Shown: positions 1 to 64,000 of the stretch, one piece after another | Layout of the letters: each line of letters opens with the position of its first letter | Numbering within the stretch: position 1 is the first letter of the stretch | Origin: Salvelinus alpinus | Lineage: Eukaryota > Chordata > Actinopteri > Salmoniformes > Salmonidae | Length of the DNA stretch: 64,000 nucleotides | NCBI RefSeq assembly: GCF_045679555.1 | Contig: NC_092120.1 | Coordinates: 11,715,805-11,779,804 of the forward strand | Reading direction: 5' to 3' | Notes under the pieces: generated by a model | What the model was told of the DNA's origin: nothing | The model's database searches: none | What the model saw: the letters and a program-made list of their open reading frames with translations, nothing else | Made by a program: the position numbers and the translations under genes

Positions 1-82
1 TTCTATAGCAGGCCATGAGCCAATACCTGATAAGGGCTTTTGTGTGGGAATTTAATCCATTTGTTATATGATCCTGTTTTAG

Positions 83-220
83 GGTTTATACTACTCCTAT
101 TTCAAGACGATCATTGAGGCACCAACCTTTCTCAACGGCCTGTATCTGGTCATGAACGATCGGCTTACAGAGTACCCACTGGTTATAAACACACTGAAGA
201 GGTTCAATCTCTATCCAGAG
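83..220 (+). CDS. dpy19l1: dpy19l1 exon a
   Basis: 46 codons, phase 0 at both ends, after a T-rich tract and AG at 81-82, donor GTAATA. Encodes a lumenal-type stretch containing [17 protein letters not shown] and the family signature [11 protein letters not shown]. Confidence 0.9.
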
Positions 221-3200
221 GTAATATTTGTGGATATGGACATCCTTGGAATTTGATTGGACAACAGACTTTGTTCAGGGTCTTCATGCTGAAATCCTTC
301 CTCCACTGCTCTTTAGGTGGTCCTGGCCAGCTGGTACAGAATCTACACAGATATAATGGGATTCTTTGGACTCCCCACCAAGATGTGTTGGTCCATCAAT
401 AGAGGAGAGGGTATGGCTCCGGTGGATGGCTGTGAAGGTACCAATGCAGTCTTGTTTGACCTGAACACACACACAGAGACACACACACCTCTCTAGGCCG
501 GATGCAATCAAACCAGCAGTATGGGAAATAATTAAGAAAATTAGTGTTATTCCTGTGCCATCCCGCTGCAGTGGTTCATCTGAAATATTAGTTGTATAAA
601 ATAAAATAAACTAGTTAGTGCTGCATATGAAATTGAAAGTTGGCATAACACCAGTGTTCCACTCCGTAGGGAGAAAACTGCATGATGACACAAAGCCAAA
701 CTGTTTGATTTTAATTTCAACATATATATATATATATTCCACTGCACTGGATCAATGTTATTTTTCTGAATTGTGGATTTCCAAATGTGCAAGTTTGACT
801 GAATATCAGTTAATTTCAGGAAAATAGAGATCTGTTTCCCACAGGAATGCCATGCAGTTGCTTAGCTCATGAATAATTAGAATCCATGAGGCTATTTCTT
901 GCTTTTGTTGCATTTTTATTGAGCTGCTGCACAAAGGAAAAGCTTTCTTATTTCACATAACACATTTCACATGTATCCGGGGCAACTTCAATGAAATCTA
1001 TGAATAAGGGGGAGGTGTTTTGTGAGGGGAGGTTGTTCCCCTTTTCTACTTGTTGAACTGTTCTCTTGACTTGTCATCAGCACTCCATAGTATATTATAT
1101 GCGTAGTACTTCAGTGTTATATAGTTAAGACTGGCGCAAGTTACACTTCTTTCTAATTAAAGGTGTGAATTATGTGAAAGCACACACAATGTAGTTTGAA
1201 GGTGCTGCTGTACATGTAAGTGCCGCTAGCTGAGTGCACAGCAAATTAGAGCAGACTCAAAATAGCCCTTTATCCTCACCAGTTCTATGGTAGTGAAATG
1301 AGAAAGCCTCCCACTTCAGGAAAGCATTAAGACGGCGACTGAAGGCTTCAATGTTTCCTTTAGGCCTATGTCTTTCACTATGAGCGAGCCATGTGTGAGG
1401 TGTCAATCAATCATTATTCCACCATGCTTTCAAACATCTTGTTTTGAGCCATTCCATCAGTCGACTTAACATTTTCTAAAAGGAAGGTAATTTGTGTGCT
1501 ACAGCAATACAACAAGCAAACAATATTCTCACTCTCATTTTTGTTCAGGACTTCAGGTCATGGCCATAGAATAACATATAGTAATTTTAATAGAATCTCT
1601 GGTCATGAGAATCAGTGCTTTGAAGTTATGGCCTTTGGCTATTCGAGGTCCTTGCCATTGCCAGTCTCAATCCTAATAGCCTCTCTGTCTGTGTGTGTCA
1701 GGTATGGGTGACCCCGCATACTTCTACGTGACCTTTGTGTTCTTCCTCAATGGTCTGATGATGAGTCTGTTCTTCATCTACGGGACCTACCTCAGGTAAC
1801 TTAACCTTTACCCTCCTTTGATTTTGCATCGGTTGGGCTCAGATTTTAAAGTAATTTAGTGACTAATGTTCAAACAAAATAAGAAAAGATTCATCATCTC
1901 CCTCCCTTCATCTCTCTAGTGGCAGTCGGCTCGGGGGTATGGTCACGGTGCTATGTTTCTTCTTCAACCATGGAGAGGTGAGTGTGTAGCGTACAGGACC
2001 GTGAAGGTGGGGATGGGGGATGGATACAATGCAGGCAGCCATCAAAAGGATATCTGTCTCAGACAGGCTGAGTGGTTGCTCTATTGTATTCTTCACACCA
2101 ATCGATACTGACATTTCAGTCATACTCTCAGCTCTCCTGTCTCCTCTCCACAGTCGCCACCCACTTGTCTCCTTGACCTTCTCTGTCTGTGCTGGTTTCA
2201 ATGCAGAAGTGTGAATGTATCCGCATCATTATGATAGGAGCATTGGTGTAGTGTGGGTTGTAGGATGATGACTAAATGTACTGGATGAGATTACTGGATG
2301 CGTCTATGTACAAATAGCTCTTTGCAGTTGTCATTGATTGCGTAGCGGTACAGAAAATCCCCTCCTACGCAGCAATTTGTTGTCGCAAAATAAAGTAGGA
2401 TTGTGTTTGTTTCTGTGTGTTTCTGTGTCAGAGCACCCGGGTCATGTGGACTCCACCCCTGAGGGAGAGCTTCTCCTATCCCTTCCTGGTCCTGCAGATG
2501 TTACTCCTCACCCACATCCTCCGGTAACTCACCATCCCTCCTTCCTCTCCTTTCTCCTTCCTTTCTCTCCTTCTCTTTTCAATACCCTCTGGCTGCCTCT
2601 TCATGTGCTAGTCATATGTAATGTAGAGCAGCGATTCTCAACTGGTGGTCGCGAAGTTTGGTCGCGAAGGTTTTTGATGGTTCACGGGTGTCTGAGTAAA
2701 TTTTATTATTTTTTTTAATAGAAAAATACTCCAGTCTGAACTTAAACCAGGTAGAAAGTGTGAAGAACTGATAATGTACTTGCATGTTTTTATAATTTAA
2801 TCCCTGAACACTTTTTCTTAAATCACAGTATTTTCAATATAGAGCTATTAACTTCTCTGGAATATGTGGGACGGTAGCGTCCCACTTGGGCAAAAGCCAG
2901 AAAAAATGTAGCGTGCCAAATTCAAATATATGACTATAAAAATCAATCTTTCATGAAATCACACATGAAAGACACCAAATTAAAGCTAGACATGTTGTGA
3001 ATCCAGCCAACATGTCTTATTTCAAAAAGGATTTACGGCGAAAGCACACCAAACGATTATGTTAGCTCAGTACATAGCCACAGAAAAACACAGCCATTTT
3101 CCCAGCAAAAGATAGTAGTCACAAAAAGCAGAAATAGAGTTCAAATGAATCACTAACCTTTGATGATCTTCATCAGATGACACTCATATGACATCATGTT

Positions 3201-6200
3201 ACACAATACATTTATGTTTTGTTCGATAATGTGCATATTTATATCCACAAATCTCGGTTTGCATTGGCTCCATGTTCAGAAATGCCTCCAAAATATCCGG
3301 AGAAATTGCAGAGAGCCACGTCAAATAACAGAAATACTCATCATAAACTTTGATGAAAGATACATGTTTTACATATAATTAAAGATACACTTGTTCTTAA
3401 TGCAACCGCTGTGTCAGATTTCAAAAAAACTTTACGTAAAAAGCACACCATGCAATAATCAGAGATGGCGCTCAAACATAACAACATTTCTCCGCCATGT
3501 TGGAGTCAACAGAAATACAAAATTACATCATAAATATTCCCTTACCTTTGATCATCTTCATCAGAATGCACTCCCAGGATTCCTAGTTCCACAATAAATT
3601 GTTGTTTTGTTCGATAATGTCCATTACTTATGTCTAAGTAGCTACTTTTGCTTGCATGTTTAGTGCACATGTCCAAACGCTCGCGCAAATGCAGGCGAAC
3701 TCGGACGAAAACTTCAAAAAGTTATATAACAGGTCGACTAAACTGGTCAAACTAAGTAGAGAATCAATCTTCAGGATGTTGTTATCATATATATCCAATA
3801 ACGTTCCACCCGGAGCATTCCTTCATGTCTGTAGAAGTTATGGAACGCAAGGCGATATCATGAGGAAAGCGCGTGACCAGGAACTGGCAATCTGCCAGAC
3901 CACTGACTCATTCCCCTCCCATCCGGCCCCACAACACAGCATAAGCTTCATTCCATGTTCTACAGACTGTTGGCATCTAGTGGAAGGCGTAGGAAGTGCA
4001 AACAGATCCATATCTTATAGGGAATTGAATCGGCGATGAGTTGAACATTGACCAGTCTCAGAATTCTCACTTCCTGTTTGGATTTTTTCTCAGGTTTTTG
4101 CCTGCCATATGAGTTCTGTTATACTCACAGACATCATTCACACAGTTTTAGAAACTTCAGAGTGTTTTATATCCAATAGTAATAATAATATGCATATATT
4201 AGCATCTGGGACAGAGTAGGAGGCAGTTCACTATGGGCACGCAATTCATCCAAAAGTGAAAATGCTGCCCCCTATCATAAAGAAGTTAACAGCACTATTT
4301 TGGTTGATTTTTGTGTTCTCAAGCCAGTGAGGTGACTTTATTAACATTCTTCATCAAGAATATGGGCAAAATGTAATTATTGACAATGAAAGAGTTGGCT
4401 GGGAATATAATTGCTACATTAGCTATCAATATAATATTCAGTTTTTTTCAAGATTGGATTTTGGCGATTCTTTTTCACTATGCGAATGTCGCGACTGAGA
4501 CAACCTAGTTCAATTTGGATCCCGAGGCAAATCCAGTTGTAGATTATATTGAGAGCTCTGCAATTGTTATGATCTCAATTCATTGTTGTCCAGATATCTG
4601 GTTTGTAAAGCTTGGTGTTTGCAATACCAAGGTTGTTGGTTCCATTCCCGCATTGTTCACATTTTGTATTAACTCTAATTCACTTTGAGTCAAAGTGTCT
4701 GCTATTCGACCATGTTAACTTGTTCTCTAAAGCTGTCAGTGTGAGTGGAAGGCTTGGTGGCTGATACATTCTGTCTAGAGGCAGCCTGAATGGGAGCATT
4801 AGAGTGTGTTCCTGTGTTAATGGATTTCCTTAACTCTCGCCTCCTGCCCTTTTCCACATCTATCTCTCCAAAGGACACGCAACCCCAGCAGAAAGACCAT
4901 GTGGGTGCTGGGCATCTCCAATTTGTGCTTCATGCTGCCCTGGCAGTTTGCCCAGTTTGTGCTACTTACCCAGGTAAGAGAAAAAAAGAGACATAAAGAA
5001 GGGTGGAGGGAAAGGTAGAGTATGTGAGAGGGGAGAGGAAGAGATGGGGATAGAGAGAAGGGAGGCTGTGAGAGAGAGAGAGAAAAAGAGAAAGAGATGG
5101 AGAGAGAAAGGGAGAAGAGTAAACTGTTAAAGGGACATTGTAAAAGATGGAGACGAGGATAACAAAAAAGAGCACAGACAGTGAAAAAGGAGGGAGGGTG
5201 TGAGACGGATGGAGAATAAGACTGGAGGAGGAGCGGAGGCAGACAAGTGTCTGGTTAGTCTTTCACACGGATCTGCTGGCATCTTTGATAGCAAAGCTGT
5301 TGCTAAGCAGTCTGGCTAGATTATAATAGCAAATGTCCCTCAGCTAGCTACAGTTCCCTATCCTAATCAGAGCCTTATATATAGGGATTTTACAACATAC
5401 TGTAATCTAAGTACTTATAACATCAATGTGTTATGCTCAAAATAAGCATGTACCCTTTATTGCAATCATTTCACAGTTGTTGTATACACTACTTATTGCT
5501 TGTGTTTACACATTTGACTACTTGTTTCAGGTGGCCTCTCTCTTTGCTTCGTACATCCTGGGATACATCAGCCCCACCAAAATTCAGTCCCTCCTAGTGA
5601 CACACATGGTAAATGTATTTTATGGTTCCTATCTAACCTGCACTTGTGGACGTGCATCGTAAAACAGGGCTGTGCGTTTTGCCAAGGAGTGTGTTTGTGT
5701 GTGTGATTCAGTCTGTAGCTACCTCAGTTCCAGCTCTCCTAATCCTCTCAGCAACACAGGCTGTTAGCGTGGCTAGCGTAGCGGGCTGGGGCCAGTGTGC
5801 TGGGGAGATAAGAGAAGAGGCCCTTTGTATTAAGATGATGCTGGAGATTTGTGTCATCGGAGGAGGAGAGAAGAGAGGACATATGGCTGTGAATAATTCA
5901 TCCGCCTGGCAAGAAGTGGCAGCGTGAAGAAAACGGGACACTCACAGGCTTGTGTCCTTGACGACCTACAGCATTGTTAAGCCCACTTTGTCTGTAACAA
6001 GTTTGGTGTGCGTGTCTGTGTGCCATGACAACAGTAAAATAGTCCCAGTTGGTATTAGATTGAATGTCGTGGCCCTGCCCACCTGTGGGGGAAAACAACC
6101 TGTGGTTGCCTAGGTTACCCCTTTGGCACACAGCTGAAACGTAAATGCTTTTTCCTTGTTGTTTACCTGTTTTAGTCAATTACAACAACAAAAAAGTATG

Positions 6201-9200
6201 TCTAAAGATTACTTTTCAAAATTGCCTACTTCCAAGTGTTTTCACTACTTAGAAAAACATCATATTGTAGAGCTTCCCTCATGCCCGTTGTCATGACTGT
6301 GCTAGCAGCCACGTGAGTGAGTGCTACCCACCGGCTACAGACCAGAACATTAAGCTAACCGAGAACAACAACACGAACAAACGGACTATAAAGAACTATA
6401 GAGCTACAAGTAGAAGTATCAAGACTGTGACTGAAGGCTTTAAGTTTTCCATTGGGGTTAGTGGAGTTACAAACGGACTATAAAGGACGATACAGCTACT
6501 AGTAGTGAGTGGAGTTACAAACGGACTATAAAGGACGATACAGCTACTAGTAGTGAGTGGAGTTACAAACAGACTATAAAGGACGATACAGCTACTAGTA
6601 GTGAGTGGAGTTACAAACGGACTATAAAGGACGATACAGCTACTAGTAGTGAGTGGAGTTACAAACGGACTATAAAGGACGATACAGCTACTAGTAGTGA
6701 GTGGAGTTACAAACAGACTATAAAGGACGATACAGCTACTAGTAGTGAGTGGAGTTACAAACGGACTATAAAGGACGATACAGCTACTAGTAGTGAGTGG
6801 AGTTACAAACGGACTATAAAGGACGATACAGCTACTAGTAGTGAGTGGAGTTACAAACAGACTATAAAGGACGATACAGCTACTAGTAGTGAGTGGAGTT
6901 ACAAACAGACTATAAAGGACGATACAGCTACTAGTATTGAGTGGAGTTACAAACGGACTATAAAGGACGATACAGCTACTAGTAGTGAGTGGAGTTACAA
7001 ACAGACTATAAAGGACGATACAGCTACTAGTAGTGAGTGGAGTTACAAACGGACTATAAAGGACGATACAGCTACTAGTAGTGAGTGGAGTTACAAACGG
7101 ACTATAAAGGACGATACAGCTACTAGTAGTGAGTGGAGTTACAAACGGACTATAAAGGACGATACAGCTACTAGTAGTGAGTGGAGTTACAAACGGACTA
7201 TAAAGGACGATACAGCTACTAGTAGTGAGTGGAGTTACAAACGGACTATAAAGGACGATACAGCTACTAGTAGTGAGTGGAGTTACAAACGGACTATAAA
7301 GGACGATACAGCTACTAGTAGTGAGTGGAGTTACAAACGGACTATAAAGGACGATACAGCTACTAGTAGTGAGTGGAGTTACAAACAGACTATAAAGGAC
7401 GATACAGCTACTAGTAGTGAGTGGAGTTACAAACAGACTATAAAGGACTATACAACTACTAGTAGTGAGTGGAGTTACAAACAGACTATAAAGGACGATA
7501 CAGCTACTAGTAGTGAGTGGAGTTACAAACGGACTATAAAGGACGATACAGCTACTAGTAGTGAGTGGAGTTACAAACGGACTATAAAGGACTATACAGC
7601 TACTAGTAGTGAGTGGAGTTACAAACAGACTATAAAGGACTATACAGCTACTAGTAGTGAGTGGAGTTACAAACAGACTATAAAGGACGATACAGCTACT
7701 AGTAGTGAGTGGAGTTACAAACAGACTATAAAGGACTATACAGCTACTAGTAGTGAGTGGAGTTACAAACAGACTATAAAGGACGATACAGCTACTAGTA
7801 GTGAGTGGAGTTACAAACAGACTATAAAGGACTATACAGCTACTAGTAGTGAGTGGAGTTACAAACAGACTATAAAGGACGATACAGCTACTAGTAGTGA
7901 GTGGAGTTACAAACAGACTATAAAGGACGATACAGCTACTAGTAGTGAGTGGAGTTACAAACAGACTATAAAGGACTATACAGCTACTAGTAGTGAGTGG
8001 AGTTACAAACAGACTATAAAGGACGATGCAGCTACTAGTAGTGAGTGGAGTTACAAACAGACTATAAAGGACAATACAGCTACTAGTAGTGAGTGGAGTT
8101 ACAAACAGACTATAAAGGACGATACAGCTACTAGTAGTGAGTGGCGTTACAAACGGACTATAAAGGACGATACAGCTACTAGTAGTGAGTGGAGTTACAA
8201 ACGGACTATAAAGGACGATACAGCTACTAGTAGTGAGTGGAGTTACAAACAGACTATAAAGGACGATACAGCTACTAGTAGTGAGTGGAGTTACAAACGG
8301 ACGATACAGCTACTAGTAGTGAGTGGAGTTACAAACGGACTATAAAGGACTATACAGCTACTAGTAGTGAGTGGAGTTACAAACAGACTATAAAGGACGA
8401 TACAGCTACTAGTAGTGAGTGGAGTTACAAACGGACTATAAAGGACGATACAGCTACTAGTAGTGAGTGGAGTTACAAACGGACTATAAAGGACGATACA
8501 GCTACTAGTAGTGAGTGGAGTTACAAACAGACTATAAAGGACGATACAGCTACTAGTAGTGAGTGGAGTTACAAACAGACTATAAAGGACGATACAGCTA
8601 CTAGTAGTGAGTGGAGTTACAAACAGACTATAAAGGACGATACAGCTACTAGTAGTGAGTGGAGTTACAAACAGACTATAAAGGACGATACAGCTACTAG
8701 TAGTGAGTGGAGTTACAAACGGACTATAAAGGACGATACAGCTACTAGTAGTGAGTGGAGTTACAAACGGACTATAAAGGACGATACAGCTACTAGTAGT
8801 GAGTGGAGTTACAAACAGACTATGAAGGACGATACAGCTACTAGTAGTGAGTGGAGTTACAAACAGACTATAAAGGACGATACAGCTACTAGTAGTGAGT
8901 GGAGTTACAAACAGACTATAAAGGACGATACAGCTACTAGTAGTGAGTGGAGTTACAAACAGACTATAAAGGACAATACAGCTACTAGTAGTGAGTGGAG
9001 TTACAAACAGACTATAAAGGACGATACAGCTACTAGTAGTGAGTGGCGTTACAAACGGACTATAAAGGACGATACAGCTACTAGTAGTGAGTGGAGTTAC
9101 AAACGGACTATAAAGGACGATACAGCTACTAGTAGTGAGTGGAGTTACAAACAGACTATAAAGGACGATACAGCTACTAGTAGTGAGTGGAGTTACAAAC

Positions 9201-12200
9201 GGACGATACAGCTACTAGTAGTGAGTGGAGTTACAAACGGACTATAAAGGACTATACAGCTACTAGTAGTGAGTGGAGTTACAAACAGACTATAAAGGAC
9301 GATACAGCTACTAGTAGTGAGTGGAGTTACAAACGGACTATAAAGGACGATACAGCTACTAGTAGTGAGTGGAGTTACAAACGGACTATAAAGGACGATA
9401 CAGCTACTAGTAGTGAGTGGAGTTACAAACAGACTATAAAGGACGATACAGCTACTAGTAGTGAGTGGAGTTACAAACAGACTATAAAGGACGATACAGC
9501 TACTAGTAGTGAGTGGAGTTACAAACGGACTATAAAGGACGATACAGCTACTAGTAGTGAGTGGAGTTACAAACGGACTATAAAGGACGATACAGCTACT
9601 AGTAGTGAGTGGCGTTACAAACGGACTATAAAGGACGATACAGCTACTAGTAGTGAGTGGAGTTACAAACAGACTATAAAGGACGATACAGCTACTAGTA
9701 GTGAGTGGAGTTACAAACGGACTATAAAGGACTATACAGCTACTAGTAGTGAGTGGAGTTACAAACAGACTATAAAGGACGATACAGCTACTAGTAGTGA
9801 GTGGACTTACAAACAGACTATAAAGGACGATACAGCTACTAGTAGTGAGTGGAGTTACAAACAGACTATAAAGGACTATACAGCTACTAGTAGTGAGTGG
9901 AGTTACAAACAGACTATAAAGGACGATACAGCTACTAGTAGTGAGTGGAGTTACAAACGGACTATAAAGGACGATACAGCTACTAGTAGTGAGTGGAGTT
10001 ACAAACGGACTATAAAGGACTATACAGCTACTAGTAGTGAGTGGAGTTAGAAACAGACTATAAAGGACGATACAGCTACTAGTAGTGAGTGGAGTTACAA
10101 ACGGACTATACAGCTACTAGTAGTGAGTGGAGTTACAAACAGACTATAAAGGACGATACAGCTACTAGTATTGAGTGGAGTTACAAACGGACTATAAAGG
10201 ACGATACAGCTACTAGTATTGAGTGGAGTTACAAACGGACTATAAAGGACTATACAGCTACTAGTATTGAGTGGAGTTACAAACGGACTATAAAGGACGA
10301 TACAGCTACTAGTAGTGAGTGGAGTTACAAACGGACTATAAAGGACGATACAGCTACTAGTAGTGAGTGGAGTTACAAACAGACTATAAAGGACGATACA
10401 GCTACTAGTAGTGAGTGGAGTTACAAACGGACTATAAAGGACGATACAGCTACTAGTAGTGAGTGGCGTTACAAACGGACTATAAAGGACGATACAGCTA
10501 CTAGTAGTGAGTGGAGTTACAAACAGACTATAAAGGACGATACAGCTACTAGTAGTGAGTGGAGTTACAAACGGACTATAAAGGACTATACAGCTACTAG
10601 TAGTGAGTGGAGTTACAAACAGACTATAAAGGACGATACAGCTACTAGTAGTGAGTGGAGTTACAAACAGACTATAAAGGACGATACAGCTACTAGTAGT
10701 GAGTGGAGTTACAAACAGACTATAAAGGACTATACAGCTACTAGTAGTGAGTGGAGTTACAAACAGACTATAAAGGACGATACAGCTACTAGTAGTGAGT
10801 GGAGTTACAAACGGACTATAAAGGACGATACAGCTACTAGTAGTGAGTGGAGTTACAAACAGACTATAAAGGACGATACAGCTACTAGTAGTGAGTGGAG
10901 TTACAAACAGACTATAAAGGACGATACAGCTACTAGTAGTGAGTGGAGTTACAAACGGACTATAAAGGACGATACAGCTACTAGTAGTGAGTGGAGTTAC
11001 AAACGGACTATAAAGGACGATACAGCTACTAGTAGTGAGTGGAGTTACAAACAGACTATAAAGGACGATACAGCTACTAGTAGTGAGTGGAGTTACAAAC
11101 AGACTATAAAGGACGATACAGCTACTAGTAGTGAGTGGAGTTACAAACAGACTATAAAGGACTATACAGCTACTAGTAGTGAGTGGAGTTACAAACAGAC
11201 TATAAAGGACGATACAGCTACTAGTAGTGAGTGGAGTTACAAACAGACTATAAAGGACGATACAGCTACTAGTAGTGAGTGGAGTTACAAACAGACTATA
11301 AAGGACGATACAGCTACTAGTAGTGAGTGGAGTTACAAACGGACTATAAAGGACGATACAGCTACTAGTAGTGAGTGGAGTTACAAACGGACTATAAAGG
11401 ACGATACAGCTACTAGTAGTGAGTGGCGTTACAAACGGACTATAAAGGACGATACAGCTACTAGTAGTGAGTGGAGTTACAAACAGACTATAAAGGACGA
11501 TACAGCTACTAGTAGTGAGTGGAGTTACAAACGGACTATAAAGGACTATACAGCTACTAGTAGTGAGTGGAGTTACAAACAGACTATAAAGGACGATACA
11601 GCTACTAGTAGTGAGTGGAGTTACAAACAGACTATAAAGGACGATACAGCTACTAGTAGTGAGTGGAGTTACAAACAGACTATAAAGGACTATACAGCTA
11701 CTAGTAGTGAGTGGAGTTACAAACAGACTATAAAGGACGATACAGCTACTAGTAGTGAGTGGAGTTACAAACGGACTATAAAGGACGATACAGCTACTAG
11801 TAGTGAGTGGAGTTACAAACGGACTATAAAGGACTATACAGCTACTAGTAGTGAGTGGAGTTACAAACAGACTATAAAGGACGATACAGCTACTAGTAGT
11901 GAGTGGAGTTACAAACGGACTATACAGCTACTAGTAGTGAGTGGAGTTACAAACAGACTATAAAGGACGATACAGCTACTAGTATTGAGTGGAGTTACAA
12001 ACGGACTATAAAGGACGATACAGCTACTAGTATTGAGTGGAGTTACAAACGGACTATAAAGGACTATACAGCTACTAGTATTGAGTGGAGTTACAAACGG
12101 ACTATAAAGGACGATACAGCTACTAGTAGTGAGTGGAGTTACAAACGGACTATAAAGGACGATACAGCTACTAGTAGTGAGTGGAGTTACAAACAGACTA

Positions 12201-15200
12201 TAAAGGACGATACAGCTACTAGTAGTGAGTGGAGTTACAAACGGACTATAAAGGACGATACAGCTACTAGTAGTGAGTGGCGTTACAAACGGACTATAAA
12301 GGACGATACAGCTACTAGTAGTGAGTGGAGTTACAAACAGACTATAAAGGACGATACAGCTACTAGTAGTGAGTGGAGTTACAAACGGACTATAAAGGAC
12401 TATACAGCTACTAGTAGTGAGTGGAGTTACAAACAGACTATAAAGGACGATACAGCTACTAGTAGTGAGTGGAGTTACAAACAGACTATAAAGGACGATA
12501 CAGCTACTAGTAGTGAGTGGAGTTACAAACAGACTATAAAGGACTATACAGCTACTAGTAGTGAGTGGAGTTACAAACAGACTATAAAGGACGATACAGC
12601 TACTAGTAGTGAGTGGAGTTACAAACGGACTATAAAGGACGATACAGCTACTAGTAGTGAGTGGAGTTACAAACAGACTATAAAGGACGATACAGCTACT
12701 AGTAGTGAGTGGAGTTACAAACAGACTATAAAGGACGATACAGCTACTAGTAGTGAGTGGAGTTACAAACGGACTATAAAGGACGATACAGCTACTAGTA
12801 GTGAGTGGAGTTACAAACGGACTATAAAGGACGATACAGCTACTAGTAGTGAGTGGAGTTACAAACAGACTATAAAGGACGATACAGCTACTAGTAGTGA
12901 GTGGAGTTACAAACAGACTATAAAGGACGATACAGCTACTAGTAGTGAGTGGAGTTACAAACAGACTATAAAGGACTATACAGCTACTAGTAGTGAGTGG
13001 AGTTACAAACAGACTATAAAGGACGATACAGCTACTAGTAGTGAGTGGAGTTACAAACGGACTATAAAGGACGATACAGCTACTAGTAGTGAGTGGAGTT
13101 ACAAACGGACTATAAAGGACGATACAGCTACTAGTAGTGAGTGGAGTTACAAACAGACTATAAAGGACTATACAGCTACTAGTAGTGAGTGGAGTTACAA
13201 ACAGACTATAAAGGACGATACAGCTACTAGTAGTGAGTGGAGTTACAAACAGACTATAAAGGACTATACAGCTACTAGTAGTGAGTGGAGTTACAAACGG
13301 ACTATAAAGGACGATACAGCTACTAGTAGTGAGTGGAGTTACAAACAGACTATAAAGGACGATACAGCTACTAGTAGTGAGTGGAGTTACAAACGGACTA
13401 TAAAGGACGATACAGCTACTAGTATTGAGTGGAGTTACAAACGGACTATAAAGGACTATACAGCTACTAGTAGTGAGTGGAGTTACAAACAGACTATAAA
13501 GGACGATACAGCTACTAGTAGTGAGTGGAGTTACAAACGGACTATACAGCTACTAGTAGTGAGTGGAGTTACAAACAGACTATAAAGGACGATACAGCTA
13601 CTAGTATTGAGTGGAGTTACAAACGGACTATAAAGGACGATACAGCTACTAGTATTGAGTGGAGTTACAAACGGACTATAAAGGACTATACAGCTACTAG
13701 TATTGAGTGGAGTTACAAACGGACTATAAAGGACGATACAGCTACTAGTATTGAGTGGAGTTACAAACAGACTATAAAGGACGATACAGCTACTAGTAGT
13801 GAGTGGAGTTACAAACAGACTATAAAGGACGATACAGCTACTAGTAGTGAGTGGAGTTACAAACGGACTATAAAGGACGATACAGCTACTAGTAGTGAGT
13901 GGAGTTACAAACGGACTATAAAGGACGATACAGCTACTAGTAGTGAGTGGAGTTACAAACAGACTATAAAGGACGATACAGCTACTAGTAGTGAGTGGAG
14001 TTACAAACAGACTATAAAGGACGATACAGCTACTAGTAGTGAGTGGAGTTACAAACAGACTATAAAGGACGATACAGCTACTAGTAGTGAGTGGAGTTAC
14101 AAACAGACTATAAAGGACGATACAGCTACTAGTAGTGAGTGGAGTTACAAACAGACTATAAAGGACTATACAGCTACTAGTAGTGAGTGGAGTTACAAAC
14201 GGACTATAAAGGACGATACAGCTACTAGTAGTGAGTGGAGTTACAAACGGACTATAAAGGACGATACAGCTACTAGTAGTGAGTGGAGTTACAAACGGAC
14301 TATAAAGGACGATACAGCTACTAGTATTGAGTGGCGTTACAAACGGACTATAAAGGACGATACAGCTACTAGTAGTGAGTGGAGTTACAAACAGACTATA
14401 AAGGACGATACAGCTACTAGTAGTGAGTGGAGTTACAAACGGACTATAAAGGACGATACAGCTACTAGTAGTGAGTGGAGTTACAAACAGACTATAAAGG
14501 ACGATACAGCTACTAGTAGTGAGTGGAGTTACAAACGGACTATAAAGGACGATACAGCTACTAGTAGTGAGTGGCGTTACAAACGGACTATAAAGGGCGA
14601 TACAGCTACTAGTAGTGAGTGGAGTTACAAACAGACTATAAAGGACGATACAGCTACTAGTAGTGAGTGGAGTTACAAACGGACTATAAAGGACTATACA
14701 GCTACTAGTAGTGAGTGGAGTTACAAACAGACTATAAAGGACGATACAGCTACTAGTAGTGAGTGGAGTTACAAACAGACTATAAAGGACGATACAGCTA
14801 CTAGTAGTGAGTGGAGTTACAAACAGACTATAAAGGACTATACAGCTACTAGTAGTGAGTGGAGTTACAAACAGACTATAAAGGACGATACAGCTACTAG
14901 TAGTGAGTGGAGTTACAAACAGACTATAAAGGACTATACAGCTACTAGTAGTGAGTGGAGTTACAAACAGACTATAAAGGACGATACAGCTACTAGTAGT
15001 GAGTGGAGTTACAAACGGACTATACAGCTACTAGTAGTGAGTGGAGTTACAAACAGACTATAAAGGACGATACAGCTACTAGTATTGAGTGGAGTTACAA
15101 ACGGACTATAAAGGACGATACAGCTACTAGTATTGAGTGGAGTTACAAACGGACTATAAAGGACTATACAGCTACTAGTATTGAGTGGAGTTACAAACGG

Positions 15201-18200
15201 ACTATAAAGGACGATACAGCTACTAGTAGTGAGTGGAGTTACAAACGGACTATAAAGGACGATACAGCTACTAGTAGTGAGTGGAGTTACAAACAGACTA
15301 TAAAGGACGATACAGCTACTAGTAGTGAGTGGAGTTACAAACGGACTATAAAGGACGATACAGCTACTAGTAGTGAGTGGCGTTACAAACGGACTATAAA
15401 GGACGATACAGCTACTAGTAGTGAGTGGAGTTACAAACGGACTATAAAGGACGATACAGCTACTAGTAGTGAGTGGAGTTACAAACAGACTATAAAGGAC
15501 GATACAGCTACTAGTAGTGAGTGGAGTTACAAACGGACTATAAAGGACGATACAGCTACTAGTAGTGAGTGGCGTTACAAACGGACTATAAAGGACGATA
15601 CAGCTACTAGTAGTGAGTGGAGTTACAAACAGACTATAAAGGACGATACAGCTACTAGTAGTGAGTGGAGTTACAAACGGACTATAAAGGACTATACAGC
15701 TACTAGTAGTGAGTGGAGTTACAAACAGACTATAAAGGACGATACAGCTACTAGTAGTGAGTGGAGTTACAAACAGACTATAAAGGACGATACAGCTACT
15801 AGTAGTGAGTGGAGTTACAAACAGACTATAAAGGACTATACAGCTACTAGTAGTGAGTGGAGTTACAAACAGACTATAAAGGACGATACAGCTACTAGTA
15901 GTGAGTGGAGTTACAAACGGACTATAAAGGACGATACAGCTACTAGTAGTGAGTGGAGTTACAAACAGACTATAAAGGACGATACAGCTACTAGTAGTGA
16001 GTGGAGTTACAAACAGACTATAAAGGACGATACAGCTACTAGTAGTGAGTGGAGTTACAAACAGACTATAAAGGACGATACAGCTACTAGTAGTGAGTGG
16101 AGTTACAAACAGACTATAAAGGACGATACAGCTACTAGTAGTGAGTGGAGTTACAAACAGACTATAAAGGACTATACAGCTACTAGTAGTGAGTGGAGTT
16201 ACAAACAGACTATAAAGGACGATACAGCTACTAGTAGTGAGTGGAGTTACAAACGGACTATAAAGGACGATACAGCTACTAGTAGTGAGTGGAGTTACAA
16301 ACAGACTATAAAGGACTATACAGCTACTAGTAGTGAGTGGAGTTACAAACAGACTATAAAGGACGATACAGCTACTAGTAGTGAGTGGAGTTACAAACAG
16401 ACTATAAAGGACTATACAGCTACTAGTAGTGAGTGGAGTTACAAACGGACTATAAAGGACGATACAGCTACTAGTAGTGAGTGGAGTTACAAACAGACTA
16501 TAAAGGACGATACAGCTACTAGTATTGAGTGGAGTTACAAACGGACTATAAAGGACGATACAGCTACTAGTATTGAGTGGAGTTACAAACGGACTATAAA
16601 GGACTATACAGCTACTAGTAGTGAGTGGAGTTACAAACAGACTATAAAGGACGATACAGCTACTAGTAGTGAGTGGAGTTACAAACGGACTATACAGCTA
16701 CTAGTAGTGAGTGGAGTTACAAACAGACTATAAAGGACGATACAGCTACTAGTATTGAGTGGAGTTACAAACGGACTATAAAGGACGATACAGCTACTAG
16801 TATTGAGTGGAGTTACAAACGGACTATAAAGGACTATACAGCTACTAGTATTGAGTGGAGTTACAAACGGACTATAAAGGACGATACAGCTACTAGTATT
16901 GAGTGGAGTTACAAACAGACTATAAAGGACGAAACAGCTACTAGTAGTGAGTGGAGTTACAAACAGACTATAAAGGACGATACAGCTACTAGTAGTGAGT
17001 GGAGTTACAAACGGACTATAAAGGACGATACAGCTACTAGTAGTGAGTGGAGTTACAAACAGACTATAAAGGACGATACAGCTACTAGTAGTGAGTGGAG
17101 TTACAAACAGACTATAAAGGACTATACAGCTACTAGTAGTGAGTGGAGTTACAAACAGACTATAAAGGACGATACAGCTACTAGTAGTGAGTGGAGTTAC
17201 AAACAGACTATAAAGGACTATACAGCTACTAGTAGTGAGTGGAGTTACAAACAGACTATAAAGGACGATACAGCTACTAGTAGTGAGTGGAGTTACAAAC
17301 GGACTATAAAGGACGATACAGCTACTAGTAGTGAGTGGAGTTACAAACAGACTATAAAGGACGATACAGCTACTAGTAGTGAGTGGAGTTACAAACAGAC
17401 TATAAAGGACGATACAGCTACTAGTAGTGAGTGGAGTTACAAACGGACTATAAAGGACTATACAGCTACTAGTAGTGAGTGGAGTTACAAACAGACTATA
17501 AAGGACTATACAGCTACTAGTAGTGAGTGGAGTTACAAACGGACTATAAAGGACGATACAGCTACTAGTAGTGAGTGGAGTTACAAACAGACTATAAAGG
17601 ACGATACAGCTACTAGTAGTGAGTGGAGTTACAAACAGACTATAAAGGACGATACAGCTACTAGTAGTGAGTGGAGTTACAAACAGACTATAAAGGACGA
17701 TACAGCTACTAGTAGTGAGTGGAGTTACAAACGGACTATAAAGGACGATACAGCTACTAGTAGTGAGTGGAGTTACAAACAGACTATAAAGGACTATACA
17801 GCTACTAGTAGTGAGTGGAGTTACAAACAGACTATAAAGGACGATACAGCTACTAGTAGTGAGTGGAGTTACAAACAGACTATAAAGGACGATACAGCTA
17901 CTAGTAGTGAGTGGAGTTACAAACGGACTATAAAGGACGATACAGCTACTAGTAGTGAGTGGAGTTACAAACAGACTATAAAGGACGATACAGCTACTAG
18001 TAGTGAGTGGAGTTACAAACGGACTATAAAGGACGATACAGCTACTAGTAGTGAGTGGAGTTACAAACAGACTATAAAGGACGATACAGCTACTAGTAGT
18101 GAGTGGAGTTACAAACGGACTATAAAGGACGATACAGCTACTAGTAGTGAGTGGAGTTACAAACAGACTATAAAGGACGATACAGCTACTAGTAGTGAGT

Positions 18201-21200
18201 GGAGTTACAAACAGACTATAAAGGACGATACAGCTACTAGTAGTGAGTGGAGTTACAAACAGACTATAAAGGACGATACAGCTACTAGTAGTGAGTGGAG
18301 TTACAAACAGACTATAAAGGACTATACAGCTACTAGTAGTGAGTGGAGTTACAAACGGACTATAAAGGACGATACAGCTACTAGTAGTGAGTGGAGTTAC
18401 AAACAGACTATAAAGGACGATACAGCTACTAGTAGTGAGTGGAGTTACAAACAGACTATAAAGGACGATACAGCTACTAGTAGTGAGTGGAGTTACAAAC
18501 GGACTATAAAGGACGATACAGCTACTTGTAGTGAGTGGAGTTACAAACAGACTATAAAGGACGATACAGCTACTAGTAGTGAGTGGAGTTACAAACGGAC
18601 TATAAAGGACGATACAGCTACTAGTAGTGAGTGGAGTTACAAACAGACTATAAAGGACGATACAGCTACTAGTAGTGAGTGGAGTTACAAACAGACTATA
18701 AAGGACGATACAGCTACTAGTAGTGAGTGGAGTTACAAACGGACTATAAAGGACGATACAGCTACTTGTAGTGAGTGGAGTTACAAACAGACTATAAAGG
18801 ACGATACAGCTACTAGTATTGAGTGGAGTTACAAACGGACTATAAAGGACGATACAGCTACTAGTAGTGAGTGGAGTTACAAACAGACTATAAAGGACGA
18901 TACAGCTACTAGTAGTGAGTGGAGTTACAAACAGACTATAAAGGACTATACAGCTACTAGTAGTGAGTGGAGTTACAAACAGACTATAAAGGACGATACA
19001 GCTACTAGTAGTGAGTGGAGTTACAAACAGACTATAAAGGACGATACAGCTACTAGTAGTGAGTGGAGTTACAAACGGACTATAAAGGACGATACAGCTA
19101 CTAGTAGTGAGTGGAGTTACAAACGGACTATAAAGGACGATACAGCTACTAGTAGTGAGTGGAGTTACAAACAGACTATAAAGGACGATACAGCTACTAG
19201 TATTGAGTGGAGTTACAAACGGACTATAAAGGACGATACAGCTACTAGTAGCTACGTATAGTGTACTTGGACACTGGGTCCCCATATTTCCCACTGTCCC
19301 ACACCGAATAGCCTGAAGTCATAGGGCTCTTCTCGCAGGCTCTATTTCCCTACGTGGAAGTATTGCGAACCGTAGGTTGGGGTTTTTGACCTGGTTACAT
19401 GTACATTGAACAACACAGCAGCTTTTTCTGTATACCATCAAATCTATGATGAAGTTGTCTCTTTTACACTGGGGTCAATGGGAAAGAATGTTTGTTTTCC
19501 CCAATTTGTTGGTGTGGTCGAGGGGAATTCCTTATTATTATGTGAATATCGACTCGGACTATGTCACCAAACTTCTTTCCACCCCACTCCATCTCCAGAT
19601 CACACTTGCCGTGTGCTTTGTTCTGATGTTTGGAAACTCCATGCTGCTGACATCATTCTACGCCTCCTCGCTGGTCTCCATTTGGGTGAGCTGGACTAAC
19701 ACTCTCCTCATGCTTTCCATGTGTAGAGGATGTCTTTTATGTTAAGCATGGTGTGATGTTGAAAACGGTATGGTGTTGAAATCAGTTCCTTCCTGGTTGC
19801 AGGGAATAATTGCCCTGCGGGACAAATTTGCAGAAGCCTTCAAACCTGGCCTCATCACATGGGTAAGAGGACATAAGTGTGTGTGTGTGGACATGTTTAA
19901 CTATACTTGTGTGGACATGATACTTGTGTGGACAATCAAAAACTGGGGACATTTTGCCGGTCCCCACAAGGAAAAAGTATATTTCTAGGGGGGGGTGTAG
20001 AGTTAGTGTTTAGCGTTAAGGTTAGGTTTTGGGGTTGGGTTAGGAAAAATAGGATTTTGAATGGGAATCATTTGTGTGTCCCCACAATGTTAGTAAAACA
20101 AGACTGCGAGTGTGTGCGCGGGCACATGTCTGTGTGTCTTCTGGTTGACCTATGTCTGCTCTCAGGTCATGCAGGGCCTGGTATGGGTTGTCTCCACTGT
20201 CATTCTCAAGTTCATGCTGTCAGCCATCTTTGGAGCCTCTGATGATGTAAGTCTTTGAAAATATCCCTGAGCATTTGAAACAAGCTAGCTATATTGCCTT
20301 ACATGTTGGTTCCTTTTCTGGAAGAATCACTGCATTTTGAAACAAGCCATCACTCAATAGTATAATAGTAATAAAAGTTAACAGGAATATGCTAACTGTA
20401 TTTGAAATTGCAGCTATTTCTACTACAACTTTCTCAACTTTCTCTCTCCCAGGCTCACATCAGTAGCTTAATAAAGTCCAAGTTTACCAGCTACAAGGAC
20501 TTTGACACCATGATGTATACCTGTGCTGCTGAGTTTGACTTCATGGAAATTGAGGTATGAAAGACACTTGGGCCTATTTGGCATAGGAACACGGCACTAG
20601 TGTTAGAAGGGATCCTTTCGTAGTATTTGGCAGCTCATTTTGTAAAGGTCATGTAATGTGTGTGTGGTGTGTCAGAAATAAATGTTTTTCTCCAGTCGAT
20701 ATGACGTGTGTAACATTGCTCTTCTCAGACCCCACTGCGCTACATCAAGACACTGCTGCTCCCCATCAACATGCTGGTGGTTGCTGTCATAGCAGGACGG
20801 GTAAGACTTAATTTGTGTGCCATACACCAGGCGCTCCACACAATCCACTGTTAGTGAACAAGGCAGGCAACCTTTACATGTCATTTCTCCCGTTATGCTC
20901 TGGACTTGCCTGTTGAGCTCAATTTGTCATATTTGAGGCAGACTTGAAGAAACGGCAAGAGAATTATGTTGCAAAAATATTCAAGAATCTCCTCGAGCGT
21001 GTCCAAATGTGTCAGTTTGATCTAATTGTGTGTCAAATGCAGAATCAATAAGACAAGTCCGGGTCTCCCGAGTGGCGCAGCGGTCTAAGGCACTGCAGTG
21101 CTTGAGGCATCACTACAGATCCGGATTCGATCCAGGGCTGTCGCAGCCGGCCGCAACTGTGAGGCGCATGAAGCGACGCACAATTGGCCCAGCGTCGTCC

Positions 21201-23973
21201 GGCCTGGATGTCCTTGTCCCATCGTGCTCTAGTTACTCCTGTGGCGGGCCGGACGCATGCACACTGACACGGTCTCCAGTTGTACAGTGTTTCCTCCGAC
21301 ACATTGGTGCGGCTGGCTTCCGGGTTAAGCAAAGCAGTGCGGCTTGGCAGGGTTGTGTTTCGGAGGACACATGGCTCTCAACCTTCGCCTCTCCCTAGAC
21401 CGTATGGGAGTTCCGGCGATGGGACAAGACTGTAACTACCAATTCGATATCACGAAATTGGGGAGAAAAAGGGGCATTCTGCTTGACTTGCTTTGCTAAT
21501 ATAGAAATGTAGGGCTTCTTAATAGTGACACTGGTGAAAATGGTTAATTATTTAATATTTGCTGTGAGTATGCTCACTTTTAGCATATAATAGAAGGCGG
21601 AGTCATCCTGCTCAACGTTATATCCCTTCTGAGGTTCGTTTTTTTATTTGTGACACTGTTTGTCCCTTCTCCTACTCTGTACAGACGATCCAGGATGTTG
21701 TGAGGTTCCTGAGGGAAGGAGAGAAGTATTCTGTCAAACCTGAAGACGATGACGACGATGAAGAGTGAGTATATTTCCCCTCTGTCCTCTCTGTAAAACT
21801 CACCCTCTTAACAGCACAAGTCAAAAGGTAAACTTCTGTGTATATTTTGCCCATTCATTCTTATAAAGACCACACAACTTCTCATAACTTTTTCAAATCT
21901 TTCACAGGCCAGAAATGTTGGCAAAAGGAGAGGTAAGCAAGCATCCTGATTTCCCTGAATGTTACTGCTGTATACACCGTGGCTGAGTCTCCTCACGTTA
22001 TATGATTCAAGCCTTCTGTTTTCTTAAATGCGGTAATGTTTATCTGCTTCAGCTACAATAATGATCATTACCTGCATACAGAGGCAATTTTCTCCTGCCA
22101 GTTAAATTGTGCTCGCTTTATTATCAGTTCTAGCTCTAAGCATTTCTTTCTCTTGCTTCCTCCATCCATCCCTCCCCCAATCTTGTTCTCTCCCTGTGCC
22201 CTTCAACCCTCATTCTCTACCTGGGCTCTTTCTCTCTCTCTCTGTCATGGTGTCAGCTGGTGTACCATAGCCTACAGTTGATAGCGTTTGCAGTGCTGGC
22301 GATGCTCATCATGCGTCTCAAGCTCTTCCTCACGCCCCACATGTGCATCATGGCCTCCTTGATCTGCTCCAAACAGGTCAGTCCCTGACACAACGAGATT
22401 ATCACAACACATTTAGCACTGACACCACACACATACCACAGATTTTTTTTTTGTTTACCTTTATTTAACTAGGCAAGTCAGTTAAGAACAAATTCTTATT
22501 TTCAATGGCGGCCTAGGAACAGTGGGTTAATTGCCTTGTTCAGGGGCAGAATGACAGATTTTTACCTTGTCAGCTCGGGGATTCGATCTTGTAACCTTTC
22601 GGTTACTAGTCCAACGCGCTAACCACTAGGCTACCTGCCGCCCCTACATAACGTTACCAAAGATGGATCACAACACCACCAGAGACCTTCATCACAGACA
22701 CTACAGACCGGTGTTCTCTGTGATGCTCATGTGTTGTCTGTCTGTCTGTGTCAGTTGTTTGGCTGGATAGGGGAGAAGTTCAAGCTCCACATGATGGTGT
22801 TTGGCATCCTGTCCATCATGGCCATGCAGGGCGCGGCCAACCTGCAGGCCCAGTGGGGCATCATGGGAGAATTCAGCAACCTACCCCAGGAGCAGCTGCT
22901 GGACTGGATCAAAGACAACACCCGACCCAGTGAGTGCTGTCTTCATCCTACGTCTGAAACCAACCCCCTGGCACTTGAGACAAACGTATTTATAAAAAAA
23001 GATATATATTAAAAAATAAAAAAAATCATGCTAAATAGCATCCTTCGTTATGGAATTGACTAATCTGACTAGGTTGGATTGGTGAAAGCAATTGGCTGGT
23101 AACCTCACTTTCAGGTATCCAGTCCCTTTCAGATCACCCATGCCTTTGTGGACTCTTCCCTTAGATGTACTTTGTTTTGTGTGTGGTGCAGACGCTGTGT
23201 TTGCTGGAGCCATGCCCACCATGGCCAGTGTGAAGCTGTCAGCCGGCCGGCCCATCGTCAATCACCCACACTACGAGGACGCTGGACTGAGGTGTGGACA
23301 GAACATTGATACTACTGCACTAGCTATGTGCTAGGCTAACACCAATTCAGCGTTGTATAAACGTTATGGTCTGTTCCACTCAGGGAGAGGACCAAGCTGG
23401 TGTACGCCATGTACAGCCGCAAGTCTGCCGAGGTGGTGAAGAGGAACCTGATGCAGATGGAGGTGGACTACTTCGTCCTGGAGGACTCGTGGTGCACTCG
23501 CCGCTCCAGGTAACCCTGGGTGGCTTTCCCGTCAGTAATCCACTGCTGTTAACACTGTCATATGTTCTTGTGACATTGTCAACAAGTCATTCCAGTCAGT
23601 ACAGGGTATTTTTCCAACTCACTCTGAAATGACTCTGAATTGAACTGAACCCAATTCTGCTGCCAAGTGACCTTTTGAACAATCTGTTTCGCAGTCTGTT
23701 AATCACACAATGTTTTTGTTTAGTTTGTTTCTTTGCTGAAATATTTCTCTTTCGCTGCCCCTCTCTTTCTCCCTTCCTGGCTTTCTCTGTGCTCTCCCCA
23801 GGCCTGGCTGCAGTATGCCTGAGATCTGGGATGTGGAGGACCCTCAGAACGCTGGGAAAGTCCCCCTCTGTACGCTCATGTCCAGGGACTCCAGGCCCCA
23901 CTTTGCCACAGTCTTTCACAACAACGTTTACAAAGTTCTAAAAGTTCCCAAAGCAGATAAAGAGCCCAGATAA
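83..23973 (+). CDS. dpy19l1: DPY19-like C-mannosyltransferase, 3' 19 exons (partial gene)
   Basis: Nineteen exons with GT-AG borders join into an open frame of 626 codons ending TAA at 23971-23973; the 5' exons lie before the window. The product matches the DPY19L1 family: recognisable blocks include [64 protein letters not shown] and the C-terminal [10 protein letters not shown]. The family are multi-pass ER membrane enzymes that transfer mannose from dolichol-phosphate-mannose to the first Trp of WxxW/WxxC motifs in secreted proteins; that role is family knowledge, not shown here. The hydrophobic segments expected of a multi-pass protein are visible in several exons. Exons: 83-220, 317-437, 1702-1795, 1920-1977, 2432-2523, 4874-4973, 5531-5608, 19599-19685, 19803-19862, 20166-20246, 20453-20554, 20729-20800, 21685-21764, 21908-21932, 22257-22376, 22755-22929, 23192-23291, 23394-23519, 23802-23973. 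No frameshift or stop was found. Assignment to L1 rather than another DPY19L paralogue is by recall of the human protein. Confidence 0.93.
317..437 (+). CDS. dpy19l1: dpy19l1 exon b
   Basis: 121 bp, starts [15 protein letters not shown] and ends in the first base of a Gly codon; donor GTACCA. Two Cys residues (in KMCWS and DGCEG) match positions remembered in vertebrate DPY19L1. Confidence 0.9.
438..1701 (+). other. dpy19l1 intron, no recognised element
   Basis: Contains a CA/GT-rich stretch near 465-490 and a short (AT)n run near 721-738. No gene, TIR pair or SINE was recognised. Confidence 0.6.
1702..1795 (+). CDS. dpy19l1: dpy19l1 exon c
   Basis: Begins [17 protein letters not shown] and encodes a hydrophobic membrane segment running to FFIYGTYL. 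Acceptor after a long TG/TC tract; donor GTAACT. Confidence 0.9.
1920..1977 (+). CDS. dpy19l1: dpy19l1 exon d
   Basis: 58 bp encoding [20 protein letters not shown]; donor GTGAGT is a perfect consensus. The preceding intron is only 124 bp. Confidence 0.9.
2432..2523 (+). CDS. dpy19l1: dpy19l1 exon e
   Basis: Encodes [18 protein letters not shown] followed by a hydrophobic segment to THILR. The motif [16 protein letters not shown] is among the most conserved in the family. Confidence 0.92.
2627..4520. mobile_element. hAT-like relic hosting a smaller element
   Basis: The left edge CAGCGATTCTCAACTGGTGG resembles hAT terminal repeats. The flanking sequence resumes after the inner element (ends 4286), and TA from its insertion is duplicated. 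The right end is eroded and placed only approximately; no transposase remains. It lies in the intron between coding blocks 2432-2523 and 4874-4973. Confidence 0.45.
2851..4286. mobile_element. Non-autonomous TA-flanked element, copy 1
   Basis: A 1.4-kb non-coding element begins ACTTCTCTGGAATATG and ends in AAAGAAGT, giving short imperfect inverted ends, with TA on both sides (2849-2850 and 4287-4288). Internal landmarks recur in the two other copies at 27988-29433 and 57519-59262, for example TTTCAAAAAGG, CTTTGATGATCTTCATCAG and CAGTTTTAGAAACTTCAGAG. TA duplication suggests Tc1/mariner-type mobilisation; this is an inference. Confidence 0.75.
4874..4973 (+). CDS. dpy19l1: dpy19l1 exon f
   Basis: 100 bp; encodes [18 protein letters not shown] then [15 protein letters not shown], a membrane helix. 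The purine-rich tract at 4978-5225 follows its donor GTAAGA. Confidence 0.9.
4978..5225 (+). repeat. Purine-rich low-complexity tract
   Basis: GA-rich tract (AGAGAGAGAGA, GGAGGGA runs) directly after a dpy19l1 donor site. The pyrimidine-rich ORF on the other strand is a composition artefact. Confidence 0.7.
5531..5608 (+). CDS. dpy19l1: dpy19l1 exon g, last exon before the giant minisatellite
   Basis: 26 codons, phase 0 at both ends: [16 protein letters not shown] to VTHM; acceptor CTTGTTTCAG, donor GTAAAT. The following intron is 13,990 bp, the largest in the window. Confidence 0.9.
5609..6459 (+). other. Left unique flank of the minisatellite, with a degenerate proto-unit
   Basis: Intron sequence with no coding exon. 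From about 6377 to 6416 a diverged unit (ACAAACGGACTATAAAGAAC and following bases) precedes about 43 unrelated bases before the regular array begins. It may be an ancestral or eroded repeat. Confidence 0.6.
6460..19250 (+). repeat. Giant 48-bp minisatellite, about 268 copies
   Basis: The array spans 12.8 kb of one dpy19l1 intron. A reference unit is 6486-6533; read in one frame it gives [16 protein letters not shown]. Each unit holds the perfect palindrome CTACTAGTAG and a TATAAAGGAC segment. Units differ at a few recurring sites: R/Q (aaacGgac or aaacAgac), D/Y (gacGata or gacTata), S/I (taGtgag or taTtgag) and S/R (tggAgtt or tggCgtt). Seven units are 10 bp short (38 bp), at about 8290, 9192, 10100, 11915, 13537, 15015 and 16685. 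Long ORFs on both strands follow from a unit length divisible by three; those with a start begin at short-unit junctions. An isolated TAG at 10048 breaks one. It sits between two exons that splice in phase, so it is intronic and not protein-coding. Confidence 0.97.
19599..19685 (+). CDS. dpy19l1: dpy19l1 exon h, first exon after the minisatellite
   Basis: 29 codons: [20 protein letters not shown] to SLVSIW. It joins directly in phase to the exon ending at 5608, as in the remembered vertebrate protein, so no exon is lost inside the array intron. Confidence 0.92.
19803..19862 (+). CDS. dpy19l1: dpy19l1 exon i
   Basis: 60 bp, [20 protein letters not shown]; acceptor TTGCAG, donor GTAAGA. Confidence 0.85.
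19890..20105. repeat. Repeat with GTCCCCACAA ends
   Basis: Contains GGTCCCCACAAGGAAAAAGT, degenerate GGTTAG-type repeats and a closing GTCCCCACAATGTTAGTAAA. The same arrangement recurs at 37683-37910, where the inverted ends are clearer. Probably a small non-autonomous DNA element common in fish. Boundaries are approximate. Confidence 0.5.
20166..20246 (+). CDS. dpy19l1: dpy19l1 exon j
   Basis: 27 codons, [18 protein letters not shown] to GASDD; a hydrophobic helix followed by an acidic end; donor GTAAGT. Confidence 0.88.
20453..20554 (+). CDS. dpy19l1: dpy19l1 exon k
   Basis: 34 codons including [20 protein letters not shown] and FDFMEIE, a well-conserved family block. Acceptor after CTCTCTCCCAG. 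Confidence 0.9.
20729..20800 (+). CDS. dpy19l1: dpy19l1 exon l
   Basis: 24 codons, [20 protein letters not shown] ending AGR; mostly a transmembrane helix. Confidence 0.9.
21057..21472 (+). mobile_element. tRNA-derived SINE (tRNA-Leu-like head)
   Basis: The head GAGTGGCGCAGCGGTCTAAG and the B-box-like GGATTCGATCC are RNA polymerase III promoter motifs. They precede a conserved body and the tail GGGGAGAAAAAGGGG. It looks like a salmonid Slm-type SINE, but that name is tentative. It lies in the intron before the exon at 21685; the ORFs in it are not genes. Confidence 0.75.
21685..21764 (+). CDS. dpy19l1: dpy19l1 exon m with acidic loop
   Basis: Encodes [20 protein letters not shown] followed by an Asp/Glu run, probably a cytoplasmic loop. 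It ends within a Glu codon and donor GTGAGT follows. The loop appears less conserved than its neighbours. Confidence 0.85.
21908..21932 (+). CDS. dpy19l1: dpy19l1 exon n, 25-bp microexon
   Basis: Only 25 bp, completing the acidic loop as EPEMLAKGE. It is needed to keep phase with the next exon: 80 + 25 = 105 bases. AG at 21906-21907, donor GTAAGC. Confidence 0.8.
22257..22376 (+). CDS. dpy19l1: dpy19l1 exon o
   Basis: 40 codons: [20 protein letters not shown] then [20 protein letters not shown]. Contains the strongly conserved [11 protein letters not shown] block within membrane helices. Confidence 0.92.
22443..22645 (-). mobile_element. HpaI-type SINE
   Basis: Reverse-oriented. The head on the minus strand reads GGTAGCCTAGTGGTTAGCGC (tRNA-like A box) with the B-box region GATCGAATCC, and the element ends AGTTAAATAAAGGTAAA. 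HpaI SINEs are known only from salmonids, which supports the host assignment. Confidence 0.85.
22755..22929 (+). CDS. dpy19l1: dpy19l1 exon p
   Basis: 175 bp, begins [18 protein letters not shown] and includes [18 protein letters not shown] and [16 protein letters not shown]. The last helix is followed by the start of the lumenal C-terminal region; donor GTGAGT. Confidence 0.92.
23192..23291 (+). CDS. dpy19l1: dpy19l1 exon q
   Basis: Encodes [20 protein letters not shown] then [13 protein letters not shown]. The [12 protein letters not shown] and NHPHYED motifs are hallmarks of the DPY19 C-terminal domain. Confidence 0.92.
23394..23519 (+). CDS. dpy19l1: dpy19l1 exon r
   Basis: 126 bp, [20 protein letters not shown] then [20 protein letters not shown]. 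The preceding intron is 102 bp. Confidence 0.92.
23802..23973 (+). CDS. dpy19l1: dpy19l1 terminal coding exon
   Basis: [19 protein letters not shown] through [16 protein letters not shown] and a charged tail, stop TAA at 23971. The [10 protein letters not shown] end matches the family C-terminus. Confidence 0.93.
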
Positions 23974-25515
23974 CAGCAGGGTCGGCCTGTTTTTGGTGCT
24001 ACCTTCTAGTATTTCCACCGACCTGGTGCGTGTTTTTATATAGTTCCTTTTCCTGTTGGTCTGTCTCCCTTTGGAGGTGCCACAGCTGCGTTTTACGTCT
24101 CCCTTTTTTGAGGCTCTGTTAGAGCAGTGGACTGACGTGATGGGCTAGATAAGAGTCCCCACTCGTGTTGTATAAGCAATTTATTTTATGCGAGCTTATA
24201 CTGAAAGTTGTTCTTTATGACTGAATTCATTTTTATTTTAGTGTGTATTAGTACATTTTGGATGTCAGGCATATTTCGTTTTTGTACTTTTATGCCCTTT
24301 TTTTTGCGTATTAAGAATGGTCATTATTTAGACAGTGTTATTTTTTTATTCACTGATGTGTGTAATAATTTTGTTATTTGCCAAAGCAAAGTGTAGTTAG
24401 TATAACTACTAGTGTTACAGCTGCAAGTGTCAGGTTAATGTAGCACACCTGAAATGTCCTTTAAGAGAAGCGGAATATGATAATCTGCAAAAAGATTTTT
24501 CCCAACAAGCCATTGCAACTTGTAGCAGTGCGTTATTTTAAGCATTAGCGTAATGACCTACCACCAAATATCCGTGGTTTAGGACCCTGTATTGACATAC
24601 AGAAAACACTTAGGCATCTTTTGGAGTTGTTAAAGTCATGCCAATTTAGCATCATTGCTTTGTACTCCACCACACAGGAAGTTACATCATGAATTTGTAG
24701 CCTTTTTTGCACCTCAAAAAGTGGCCTTTGCACATGTCACAACGGCAACATATTAGAATTCAACAATGTATTATGACCCAACATTTTTTTTTTTTTGCTT
24801 GCGGTTACTTCCCCATCATTTAATTTTGGGGACATAGCTGTGAAAGACTACACCACTCTGTGGACTCCACTTTACACTCGATAGCACTGGTGTGCTCTAC
24901 CCACTTAAAACCACTGTCCCCTTTTGTTCATGCAGCTGTGAAAGTCCCTTTGCCACTCTGATGAGGTCAAGGGTCAAACAGGAGAGTGCTCTGCTTAACC
25001 GGAGTGTCCTTCTCATTATCCCTGTGACTCACTCTGCCTTTTACCAGTGTGGCATTGAAGTTACTTAAAACAACCCCAGTTTAAAAGCTACAGTATTGTT
25101 GGGTACAAATCATCTCACCAATACAGGTGAGGCTTTTTAGCAATAAGCATAGTTAGTTACTCATAAAGACTGTTTAAGGTTTATACATTTTATACAACAT
25201 TCATCAATTGTAATAGTATCAAGCGACGGTTTCAATTAAATGCAAGGTGAAAGCTAGAAGTTTATTTCAATGTATTCTGCTATTTCATGAATAGCACAGC
25301 AGATGCTTATGGTGTTTTATGCTAAGTTTATTTTTGGTTATGTCCAAGATATACAGTAAGGTACTGAAGTGATCTTGAAAGCAAAGTGCCCATTTTTAGT
25401 GGTGGGGCGGTGACCACCCAACCTGAAATATCTCTAATTTGAGTGACAGACCTAGCTTTGTCTAATGCTTGTCTATTTAATCTGTATTTTCAAAATAAAA
25501 TGTTCATCAGCCTCT
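23974..25515 (+). other. dpy19l1: dpy19l1 3' UTR with poly(A) signal
   Basis: About 1.5 kb of T-rich, non-coding sequence follows the stop. An AATAAA at 25494-25499, followed by a TTTCTTTCTC-rich stretch, is the best poly(A) signal before the first clear transposon at about 25740. The 3' end is inferred; no transcript evidence was available. Confidence 0.6.
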
Positions 25516-25845
25516 TTCTTTCTCTTGTTTTTAACAGTGAGTAAAAGTTTGCTAGTTGATCATTTGAGAGAATTGGATATTTCATTCATTAAATGGTTTC
25601 TGGATTCACAGTAACAAGCCTTTATTACTAGAATACACAATTGAATACAAATGTGACTGTTTTTATAGTGCGACGGCCACCCCCAACAAAGAAAAACATT
25701 TGAGGTTCCACTGGGTATGACAAGCGATAGTGACTGACTTACAGAAATATCTCAACATAAGTATTCAAACCCCTGAGTCAATATTTTGTAGAAGTACCTT
25801 TGGCAGCGATTACAACAGTCAGTCTTTCTTGGTAAGTCTTTAAGA

Positions 25846-27640
25846 CAGGGATCATCAATTATATTCACCCGTGGGGTGATTTTTACTTGAGCGGATGTTC
25901 AGGGACATAATTACAAATTGACTGCAAGAAGAACAAACAGATATTTTATTAAAACATTTTCAAACCATGCTTTCATTTGTATACGGTCACAAATATCTCT
26001 TATGCGTGGGAATACTTTGGAACAGATTTCCAAAACTAAAATCACTTGGAGCTGATTTGCTGGTGTTTTTACAGTATTTTATGTCCACATTAAAAAAATT
26101 ATATATACAGCACCAATCAAAAGTTTGGACACACCTACTCATTCAAGGGTTTTTCTCTATTTTTACTATTTTCTACATTGTATAATAATGGTGAAGACAT
26201 CAACACTATAAAATAACACATACGAAGTCATGTAGTAACCAACAAAGTGTTTAACAAATCAAAATATATTTGAGATTCTTCAGCCACCCTTTGCCTTGAT
26301 GACAGCTCTGCACACCCTTGGCATTCTCTCAACCAGCTTCATGAGGTAATGACTTAGAATACATTTCAATTAACAGGTGTGCCTTGTTAAAAGTTAATTT
26401 GTGGAATTTCTTTCCTTCTTAATGCGTTTGAGCCAATCAGTTGGGGTGGTATACAGAAGGTGGCCCTATTTTGTAAAAGACCAAGTCCATATTATGGCAA
26501 GAACAGCTCAAATAAGCAAAGGGAAATGACAGTCCATCATTACTTTAAGACATGAAGGTCAGTCAATGTGGAACATTTCTTCAAGTGCAGTTGCAAATAC
26601 CATCAAGCACTATGATGAAACTGGCTCTCATGAGGACCGCCACAGGAAAGGAAGACCCAGAGTTACCTCTGCTGCAGAGGATAAGTTCATTACAGTTAAC
26701 TGCACCTCAGATTTCATCCCAAATAAGTGCTTCACAGAGTTCAAGTAACAGACACATCTCAACAACTGTTCAGATGAGACTGCATGAATCAGGCCTTCAT
26801 GGTCGAATTGCTGCAAAGAAACCACTACTAAAGGACACCAATAAGAAGAGACTTGCTTGGGCCAAGAAACATGAGCAATGTACATTAGACTGGTGGAAAT
26901 CTTGTCATTTCGTCTGATGTGTCCAAATTTGATATTTTTGGAACCAACCGCCGTGTCTTTGTGAGATGCAGAGTAGGTGAACGGATGTTCTCCGCATGCG
27001 TGGTTCCCACCGTGAAGCATAGAGGTAAGGGGGTTTGCTGGTGACACTGACGGTGATTTATTTAGCATTCAGTTTCATCATGTTTTTTGCGACTGCACTT
27101 GAAGAAACTTTCAAAGTTCTTGAAATTTTCCGGACTGACTGACCTTCGTTTCTCTTTGCTTATTTGAGCTGTTCTTGCCATAATATGGACTTAGTCTTTT
27201 ACCAAATAGGGCTATCTTCTGTATACCACCCCACATAACTGATTGGCTCAAACGCATTAAGAAGGAAAGAAATTCCACAAAACTTTTAACAAGGCACACT
27301 TGTTAATTGAAATTCATTCCAGGCGACTACCTCATGAATCTGGTTGAGAGAATGCCAAGTGTGTGCAAATCAAAATATACAAAATATATTTTGATTTGTT
27401 TATCACTTTTGATTACTACATGATTCCATATGTTTTTGAATAGTTTTAATGTCTTCACTATTATTCCACAATGTAGAAAATAGTAAAATTAAATAAAAAC
27501 CTTGAATGGACCACAGTCTGAACTTTTGACTGATACTGTATATTATTTTGTTTGTTCAGAAAACGTGGGGAAACAAATAATATAACCCTCGGGCCAAATT
27601 TGGGGAATATCATCTGCGGGCCACAAGTCGGGGAACCCTG
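25846..27640. mobile_element. hAT-type non-autonomous element
   Basis: Starts CAGGGATCATCAA and ends GGGGAACCCTG, so the terminal CAGGG/CCCTG bases are inverted. The 8-bp flanks CTTTAAGA and CTCTAAGA differ at one position, as expected for an old hAT target-site duplication. A fold-back Tc1 occupies its centre. Confidence 0.7.
26106..27540. mobile_element. Fold-back Tc1 relic
   Basis: Both ends carry the same terminal sequence (CAAAAGTTTGGACACACCTA on the left, a diverged mirror on the right). The inversion extends far past normal TIRs: 26106-26620 is mirrored by about 27060-27540. Both arms hold the transposase start region (minus-strand GGCAAGAACAGCTCAAATAA on the right). A broken plus-strand transposase fragment, including [20 protein letters not shown], lies between. 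The 3' half of a normal element is missing. Confidence 0.75.
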
Positions 27641-27987
27641 CTCTAAGAGCTTCCACACATCTGGATTGTGCATTTAGCCATTATTCTTTTCAAAATTCTT
27701 CAAGCTCTTTCAAATTGGTTGTTGATCATTGCTAGACAACCATTTTCAAGTCTTGCCATATATTTGTCTTGCCGTAGATTTAATTCAAAACTGTAGCCCG
27801 GCCACTCAGGAACATTTACTGTCTTCTTGGTAAACAACTCCAGTGTATATTTGTCCTTGTGTTTTAGGTTGTTGTCCTGCTGAAAGGAGAATTCATCTCC
27901 CAGTGTCTGGTGGAAAGCAGAATGAACCAGGTTCTTCTAGAATTAGGTCCATTCCATTTATTTTTTATTCAGAAAAACTCCCCAGCC

Positions 27988-29433
27988 CAACCTCTCTGGG
28001 ATATGTGGGACGCTAGCGTCAACAACAGCCAGTGAAATTGCAGGACGCCAAATTCAAAACAACAGAAATCCCATAATTAAAATTCCTCAAACATTCAAGT
28101 ATTATACAGCATTTTAAAGATAAACTTCTTGTAAATCCAGCCACAGTGTTCGATTTCAAATAGGCTTTACGGCTAAAGCAAACCAAACGATTATGTTAGG
28201 TCAGCACCTAGTCACAGAAAACCATACAGCCATTTTCCAGCCAAGGAGAGGGCTCACAAAAGTCAGAAATAGCGATTAAATTAATCACTAACCTTTGATG
28301 ATCTTCATCAGATGGCACTCACAAGACTTCATGTTACACAATAAATGTGTGTTTTGTTCAATAAAGTTAATCTTTATGTCCAAACACCTCATTTGAAATG
28401 GGTGTGTTATGTTCAGAAATGCATTGTCTCAAACAAACATCCGGTGAAAGTGCAGAGAGCCACATCAAATTACAGAAATACTCATCATAAACATTGATAA
28501 AAGATACAAGTATTCTGCATGGAATTATAAACTTCTCCTTAATGCAACCGCTGTGTCAGATTTCAAAAAGGCTTTACGGCGAAAGCACAGCGATTATGTT
28601 AGGTCAGCACCTAGCCACAGAAAAACATACAGCCATTTTCCAAAGAAGGAGAGGTGTCACAAAAGTCAGAAATAGCGTTATAAATATTCACTTACCTTTG
28701 ATGATCTTCATCGGAATGCACTCCCAGGAATCCCAGTTACACAATAAATGTTTGTTTTGTTCGATAAAGTCCATAATTTATGTCCAAATACCTCCTTTTT
28801 GTTCGCGCATTTATCCCAGTAATCCAAATGCTCAATGCGCGATCGCTTAGTTCAGACGAAAAGTCAAAAAAGTTATATTACAGTTTGTAGAAACATGTCA
28901 AACGATGTATAGAATCAATCTTTAGGATGTTTTTATCATAAATCTTCAATAATGTTTCAACCGGACAATTCCTTTGTCTTTAGAAAGGAAAAGGAACGCA
29001 GCTAACTCTCACGGGCGTGCGCCTGACTGAGCTCATGGCATTATGCCAGACACTCAAACAGCTCTTATTCTCTCCCCCTTCACAGTAGAAGCCTGAAACA
29101 AGGTTCTAAAGACTGTTGACATCTAGTGGAAGCCTTAGGAAGTGCAATATGACTCCATAGACACTGTATATTTGATAGGCAATGACTTGAAAAACTACAA
29201 ACCTCACATTTCCCACTTCCTGGTTGGATTTTTTCTCAGGTTTCTGCCTGCCATATGAGCTCTGTTATACTCACAGACATCATTCAAACAGTTTTAGAAA
29301 CTTCAGAGTGTTTTCTATCCAAATCTACTAATTATATGCATATTCTAGCTTTTGGGCCTGAGTAGCAGGCAGTTTACTCTGAGCACCTTATTATCCAAGC
29401 TACTCAATACTGCCCCCCAGTCCCAAAGAAGTT
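27988..29433. mobile_element. Non-autonomous TA-flanked element, copy 2
   Basis: Begins AACCTCTCTGGGATATGTGG and ends near CCCAAAGAAGTTTAA. It shares landmarks and order with copies 1 and 3, including the near-terminal GCATATTCTAGC and TACTGCCCCCCAG. Inserted in the decayed Tc1. It contains no credible ORF. Confidence 0.75.
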
Positions 29434-29691
29434 TAATTAACCATTACAAGTATACCCATAACATACTGCAGCCACAACTATGCTTGAAGATATGGAGAGT
29501 GGTACTCAGTAATGTATTGGATTTGCCCCAAACATAACATTTTGTATTCAGGACAAATATTCAGGATATTGTGCCAGTGACATTTTAATATTTTTTAAAT
29601 CTATTTTAAATTCAGGCTGTAACACAACAAAATGTGTAAATAGTCAAAGGGGTGTGAATACTTTCTGAAGGCACTGTAAGTGTAATAGGCT

Positions 29692-29858
29692 GCATTTACA
29701 CAGGCAGCCCTATTCTGATCTTTTTCCCAATAATTTGTCTTTTGACCAATCACATCAGATCTTTTCACATCAGATCATAATCAGAGCTAATCTGATTAGT
29801 CAAAAGACAAATTAGTGAAAAAATTATCAGAAGTGAGCTGCCTATGTAAACAGCCTTA
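29692..29858. mobile_element. Palindromic hairpin MITE
   Basis: About 165 bp that is nearly its own reverse complement: GGCTGCATTTACACAGGCAG at the left mirrors CTGCCTATGTAAACAGCC at the right. CAATAATTTGTCTTTTGACC mirrors GTCAAAAGACAAATTAGTG. Confidence 0.75.
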
Positions 29859-30608
29859 GTGACACACAACGAAAGCAAAAGGGTTTGCTTGCAGTTTGCA
29901 GACTATGTGGGTAACTTACCATGCACTGTATCAACTGGATATTGTGTCTCAATTGATATTTTCTCATGATCAAACGTCTCTTCGTCTGTACTGTTTTGAT
30001 TATAGGTCTCTTCGTCAGTGGAGAAATAGAAGACGAGAAGTGAGGGAAATCAATGCAAAAGCAGGGTTGAAACTACCACGTCAACTCATTTCAGGGCTAA
30101 TCCTAATGCATGAAACTTGAGGTAAATACATCGATTTGTAGTTAGGATTGGGCCTTCCGTGAATCAACTGTGTTGAAATGTAATTGACCCATTGAGTTGG
30201 TTAGAGGGAGCATGTGTCCCAAAACCTGTTTTAGCATGTGCATTTTGGATTTTCACCATTTTGAAGTAGTCAACTGGGTGGGACTTGCAATGGGTTAAGG
30301 AAGGATCACAGTAGGTCAGTAGGAGGGTTCAGCCAATGAATTATACACCTGAGGAAACATTCCATAATTGCAGGTGGCAGTAAATCTATCTGTTCAAACT
30401 ATACACATTCCAGCAAAGTAGGTAGTGGTATGCACCTTTTCAGTTCATTTTGGTACTGCCAATACACTCATAGAAGTAGAAGAAGAAGAAATGGACAACT
30501 TTAAAATGGGGACAGCCCTCAATGGCGCTGCCCATGCTCTCACAGAAGTGGCCATTGCAAAGATAGGGGAAGAGCTCTTTTGTACATCTCTATGAATTTA
30601 CCCCAATT
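29859..30608. other. Intergenic stretch, nothing firmly recognised
   Basis: Between the hairpin MITE and lectin locus B. A short phrase at 30490-30560 (ATGGACAACTTTAAAATGGG) looks like part of a dispersed repeat. No gene with support was found. Confidence 0.5.
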
Positions 30609-30729
30609 CTAATCCATCATATACCCACCAAGCACGGGTTGAAGCAGCCCGGGCGGATGATGTCCCTCCATCCCGTGGCACTGGAAGGTGACAGAGTCCC
30701 CAGCCGCTATGGATGAGATCACAGCACAC
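30609..30729 (-). pseudogene. Locus B last C-half lectin exon, frameshifted
   Basis: Starts normally (CAVISSIAAGDSVTFQCHG, then MEG) but lacks the bases for RYV. The sequence then reads out of frame to TAG at 30609-30611. The out-of-frame remnant still shows a PGCFNPCL-like segment. Confidence 0.7.
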
Positions 30730-30987
30730 CTGTCAGGTAGATTAGGAGTCATTCATACAATAGCCTACAGGATTTATATTATGTATCCTTTATTTAGGTG
30801 ATCCCATTGGTTCTGAAATAGTACTGTTACAGTAACTACATGGTAGCAGTGTGGCAATTATAGTAGTACTTTAGTACTGTGTTAGTAGTTCTCTTTGGTT
30901 GCATTGTGCTTTTCATGTACTAGTACTTTAGTAGAAGTACAGAGTTGTGAGTAGTTTATTGTCAACATATTTGCTCAGCCTACTCAC

Positions 30988-31267
30988 TGAGGGTTACTGT
31001 TGCCGTTGTTCTTCAGGGAGCTTCCGATGAGAATCTCTGCCGCGTCCTGCCTCCAGGGGCAGCAGTCCTCTCTGTTATTGACGGTAATGGAGGTGACTTT
31101 GCGAACAGCCAGGTCCACCCTCCACCAGGGGTCGCTCTGAAGCCAGGTGTGGGCACAGGAGCCAGAGAGGCACTCTGCATCCAGGCGACCATCGATGGCG
31201 TTCTCGGCATGGGTCAGACGGCTTAGCTTGGACCACTGGGTCGCTCTTCCCATCAGCGCCACGTTGC
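30988..31267 (-). CDS. Locus B N-half lectin exon 3
   Basis: Encodes NVALMGRATQWSKLSRLTHA, GSCAHTWLQSDPWWRVDLAV and NREDCCPWR. The His and R-x-D-x4-R residues are kept, but the spacing from His to Arg is one residue shorter than usual. Donor GTGAGTA. Confidence 0.85.
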
Positions 31268-31393
31268 CTTCATTCAAACAAGAGGGATGGGGTTTGCTCA
31301 GAAAAATTACAAGCCTCTGGTTAAACATTTCTGATTTCTGGTCCCAATTTTAGCCTGGAGGGTACTGTATCATTGGATGTAGGAGTAGCTGAC

Positions 31394-31498
31394 CTCTCCG
31401 AATGGCAAGTCTTCTGAGGGATCTCAGAAGATCCCACAGCCAGGCCAGGTTTAGGTTTGGAGCTGTAACAGCTGTCTCAGTGGCAGTTGAAGGCAGGG
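31394..31498 (-). CDS. Locus B linker exon
   Basis: A 105-bp, phase 1-1 exon between domains, with acceptor TTTTTCCAG and donor GTCAGC. It encodes LPSTATETAVTAPNLNLAW followed by a Leu/Arg-rich stretch. No lectin similarity; predicted only from phase and splice sites. It could be an unused ORF. Confidence 0.45.
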
Positions 31499-31618
31499 CT
31501 GGAAAAAGGAGAGGCACAGGGAGAAAGGGAGTAGAGTAAAAAAAATTGTATCCGTAAACAAGAATTAAAAAAGGCATCTGCTGGAGAAGGTGTACATTCT
31601 GAATGATGGAGCCCATAC

Positions 31619-31770
31619 CTGCCTGAAAGGTGCTTGCGTGCAGTTCTACCTCACACAAAGTCAGGCACTTCTCTTTCCCTGGGAGGAGAATGTTGACATC
31701 GCGCCACGATATCCCACCGCACGGAAATGTCCTGGTTTGCCCAGCAGGGATGTATGGAATCCCGGCACAC
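31619..31770 (-). CDS. Locus B C-half lectin exon 2
   Basis: Encodes CAGIPYIPAGQTRTFPCGG, WRDVNILLPGKEKCL and TLCEVELHAS. The usual GRYV is WRDV. Ends in phase 1 at donor GTATGG. Confidence 0.8.
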
Positions 31771-31873
31771 CTACAGGTATAGTAAACTTGAGCATTGTTA
31801 TATTTTATGAGAAGATTGCGGGACAAACAGTATTTGATCAAAATAAGGGATCAGGGATGAATTTCCTGAAAGC

Positions 31874-32224
31874 TTAAAGGGGCAATCTGTAGTGGCTAAA
31901 TCCATTTTGGGATGTATAAATTAATTATGGATTCTTGAAGAATTTACTGTAACTTAGAAATGCCTCATGAGCTTAGTTCAACTGTCGTAGCCCATCAGAA
32001 CACAAAATATCATCTTGTTTTATGCAATGTTCTTAAACAAAGTAAATGTAAACAAACTATATAGCCTCAAAACATGGTTTCAACTATAATTTTAATTTCA
32101 CAGATGGTCAGTCCTTGCATCCATAGCTATGTCTATGAATTTAAGAGTGGTTACATTTCTCCAGACCCATCCCTAGGCTGGGAGGACCGTTTGTTATTGT
32201 TTCAACTCCGGATTGCCCCTTTAA
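31874..32224. mobile_element. MITE with TTAAAGGGGCAATCTG ends
   Basis: About 350 bp, non-coding. The left end TTAAAGGGGCAATCTGTAG mirrors the right end GGATTGCCCCTTTAA. A diverged copy in opposite orientation lies at 44875-45210. Confidence 0.7.
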
Positions 32225-32359
32225 GTCTGGTTAAATTCTCATAGTTGATGATGATGAGTTATGGAGATGGCTGTGTTGTTTAAGGGAGAATTGTGTTACT
32301 GGGATGACACATAGTGCATTGTGTAGCCAGCCAGAAGTTGTGTTACGAAGATAAGTCAC

Positions 32360-32642
32360 AGTGGGTTGCTATTGCCGTTGTTGAACAGTGAGTCCCCAAC
32401 GTGGATCTCTGCTCCACTGATCCTGTCGGAGCAGCAGTCCCCTCTGTTGGTAATGGTGACGTAGGTGACGTTGTGGGTCTTGCTCAGGTCCACCCGCCAC
32501 CAGGAGTCGATATCTGCTTTCGTGTGGCTGCAGGACCCCTCCAGATACCAATTGGTCCAGTTCAGGTCAATGGCATTGTTGGCATTTCCAAACTTGTCCC
32601 ACTGCGACGACTGACTGGCTATCCCGCCAGTGGCTGCACTCT
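32360..32642 (-). CDS. Locus B N-half lectin exon 2, canonical sugar site
   Basis: Encodes GSCSHTKADIDSWWRVDLSK and TNRGDCCSDRISGAEIHVGD. It keeps the whole F-type motif: the His of SCSH, then 26 residues, then R-x-D-x4-R in RGDCCSDR. This is the best candidate for fucose binding in the window. Donor GTGACT is weak. Confidence 0.85.
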
Positions 32643-32715
32643 CTTCACAGAACAAACAAGATTAAAAACATTGGGTTTACAAATGGTTCATTGTCAGTTC
32701 AAGATGCAGTACATA

Positions 32716-34320
32716 CAGTGAGGGAAAAAAGTATTTGATCCCCTGCTGATTTTGTACGTTTGCCCACTGACAAAGAAATTATCAGTCTATAATTTTAATG
32801 GTAGGTTTATTTGAACAGTGAGAGACAGAATAACAACAAAAATATCCAGAAAAATGCATGTCAAAAATGTTATAAATTGATTTGCATTTTAATGAGGGAA
32901 ATAAGTATTTGACCCCTTCTCAATCAAAAAGATTTCTGGCTCCCAGGTGTCTTTCATACAGGTAACGAACGGAGATTAGGAGCACACTCTTAAAGGGAGT
33001 GCTACTAATCTCAGTTTCTTACCTGTATAAAAGATACCTGTCCACAGAAGCAATCAATCAATCAGATTCCAAACTCTCCACCATGGCCAAGACCAAAGAG
33101 CTCTCCAAGGATGTCAGGGACAAGATTGTAGACCTACACAAGGCTGGAATGGGCTACAAGACCATCGCCAAGCAGCTTGGTGAGAAGGTGACAACAGTTT
33201 CTGTGATTATTCGCAAATGGAAGAAACACAAAAGAACTGTCAATCTCCCTCAGCCTGGGGCTCCATGCAAGATCTCACCTCGTGGAGTTGCAATGATCAT
33301 GAGAACGGTGAGGAATCAGCCCAGAACTACACAGGAGGATCTTGTCAATGATCTCAAGGCAGCTGGGACCATAGTCATCAAGAAAACAATTGGTAACACA
33401 CTATGCCGTGAAGGACTGAAATCCTGCAGCGCCCGCAAGGTCCCCCTGCTCAAGAAAGCACATATACATGCCCGTCTGAAGTTTGCCAATGAACATCTGA
33501 ATGATTCAGAGGACAACTGGGTGAACGTGTTGTGGTCAGATGAGACCAAAATGGAGTTCTTTGGCATCAACCCAACTTGCCGTGTTTGGAGGAGGAGGAA
33601 TGCTGCCTATGACCCCAAGAAACCATCCCCACCGTCAAACATGGAGGTGGAAACATTATGCTTTGGGGGTGTTTTTCTGCTAAAGGGACAGGATAACTTC
33701 ACCGCATCAAAGGGACGATGGACGGGGCCATGTACCGTCAAATCTTGGGTGAAAACCTCCTTCCCTCAGCCAGGGTATTGAAAATGGGTCGTGGATGGGT
33801 ATTCCAGCATGACAATGACCCAAAACACACGGCCAAGGCAACAAAGGAGTGGCTCAAGAAGAAGCACATTAAGGTCCTGGAGTGGCCTAGCCAGTCTCCA
33901 GACCTTAATCCCATAGAAAATCTGTGGAGGGAGCTGAAGGTTCGAGTTGCCAAACGTCAGCCTCGAAACCTTAATGACTTGAAGAAGATCTGCAAAGAGG
34001 AGTGGGACAAAATCCCTCCTGAGATGTGTGCAAACCTGGTGGCCAACTACAAGAAACGTCTGACCTCTGTGATTGCCAACAAGGGTTTTGCCACCAAGTA
34101 CTAAGTCATGTTTTGCAGAGGGGTCAAATACTTATTTCCCTCATTAAAATGCAAATCAATTCATAACATTTTTGACATGCGTTTTTCTGGATTTTTTTGT
34201 TGATATTCTGTCTCTCACTGTTCAAATAAACCTACCATTAAAATTATAGACTGATCATTTCTTTGTCAGTGGGCAAACGTACAAAATCAGCAGGGGATCA
34301 AATACTTTTTTCCCTCACTG
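32716..34320 (+). mobile_element. Nearly complete Tc1/mariner transposon
   Basis: 1,605 bp flanked by TA (32714-32715, 34321-34322). The terminal inverted repeats start CAGTGAGGGAAAAAAGTATT and extend far inward with a second repeat near GGGAAATAAGTATTTGACCC. It carries one transposase gene with a single frameshift and sits in an intron of lectin locus B. Confidence 0.9.
33083..34104 (+). pseudogene. Tc1 transposase, one frameshift
   Basis: The DNA-binding region starts [20 protein letters not shown] with paired helix-turn-helix segments; WSDE then marks the start of the catalytic domain. DD34E residues are visible: the D of WSD, the D of FQHD and the E of NPIENLW, with 34 residues between the last two. 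A one-base change between 33600 and 33640 shifts the frame just before [11 protein letters not shown]; the correct frame resumes to the stop at 34102. Otherwise it looks young. Cut-and-paste transposase by family knowledge; inactive as it stands. Confidence 0.88.
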
Positions 34321-34823
34321 TAGCTGTACTAATTAATGATCTCAATGAAAACTTTTTCTCAAACAGTGGTTGTATTCTCTATAGTACCACAAAAGTAAAA
34401 ATATTGTATATTGTATTACCATATTGAGTCTTATGATGTAGGCATAGAATGTTTTGCCCTCTCTTCATATCTTGCACCCTCCTCTCTACAGGAAACATTA
34501 CAGTACATAAGGGTTTGAGTCACAGGCTTAAAAGACAGTTAGCCATGGCTTCAAGTCATCTAATAGCTACCATGTTGGCAAGTTAATGTCCAACAACAAC
34601 ACATCAGAGAAATGGTAACTAAAACCCTGTACATACCAGAGGAAAGATGTTTGTCTATATCTGTAAAAGGACCAATACATTTGTTGTAATTTAGAGGAAT
34701 AGGTCAAGTTTGACCAGATGTCATGATTTTGTCACCCTAACAAGCTTCTAAACTTAGATGAAGTGATCATATATTGCCCCTTCAGTTAATTGATGACAAT
34801 ACCATATAATGTCTGCTCCTCAC
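34321..34823. other. Intron of lectin locus B
   Basis: Lies between the intact Tc1 element (ends 34320) and the C-half exon. AT-rich; no element or exon recognised. Confidence 0.5.
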
Positions 34824-34972
34824 CTGGATGGCTGCCCACATTCACCTCCACCTCACACAGTGACAGGTCTTTATTGCAGCCCGGCAAGAAGACGTTCACA
34901 TAGCGACCCTCGATCCCTCTGCACTGAAAGGTCATGACCTCCCACGCGGGATATGAGGACATCACAGCGCAC
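34824..34972 (-). CDS. Locus B C-half lectin exon 1
   Basis: Encodes CAVMSSYPAWEVMTFQCRG then IEGRYVNVFLPG and LSLCEVEVNVGSHP. Intact, phase 2 in and phase 1 out. Confidence 0.8.
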
Positions 34973-35093
34973 CTAAAGAAGGAAATCGTATAATCAGGCT
35001 TTTGATCTCAAATCATAAACATCAAATGCGCTCTGTGTTTTAGTGTTTTAAATAAGTCAATATTTGCTGACGAGCTTCCTCACAATGGATTGT

Positions 35094-35348
35094 TGTTGCC
35101 GTTATTCTGCAGATAGTTTCCAAAGTGGATTTCAGCACCATCGATCATCTCTGGATCAACGTCTTCAATGTTGGTGACTGTTATGGAGGTGATGTTTTAA
35201 GTTTGCTGCAAGTCCACCCTCCACCATGGGTTGACTTGGGACTTGGTGCGGCTGCATGATTTGTCTTTGTACATGGAGAGGCGTCTTCCATCTACGACAT
35301 TGTCAGAGACCCCATGTAGGAGTTCTGTGAGGATTGACCAGTAGTTTT
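35094..35348 (-). pseudogene. Locus B first N-half lectin exon, with stop
   Basis: Reads [12 protein letters not shown], then TAA (35197-35199), then NITSITVTNIEDVDPEMIDG. The N-terminal strand is shortened compared with other domains. All three fucose-contact positions are changed (His to Arg, Arg to Ile, second Arg to Met). Donor GTGAGG. Confidence 0.75.
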
Positions 35349-35438
35349 CTTTAAGGCAACATGGTATTTAAGGAAATAGAAGGTTTACACTTACCAATAC
35401 AGTACAAAGATCTATGAATTTATGCAACATACTTATGT

Positions 35439-35765
35439 GTCACCAGGTTGTTCCACTGAGTCTTCACAACACTCAAGGCCGTCTTAGTGTGTCTGTGAAG
35501 CTTCATCATGTCTTATGAACATACTCATGAGCATACTGTACAAGGAATACAAAAAGTGCAGTTCACACAAAAACTACAGAGATTGGAATAAGATGACTAA
35601 ATGTGACTTGCCTGTGTCAGGGCTCTGTATATGTAATGCTCCATGGCACAGTCTTGTTGGCCACTTTTGAAAAGTAAACAGTTCTTTGTACATTGCGAAC
35701 ATAGTGACTCAGAGGTCAGTGGACCCTTCCTATGTTCAATCCATTTTTGCCAGTCTCTGAGGACC
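35439..35765. repeat. Inverted repeat, left arm
   Basis: About 327 bp, nearly identical to the reverse complement of 37026-37350 (one clear mismatch in the GCTTCATCATG / GCTTCCTCATG segment, a few at the ends). The arms flank 1.26 kb holding the plus-strand lectin exons. Confidence 0.85.
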
Positions 35766-35983
35766 TAAAGGAATCCCCTCTAATGCAGAGCATGCAAACA
35801 CATTACATACACAGTAAGTTCCCAAATGTATATGGTAACTTCATTTTGAGAAGCCTATTGCAAAATGTGTCAGTCACATGTTTTATCTGATCTGTGACCT
35901 TTCAAAGAACTGTCTGTTGAACAGAACATCTGAACCTGTCGATGTTTATCTGTGACCCTCTCCTATTTGTTTCTATCAGCAAG

Positions 35984-36702
35984 ATGAAAGAAGTTATTAT
36001 ACTCTCCCTACTGGGGATTCTGGGAATGGGAAGGGGATCTAAAGATGAATTAGGTTGGTAAACCCCCTTACCTTGTTGGGTCCCATGGGAATCTATTTTC
36101 TATTGTTCTGTATGTAAAGTTAACGCATAAAAATAGTGTAATTATTTCAAAAGTGGATCTTTAAATACAGTCTTTAAAAACTATTTTATAACATATAAGA
36201 AGATTATCAGCTGGTAACATGATTTATGGTTGATCTGTGTGCTGAATAGCTATCCTCATTATTCTTATTCTGGCCCACAGTGAATGTTGCTCTGAGCTAT
36301 CCTCATTATTCTCCTTCTGGCCCACAGGGAATGTTGCTCTGAGCTATCCTCATTATTCTCCTTCTGGCCCACAGTGTATGTTGGTCTGAGCTATCCTCAT
36401 TATTCTCCTTCTGGCCCACAGTGTATGTTGCTCTGGGGGGCAAAGCAGCCCAATCCTCCACATTCTATGGAGGCACTGCAAAAAGATCCATTGATAGAAT
36501 ATGGAACTCGACTTACGAAGATCACTCCTGCAGCCACACTTTGGGAGAGATCAACCCCTGGTGGAGAGTGGACCTGCCGGAGACATACCAAGTCACCTCC
36601 GTCAGTCATCATCACCAACAGAGATACTTCAGCAGAGAGGATCAACGGGGCTGAGATCCGCATTGGAAACTCCCTGGAGAACAATTGTAACAGTAACCCC
36701 AG
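35984..36702 (+). pseudogene. Plus-strand F-type lectin fragment (signal exon and N-half)
   Basis: Exon 1 (35984-36053) encodes MKEVIILSLLGILGMGRG then SKDEL, a convincing signal peptide, and ends in phase 1 at GTTGGT. Exon 2 (about 36421-36702) encodes [33 protein letters not shown] and [15 protein letters not shown], donor GTATGG. A 4-bp GTCA duplication at about 36600 (GTCAGTCATC) breaks the frame between VTSV and IITNR. No C-half exon follows on this strand. It is a remnant of a secreted lectin gene. Confidence 0.78.
36249..36436 (+). repeat. Four tandem copies of a splice-acceptor segment
   Basis: A 47-bp unit starts at 36249, 36296, 36343 and 36390. Each has a pyrimidine tract (TCATTATTCTCCTTCTGGCC) and CACAG followed by the first codons of the lectin exon (GAATGTTGCTCTGA in the first two). 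Any copy could serve as acceptor. Confidence 0.85.
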
Positions 36703-37025
36703 GTATGGCACTGCCCTTCATCCTACATTTTAGCTTAGTTAAAATACCTTTGACAACTTTTACTCCACTAGATTCCTATTTTATGTTTACTTTTCACTCC
36801 CATATATTTTCACTGACACCCAAAAGTACTCAGGCAGGACAGCAAAATGGTCCAATTCACGCACTTGTAAAGATAATTTTACTGGGTGACTTACACTTTT
36901 ACTTCTATCTTTTTTTACTGCAGTATATTTACTTTTACTCAAGTATGACAGTTGGGTACTTTTTCCACAACTGGGCTTTAAAAAGGAGGTGACGATAGAG
37001 AACACGAGGAATCAATTTCTTTAAG
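36703..37025. other. Repeat-like non-coding stretch
   Basis: Includes TTTACTTTTACTCAAGTATG and TTGGGTACTTTTTCCAC, which read as part of a dispersed fish repeat. No lectin C-half exon is visible here. Confidence 0.5.
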
Positions 37026-37350
37026 CCCTCGGGGACTGGCAAAAATGGATTGAACATAGGAAGGGTCCACTGACCTCTGAGTCACTATGTTCGCAATGTA
37101 CAAAGAACTGTTTACTTTTCAAAAGTGGCCAACAAGACTGTGCCATGGAGCATTACATATACAGAGCCCTGACACAGGCAAGTCACATTTAGTCATCTTA
37201 TTCCAATCTCTGTAGTTTTTGTGTGAACTGCACTTTTTGTATTCCTTGTACAGTATGCTCATGAGTATGTTCATAAGACATGAGGAAGCTTCACAGACAC
37301 ACTAAGACGGCCTTGAGTGTTGTGAAGACTCAGTGGAACAACCTGGTGAC
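37026..37350. repeat. Inverted repeat, right arm
   Basis: Reverse complement of 35439-35765, ending ACCTGGTGAC. Such close identity suggests a recent duplication or gene conversion between arms. Confidence 0.85.
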
Positions 37351-37682
37351 ATCAACCTGGCCATTGCCCTATTATTATGCTATAGCATACAGTACACATG
37401 CGTATAGTCCAAAACCACCTCTAAGTCAGTCCTAAATGGTCATTTAAAACTAGTTGTATGTTTATCTAATCATTTTACCAGGCTGAATAAACTGAATAAA
37501 TATAGCAGCATTGCAGAATCACGGTTTGCCATGTCCAAGTGGAAGAAATGTTTCCAATACAACAGCACCATCAGATGGTTGAAAAGAGGAGCTTCATTTC
37601 ATCTCAAATATTGGAAGTTAAACAAACCAAAAATCAAGAATACAGTATGATTTAATCACTGTGTGTGTGTGTTTTTTGGGGG

Positions 37683-37910
37683 GTTTTACTATCCTCATGG
37701 GGACCAGAAATCTTAGGATAGTAAAATGAGGAAAATCCAGAGAAGTGGGGTTCCCACAAGGAAAAAGCCTATTTTAGGTTTAGTGGTTAGGTTTAGGGAT
37801 ACAGTTAGGATTAGAATTAGGGTTATGGGTTAGATTTAGGAGTTAGGTTTAGGGAAAGTAGGATTTTGAATGGGAATAAATTGTTTGGTCCCCACAAGGA
37901 TAGTAAAACA
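37683..37910. mobile_element. Small TIR element with GGTCCCCACAAGGATAGTAA ends
   Basis: The left end TTTTACTATCCTCATGGGGA mirrors the right end GGTCCCCACAAGGATAGTAA. Between them are degenerate GGTTAGG-type repeats. A diverged relative is at 19890-20105. (GT)n follows the right end. Confidence 0.65.
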
Positions 37911-37956
37911 AATGTGTGTGTGTGCGTGCATGTTTGTGCATGCACACGTGTGTAGA

Positions 37957-38128
37957 TGACCAAGATTGGGGCTCTGCTTGGCATGTCCACCGCCTACATT
38001 GTCCCACTGAAGAACTACTCATCTTAGCTGGACATTGATGAGAACACGGACATCTTTCTGCTCAGTGCAGTGGACCACATCCTGCAATATGTGGACCTGT
38101 ACTTCCAGGAGAGTGCAGCAACAGAGCC
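37957..38128 (+). pseudogene. Unidentified exon-like fragment
   Basis: Reads MTKIGALLGMSTAYIVPLKN then YSS, a TAG stop, then LDIDENTDIFLLSAVDHILQ and YVDLYFQESA. Codon use and composition look like a protein-coding exon with one stop. AG precedes the start. I do not recognise the protein. It may be a captured or pseudogene exon. Confidence 0.3.
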
Positions 38129-38306
38129 TAAAATGGTTTCTTTAAAACAAAGCTGTAAAATGCAGTATAACATAAATATGCATTACATATGCTTATCATG
38201 TTTTATTAATTGTTTTAACTATTGTTAACTTGTTAGTCATTGACAGCAGTCTTGCATTGAGTAAAACTAATATGTAGGAGATATTTCAGGCCTGTGTATA
38301 TGCTGT

Positions 38307-38678
38307 TGTCACGTTCCTGACCTTATTTCCTTTGTTTAGTCTGTGTTTAGTTGATCAGGACGTGAGCTGGGTGGGCATTCTATGTTTTGTGTTTCTATGT
38401 TGGGTTTGTTGTTTGGCCTGATATGGTTCTCAATCAGAGGCAGGTGTTTGTCATTGTCTCTGATTGGGAACCATATTAAGGTAGCCTGTTTGCACTGTTG
38501 GTTTGTGGGTGATTGTTTTCTGTCTTTGTGTTCTGCACCAGATAGGACTGTTTTCGGTTTTCACATTTATTGTTTTGTAGCTTGTAGTGTTCACATTATT
38601 ATTCTTTATTAAACAGGTTGAACACTAGCCGCGCTGCGTTTTGGTCCTCTCCTTCATCCCAGGAAGAAAGCCGTTACA
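38307..38678 (+). repeat. 5' LTR
   Basis: 372 bp, TG…CA ends, with ATTAAA near 38608 as a possible poly(A) signal. Confidence 0.9.
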
Positions 38679-38958
38679 GAATCACCCACCAAACTCGGAC
38701 CAAGCAGCGTGGTAACGGGCAGCAGCGGCAGCAGCAGCAGCAAAGTCAGGAATTATGGACATGGGAGCAGAATCTGGACTACACTACTTGGGAGGAGATA
38801 GACAGGTGGGCGATCGACCCAGGGAGAATGCCGGAGCCCGCCTGGGATTCTCTGGAGCAGTGTGAGGAGGGATACCGGCGAATGGAGGCAATACGGCGAC
38901 GCGGTAGGAAGCCCGAGAGACAGCCCAAAACATTTATTGGGAAGGGCTTAAGGGGAGT

Positions 38959-40725
38959 GTGGCGAAGTCAGGTAGGAGACCTGCACCAACTTCCCGGGCT
39001 TACCGTGGAGAGCGAGAGTACGGGCAGACACTGTGGTATGCGGAAGAGCGCACAGTGTCTCCTGTACGTGTGCTTAGCCCGGTGCGGTACATCCCAGCTC
39101 CACGTATCGGCCGGGCTAGAGTGGGCATCGAGCCAGGTGCCATGAAGCCGGCTCAACGCATCTGGTCTTCAGTGCGTCTCCTCGGGCCGGTGTACATGGC
39201 ACCAGCCTTACGCATGGTGTCCGCGGTTCGTCAGCATAGCCCAGTGCGGGCTATTCCACCTCGCCGCACTGGCCTGGCTACGGGGAGCATTCAACCAGGT
39301 AAGGTTGGGCAGGCTCGGTGCTTAAGAGCTCCAGTACGCCTTCACGGTCCGGTCTATCCGGTGCCACCTCCTCGCCCCAGTCTAGTACCACCAGTGCTAA
39401 CACCACGCACCAGGCTTCCTGTGTGTCTCCAGAGCCCTGTTCCTCCTCCACGCACTCGCCCTGTGGTGCGTGTCTCCAGCCCGGTACCACCAGTTCTGGC
39501 ACCACGCACTAAGCCTCCTGTGCGTCTCCAGAGCCCTGTACGCCCTGTTGCTGCTCCCCGCACTAGCCTTGAGGTGCGTGTCCCTAGCCCGGTACCACCA
39601 GTTCCGGCACCACGCACCAGGCATACTGTGCGCCTCAGCAGGCCAGAGTCTGCCGTCTGCCCAGAGCCGCCTGCGCTGCCCGTCTGCCCAGCGCCGTCTG
39701 AGCTGCCGCCTGCGCTGCCCGTCTGCCCAGCGCCGTCTGAGCTGCCCGTCTGCCCAGCGCCGTCTGAGCCGCCCGTCTGCCCAGCGCCGTCTGAGCCGCC
39801 CGTCTGCCCAGCGCCGTCTGAGCCGCCCATCTGCCCAGCGCCGTCTGAGCCGCCCGTCTGCCCAGCGCCGTCTGAGCCGCCCGTCTGCCCAGCGCCGTCT
39901 GAGCCACCCGTCTGCCCAGCGTCGTCTGAGCCGCCCGTCTGTCCTGAGCCTTCAAAGCCGCCCGTCTGTCCTGAGCCTTCAGAGCCGTCCGTCAGTCAGG
40001 AGCCGCTAGAGCCGTCCGTCAGTCAGGAGCCGCCAGAGCCGCCCGCCAGTCAGGAGCCGCCAGAGCCGCCCGCCAGTCAGGAGCAAGCCAGAGCCGCCCG
40101 CCAGTCAGGAGCCGCCAGAGCCGCCCGCCAGTCAGGAGCCGCCAGAGCCGCCCGCCAGACAGGAGCCGCCAGAGCCGCCCGCCAGCCAGGAGCCGCCAGA
40201 GCCGTCAGTCAGCCAGGAGCCGCCAGAGCCGTCAGTCAGCCAGGAGCCGCCAGAGCCGTCAGTCAGCCAGGAGCCGCCAGAGCCGTCAGTCAGCCAGGAG
40301 CCGCCAGAGTCGTCAGTCAGCCAGGACCGGCCAGAGTCGTCAGTCAGCCAGGACCGGCCAGAGTCGTCAGTCAGCCAGGACCGGCCAGAAGAGTCGTCAG
40401 TCAGCCAGGACCGGCCAGAGTCGTCAGCCAGGACCGGCCAGATTCGTCAGTCAGCCAGAACCGGCCAGAGTCGTCAGTCAGTCCGGAGCTGCCCCTCAGT
40501 CCGGAGCTGCCCCTCCGTCCGGAGCTGCCCCTCCGTCCGGAGCTGCCCCTCAGTCCAGAGCTGCCCCTCAGTCCGGAGGCGCCCATCAGTCCAGTGGGGT
40601 TAATTTGGAGGGTAGCCGTTAAGAGGAAGCCACGGAAGCGGGAATTAACTATGGTGGGGTGGGGGCCACGTCCAGCGCCAGAGCCGCCACCATGGACAGA
40701 TGCCCACCCAGACCCTCCCCTATAG
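38959..40725 (+). CDS. Pro-rich repetitive ORF of the LTR element
   Basis: About 588 codons from the first Met at 38959, with no recognisable gag, zinc-knuckle or enzyme motif. It is Pro/Arg/Ser-rich. Residues 230-330 are near-perfect PVCPAPSEP repeats (27-bp units), followed by blocks of other short units including PSVSQEP-type and SPELPL-type repeats; part of this stretch reads through a shifted frame (AARQSGAARAARQ). It may be a degenerate gag-position ORF, or simply sequence kept open by repeat lengths divisible by three. Confidence 0.4.
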   Translation: MAKSGRRPAPTSRAYRGEREYGQTLWYAEERTVSPVRVLSPVRYIPAPRIGRARVGIEPGAMKPAQRIWSSVRLLGPVYMAPALRMVSAVRQHSPVRAIPPRRTGLATGSIQPGKVGQARCLRAPVRLHGPVYPVPPPRPSLVPPVLTPRTRLPVCLQSPVPPPRTRPVVRVSSPVPPVLAPRTKPPVRLQSPVRPVAAPRTSLEVRVPSPVPPVPAPRTRHTVRLSRPESAVCPEPPALPVCPAPSELPPALPVCPAPSELPVCPAPSEPPVCPAPSEPPVCPAPSEPPICPAPSEPPVCPAPSEPPVCPAPSEPPVCPASSEPPVCPEPSKPPVCPEPSEPSVSQEPLEPSVSQEPPEPPASQEPPEPPASQEQARAARQSGAARAARQSGAARAARQTGAARAARQPGAARAVSQPGAARAVSQPGAARAVSQPGAARAVSQPGAARVVSQPGPARVVSQPGPARVVSQPGPARRVVSQPGPARVVSQDRPDSSVSQNRPESSVSPELPLSPELPLRPELPLRPELPLSPELPLSPEAPISPVGLIWRVAVKRKPRKRELTMVGWGPRPAPEPPPWTDAHPDPPL

Positions 40726-40775
40726 GTTCAGGTTTTGCGGCCGGAGTCCGCACCTTGGGAGGGGGGTGGGGGTAC

Positions 40776-41147
40776 TGTCACGTTCCTGACCTTATTTCCT
40801 TTGTTTAGTCTGTGTTTAGTTGGTCAGGACATGAGCTGGGTGGGCATTCTATGTTTTGTGTTTCTATGTTGGGTTTGTTGATTGGCCTAATATGGTTCTC
40901 AATCAGAGGCAGGTGTTTGTCATTGTCTCTGATTGGGAACCATATTAAGGTAGCCTGTTTGCACTGTTGGTTTGTGGGTGGTTGTTTTCTGTCTTTGTGT
41001 TCTGCACCAGATAGGACTGTTTTCGGTTTTCACATTTATTGTTTTGTAGCTTGTAGTGTTCACATTATTATTCTTTATTAAACATGTTGAACACTAGCCG
41101 CGCTGCGTTTTGGTCCTCTCCTTCTTCCCAGGAAAAAAGCTGTTACA
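40776..41147 (+). repeat. 3' LTR
   Basis: 372 bp, same length as the 5' LTR with about nine substitutions and no indel seen. Confidence 0.9.
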
Positions 41148-41152
41148 GCTGT

Positions 41153-41622
41153 CTAATAATGTTTAACCTGTTTTGTCTACTAGAAGTACTCTCACGGGAT
41201 TATGGGTCACTGGCCACATGTACACTGAGTGGACAAACTAGGAACACCTTCCCAATAATGAGTTTCACCCCCTTTCCCCCTAAAAACAGCCTAAATTAGT
41301 TGGGGCATGGACTCTCCAATAATTTCATATGTTTATGGTTCTTCAAACCTTGTTCGCCATGTGCTATGATATGAAGCCGGTAAGTAATAAAGTTGCATGC
41401 AATAAGATAATCTTCAGTAATCCCGACCATAACTTCGGGCCCTAATAGAAGATAGGGTTACAACTTCAGAGGGAACAGACTGTGGCAAAGGGAGGATTGT
41501 TGTTCAAAGGATGAAGGAGCGCATATTGCCCGATTATTGACCTATTTACCTACCAGAAGCACAAACAACCAAATACACAATGGAAACATTCCAGATTTAT
41601 TAATTAAGTTTATTAATTAATT
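41153..41622. other. Spacer with a short transposon end
   Basis: At 41219-41313 the phrase ACTGAGTGGACAAACTAGGA followed by CACCTTCCCAATAATGAG resembles one end of a dispersed fish DNA transposon. The rest is unassigned. Confidence 0.5.
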
Positions 41623-44325
41623 TGGTCCCACTTTAAATTACGTGCAGCTTATAAAGGCTTCCTAAAACCTTCATAAAGCCTTCATAATCACTACATAAAT
41701 GTGTTACACATCATCTATAACCGTATGCCATGCTTTATAAAGGGTTCATAAATGTGGCATAACTGTTTGCCATAACCACCAATGTCTAAGGGGACAAAAC
41801 TCACTATGTCAAATATGATACAAACCTGTGCTTTATAAAGGGTGGCATGAGCACGGCTTAATAAAGAGCTTATAAATCATATTAAATTGTGGCTTCACAA
41901 AGCATTTATAACCCTGTAATACATCTTGGTAGAACATTGCAACGGCAGGATATTGGGTTCGATTCAACACCCTATACGTAAAAAATGTATTCACGTATGA
42001 CTGTAAGTCGCTTTGGATAAAAGTGTCTGCAAAATGTTATATATTATATTTCACTAAATCATTTCTACAATGGCCCAATCTCTTTCCCTCTTGGGTGCAT
42101 AGTCAATATTGGACTTGACTTCAACTTCCCCCAAAATGCTGTGCTGCAGGAGAACACAGACTCTAAAGTGCAGTCATGCAAAGTAAAAAACATTCTTTTT
42201 TTTGTTGTTGTTGCCTACTTCTTTTTTTCCCCAAATTCCGTTTTCTTGTTTTTGTTTTTCCAGGTTTCAGATTTTCCCCATTCTTTCTGGTTTCCCCCAG
42301 TGTTTTCACACTTTCTTAATAGAAAAACAATGTTTAATTGTATGTGTTCACAACAATTCTTAAACCACATCAGGGTTTGACTTTTGAGGTCTGGGAAAAA
42401 TCGAAGAAACTTATATTTTTAAGTGTAGTTGCCCTTTAATTCAGTGAGCATGCTCTGCACTGTTGTTTTGTTAGCAGGTTTTCTGTAGTGCAGTAAGCAC
42501 ACATGATGTGATCTGGCCGCCAATAGAATGGGTGGAGTAAAAGGCCGACCACATTCCATATTATTTAGAGCCCCATGAAATGACACCATGAAATGACACC
42601 ATTCACAGCCCTGTGTAATGTTCAATGTAATGGCATTGCTGGACTTTTTGAAATGTCATGTATTTGTATTGTTTTAAAAATGTACAAATAAAATAAATGT
42701 ACTGTATGGTTTAAACATTTCTTTAATGTTTACTTGTTTTATCTTTTAATGCCAATTCCCTAAGTGTTAATACAGTTGTGTTAACATCATTAAGCCATTA
42801 TGCATGTGTTATGAATGACCAAAGGTGTCTGACGTTATAGTAAGTACAGCGTCATATGATATAAGGCATTTATGCATGTGTCATAAATGACCAAAGTAGA
42901 TTGACTTTAAATGAAGTACAGCGTCATACGAAGGTGTCTCATTTCAAACTAATTATTACTGGACACTACATGAAGTGTTAATAAATAGGTGATTAAAGTT
43001 CTGCTGATTTATTAAGTTTATTAAGTTTCTCTCATGATCCACAGGTTACTGAAGGGTGCGAGAGGTATTAAATGGGTTGATGGACCTGCAAAGCTTGTGT
43101 TTATGTGTCAGAACCAAGATGATTTGGAGTAGTCCAACCTGAGACTACTGCACCAGCTAGTCCTCTTCTGTTCCCGTGCTGGGGACCAGGGCTTGATTAC
43201 AACATGTTACAATGGTGCAGACATTTTGTGGCTGATCTTTCAGCGGGGAAGTGGGTGAATGTGTCAAAGACTTGACAGGGCCCAGCACTGTGCAGTATGG
43301 CTCGTTATGTTGTTGTGTCAAAGACTTGACAGGGCCCAGCATTGTGCAGTATGGCTCGTTATGTTGTTGTGTCAAAGACCTGACTGGGCCCAGCACTGTG
43401 CAGTATGGCTCGTTATGTTGTTGTGTCAAAGACCTGACTGGGCCCAGCACTGTGCAGTATGGCTCGTTATGTTGTTGTGTCAAAGACTTGACAGGGCCCA
43501 GCACTGTGCAGTATGGCTCGTTATGTTGTTGTGTCAAAGACCTGACTGGGCCCAGCACTGTGCAGTATGGCTCGTTATGTTGTTGTGTCAAAGACCTGAC
43601 TGGGCCCAGCACTGTGCAGTATGGCTCGTTTTTGTTGTTTGCATGTTTGTGTACTGAGGAACATGTAACTTGGTTCCAGAAGAAAGACACTTTCAATTTC
43701 TTTAGATTGGGGTCTTTCATCAATGTAAGTGTTTCTTTGTGTAATGTTGTTCCCAGGCTATTGCTCACACAGCACATTGAAGCCTGGGATATCAACCATT
43801 CAAAATTGGGCTTAGTGGGAGTGACCATAGAATTCTATAGCAGTGACCTTACTGAGTAAAGTATTTGTCATCGTCACTCCTTAACAGAGTCAAAAAGTCA
43901 TCATTTTGGCTAAACCCTGCCCATTTCCACACTTTATCTTGTTAAAATGTGATTTGAAACCTAACCCTGACTAATGAAGGCCAAGTTTGATGCAATGGTC
44001 CATCAGACCTTCTGAGCATTTGGGCGGAAGTGTCTGGGAACGAGATTAGGTGTAATGTGACTAAGATGACATCCCTTTAGAGCTTTTGCCATCCTTCAGC
44101 ACGTTACCCTTTATAAAGCACATGTTAATATCATATTTGACTTAGTGGGTTATATCACATAAGATATAGGTGATTATGTCACACAGTTATGCCACATTTA
44201 TGAACCCTTTATAAAGCATGACAGATGGTTATAGATGCTTTGTAAACATTTATGTACCGCTTGTGAATGCATTTTTAAGGCTTTATGAAGCCTTTATAAT
44301 CTGAACGTCATTTAAAGCGGGACCA
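41623..44325. mobile_element. 2.7-kb TIR element containing a minisatellite
   Basis: Long imperfect inverted ends: TGGTCCCACTTTAAATTACG at the left mirrors CATTTAAAGCGGGACCA at the right. Inner phrases also mirror each other (TTATAAAGGGTTCATAAATG and CATTTATGAACCCTTTATAA). The flanks TTAATT (41617-41622 and 44326-44331) look like a 6-bp target duplication. No transposase is visible, so it is non-autonomous; superfamily unresolved. Confidence 0.7.
43260..43637 (+). repeat. 54-bp minisatellite, seven copies
   Basis: Units start at 43260, 43314, 43368, 43422, 43476, 43530 and 43584. They differ mainly at ACTTGACAGGG versus ACCTGACTGGG. As 54 is divisible by three, it stays open on both strands (VKDLTGPSTVQYGSLCCC one way). 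Not a gene. Confidence 0.93.
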
Positions 44326-44604
44326 TTAATTCTAACATAATAGCATTATTATTGCAGCATTACATGCATTTCAAGGTATGAATGATAACTGTCTAACCAA
44401 TAATTAGGCCACATAATAATTAATGAAAGTTGTTCTTAAAAAGTGTTACAAAAAGTGTTAGCTAATTTATACCCAAACATCCAAAAACAGTGTGCAAGAA
44501 GAACTTCCAGAATAGTGATAGTATACTAAAAAGTGTAATTGTTTTCGTAAGACAATACAGCCCACAAAACATTGCAGGGTTCTGTTAAGAGTTAATGATG
44601 TGAT

Positions 44605-44776
44605 TTAGTTACATGTAGGCCCAGTCCCATCCAGGGGTGACCCGTACACCTCCACCTCACACAAGGTCAGGTACTCCTTCCTCCCTGGAATGACCACGTT
44701 GACATATCGACCCTCCATGCCGTTACACTGGAAAGTGCTAGAATTGCCACCAGGGATAGAGGAGATCACAGCACAC
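44605..44776 (-). CDS. Locus A terminal C-half lectin exon
   Basis: Encodes [39 protein letters not shown] and [17 protein letters not shown] then TAA. Acceptor TATCCTGCAG. Confidence 0.87.
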
Positions 44777-47700
44777 CTGCAGGATAACACAGAAACAAAC
44801 TACTATAGCAACTTCTGATCAACTTCAAATTGCTATCTAGCCACTATCTCTAGCCGTCCATCTGCAGTTCAAACAATAACAAAGCGGACACCCCGCCATT
44901 GTTTTGGTAAAAAGCTGAGGGATGAGGCTGGATTAATGTATCCTCTTTCAAATTCCTATGGATGCAAGGACTGACCAACCATGATATCAAAATTATAGTT
45001 TTAACAATGTTTTGAGACAACACAGTGTTTATTTAAATCTACATTGTTTACAAATATTGGAGTAAAACAAGTTTATATTTTGGGTTCTGATGAGTGTTGA
45101 ACTAAGTTCATGAGGTATTTATGAGCTACATACTTCAAGAATCAATTGGTATAAAATCGTTAATTTTAAAGTAAAAAAATGAATGTACCAAACGCAGATT
45201 ACCCCTTTAAGGTACCCGGTAAGTAAAGTAGGCAGGATAAATGTACTAATATGGTCATAGCTCCACCTTGCCTTCTGATAGGTTAGGTAGGTTTTCCATA
45301 ATTTTTTGCTTCAACTAATCTTTAAAACGTATAAAAAGGACCTCAACTCTCCTACAGTAATTCACCTAGGATTATTGATGCCGTTGTCTTTCAGGGAATC
45401 TCCAATGCAAATCTCAGCTCCATTGAGTCTGCTGGGAACACTGTCGACTGTGTTGGTGATGATGATGGAGAACACTTTGTAGGTCTTCAGAAGGTCCACC
45501 CTCCACCAGGCGTTGATGTCCTGTAGAGTGTGGGTGCAGGACCCTCCTATCCAAATAGCGTTGCGATTCCCGTCAATAGCATTGCCTGGAATGCCAAACC
45601 CATACAAAGACGACTGGGTGGCCTTTCCATATAGAGCCACATTATCTCCTGGACAAAATAGAGCATAATGCACATTAACTATCATCTTATCAAACAATAA
45701 TTGGAACTTGTGTAAGCATATTCATGCACTGTAATCATAGAGATGAATGTTTAGACTATGATTACAGAGAATGTAACAACAATTGTACTTATAACACACT
45801 GTTCATAATCTATATATACATATATACATTGGGGAGAACAAGTATTTGATACACTGCCGATTTGGCAGGTTTTCCTACTTACAAAGCATGTAGAGGTCTG
45901 TAATTTTTTATCATAGGTACACTTCAACTGTGAGAGACGCAATCTAAAACAAAAATCCAGAAAATCACATTGTATGATTTTTAAGTAATTAATTTGCATT
46001 TTATTGCATGACATAAGTATTTGATACATCAGAAAAGCAGAACTTAATATTTGGTACAGAAACCTTTGTTTGCAATTACAGAGATCATACGTTTCCTGTA
46101 GCTCTTGACTAGGTTTGCACACACTGCAGCAGGGATTTTGGCCCACTCCTCCATACAGACCTTCTCCAGATCCTTCAGATTTCAGGGCTGTCGCTGGGCA
46201 ATACGGACTTTCAGCTCCCTCCAAAAGATTTTCTACTGGGTTCAGGTCTGGAGACTGGCTAGGCCACTCCAGGAGCTTGAGATGCTTCTTACGGAGCCAC
46301 TCCTTAGTAGCCCTGGCTGTGTGTTTCGGGTCTTTGTCATGCTGGAAAACCCAGCCACGACCCATCTTCAATGCTCTTACTGAGGGAAGGAGGTTGTTGG
46401 CCAAGATCTCACGATACATGGCCCCATCCATCCTCCCCTCAATACGGTGCAGTCGTCCTGTCCCCTTTGCAGAAAAGCATCCCCAAAGAATGATGTTTCC
46501 ACCTTCATGCTTCACGGTTGGGATGGTGTTCTTGGGGTTGTACTCATCCTTCTTCTTCCTCCAAACACGGCGAGTGGAGTTTAGACCAAAAAGCTAAATT
46601 TCTGTCTCATCAGACCACATGACCTTCTCCCATTCCTCCTCTGGATCATCCAGATGGTCATTGGCAAACTTCAGATGGGCCTGGACATGCGCTGGCTTGA
46701 GCAGGGGGACCTTGCGTGCGCTGCAGGATTTTAATCCATGACGGCGTAGTGTGTTACTAATGGTTTTCTTTGAGACTGTGGTCCCAGCTCTCTTCAGGTC
46801 ATTGACCAGGTCCTGCCGTGTAGTTCTGGGCAGATCCCTCACCTTCCTCATGATCATTGATGCCCCACGAGGTGAGATCTTGCATGGAGCTCCAGACCGA
46901 GGGTGATTGACCGTCATCTTGAACTTCTTCCATTTTCTAATAATTGCACCAACAGTTGTTGCCTTCTCACCAAGCTGCTTGCCTATTGTCCTGTAGCCCA
47001 TCCCAGTCTTGTGCAGGTCTACAATTTTATCCCTGATGTCCTTACACAGCTCTCTGGTCTTGGCCATTGTGGAGAGGTTGGAGTCTATTTGATTGAGTGT
47101 GTGGACAGGTGTCTTTTATACAGGTAACGAGTTCAAACAGGTGCAGTTAATACAGGTAATGAGTGGAGAACAGGAGGTCTTCTTAAAGAAAAACTAACAG
47201 GTCTGTGAGAGCCGTAATTCTTACTGGTTGGTAGGTGATCAAATACTTATGTCATGCAATAAAATGCAAATTAATTACTTAAAAATCATACAATGTGATT
47301 TTCTGGACTTTTGTTTAGATTCAGTCTCTCACAGTTGAAGTGTACCTATGATAAACATTACAGACCTCTACATGCTTTGTAAGTAGGAAAACCTGCAAAA
47401 TCGGCAGTGTATTAAATACTTGTTCTCCCCACTGTATATATACACTACTAGTCAAAAGTTCGGACACACCTACTCATTCAAGGGTTTTTCTTTATTTTTT
47501 ACTATTTTCTACATGTAGAATAATAGTGAAGAAATCAAGCTATGAAATAACACATATGGAATCATGTAGTAACCAAAAAAGTGTTAAACAAATCAAAATA
47601 TATTTTAGATTCTTCAAAGTAGCCACTCTTTGCCTTGATGACAGCTTTGCATTCTCTCAACCAGCTACATGACGTAGTCACCTGGAATTATTTTCCACCA

Positions 47701-50700
47701 GTCTTGAAGGAGTTCCCACATATGCTGAGCACTTGATATCTGCTTTTCCTTCACTCTGCGGTCCAACTCATCTCAATTGGGTCTAGGTTGGGTGATTGTG
47801 GAGGCCAGGTCATCTCATGCAGCCCTCCATCACTCTACTTCTTGGTCAAATAGCCCTTACACAGCCTGGAGGTGTGTTTTTGGGTCATTGTCCTGTTGAA
47901 AAACAAATGATAGTCCCACAAGAGCAAACCAGATGGGATGGTGTATCGCTGCAGAATACTGTAGTAGCCATGCTGGCCTTGAATTCTAAATAAATCACAG
48001 ACAGTGTCACCAGAAAAGCACCTCCATACCATCACACCTCCTCCTCCATGCTTCACGGTGGGAACCACACATGCAGAGATCATCCGTTCACCTACTATGC
48101 GTCTCACAAAGACACAGTGGTTGGAACCAAAAATCTCACATTTGGACTCATCAGACCAAAGGACAGATTTCCACCGGTCTAATGTCCATTGCTCATGTTT
48201 CTTGGCCCAAGCAAGTCTCTTCTTATTATTGGTGTCCTTTAGTAGTGGTTTCTTTGCAGCAATTCGACCATGAAGGCCTGATTCACTCAGTCTCCTCTGA
48301 ACAGTTGATGTTGAGATGTGTCTGTTACTTGAACTCTGTGAAGCATTTAATTGGGCTGCAATTTCTGAGGTAACTCTAATGAACTTATCCTCTTCAACAG
48401 AGGTAACTCTGGGTCTTCCTTTCCTGTGGCGGTCCTCATGAGAGCCAGTTTCATCATAGCCCTTGATGGTTTTTGCGACTCCCCTTGAAAAAAAATTCAA
48501 AGTTCTTGACATTTTCCGTATTGACTGACCTTCATGTCTTAAAGTAATGATGGATTGTCGTTTCTCTTTACTTATTTGAGCTGTTATTGCCATAATATGG
48601 ACTTGGTATTTAACCAAATAGGGCTATCTTCTGTATACCACCCCTAACTTGTCACAACACAACTGATTGGCTCAAATGCATTAAGAAGGAAAGAAATTCC
48701 ACAAAATAACTTTTAACAAGGCACACCTGGTGACTACCTCATGAAGCTGGTTGAGAGAATGCCAAGAGTGTGCAAAGCTGTCATCAAGGCAAACGGTTGC
48801 TACTTTGAAGAATATCAAATATAAAATCTATTTTTGTTTAACACCTTTTTGGTTACTACATGATTCCATATGTGTTATTTCATAGTTTTGATGTCTTCTC
48901 TATTATTCTACAATGTAGAAAATAGAACAAATAAAGAAAAACCCTGGAATGAGTAGGTGTGTCATGAGCTGGCGAACACCCAGAGAAATGATTATATGAA
49001 GAGGTGCTGACTAACGGCGAATAAACTATAAGCTCTAAAAAATAATAAAGAGAGCCACACACTCCATATACTGTATAAACTCCCAGTCATTTTTGGGGTA
49101 AATCACCAACGTTTCGGCATCACTGTGCCTTCTTCAGAGTAATGTTATGAATGCTTGAACCAGGTTATGTAGACAAACAGTGCAATTAATGCAACCAGTG
49201 ACAATAGTGAGGGGTGTGTCATAATTATTATGTTTATTAGAATGAATTGAGTGAAACTGTTAAAAAACAATTGTTTATAGCATATTGAATATATTAGGCT
49301 ATTGTTATCATACGTGTCGAGCCACTGAGGTATCAGGCAGCAGTGGTGAGAGAGGCACTGATTTAGGTGAGGGATCAAACCAAAGACCCTATGATAAAGA
49401 TTGATGCCCAGTCCTTGTCAGAGGAGGTGGGATCATACCGCTTCAGCATCTGTACAGTGGTGTGGTATGACATCTTTAGCCAGATCCAACATGTGAGCAA
49501 GCTGATGCAGTCTCCCAGTATGCATGTGGATGTTGCAGTCTTCTCAGAAAGACAGAGAGAGGTCTCAGCGACTACAGGGCCACAGGCTTTATGACTGCAC
49601 AAACGTCAGCCAAGGATATTTGCGAGGGTATGAATGTAAAGGCCGTTCTACCACAAAAAAGGCAGAGGTCCACAAAACGGCACTTTTCATACAAATCTTT
49701 TGATGAGCCTTTGAGTGATGCCCTGAAGAAGCTGGAGGTGACATTGTTCAACGTCGTTGTTGATGCTGCAACCTCAGCCCTTCAGGAAAGATTTTCCACA
49801 TTGGAAAATGTGGGAGAGAAGTGCTGTCAACCTTCCAAAGTCTCTCAAATGAGGAGCTGACAGAACAATGTGAGGCCCTCAGTGTAACACTGCACTATAA
49901 AGAACACTCAGACTTGGACGGCAGAGAGCTTGCACAGGAACTGAAGAACTTGCCTGACTTGCCTTCGAAGACCATGACCCTGCTTGAGCTGCTGATATTT
50001 ATACACGAAAGGGAGTTCTCAGAAATGTATCCAAATTTGTGGACTGCTCTCATATTTTGTCTTACTCTTCCAGTGACCGTAGCTGAAGCAGAGAGGAGCT
50101 TGTCAAAGCTGAAGCTCATCAAATCCTACCTGAGGTCCACCATGCCACAGGAACGCCTTAGTGGCCTTGCTGTCATCAGTATTAACCATGCAATTGTTGG
50201 GCAGATTTCTTATGAGGATGTAATTAATGACTTTGCATCAAGGAAGGCAAGAAAGGTCAGGGTTTAGATGGCAGTTGTGCAATTTAGTTTGTGTGTTTCT
50301 TGTTTGAAGTGCATTAGTGTAATAATCAGGTTCTCTTCTTCATAAGTGTGTTATTCTATTTGTGTATTTGTGTGATATAGGATTTGTGCAATTTAGTTTT
50401 ATTTGTGTGGTTTTTGTTAGCAATAGGATAATAGTGTAATAATTCGATTCTCTTTTTTATTTATATACTACAATTTGTTTATATTTGTCTTTGTTGCTTC
50501 TTTTTGATATATTTTATGATTATTTATTTTGTGTTGTTCCAAATGTCTGAATAAAAATGACAGTTAAGGGGCGCTGAAGGGGAGGTTCGCCCAGGGAGCC
50601 ATACAAGCTAGAACCGCCACTGTTGGTACAGTATAAGTAAAATACACTGCTCAAAAAAATAAAGGGAACACTTAAACAACACAATGTAACTCCAAGTCAA

Positions 50701-53007
50701 TCACACTTCTGTGAAATCAAACTGTCCACTTAGGAAGCAACACTGATTGACAATAAATTTCACATGCTGTTGTGCAAATGGAATAGACAAAAGGTGGAAA
50801 TTATAGGCAATTAGCAAGACACCCCCAATAAAGGAATGGTTCTGCAGGTGGTGACCACAGACCACTTCTCAGTTCCTATGCTTCCTGGCTGATGTTTTGG
50901 TCACTTTTGAATGCTGGCGGTGCTTTCACTCTAGTGGTAGCATGAGACGGAGTCTACAACCCACACAAGTGGCTCAGGTAGTGCAGTTCATCCAGGATGG
51001 CACATCAATGCGAGCTGTGGCAAAAAGGTTTGCTGTGTCTGTCAGCGTAGTGTCCAGAGCATGGAGGCGCTACCAGGAGACAGGCCAGTACATCAGGAGA
51101 CGTGGAGGAGGCCGTAGGAGGGCAACAACCCAGCAGCAGGACCGCTACCTCCGCCTTTGTGCAAGGAGGTGCACTGCCAGAGCCCTGCAAAATGACCTCC
51201 AGCAGGCCACAAATTTGCATGTGTCAGCATATGGTCTCACAAGGGTTCTGAGGATCTCATCTCGGTACCTAATGGCAGTCAGGCTACCTCTGGCGAGCAC
51301 ATGGAGGGCTGTGCGGCCCCACAAAGAAATGCCACCCCACACCATGACTGACCCACCGCCAAACCGGTCATGCTGGAGGATGTTGCAGGCAGCAGAACGT
51401 TCTCCACGGCGTCTCCAGACTCTGTCACGTCTGTCACATGTTCTCATGTGCTCAGTGTGAACCTGCTTTCATCTGTGAAGAGCACAGGGCACCAGTGGCA
51501 AATTTGCCAATCTTGGTGTTCTCTGGCAAATGCCAAACATCCTGCACGGTGTTGGGCTGTAAGCACAACCCCCACCTGTGGACGTCGGGCCCTCATACCA
51601 CCCTCATGGAGTCTGTTTCTGACCGTTTGAGCAGACACATGCACATTTGTGGCCTGCTGGAGGTCATTTTGCAGGGCTCTGGCAGTGCACCTCCTTGCAC
51701 AAAGGCGGAGGTAGCGGTCCTGCTGCTGGGTTGTTGCCCTCCTACGGCCTCCTCCACGTCTCCTGATGTACTGGCCTGTCTCCTGGTAGCGCCTCCATGC
51801 TCTGGACACTACGCTGACAGACACAGCAAACCTTTTTGCCACAGCTCGCATTGATGTGCCATCCTGGATGAACTGCACTACCTGAGCCACTTGTGTGGGT
51901 TGTAGACTCCGTCTCATGCTACCACTAGAGTGAAAGCACCGCCAGCATTCAAAAGTGACCAAAACATCAGCCAGGAAGCATAGGAACTGAGAAGTGGTCT
52001 GTGGTCACCACCTGCAGAACCATTCCTTTATTGGGGGTGTCTTGCTAATTGCCTATAATTTCCACCTTTTGTCTATTCCATTTGCACAACAGCATGTGAA
52101 ATTTATTGTCAATCAGTGTTGCTTCCTAAGTGGACAGTTTGATTTCAAAGAAGTGTGATTGACTTGGAGTTACATTGTGTTGTTTAAGTGTTCCCTTTAT
52201 TTTTTTGAGCAGTGTATATGAATATAAGTTCTGACCAGTTGGGGCAAGGTAGCCGTAAACCTCCACTTCACAGAGTGTCAGAAGTCTATGCTGGCCTGGT
52301 AGAACCACAATCACATAACGTCCTTCGAAACTTGGGTCAAAAGCCAGGGTGAGAGAACTGCCGGCTGGAACGGAGGAAATTGTTTGAGCCCTGGAGACAG
52401 AAATGGGTTTTTACTGACCTCTGTCAAGATACTGCATCATATGCTATATAACTTTATTTAAACTAAATAAACAAGACACAGGAGATGATATGCTGATATC
52501 TACAACTGTGCCTGTGTTCTGGTGGTAACCTGTGAGTGGGGTTGAAACTTTTCACCAGCATTGCTTGATTCTATCTGTCCTGCCTGCATGGGTTTTTATC
52601 TACAGTATGTCCACTATGTATATTCTGGTCACTCTAATTGAGTTCTTCATGGACATAAACAGTAACAACACATTGTAAATGCAACTTAAAAAACCACAGT
52701 ATCTTGACTCACAGAGGGTTATGAATGCCATTGTCCACTAAAGAATTTCCTATTCGTATCTCAGCCCCGTTAAGTCTCTCAGGAACAGCATCCCCTCTGT
52801 TGGTGACGGTGATGGAGGTGACTATGTAGGTATCAAGCAGGTCCACTCTCCACCAGGGGTTAGTGGATTCCTCAGTGGCAGTGCAGGACCCATGATGAAA
52901 ATGTGAATCGCGGTTCCCATCAATGGCATTGGAGGCATGACTGTAACCGTGCCATATGCTCTCAATGAGGTCTGACTGTGTAGCTTTTCCACGCAAGGCA
53001 AGATTTC
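44605..53007 (-). CDS. F-type lectin (fucolectin) locus A, two domains (partial)
   Basis: Four minus-strand exons join in phase: 53007-52713, 52390-52236, 45648-45366, 44776-44605, ending TAA at 44607-44605. They encode two tandem F-type lectin domains, an arrangement known from fish fucose-binding lectins. The usual family role is binding fucosylated glycans in blood or mucus. No signal-peptide exon was found between 53007 and the repeat-filled region upstream, so the 5' end is missing or further away. The intron between domains (45649-52235) carries two Tc1 elements, a hAT relic and a fold-back element. No stop or frameshift is seen in these exons, but both sugar sites are altered. Confidence 0.78.
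44875..45210. mobile_element. MITE, diverged relative of 31874-32224
   Basis: Reverse orientation; ends GCAGATTACCCCTTTAA, with inner phrases (GATGCAAGGACTGACCA, GTTTATATTTTGGGTTCTGA) mirroring the first copy. Both copies sit in introns of the two lectin loci. Left edge approximate. Confidence 0.6.
45366..45648 (-). CDS. Locus A N-half lectin exon 2
   Basis: Encodes [39 protein letters not shown] and [19 protein letters not shown]. The contact His is kept at normal spacing, but the first Arg is Thr (NTVDSVPSR). Donor GTGAAT. Confidence 0.85.
45837..47434 (-). mobile_element. Tc1/mariner transposon, decayed
   Basis: About 1.6 kb flanked by TA, ends CATTGGGGAGAACAAGTATT and its mirror TACTTGTTCTCCCCACTG. 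Related to, but distinct from, the element at 32716. Abuts another Tc1 across a TATATATA stretch. Confidence 0.88.
46044..47067 (-). pseudogene. Tc1 transposase pseudogene
   Basis: Starts [27 protein letters not shown] is followed at once by a stop at 46594-46596. The frame continues with [38 protein letters not shown] and [10 protein letters not shown], where a second frameshift occurs; ends near 46044. At least two disabling changes. Confidence 0.85.
47443..48963 (-). mobile_element. Tc1-type element, right end truncated
   Basis: Left end CACTACTAGTCAAAAGTTCG next to TA. The right end stops at GAGTAGGTGTGTC without the outermost about 20 bases of the TIR. Same family as the fold-back element at 26106. 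Confidence 0.82.
47835..48593 (-). pseudogene. Tc1 transposase pseudogene (second family)
   Basis: Encodes [52 protein letters not shown] and [16 protein letters not shown] frameshift falls just before the second catalytic Asp (QDNDPKHTS is out of frame), and the C-terminal catalytic part is mostly deleted. Confidence 0.83.
48964..49366. other. Repeat-derived spacer
   Basis: Holds the phrase ACCAACGTTTCGGCATCACT followed by TGCCTTCTTCAGAG, which reads as a dispersed repeat. No gene recognised. Confidence 0.45.
49367..50622 (+). pseudogene. hAT-family transposase relic with right terminal end
   Basis: Three frames connect: [20 protein letters not shown], then [20 protein letters not shown], then [20 protein letters not shown] and the hAT dimerisation region [20 protein letters not shown] with [10 protein letters not shown], stop at 50265. 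Two frameshifts (about 49590 and 49830). The right end reads GAACCGCCACTG at 50611-50622, a hAT-type terminus. The 5' half of the gene and the left end are not seen. Confidence 0.8.
50645..52214. mobile_element. Fold-back Tc1/mariner-like element
   Basis: Flanked by TA. Both ends carry CACTGCTCAAAAAAATAAAG. From each end the element reads inward through the same 5' part of a transposase gene ([20 protein letters not shown]; a helix-turn-helix region [20 protein letters not shown]). The minus-strand copy runs about 990 bp and includes [13 protein letters not shown] and [20 protein letters not shown]. The plus-strand copy is about 580 bp. They meet near 51220-51235. The catalytic C-terminal half is absent. 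Confidence 0.85.
52236..52390 (-). CDS. Locus A C-half lectin exon 1
   Basis: Encodes [37 protein letters not shown] and [11 protein letters not shown]. Acceptor CTGTCTCCAG. The donor G/GTCAGA is weak; the fold-back element starts 21 bp beyond it. Confidence 0.8.
52713..53007 (-). CDS. Locus A N-half lectin exon 1
   Basis: Encodes [39 protein letters not shown] and [20 protein letters not shown]. Acceptor TTTCCCTGCAG, donor [14 protein letters not shown] keeps R-x-D-x4-R, but the contact His is Ala (SCTA). Confidence 0.85.
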
Positions 53008-54363
53008 CTGCAGGGAAACATATCATTGAGTGAGTATAGAGGAGCAATTTAATGATGCTGTCAAAACAGAATAAACACGTGTTCTAATCTGCTGATAGTC
53101 CGGGGCTTTAGCAAAAAAAACAAATGTTTGGATATACTGTTAATTCAGTAACCAGATTGTTAGCTAACTAGCTAATGCGGTTACATGACTGAACAAGGTG
53201 TAAACAAATGCCCGACAGTATGCTCGGTAATATGAGTCATATCTTTTTATCTGTTTGTGCTAGAAACAATCTGTTTTCACTGTAGTAATGGTTCTGACTC
53301 TGCTTTCATAATGACAATGAAAGCAGAGTAACTTGATGACTGTGCCTGGTTTTGGTCAAGCGTGCTGCCTTCAAGAATGAGTCTGCTGTTTCTGAAGTTG
53401 GCAACCCCAGCATGGGCATACTGTACCCAGCATCTTACAACTTTCCCTGTTGGTCCCTTACCATTTTTCCTCAGGACATCTTTTTTATCTGAATAGCTAG
53501 ATATAATTAATATTGAATGTAGGCTGTTGTACATAGCCGCGGGAAGAAGGGGTCCTGGGGGTGCTGCAGCAGCCCCTGAAAAATCTGAATAAAATATATA
53601 TAAAGATGTATTTTTTTCACAAAAGTAGGGCACTGGGCCTTTACAACTCTTGTATTTAATATTGCAGCAACACAAAACTAAAATTGTCCCTGTAATCAAA
53701 ATGACATGGAAAAGATGTCTAAAATAATATTTTCCAGACATTGAAGTTAGGTTAAATTTCGGTTCTGAATGAAAGGTGGAAATATGTATTTTCCGGACAA
53801 TGAAATCAGGTTCATTTTTAGTTCTAAATTAAAGTTGAAAATATGTAGTTTATAGACGTCTATGTTTGGACCAAATCAAGGCTGGTCCAGACTGGACAAA
53901 ATCTGAACCAAACAGTAATCTATGATTGGTTTAGATTTCCGGACCAGACCAAAAATCTACGTCCATGGACGTTGAAATCAAAGCCAGTCTGGCCTGTACC
54001 AAAAAAAGACTGCTGTCCTGTTTTTAGGAAATGTTGTTTGTTGTGGCTTACAAGCAGGTCAGCCACAAAGGGGAGAATTGTCGAGGCCTGGTGACAGATG
54101 GAGTCTACATCACGAGGTGATGGCTCCCTCTGCTGGACGTGCCAGGTCTCGACGAGCTCACCGGCCAGGACTAATTGGTGCTGATTGTGCTTTGTGAGTA
54201 ATCAAGGGGCTGATTGCTCACCAGGTGGACGAGTCCCATAAAGCTGCCAGGAGAGCAGCACACGGGGAAGGTGACTGGGGGAAGAGAGGTTACTCCCGTA
54301 TAGTCGTGCGCAGTCCTAGAGGTAATGGAGGGAGCTCAGTTTTGTTCCCCCCAGGATACAGCA
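53008..54363. other. Unassigned stretch upstream of lectin locus A
   Basis: No signal-peptide exon for locus A was found on the minus strand. The part at 53500-53990 (ATAGCCGCGGGAAGAAGGGG, ATCTACGTCCATGGACGTTG) looks like dispersed repeat fragments. The minus-strand ORF near 53277-53741 has no recognised domain and is not supported as a gene. Confidence 0.45.
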
Positions 54364-54551
54364 AGACCCCGGCACCCATCAAATCAAACTTTATTTGTTA
54401 CATGCGCCGAATACAAGTGTAGACCTTACCGTGAAATGCTTACTTACAACCCCTTAACAAACAGTGCAGTTCAAGAAGAGTTAAGAAAACATTTACCAAA
54501 TAAACTAAAGTTAAAAATAATAAAAGTAACAACATAACAATAACAATCTAC

Positions 54552-54652
54552 ATCTGCATTGCTTGATGTTTGTGGTTTTAGGCTGGGTTTTTGTATAGCA
54601 CTTTGTGACATCGGCTGATGTAAAAAGGGCTTTATAAATACATTTAATTGAC
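54552..54652 (+). mobile_element. SINE-like 3' fragment
   Basis: TCTGCATTGCTTGATGTTTG through GGGCTTTATAAATACATTTA interrupts the LINE 3' region. It resembles the tail of a dispersed salmonid retroposon; no head is present. Confidence 0.5.
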
Positions 54653-54757
54653 TGATTGAGGTAATTTGAACATGTCGGTATGGGTGAAGTGACTGTTCAT
54701 AGATAATAAACAGCGAGTAGCAGCAGTGTAGGCCATTTGATTAGTTGTTCAGTGGTC

Positions 54758-56566
54758 TTATGGCTTGGGGGTAGAAGCTGTTAAGGAGCCTTTTGGTCCT
54801 AGACTTGGTGCTCCGGTACCGCTTGCTGTGCGGTAGCAGAGAAAACAGTCTAGGGTGACTGGACAGGGTGACTGGAGTCTGACAATTTTATGGGCTTTCC
54901 TCTGACACCGCCTATTATATAGGTCCTGGATTGCAGGAAGCTTGGCCCCAGTGATGCACTGGGCCGTACGCATTACGCTCTGTAGCGCCTTACGGTCAGA
55001 TGGTGAGCAGTTGCCATACCAGGCGAGATGCTCTCGATGGTGCAGCTGTAAAACTTTTTGAGGATCTGGGGACCCATGCCAAATCTTTTCAGTCTCCTGA
55101 GGGGGAAAAGGTTTTGTCGTGCCCTCTTCACGACTGTCTTAGTGTGTTTGGACCATGATAGATCATTGGTGATGTGGACACCAAGGAACTTGAATCTCTC
55201 GACCCGCTCCACTACAGCCCCGTTGATGTTAATGGGGGCCTGTTCGTCCTGCCTTTTCCTGTAGTCCATGATCAGCTCCTTTGTCTTGCTCACATTGAGG
55301 GCGAGGTTGCTGTCCTGGCACCACACTGCCAGTTCTCTGACCTCCTCCCTGTAGGCTGTCTCATTGTTGTAGGTGGTCAGGCCTACCACTGTTGTGTTGT
55401 AAGCAAACTTAATGATGGTGTTGGAGTTGTGTTTGGCCACGCAGTCGTGGGTGAACAGAGATTACAGGAGGGGACTAAGGACACACCCCTGAGGGGCCCC
55501 AGTGTTGAGGATCAGCGTGGCAGATGTGTTGTTGCCTACACTTACTACCTGGGAGTGGCCTGTCAGGAAGTCCAGGATCCAGTTGCAGAGGGAGGTGTTT
55601 AGTCCCAGGGTCCTTAGCTTAGTGATGAGCTTCGTGGGCACTATGGTGTTGAACGCTGAGCTATAGTCAATGAACAGCATTCTCACATAGGTGTTCCATT
55701 TGTCCAGGTGGGAAAGCGCATTGTGGAGTGCGATTGAGATTGCATCATCTGTGGATCTGTTGGTGCGGTATGTGAATTGGAGTGGGTCTAGAGTATCTGG
55801 GAGGATGCTGTTGATGTGAGCCATGACCAGCCTTTCAAAGCACTTCATGGCCACCGACGTGAGTGCTACGGGGAGGTAATAATTTAGGCATGTTACCTTC
55901 GCTTCCTTGGGCACAGGGACTATGGTGGTCTGCTTGAAACATGTAGGTATTACAGACTCAGTCAGGGAGAGGTTGAAAATGTCAGTGAAGACACTTGCCA
56001 GTTGGTCCGTGCATGCTTTGAGTACACGTCCTGGTAATCCATCTGGCCCCGCGGCTTTGTGAATGTTGACCTGTTTAAAGGTCTGCTCACATCGGCTACC
56101 GAGAGCGTTATCACACAGTCATCCAGAACAGCTGGTGCTTCAGTGTTGCATGCCTCGAAGCGAGCGTAAAAGGCATTTCGCTCGTCTAGTAGGCTCGCAT
56201 CACTGGGCGGCTCTCGTCTGGATTTCCCTTTGTAGTCACACACAAGCCCTGCCACATCCGACGAGTGTCAGAGCCGGTGTAGTAGGATTCAGTCTTAATC
56301 CAGTATTGATGCTTTGCTTGTTTGATGGTTCGTCTAAGGCCATAGCGGGATTTCTTATAGGCATCCGGATTATATATAGGTGTCCGCTCCTTGAAAGCGG
56401 CAGCTCTAGACTTTTGCTCGATGCGGATGTTGCCTGTAATCGACGGCTTCTGGTTGGGACATGTACGCATGGTCACTGTGGGGACGACGTCGTCGATGCC
56501 CTTATTGATGGAGCCGATGACTGAGGTGGTATACTCCTCAATGCCATTGGATGAATCCCGGATCAT
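54758..56566 (-). pseudogene. LINE reverse transcriptase, broken
   Basis: Order on the minus strand: [104 protein letters not shown], then FAYNTTVVGL where the catalytic motif should be F/YADD. That loss, plus frameshifts at several joints, makes it inactive. Confidence 0.85.
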
Positions 56567-57518
56567 ATTCCAGTCTGTGCTAGCAAAACAGTCCTGTAGT
56601 GTAGCATTCCAGTCCTGTAGTGTAGCATGACCACTTCCGTATTGAGCGAGTCTATGGTGCTTCCTGCTTTAGTTTTTGCTTGTATGCAGGAATCAGGAGG
56701 ATAGAATTATGGTCAGATTTGCCAAATGGAGGGCGGGGGAGAGCTTTGTATGCATCTCTATGTGGAATAAAGGTGGTCTAGAGTTTTTTTTCCTCTGGTT
56801 GCACATGTGACATGCTGGAAAATGTGGTAGAACTGATTTAAGTTTGCCTGCATTAAAGTCCCCAGCCACTAAGAGCGCCGCTTCTGGATGAGCATTTTCT
56901 TGTTTGCTTAAGGCCTTATAGAGTTGGTTGAATGCGTTCTTAGTGCCTGCGGTCCGTGTTGGTAAATAGGCGGCTAAGAATAACAGTTGAGAACTCTCTT
57001 GGTAGATAGTGTGGTCTACAGCTTATCATAAGGTACTCTACCTCAGGCGCGCAATACCTCAAGACTTCTTTAATATTAGACATTACTCACCAGCTGTTAT
57101 TGACAAAAAGACTCACACCCCCACCCCCACCCCTCGTCTTACCAGACGTAGCTTCTCTGTTCTGCCAGTGCATTGAAAATGACAGCTCTATATTATCCGT
57201 GTCGTCGTTTTTAAGTTTTTAATGTCCCGTTGGTAGGATAATCATAATCGTAGATAATCAATTTTATTTTACAATGATTACTTTAGTAAGTAGAATTGAT
57301 GGCAGTGGGAGTTTACTCGCTCGCCTACGGAGTCTCAAAAGGCAGCCCGATCTGTGTCATCTCTTCCTCTGTCTTTTTTTCATGCAAATGACGTGGATCT
57401 GGGCTTGTTTCTGGGAGAGCAGTATATCTTTCTCATCGGACTCGTTAAAGGAAAAAGCTTCTTCCAGTTCGTGGTGAGTAATCCCAGTTCTGATGTCCAG
57501 AAGTTATTTTCTGTCATA

Positions 57519-59262
57519 ACCTGTCTGGGAACGGGGTTCCGCTAGCGGAAATTTGACTGGGAAATTTCTCAAACATACAAGTATTAGACACCATTTTAAA
57601 GATAAGATTCTCGTTAATCCAACCACAGTGTCCGATTTCAAAAAGGCTTTTCGGCGAAAGCAGAACATATCATTATGTTAGGTCAGCAACTAGTCACAGA
57701 AAGCATACAGCGATTTCCTCCAAAGAGAGGAGTCACAAAAAGCAGAAATAGAGATAAAATTAATCACTAACCTTTGATGATCTTCATCAGATGACACTCC
57801 CGGGACAACATGTTACACAATACATGTATGCTTTGTTCGATCAAGTTCATATTTATATCCAAAAACCTCAGTTTACATTTGGCTTTGCCTCCAAAACATC
57901 CCGTGAATTTGCACAGAGCCACATCAATTTACAGAAATACTCATAATAAACATTGATAAAAGATACAAGTGTTATTCACAGAATTAAAGATATACTTCTC
58001 CTAATGTAACCGCTGTGTCAGATTTCAAAAAAACTTTACGAAAAAAGCAAACCATGCAATAATCTGAGTACGGCGCTCAGAGACCAAAACAACTCAAACA
58101 GATATCCGCCATGTTGGAGTCAACAGAAGTCAGAAATAGCATTATAAATATTCACTTACCTTTGATGATCTTCATCAGAATGCACTTCCAGGAATCCCAG
58201 TTCCACAATAAATGTTTGATTTGTTCCATAAAGTTAATAATTTATGTCCAAATACCTCCTTTTTGTTTGCGCGTTTAGCCCAGTATTCCAAATTCATGAC
58301 GCGCGATCACTAGGAGCAGACAAAAAGTTCCGTTACAGTCCGTAGAAACATGTCAAACGAAGTATAGAATCAATCTTTAGGATGTTTTTAACATAAATCT
58401 TCAATAATGTTCCAACCAGAGAATTCCTTTGTCTTCAGAAATGCAATGGAACTCAAGCTAACTCTCACGTGAACGAGCATGGTCAGCTCATGGCACTCTG
58501 GGAGAGACCTTACTGTCACGCCCTGACCTTAGAGATCCTGTTTATGTCTCTATTTTGGTTTGGTCAGGGCGTGAGTTTGGGTGGATATTCTATGTTCTAT
58601 GTTTTCTATTTCTTTGTGTTTGGCCCGGGTGTGGTTCTCAATCAGAGGCAGCTGTCTATCGTTGTCTGTGATTGAGAACGATACTTAGGTAGCCCTTTTT
58701 TCCACCTGTCTTTGTGGGAAGTTGACTTTTGTTTAGGGAACATAGCCTTTAGCTTCACGGTTTGTTTTTGTAGTGTTTGTTGTTTTGTTCAGCGTCTTTT
58801 TCCAAATAAAGAGAAAATGTACGCTCACAACCTGCACCTTGGTCCTCTTCCTTTAACGGCCGTGACACTTACTCAATCCCCTCTCATTCGCCCCCACTTC
58901 ATAGTAGAAGCATCAAACAAGGTTCTAAAGACTGTTGACATGTAGTGGAAGCCTTAGGATAGTGGAAGCCTTAGAGCAATATGACCCCATAGACACTGTG
59001 TATTCGAAAGGCCAAGAGTTGAAAAACTACAAACCTCAGATTTCCCACTTCCTGGTTGGATTTTTCTCAGGTTTTCGCCTGCCATATGAGTTCTGTTATA
59101 CTCACAGACATCATCAAACAGTTTTAGAAACTTCAGAGTGTTTTCTATCCAAATCTACTAATAATATGCATATATTAGCAACTGGGACTGAGTAGCAGGC
59201 AGTTTACTCTGGGCACGCTTTTCATCCAAATGTGAAAATGCTGCCCCCTAGCCCAAACAGGA
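57519..59262. mobile_element. Non-autonomous TA-flanked element, copy 3
   Basis: Starts ACCTGTCTGGGAACGGGGTT and ends CCCAAACAGG, giving imperfect inverted ends, with TA at 57517-57518 and 59263-59264. Shares internal order with copies 1 and 2. Inserted in the minus-strand LINE and itself split by a solo LTR. Confidence 0.82.
58514..58867 (+). mobile_element. Solo LTR inside the non-autonomous element
   Basis: 354 bp with ends TGTCACGCCCTGACC…GGCCGTGACA and a 5-bp duplication CTTAC on both sides (58509-58513 and 58868-58872). AATAAA occurs near 58805. Related in ends and layout to the LTRs at 38307 and 40776 but a different subfamily. It implies recombination between LTRs of a once full element. 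Confidence 0.87.
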
Positions 59263-59410
59263 TAAGAGACGGTAGCAGCAACATTATGTACAAAATAAGT
59301 TAAAAAAACAAGTTACAAACAACGCAAAAAACGAACAAAATAGCACAATTGGTTACGGGCATGTAAAACATCAGCCATCCTCTTCGGCACCAGCTTTCAT
59401 TCAGAACACG

Positions 59411-59824
59411 GTATCCCGGAGAAGGTCTCCTGGAGGAGACTTATTCTTTTATTTCCGGTTGTTATTTAAATAAACACACTTGAAACCGATTTAATCCAAC
59501 TTTGTCCGTTTCTGATCTGTGTAAACGTCTTGACCAAACCCCCTGGTCTGCCACATTGATAACATGTCAGCACATTTTTCATTTGATTTGGCGCCATTTA
59601 GCTTAGGCTATTTGATTGGAGAAACCTGCATGATCTAAAAAGTGTCTGTCTCATTACATTGTCATACTATCACGGCTCAGGCTAAGACCCAGATGCAGAC
59701 ACAGGAGGCGGATAGTACGAGTCTCAGAGTTTATTATAGTATAAGTACATAGTACACTCTTGTTGGAGGTGCGTCTTGGTGACTTCAGCTCAGAAAATTC
59801 CGCCATCTTTAATCTGCTACCATA
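59411..59824. other. Spacer between the two LINEs
   Basis: No gene recognised. Around 59690-59760 (CACGGCTCAGGCTAAGACCC) there may be a fragment of another repeat. Confidence 0.45.
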
Positions 59825-59959
59825 GGTGGCCACCTAATCCTGCCTAATGAGCGGGCCGACCTTGCCTGATCCCAAGACAACAGTACCGCAGAAGGGACAG
59901 ATGGAGCGGCCTCCTTGTCAGGTTCCATAGACATGGACATTGCCCACCGCTTCCGAGTA

Positions 59960-60600
59960 TACTACTTGCCAATGTCCAGTCTCTGGACAACAAGGTAGGC
60001 GAAATTCGGGCAAGGGTTGCCTTCCAGAGAGACATCAGAGATTGTAACATTCAGTGTTTCACGGAAACATGGCTCTCTCGGAATATGTTGTCGGAATCGG
60101 TTCAGCCACCGGGCTTCTCCATGCATCGTGTCGACAGAGATAAACACCTCTCTGGGAAGAGGAAGGGCGGGGGTGTATGCTTCATGATTAACGACTCATG
60201 GTGTAATCATAACAACATACAGGAACTCAAGTCCTTCTGCTCACCCGACCTAGAATTCCTCATAATCAAATGTGGCCATATTACCTTCCAAGAGAATTCT
60301 TGTCAGTTATCGTAACAACTGTGTACAATCCCACTCAAGCAGACACCAAGATGGCCGTAAAGGAACTTCACTGGACTCTATGTAAACTGGAAACCATATA
60401 TCCTGAGTCTGCATTTATTGTAGCTGGGGATTTTAACAAAGCAAATTTGAGAACAAGGCTACCTAAATTCTATCAGCATATTGATTGCACAACGCGCGGG
60501 GGTGATACACTCGACTACTGCTACTCTAACTTCTGCAATGCATACAAAGCCCTCCCCCGCCCTCCCTTCGGCTAATCTGACCACGACGCCATCTTGCTCC
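59960..60600 (+). pseudogene. LINE endonuclease, broken
   Basis: Pieces in shifting frames: SVQPPGFSMHRVDRDKHLSG, KRKGGGVCFMINDSWC, ESAFIVAGDFNKANLRTRLP (the AGDFN active-site block of APE-type endonucleases) and GGDTLDYCYSN; a TAA at about 60573 precedes SDHDAILLL. At least one frameshift and one stop. Confidence 0.78.
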
Positions 60601-60809
60601 TACTGTCTTCTAGGCAGAAACTCAAACAGGATGTACCAGTGACTAGAACCATTCAGCGCTGGTCTGACCAATCGGAATCAATGCTTCAAGATTGTTTTGA
60701 TGACGCAGACTGGGATATGTTCCGGTCAGCCTCAGAGAACAACATCGACCTATACGCTAACTCTGTGATTTAATTTATAAGGAAGTGCATTGGAGATGTT
60801 TTACCCACT

Positions 60810-62507
60810 GTGACTATTAAAACCTACCCTAACCAGAAACCGGGGATGGATGGCGGCTTTCGCACAAAACAGAAAGCGCGAACCACCGCATTTAACCATG
60901 GAAAGAGGTCTGGGGATATTGCTGAATATAAACAGTGTAGTTATTCCCTCCGCAAGGCAATCAAACAAGTGAAATGCCGGTACAAGGACAAAGTGGAGTC
61001 GCAATTCAACGGCTCAGACACGAGACGTATGTGGCAGGGTCTACAGGAAATCATGGACTACAAAAAGAAAACCAGCAATGTCACTGACACCGACTTCACG
61101 CTTCCAGACAATTTAAACACCACCTTTAACCGCTTTGAGGATAATACAGTGCCAACGTCACAGCCCGCTAACAAGAACTGCGCCCCCCCCCCCTTCTCCG
61201 TGGCCGACGTGAGTAAAACATTTAAACGTGTTAACCCTCGCAAGGCTGCTGGCCTAGACGGCATCCCTGGCCGCGTCCTCAGAGCATGCGCAGACCAGCT
61301 GAGGGTGTGTTTACGGACATATTCAATCGCTCCCTATCCCAGTCTGCTGTCCCCACATGCTTCAAGATTGCCACCATTGTTCCTGTACCAAAGAAGACAA
61401 AGATAACTGAACTAAATGACTACTGCCCCGTAGCACTCACTTCTGTCATCATGAAGTGTTTTGAGAGACTAGTCAAGGATCATATCACCTCCACCTTAGC
61501 GGCCACTCTAGACCCACTTCAGTTTGCATACCACCCTAACAGGTCCACAGACGATGCAATCGCCATCACACTGCACACTGCCCTATCCCATCTGGACAAG
61601 AGGTTGTACTTATGTAAGAATGCTGTTCATTGACTACAGCTCAGCATTCAACACCATAGTACCCTCCAAGCTCATCATCAAGCTGAAGGCCCTGGCCTCA
61701 ACCCCGCCCTGTGCAATTGTGTCCGGGACTTTCTGACGGGGCACCCCCAGGTGGTGAAGGTAGGAAACAACAACATCTCCACCTCGCTGACCATCAACAC
61801 TGGGGCCCCACAAGGGTGCGTGCTCAGTCCCCTCATGTACTCCCTGTTCACCCACGACTGTGTGGCCATACACGCCTCCAACTCAATCATCAAGTTTGCA
61901 GATGACACAACAGTAGTGGGCTTGATTACCAACAATGACGAGACAACCTACAGGGAGGAGGTGAGGGCACTCGGAGTGTGGTGTCAGGAAAACAACCTCT
62001 CATTCAATGTCAACAAAACAAAGGAGATGATCGTGGACTTCAGGAAACAGCAGAGGGAGCACCCCCCCCCCCCCTATCCACATCGAAGGGGCAGCAGTGG
62101 AGAAAGTGGAAAGTTTTAAGTTCCTCTGCGTACACATCAACAACAAACTGAAATGGTCCACCCACACAGACAGTGTGGTGAAGAAGGCGCAACAGTGCCT
62201 CTTAAACCTCAGGAGGCTGAAGAAATGTGTCTTGTCACCCAAAACCCTGACTAACTTTACAGATCCACAATCGAGAGCATGGTACGGCAACTGCTCCGCC
62301 CTCAACCGCAAGGCTCTCCAGAGAGTGGTGCAGTCTGCACAACGCATCACCGGGGGCAAAGTACCTGCCCTCCATGACACCTATAGCACCCGATGTCACA
62401 GGAAGGCAAAAAAGATCATCAAAGACAACAACCACCCGAGCCACTGCCTGTTCACACCGCTACCATCCAGAAGGCGAGGTCTGTACAAGCTGGAACCAAG
62501 AGACTGA
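60810..62507 (+). pseudogene. LINE reverse transcriptase, broken
   Basis: Order: [36 protein letters not shown], then a shift to [40 protein letters not shown], a shift to [20 protein letters not shown], then [20 protein letters not shown] and KFADDTTVVGL with the catalytic FADD intact, and VEKVESFKFLC-type thumb sequence. At least four frameshifts (near 61300, 61610, 61720 and 62075, the last beside a C homopolymer). Confidence 0.85.
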
Positions 62508-62985
62508 AGAACAGCTTCTATCTCAGGGCCATCAGACTGCTAAACAGCAAACACTAACTCAGAGAGGCTGCTGCCTACATGGAAACCCAATCGCTGGCCA
62601 CTTTAACAAATCGATCACTAGTCACTTTAAACAATGCCACTTTAAATAATGCCACTTTAATAATGTTTACACATCTTACATTACTCATATCATATGTATA
62701 CATATCTTACATTACTCATATCATATGTATATACTGTATTTTATACCATCTATTGCACCTTGCCTTTGCCGCTCGGCCATCGCTCATCATGTACATATTC
62801 TCATTCACCCCCTTTTAGATTTGTGTGTGTTAGGTAGTTGTTGGGCAACTGTTAGATTACTTGTTAGATATTACTGCACTGTCGGAACCAGAAGCACAAG
62901 CTTTTTGCTACACTCTCATTAACATCTGCTAACCATGTGTATGTGACAAATACAATTTGATTTGATTTTGATTTGATTTATTAAC

Positions 62986-64000
62986 GGACCAGTATAGCCC
63001 TCTGCAGTGTGGGAAACTTTTTTTCTCTCATAAAGGTAGAGGTACAGATTTCTGCAGTGCTGTGAGAAATTATTTTAGCTATATCAATTAGCTACATAAT
63101 GTAACTCCTAGGGTGTATTGGCAATTTTTTAAGCTGATAACACTATATTTAAAAAAAAACATTTTGACATTTGTTAAAGTGATTCTTGTAGTAGTTCAAC
63201 AACATTTGAGTGGTCTCCAGGTTGATTTGAGGTGTTTCCAGGCCATTTCTGCCACTTTAGGCAGGTGGGTTATGAAATATAATGGCACATTGTTGAAGAC
63301 TAGTCCACTACTTACTAATACACAAGATTTGGCTACAAAAAGTCAACAGTAATATCACATTTACAAAATCTGATTCAGTATTGGCGGCCATATTGGATTA
63401 TGTAAAAAATAAATACATTGGGGTTTTGTGCCCCAATTTTTGGGCACCTCTTCTAATATTCTTCCCCCACAAAGGATGCAGTGCAAATTGAGCAAATTGA
63501 GATATCGTGTGTGACAAACAAATTTAATTTATCTTGTGTGACCACAGATTATCCATTATATTGACCAGATAGTCAAGTGACCCCTATGAAAATTACTGTC
63601 TTCAAAAATGGAAGGCCGTTAGCTTTCATACCAGTATCTTTAACTAATCAACTCCCTGTACTCCATTTCATGTGCCAAAGAAAAAAAAACACCTGCTGCA
63701 GAAGAATGATTTTGGTCCCATTTATCCCCCTCATTTTGCTCTCAATGACTATATCTCCCTCCTTGGGCCAATGATCTCTATGGCATGACGCATCATTCAC
63801 CAAAGTTTCGTCTAAATCGTCCCAATGTCTCTGAGATAAGGACAGATGGACGGACAGACGGAGACCGATCCACAGTCCCCTCCCCGATTTCATTGTGAGG
63901 GACAATTAATACATCCCAATGAGCTTCTCTATTAAATTTGACGCTTTAATCGGCTCTGTAACGCGTTCATCACTTTCTGACGGTAAGGCCCTGGACTATG
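62986..64000. other. Right end of window, no gene recognised
   Basis: AT-rich sequence with short homopolymers. A stretch with ACAGATGGACGGACAGACGG at 63841-63860 may be part of a dispersed repeat. The short ORFs show no domain. Confidence 0.5.

Follow-up and report, generated by a model that had tools for sequence, protein, structure and literature searches.

The Dpy19-family intron and its 48-bp array

Two Dpy19-family exons were found in the window (the whole 64,000-nucleotide stretch of Salvelinus alpinus DNA analysed here), and the intron between them is occupied for the most part by a tandem array of a 48-bp unit (Table 1). The peptide obtained by joining the two exons was compared with C. 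elegans dpy-19, and its residues 2-53, which span the junction, aligned with residues 274-325 of dpy-19 (E = 0.0091). The alignment through the junction is consistent with exons that are in phase across the array, as the initial annotation had proposed. The frame of the downstream exon was assigned by inspection, and identical DNA in a second copy of the gene (locus L021, described below) translates in frame. Matches to the Pfam family Dpy19 (PF10034) are present on both sides of the array, the matched stretches not being tied to these two exons.

Table 1. Features of the host intron and its surroundings (positions in the window).
Feature	Position	Strand	Basis
Dpy19-family exon upstream of the array, 26-residue peptide, followed by the 5' splice site GTAAAT	5531..5608	+	translation, dpy-19 alignment
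Host intron, 13,990 bp	5609..19598	+	exon boundaries
Left part of the dispersed transposon-like element, opening with the terminal repeat ATAGTCCCAGTTGGTATT	6039..6376	+	similarity to other copies
Diverged first unit, the seed of the element in its form with the 10-bp duplication	6377..6413	+	86% identity to the unit over 37 bp
Insertion of about 44 bp, common to the second gene copy	6414..6459	+	alignment
48-bp minisatellite, 268 units belonging to 20 types; blocks of several units are duplicated within it	6460..19251	+	TRF, unit alignment
Right part of the element, terminating in GAATATCGACTCGGACTAT (inverted terminal repeat)	19252..19562	+	similarity to other copies
Dpy19-family exon downstream of the array, 29-residue peptide	19599..19685	+	inspection; identical L021 exon translated

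TRF reported a single array over exactly the tabulated interval (period 48, 268.0 copies in the one assembly used, 96% matches), and a wrap-around alignment agreed, dividing it into 260 units of 48 bp, seven of 38 bp and a final unit of 46 bp. The array measures 12,792 bp, which corresponds to 91.4% of the intron, and the mean pairwise difference between units is 1.11 substitutions per unit (2.3%). The copy number of about 268, the occupancy of more than 90% of the intron and the homogeneity claimed in the initial annotation were thus borne out. The consensus is reproduced in 107 of the 268 units, while 70 deviate from it at position 16 alone; by inspection, seven single-unit substitution variants occur across the array. 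With 268 head-to-tail units of 48 bp the array is a minisatellite (units of about 10-100 bp) and, being 12.8 kb long and lying within an intron, not a classical satellite, which forms megabase heterochromatic arrays.

The order of the unit types contains duplications of many-unit blocks. Units 77-100 recur exactly as units 115-138, i.e. as a 24-unit block 38 units apart, whereas the longest unit-type repeat in 200 shuffles was 10. When mismatches were allowed, units 63-100 recurred at the same 38-unit offset with a score of 59.3, while 100 shuffles scored at most 14.9. Blocks of 12-24 units are repeated exactly at offsets of 19, 38, 69 and 107 units, and a rare marker block occurs five times along the array. 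Such duplications point to exchange or conversion of blocks, beyond slippage of single units. They could also be products of misassembly, in which case the array would be inflated in the assembly and shorter in life, a reading that is compatible with the transposon origin proposed below. We consider it quite unlikely, since the longest exact block covers 24 of the 268 units, single-unit variants lie between the blocks, the stretch is free of N throughout and long related arrays exist at other loci.

The array lies inside a dispersed transposon-like element

Both flanks of the array are dispersed in the genome. The left flank (193 bp) matches at least 39 places beyond its own locus (40 of 295 candidates scored), and the same minimum of 39 places was obtained for 201 bp at the right end of the array (40 of 413 candidates scored). 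In the fetched loci the similarity has shared limits: it begins within window positions 6033-6043 in 14 of the 28 loci having a left match and stops at 19562-19563 in 8 of the 26 having a right match. The element in the window spans 6039-19562 and therefore flanks the array on both sides. Its termini are imperfect inverted repeats; the right end, when reverse-complemented, reads ATAGTCCGAGTCGATATT and by inspection equals the left end at 15 of 18 bp. About 50 bp of the right part adjoining the array are gone relative to other copies, again as judged by inspection.

Both ends of the element were recovered in eight copies, six of which are array-free and 565-793 bp long; the remaining two are L011, which contains an array (6,095 bp), and L028, whose right end is doubtful (2,435 bp). 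As a candidate target-site duplication, TA at both ends fits seven of the eight end pairs, but it lies inside the constant termini and is not separable from them. The element resembles a MITE in its imperfect terminal inverted repeats, its shortness and its dispersal in many copies. Because both flanks are dispersed, end at shared positions and carry terminal repeats, the array is placed inside a dispersed short DNA-transposon-like element, and the intron holds an old, short and non-autonomous element of this kind.

Atlantic salmon likewise has dispersed DNA elements that bear terminal inverted repeats, namely the DTSsa families, SSTN1, Tss, SALT1 and pTSsa1-2 (Tc1-like/piggyBac), as far as the excerpted survey describes them (PMC2198921). 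A TA target, as in the Tc1-like elements of that comparison, is possible for the window element; its termini read ATAGTCC (GTCC if TA is the target), in contrast to CAGT, CACT, AACT and CCTG in the determined rows of the survey's table, and set against these transposons its length is 0.6-0.8 kb (PMC2198921). The excerpts of the survey show no element with the window termini, and the word 'tandem' is absent from its main text (PMC2198921). In the open-licence literature, searched through titles and abstract openings, no description of the element or of the array was found among the matches listed. A transposon origin of the array had not been raised in the initial annotation.

A direct repeat within the element and related arrays at other loci

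Alignment of array-free copies of the element revealed the arrangement ~ACAAACGGACTATAC-AGCTACAAGTAGTGAGTGGAGTT-ACAAACGGACTATAC, i.e. a 15-bp direct repeat spaced 38 bp. The element family thus carries a built-in seed, two ~ACAAACGGACTATAC copies 38 bp apart. The 48-bp unit corresponds to this 38-bp seed unit plus a 10-bp internal duplication (GGACTATAAA/GGACKATACA), and the seven short units have the 38-bp length of the seed form. When the genome was searched with a 26-base pattern covering the 10-bp duplication (up to 2 mismatches), 262 matches were obtained, and the window alone gave 262 as well; by these equal counts the 48-bp form exists at this locus only. Occurrence of the unit elsewhere as a common satellite, which the initial annotation had named as refuting its reading, therefore holds for the dispersed 38-bp parent unit and fails for the 48-bp form; conversely, a locus-unique satellite was ruled out for the 38-bp family and retained for the 48-bp form. 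The unit is homologous to the interior of the element, and single-unit and expanded copies of the element coexist, as in a transposon-internal repeat that has turned into an array.

A 26-base anchor from the left side of the element was found at 205 or more places in the genome at up to 2 mismatches; this number is a lower bound because the window's own copy differs from the anchor at three bases (by inspection). At the 75 places with an exact anchor the 23-base unit core was matched with a tolerance of 6 edits: 56 places contained one unit, one contained two, six contained eight or more, and at 12 none was recognised. These 12 include the second gene copy, in which the unit is interrupted.

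Besides the window array, related arrays of 38-bp units were found at 15 loci (contigs C3, C9, C10, C12, C13, C14, C18 (two), C19, C22, C28 (two), C30, C33 and C34), those on C12 and C13 being known from matches only and those on C9 and C14 as well as the second on C28 having been read over 406 bp. The C10 array extends over about 33.8 kb (its ends lie in L017 and L018, and most of its interior is known from matches only), the C19 array over 14.0 kb with 99 bp between two pieces unread, and the eight other measured arrays span 0.2-5.5 kb, the one on C3 consisting of 5.6 units. With its 12.8 kb the window array ranks third among the 11 measured arrays. The description of the array as an unusual intronic minisatellite hence holds for size and homogeneity, while its rarity is weakened by the 15 other arrays of 38-bp units, two of them longer.

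Element sequence surrounds six of the 10 other measured arrays on both sides and borders the remaining four (L010, L013, L014 and C10) on one side. L010, one-sided by similarity, has a short right anchor in the anchor census. Units with GTTACTAAC are common to six arrays but occur in 1 of 58 unexpanded seed rows, so the arrays of the family need not all be independent. Once the arrays were masked, the 12 array loci (10 arrays) had mainly element sequence in common (stretches of at least 120 bp, E up to 1e-20), on which ground segmental duplication was rejected as the origin of the other arrays. Three pairs of loci (L009-L017, L009-L016 and L014-L016) are also alike outside the element, at 71-78% identity, in stretches that have the appearance of old, unrelated repeats.

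The second gene copy has the element without the array

Locus L021 (C4:44939000-44948900) matches window positions 2654-25740 at 83-93% identity in pieces of at least 198 bp, which follow the order of the window with the exception of the array and one 203-bp piece. The peptides of its exons are identical to those of the window exons but for one residue of the upstream exon, and its intron measures 1,074 bp as compared to 13,990 bp. The element sits at the same place in this intron and contains the 10-bp duplication and, after the first unit, the 44-bp insertion, without an array. This insertion is missing from 16 of 16 other element copies aligned. The presence of both changes in both gene copies indicates that the entry of the element into the intron most likely preceded the separation of the copies. 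We take this separation to be, probably, the salmonid genome duplication.

The left part of the intron differs by about 18% between the gene copies, as opposed to 2.3% among the present units, which implies that amplification or homogenisation of these units took place much later than the separation of the copies. The units of the array lack the 44-bp insertion that parts the first unit from the array, and the array therefore did not arise by simply copying the seed in its present form: two or more units may have predated the insertion, or one unit may have lost it. The C4 copy may itself be a collapsed array, and growth in the window and loss at C4 both fit the data.

Motifs within the unit

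The initial annotation had pointed to a palindrome in the unit as a possible source of hairpins or as a protein-binding site. The array contains 242 copies of the palindrome CTACTAGTAG, of which the remainder of the window has none, and 266 copies of ACTAGT; such numbers could mean that expansion is driven by hairpins of the palindrome or that the palindrome serves as a protein-binding site in every unit. Seeds and the consensus units of most other arrays carry CTACAAGTAG in its place, however; the palindrome is a single-base change of local occurrence, absent from most of the other arrays. All fetched loci together hold five palindromes, each of them within the C19 array, versus 817 occurrences of CTACAAGTAG in L009-L020, although the arrays on C10 and C19 exceed that of the window in length. 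In DNA folding predictions the single unit had no stable fold and the two-unit fold was no better than shuffles, whereas as RNA the two-unit fold exceeded 198 of 200 shuffles and the three-unit fold 196 of 200, so that pairing between units in the transcript is possible. The folding of DNA thus lends no support to palindrome-driven hairpins, and we regard a role of the palindrome in expansion or protein binding as extremely improbable.

A pseudo 5' splice site, GTGAGT, was counted 243 times within the array and 17 times on the same strand over the rest of the window; TATAAA, a candidate weak poly(A) signal, was counted 260 times in the array. In a crude prediction of pairing with U1 the unit reached -6.8 kcal/mol, compared to -5.3 kcal/mol for the true 5' site of the intron and -9.3 kcal/mol for that of the next exon. 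On these grounds the array might be under selection, its GTGAGT sites binding U1 snRNA and thereby tuning splicing or shielding the long intron from early polyadenylation. GTGAGT derives from the element seed and is present in unexpanded copies, however, so no selection at this locus is needed to account for it; moreover, the motif is broken by a substitution in 24 of the 268 units, the array is missing from the second gene copy and the true site of the next exon pairs better by this crude measure. Selection for U1 binding thus appears very unlikely.

One of the forward frames of the unit is open (16 residues), and open runs in the array reach 859 codons. Each 38-bp unit causes a frameshift, however, and 249-455 stops interrupt every one of the six frames over the whole array, for which reason a coding array was rejected. 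The variable positions of the open frame alter the amino acid (by inspection), and nothing accordingly hints at constraint on a protein. Searches of public viral and prokaryote contigs gave 0 matches, as expected for animal DNA.

Discussion

We interpret the array as a transposon-seeded minisatellite that arose by recombination-driven growth of a transposon-internal repeat, and assign this reading a probability of about 0.9. An old, short, non-autonomous element would have inserted into the intron and brought along two ~ACAAACGGACTATAC copies 38 bp apart; the seed unit at this locus would then have gained the 10-bp internal duplication, growing from 38 to 48 bp, and the 44-bp insertion behind it. 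Repeated misaligned recombination, at first by slippage and later by unequal exchange or conversion of many-unit blocks, would have generated the 268 units and would maintain their similarity. Since the intron presumably can still be removed, the array would be retained as a passenger that is almost neutral, unstable in length and not required for any function. Taken together with the vertebrate mutation rate, the seven single-unit variants suggest, as a rough inference, that the array turns over in about 10^5 years. PRDM9 hotspots in salmonids were weighed as a driver; the available portion of the corresponding report gives no motif letters (PMC11703093).

The array is a further case of a known kind of event, the growth of transposon-internal tandem repeats into satellite arrays. 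Tandem repeats within MITEs expand into arrays, for example in Xstir and miDNA4 of Xenopus (PMC12628747), and Tetris in Drosophila virilis is another transposon-internal repeat array (PMC4079207). From what the excerpts of these reports describe, miDNA4, Xstir and Tetris are like the window element short non-autonomous DNA elements in which the repeat is single or present in few copies in some elements and forms long arrays in others (PMC12628747, PMC4079207). The units of Tetris measure about 220 bp (PMC4079207) as compared to 38 or 48 bp here, and unlike these three cases the window array lies in the intron of a gene and has an array-less second gene copy as a built-in comparison. Long intronic minisatellites of similar size are described, in the extracts of the respective reports, for CACNA1C, with a 30-bp unit and a length of 3 to more than 30 kb (PMC13131567), and for intron 18 of ABCA7, which contains a large VNTR (PMC12724735). 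These are human loci with known length variation, whereas the window array has been traced to a transposon and is represented by one assembly.

A more far-reaching version of events, which we judge unlikely, would be that the family with the 38-bp seed repeatedly launched minisatellites across the genome, some of which were moved by later transposition, and that the 243 U1-like sites at this locus alter the processing of one gene copy only.

Seen as a transposon-seeded minisatellite, the locus provides, through its second gene copy, an internal comparison for the conversion of a direct repeat of a transposon into a kilobase-scale intronic minisatellite. As one genome contains 205 or more copies of the element, it becomes feasible to measure how often minisatellites are born and what sets them off, and a comparison of the two gene copies can show what effect a 13-fold longer intron has.

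Sequence features of the window

An insertion of about 44 bp within the element was common to both gene copies, i.e. it was found in the window and in L021, the second gene copy (C4), which has the element without an array. Besides the main array, the window contains two more short minisatellites (Table). The inverted repeat pair is perhaps a recent mobile element.

Table. Coordinates of repeats and mobile-element traces (window positions unless a contig is named)
Feature	Position	Details
Insertion within element	6414-6459	~44 bp; also in L021
Tc1-type transposase domain remnant	26708-26872	PF01498 match
Short minisatellite	36248-36435	47 bp x 4 (TRF)
GC-rich tandem repeats	39434-40592	periods including 18, 27, 54 and 108 (TRF)
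Short minisatellite	43260-43639	54 bp x 7 (TRF)
Inverted repeat pair, 587 bp	50642-51228 and 51631-52217	99.5% identity between arms
Largest array of the family	C10:77883449-77917214 (L017, L018)	~34 kb

Related arrays in the genome

In the C10 array (L017, L018) 36- and 38-bp units were intermingled, and, judging by where the matches lie, this array may have a higher-order period of roughly 2.0-2.3 kb. GTTACTAAC units were common to six arrays, located on contigs C10, C19, C22, C28 (two arrays) and C30 (loci L012-L014, L017-L020 and L096), and the unit was present in one of the 58 unexpanded seed rows, i.e. rows for array-free element copies holding the seed unit only. The element copies with arrays may have undergone past transposition or exchanged sequence.
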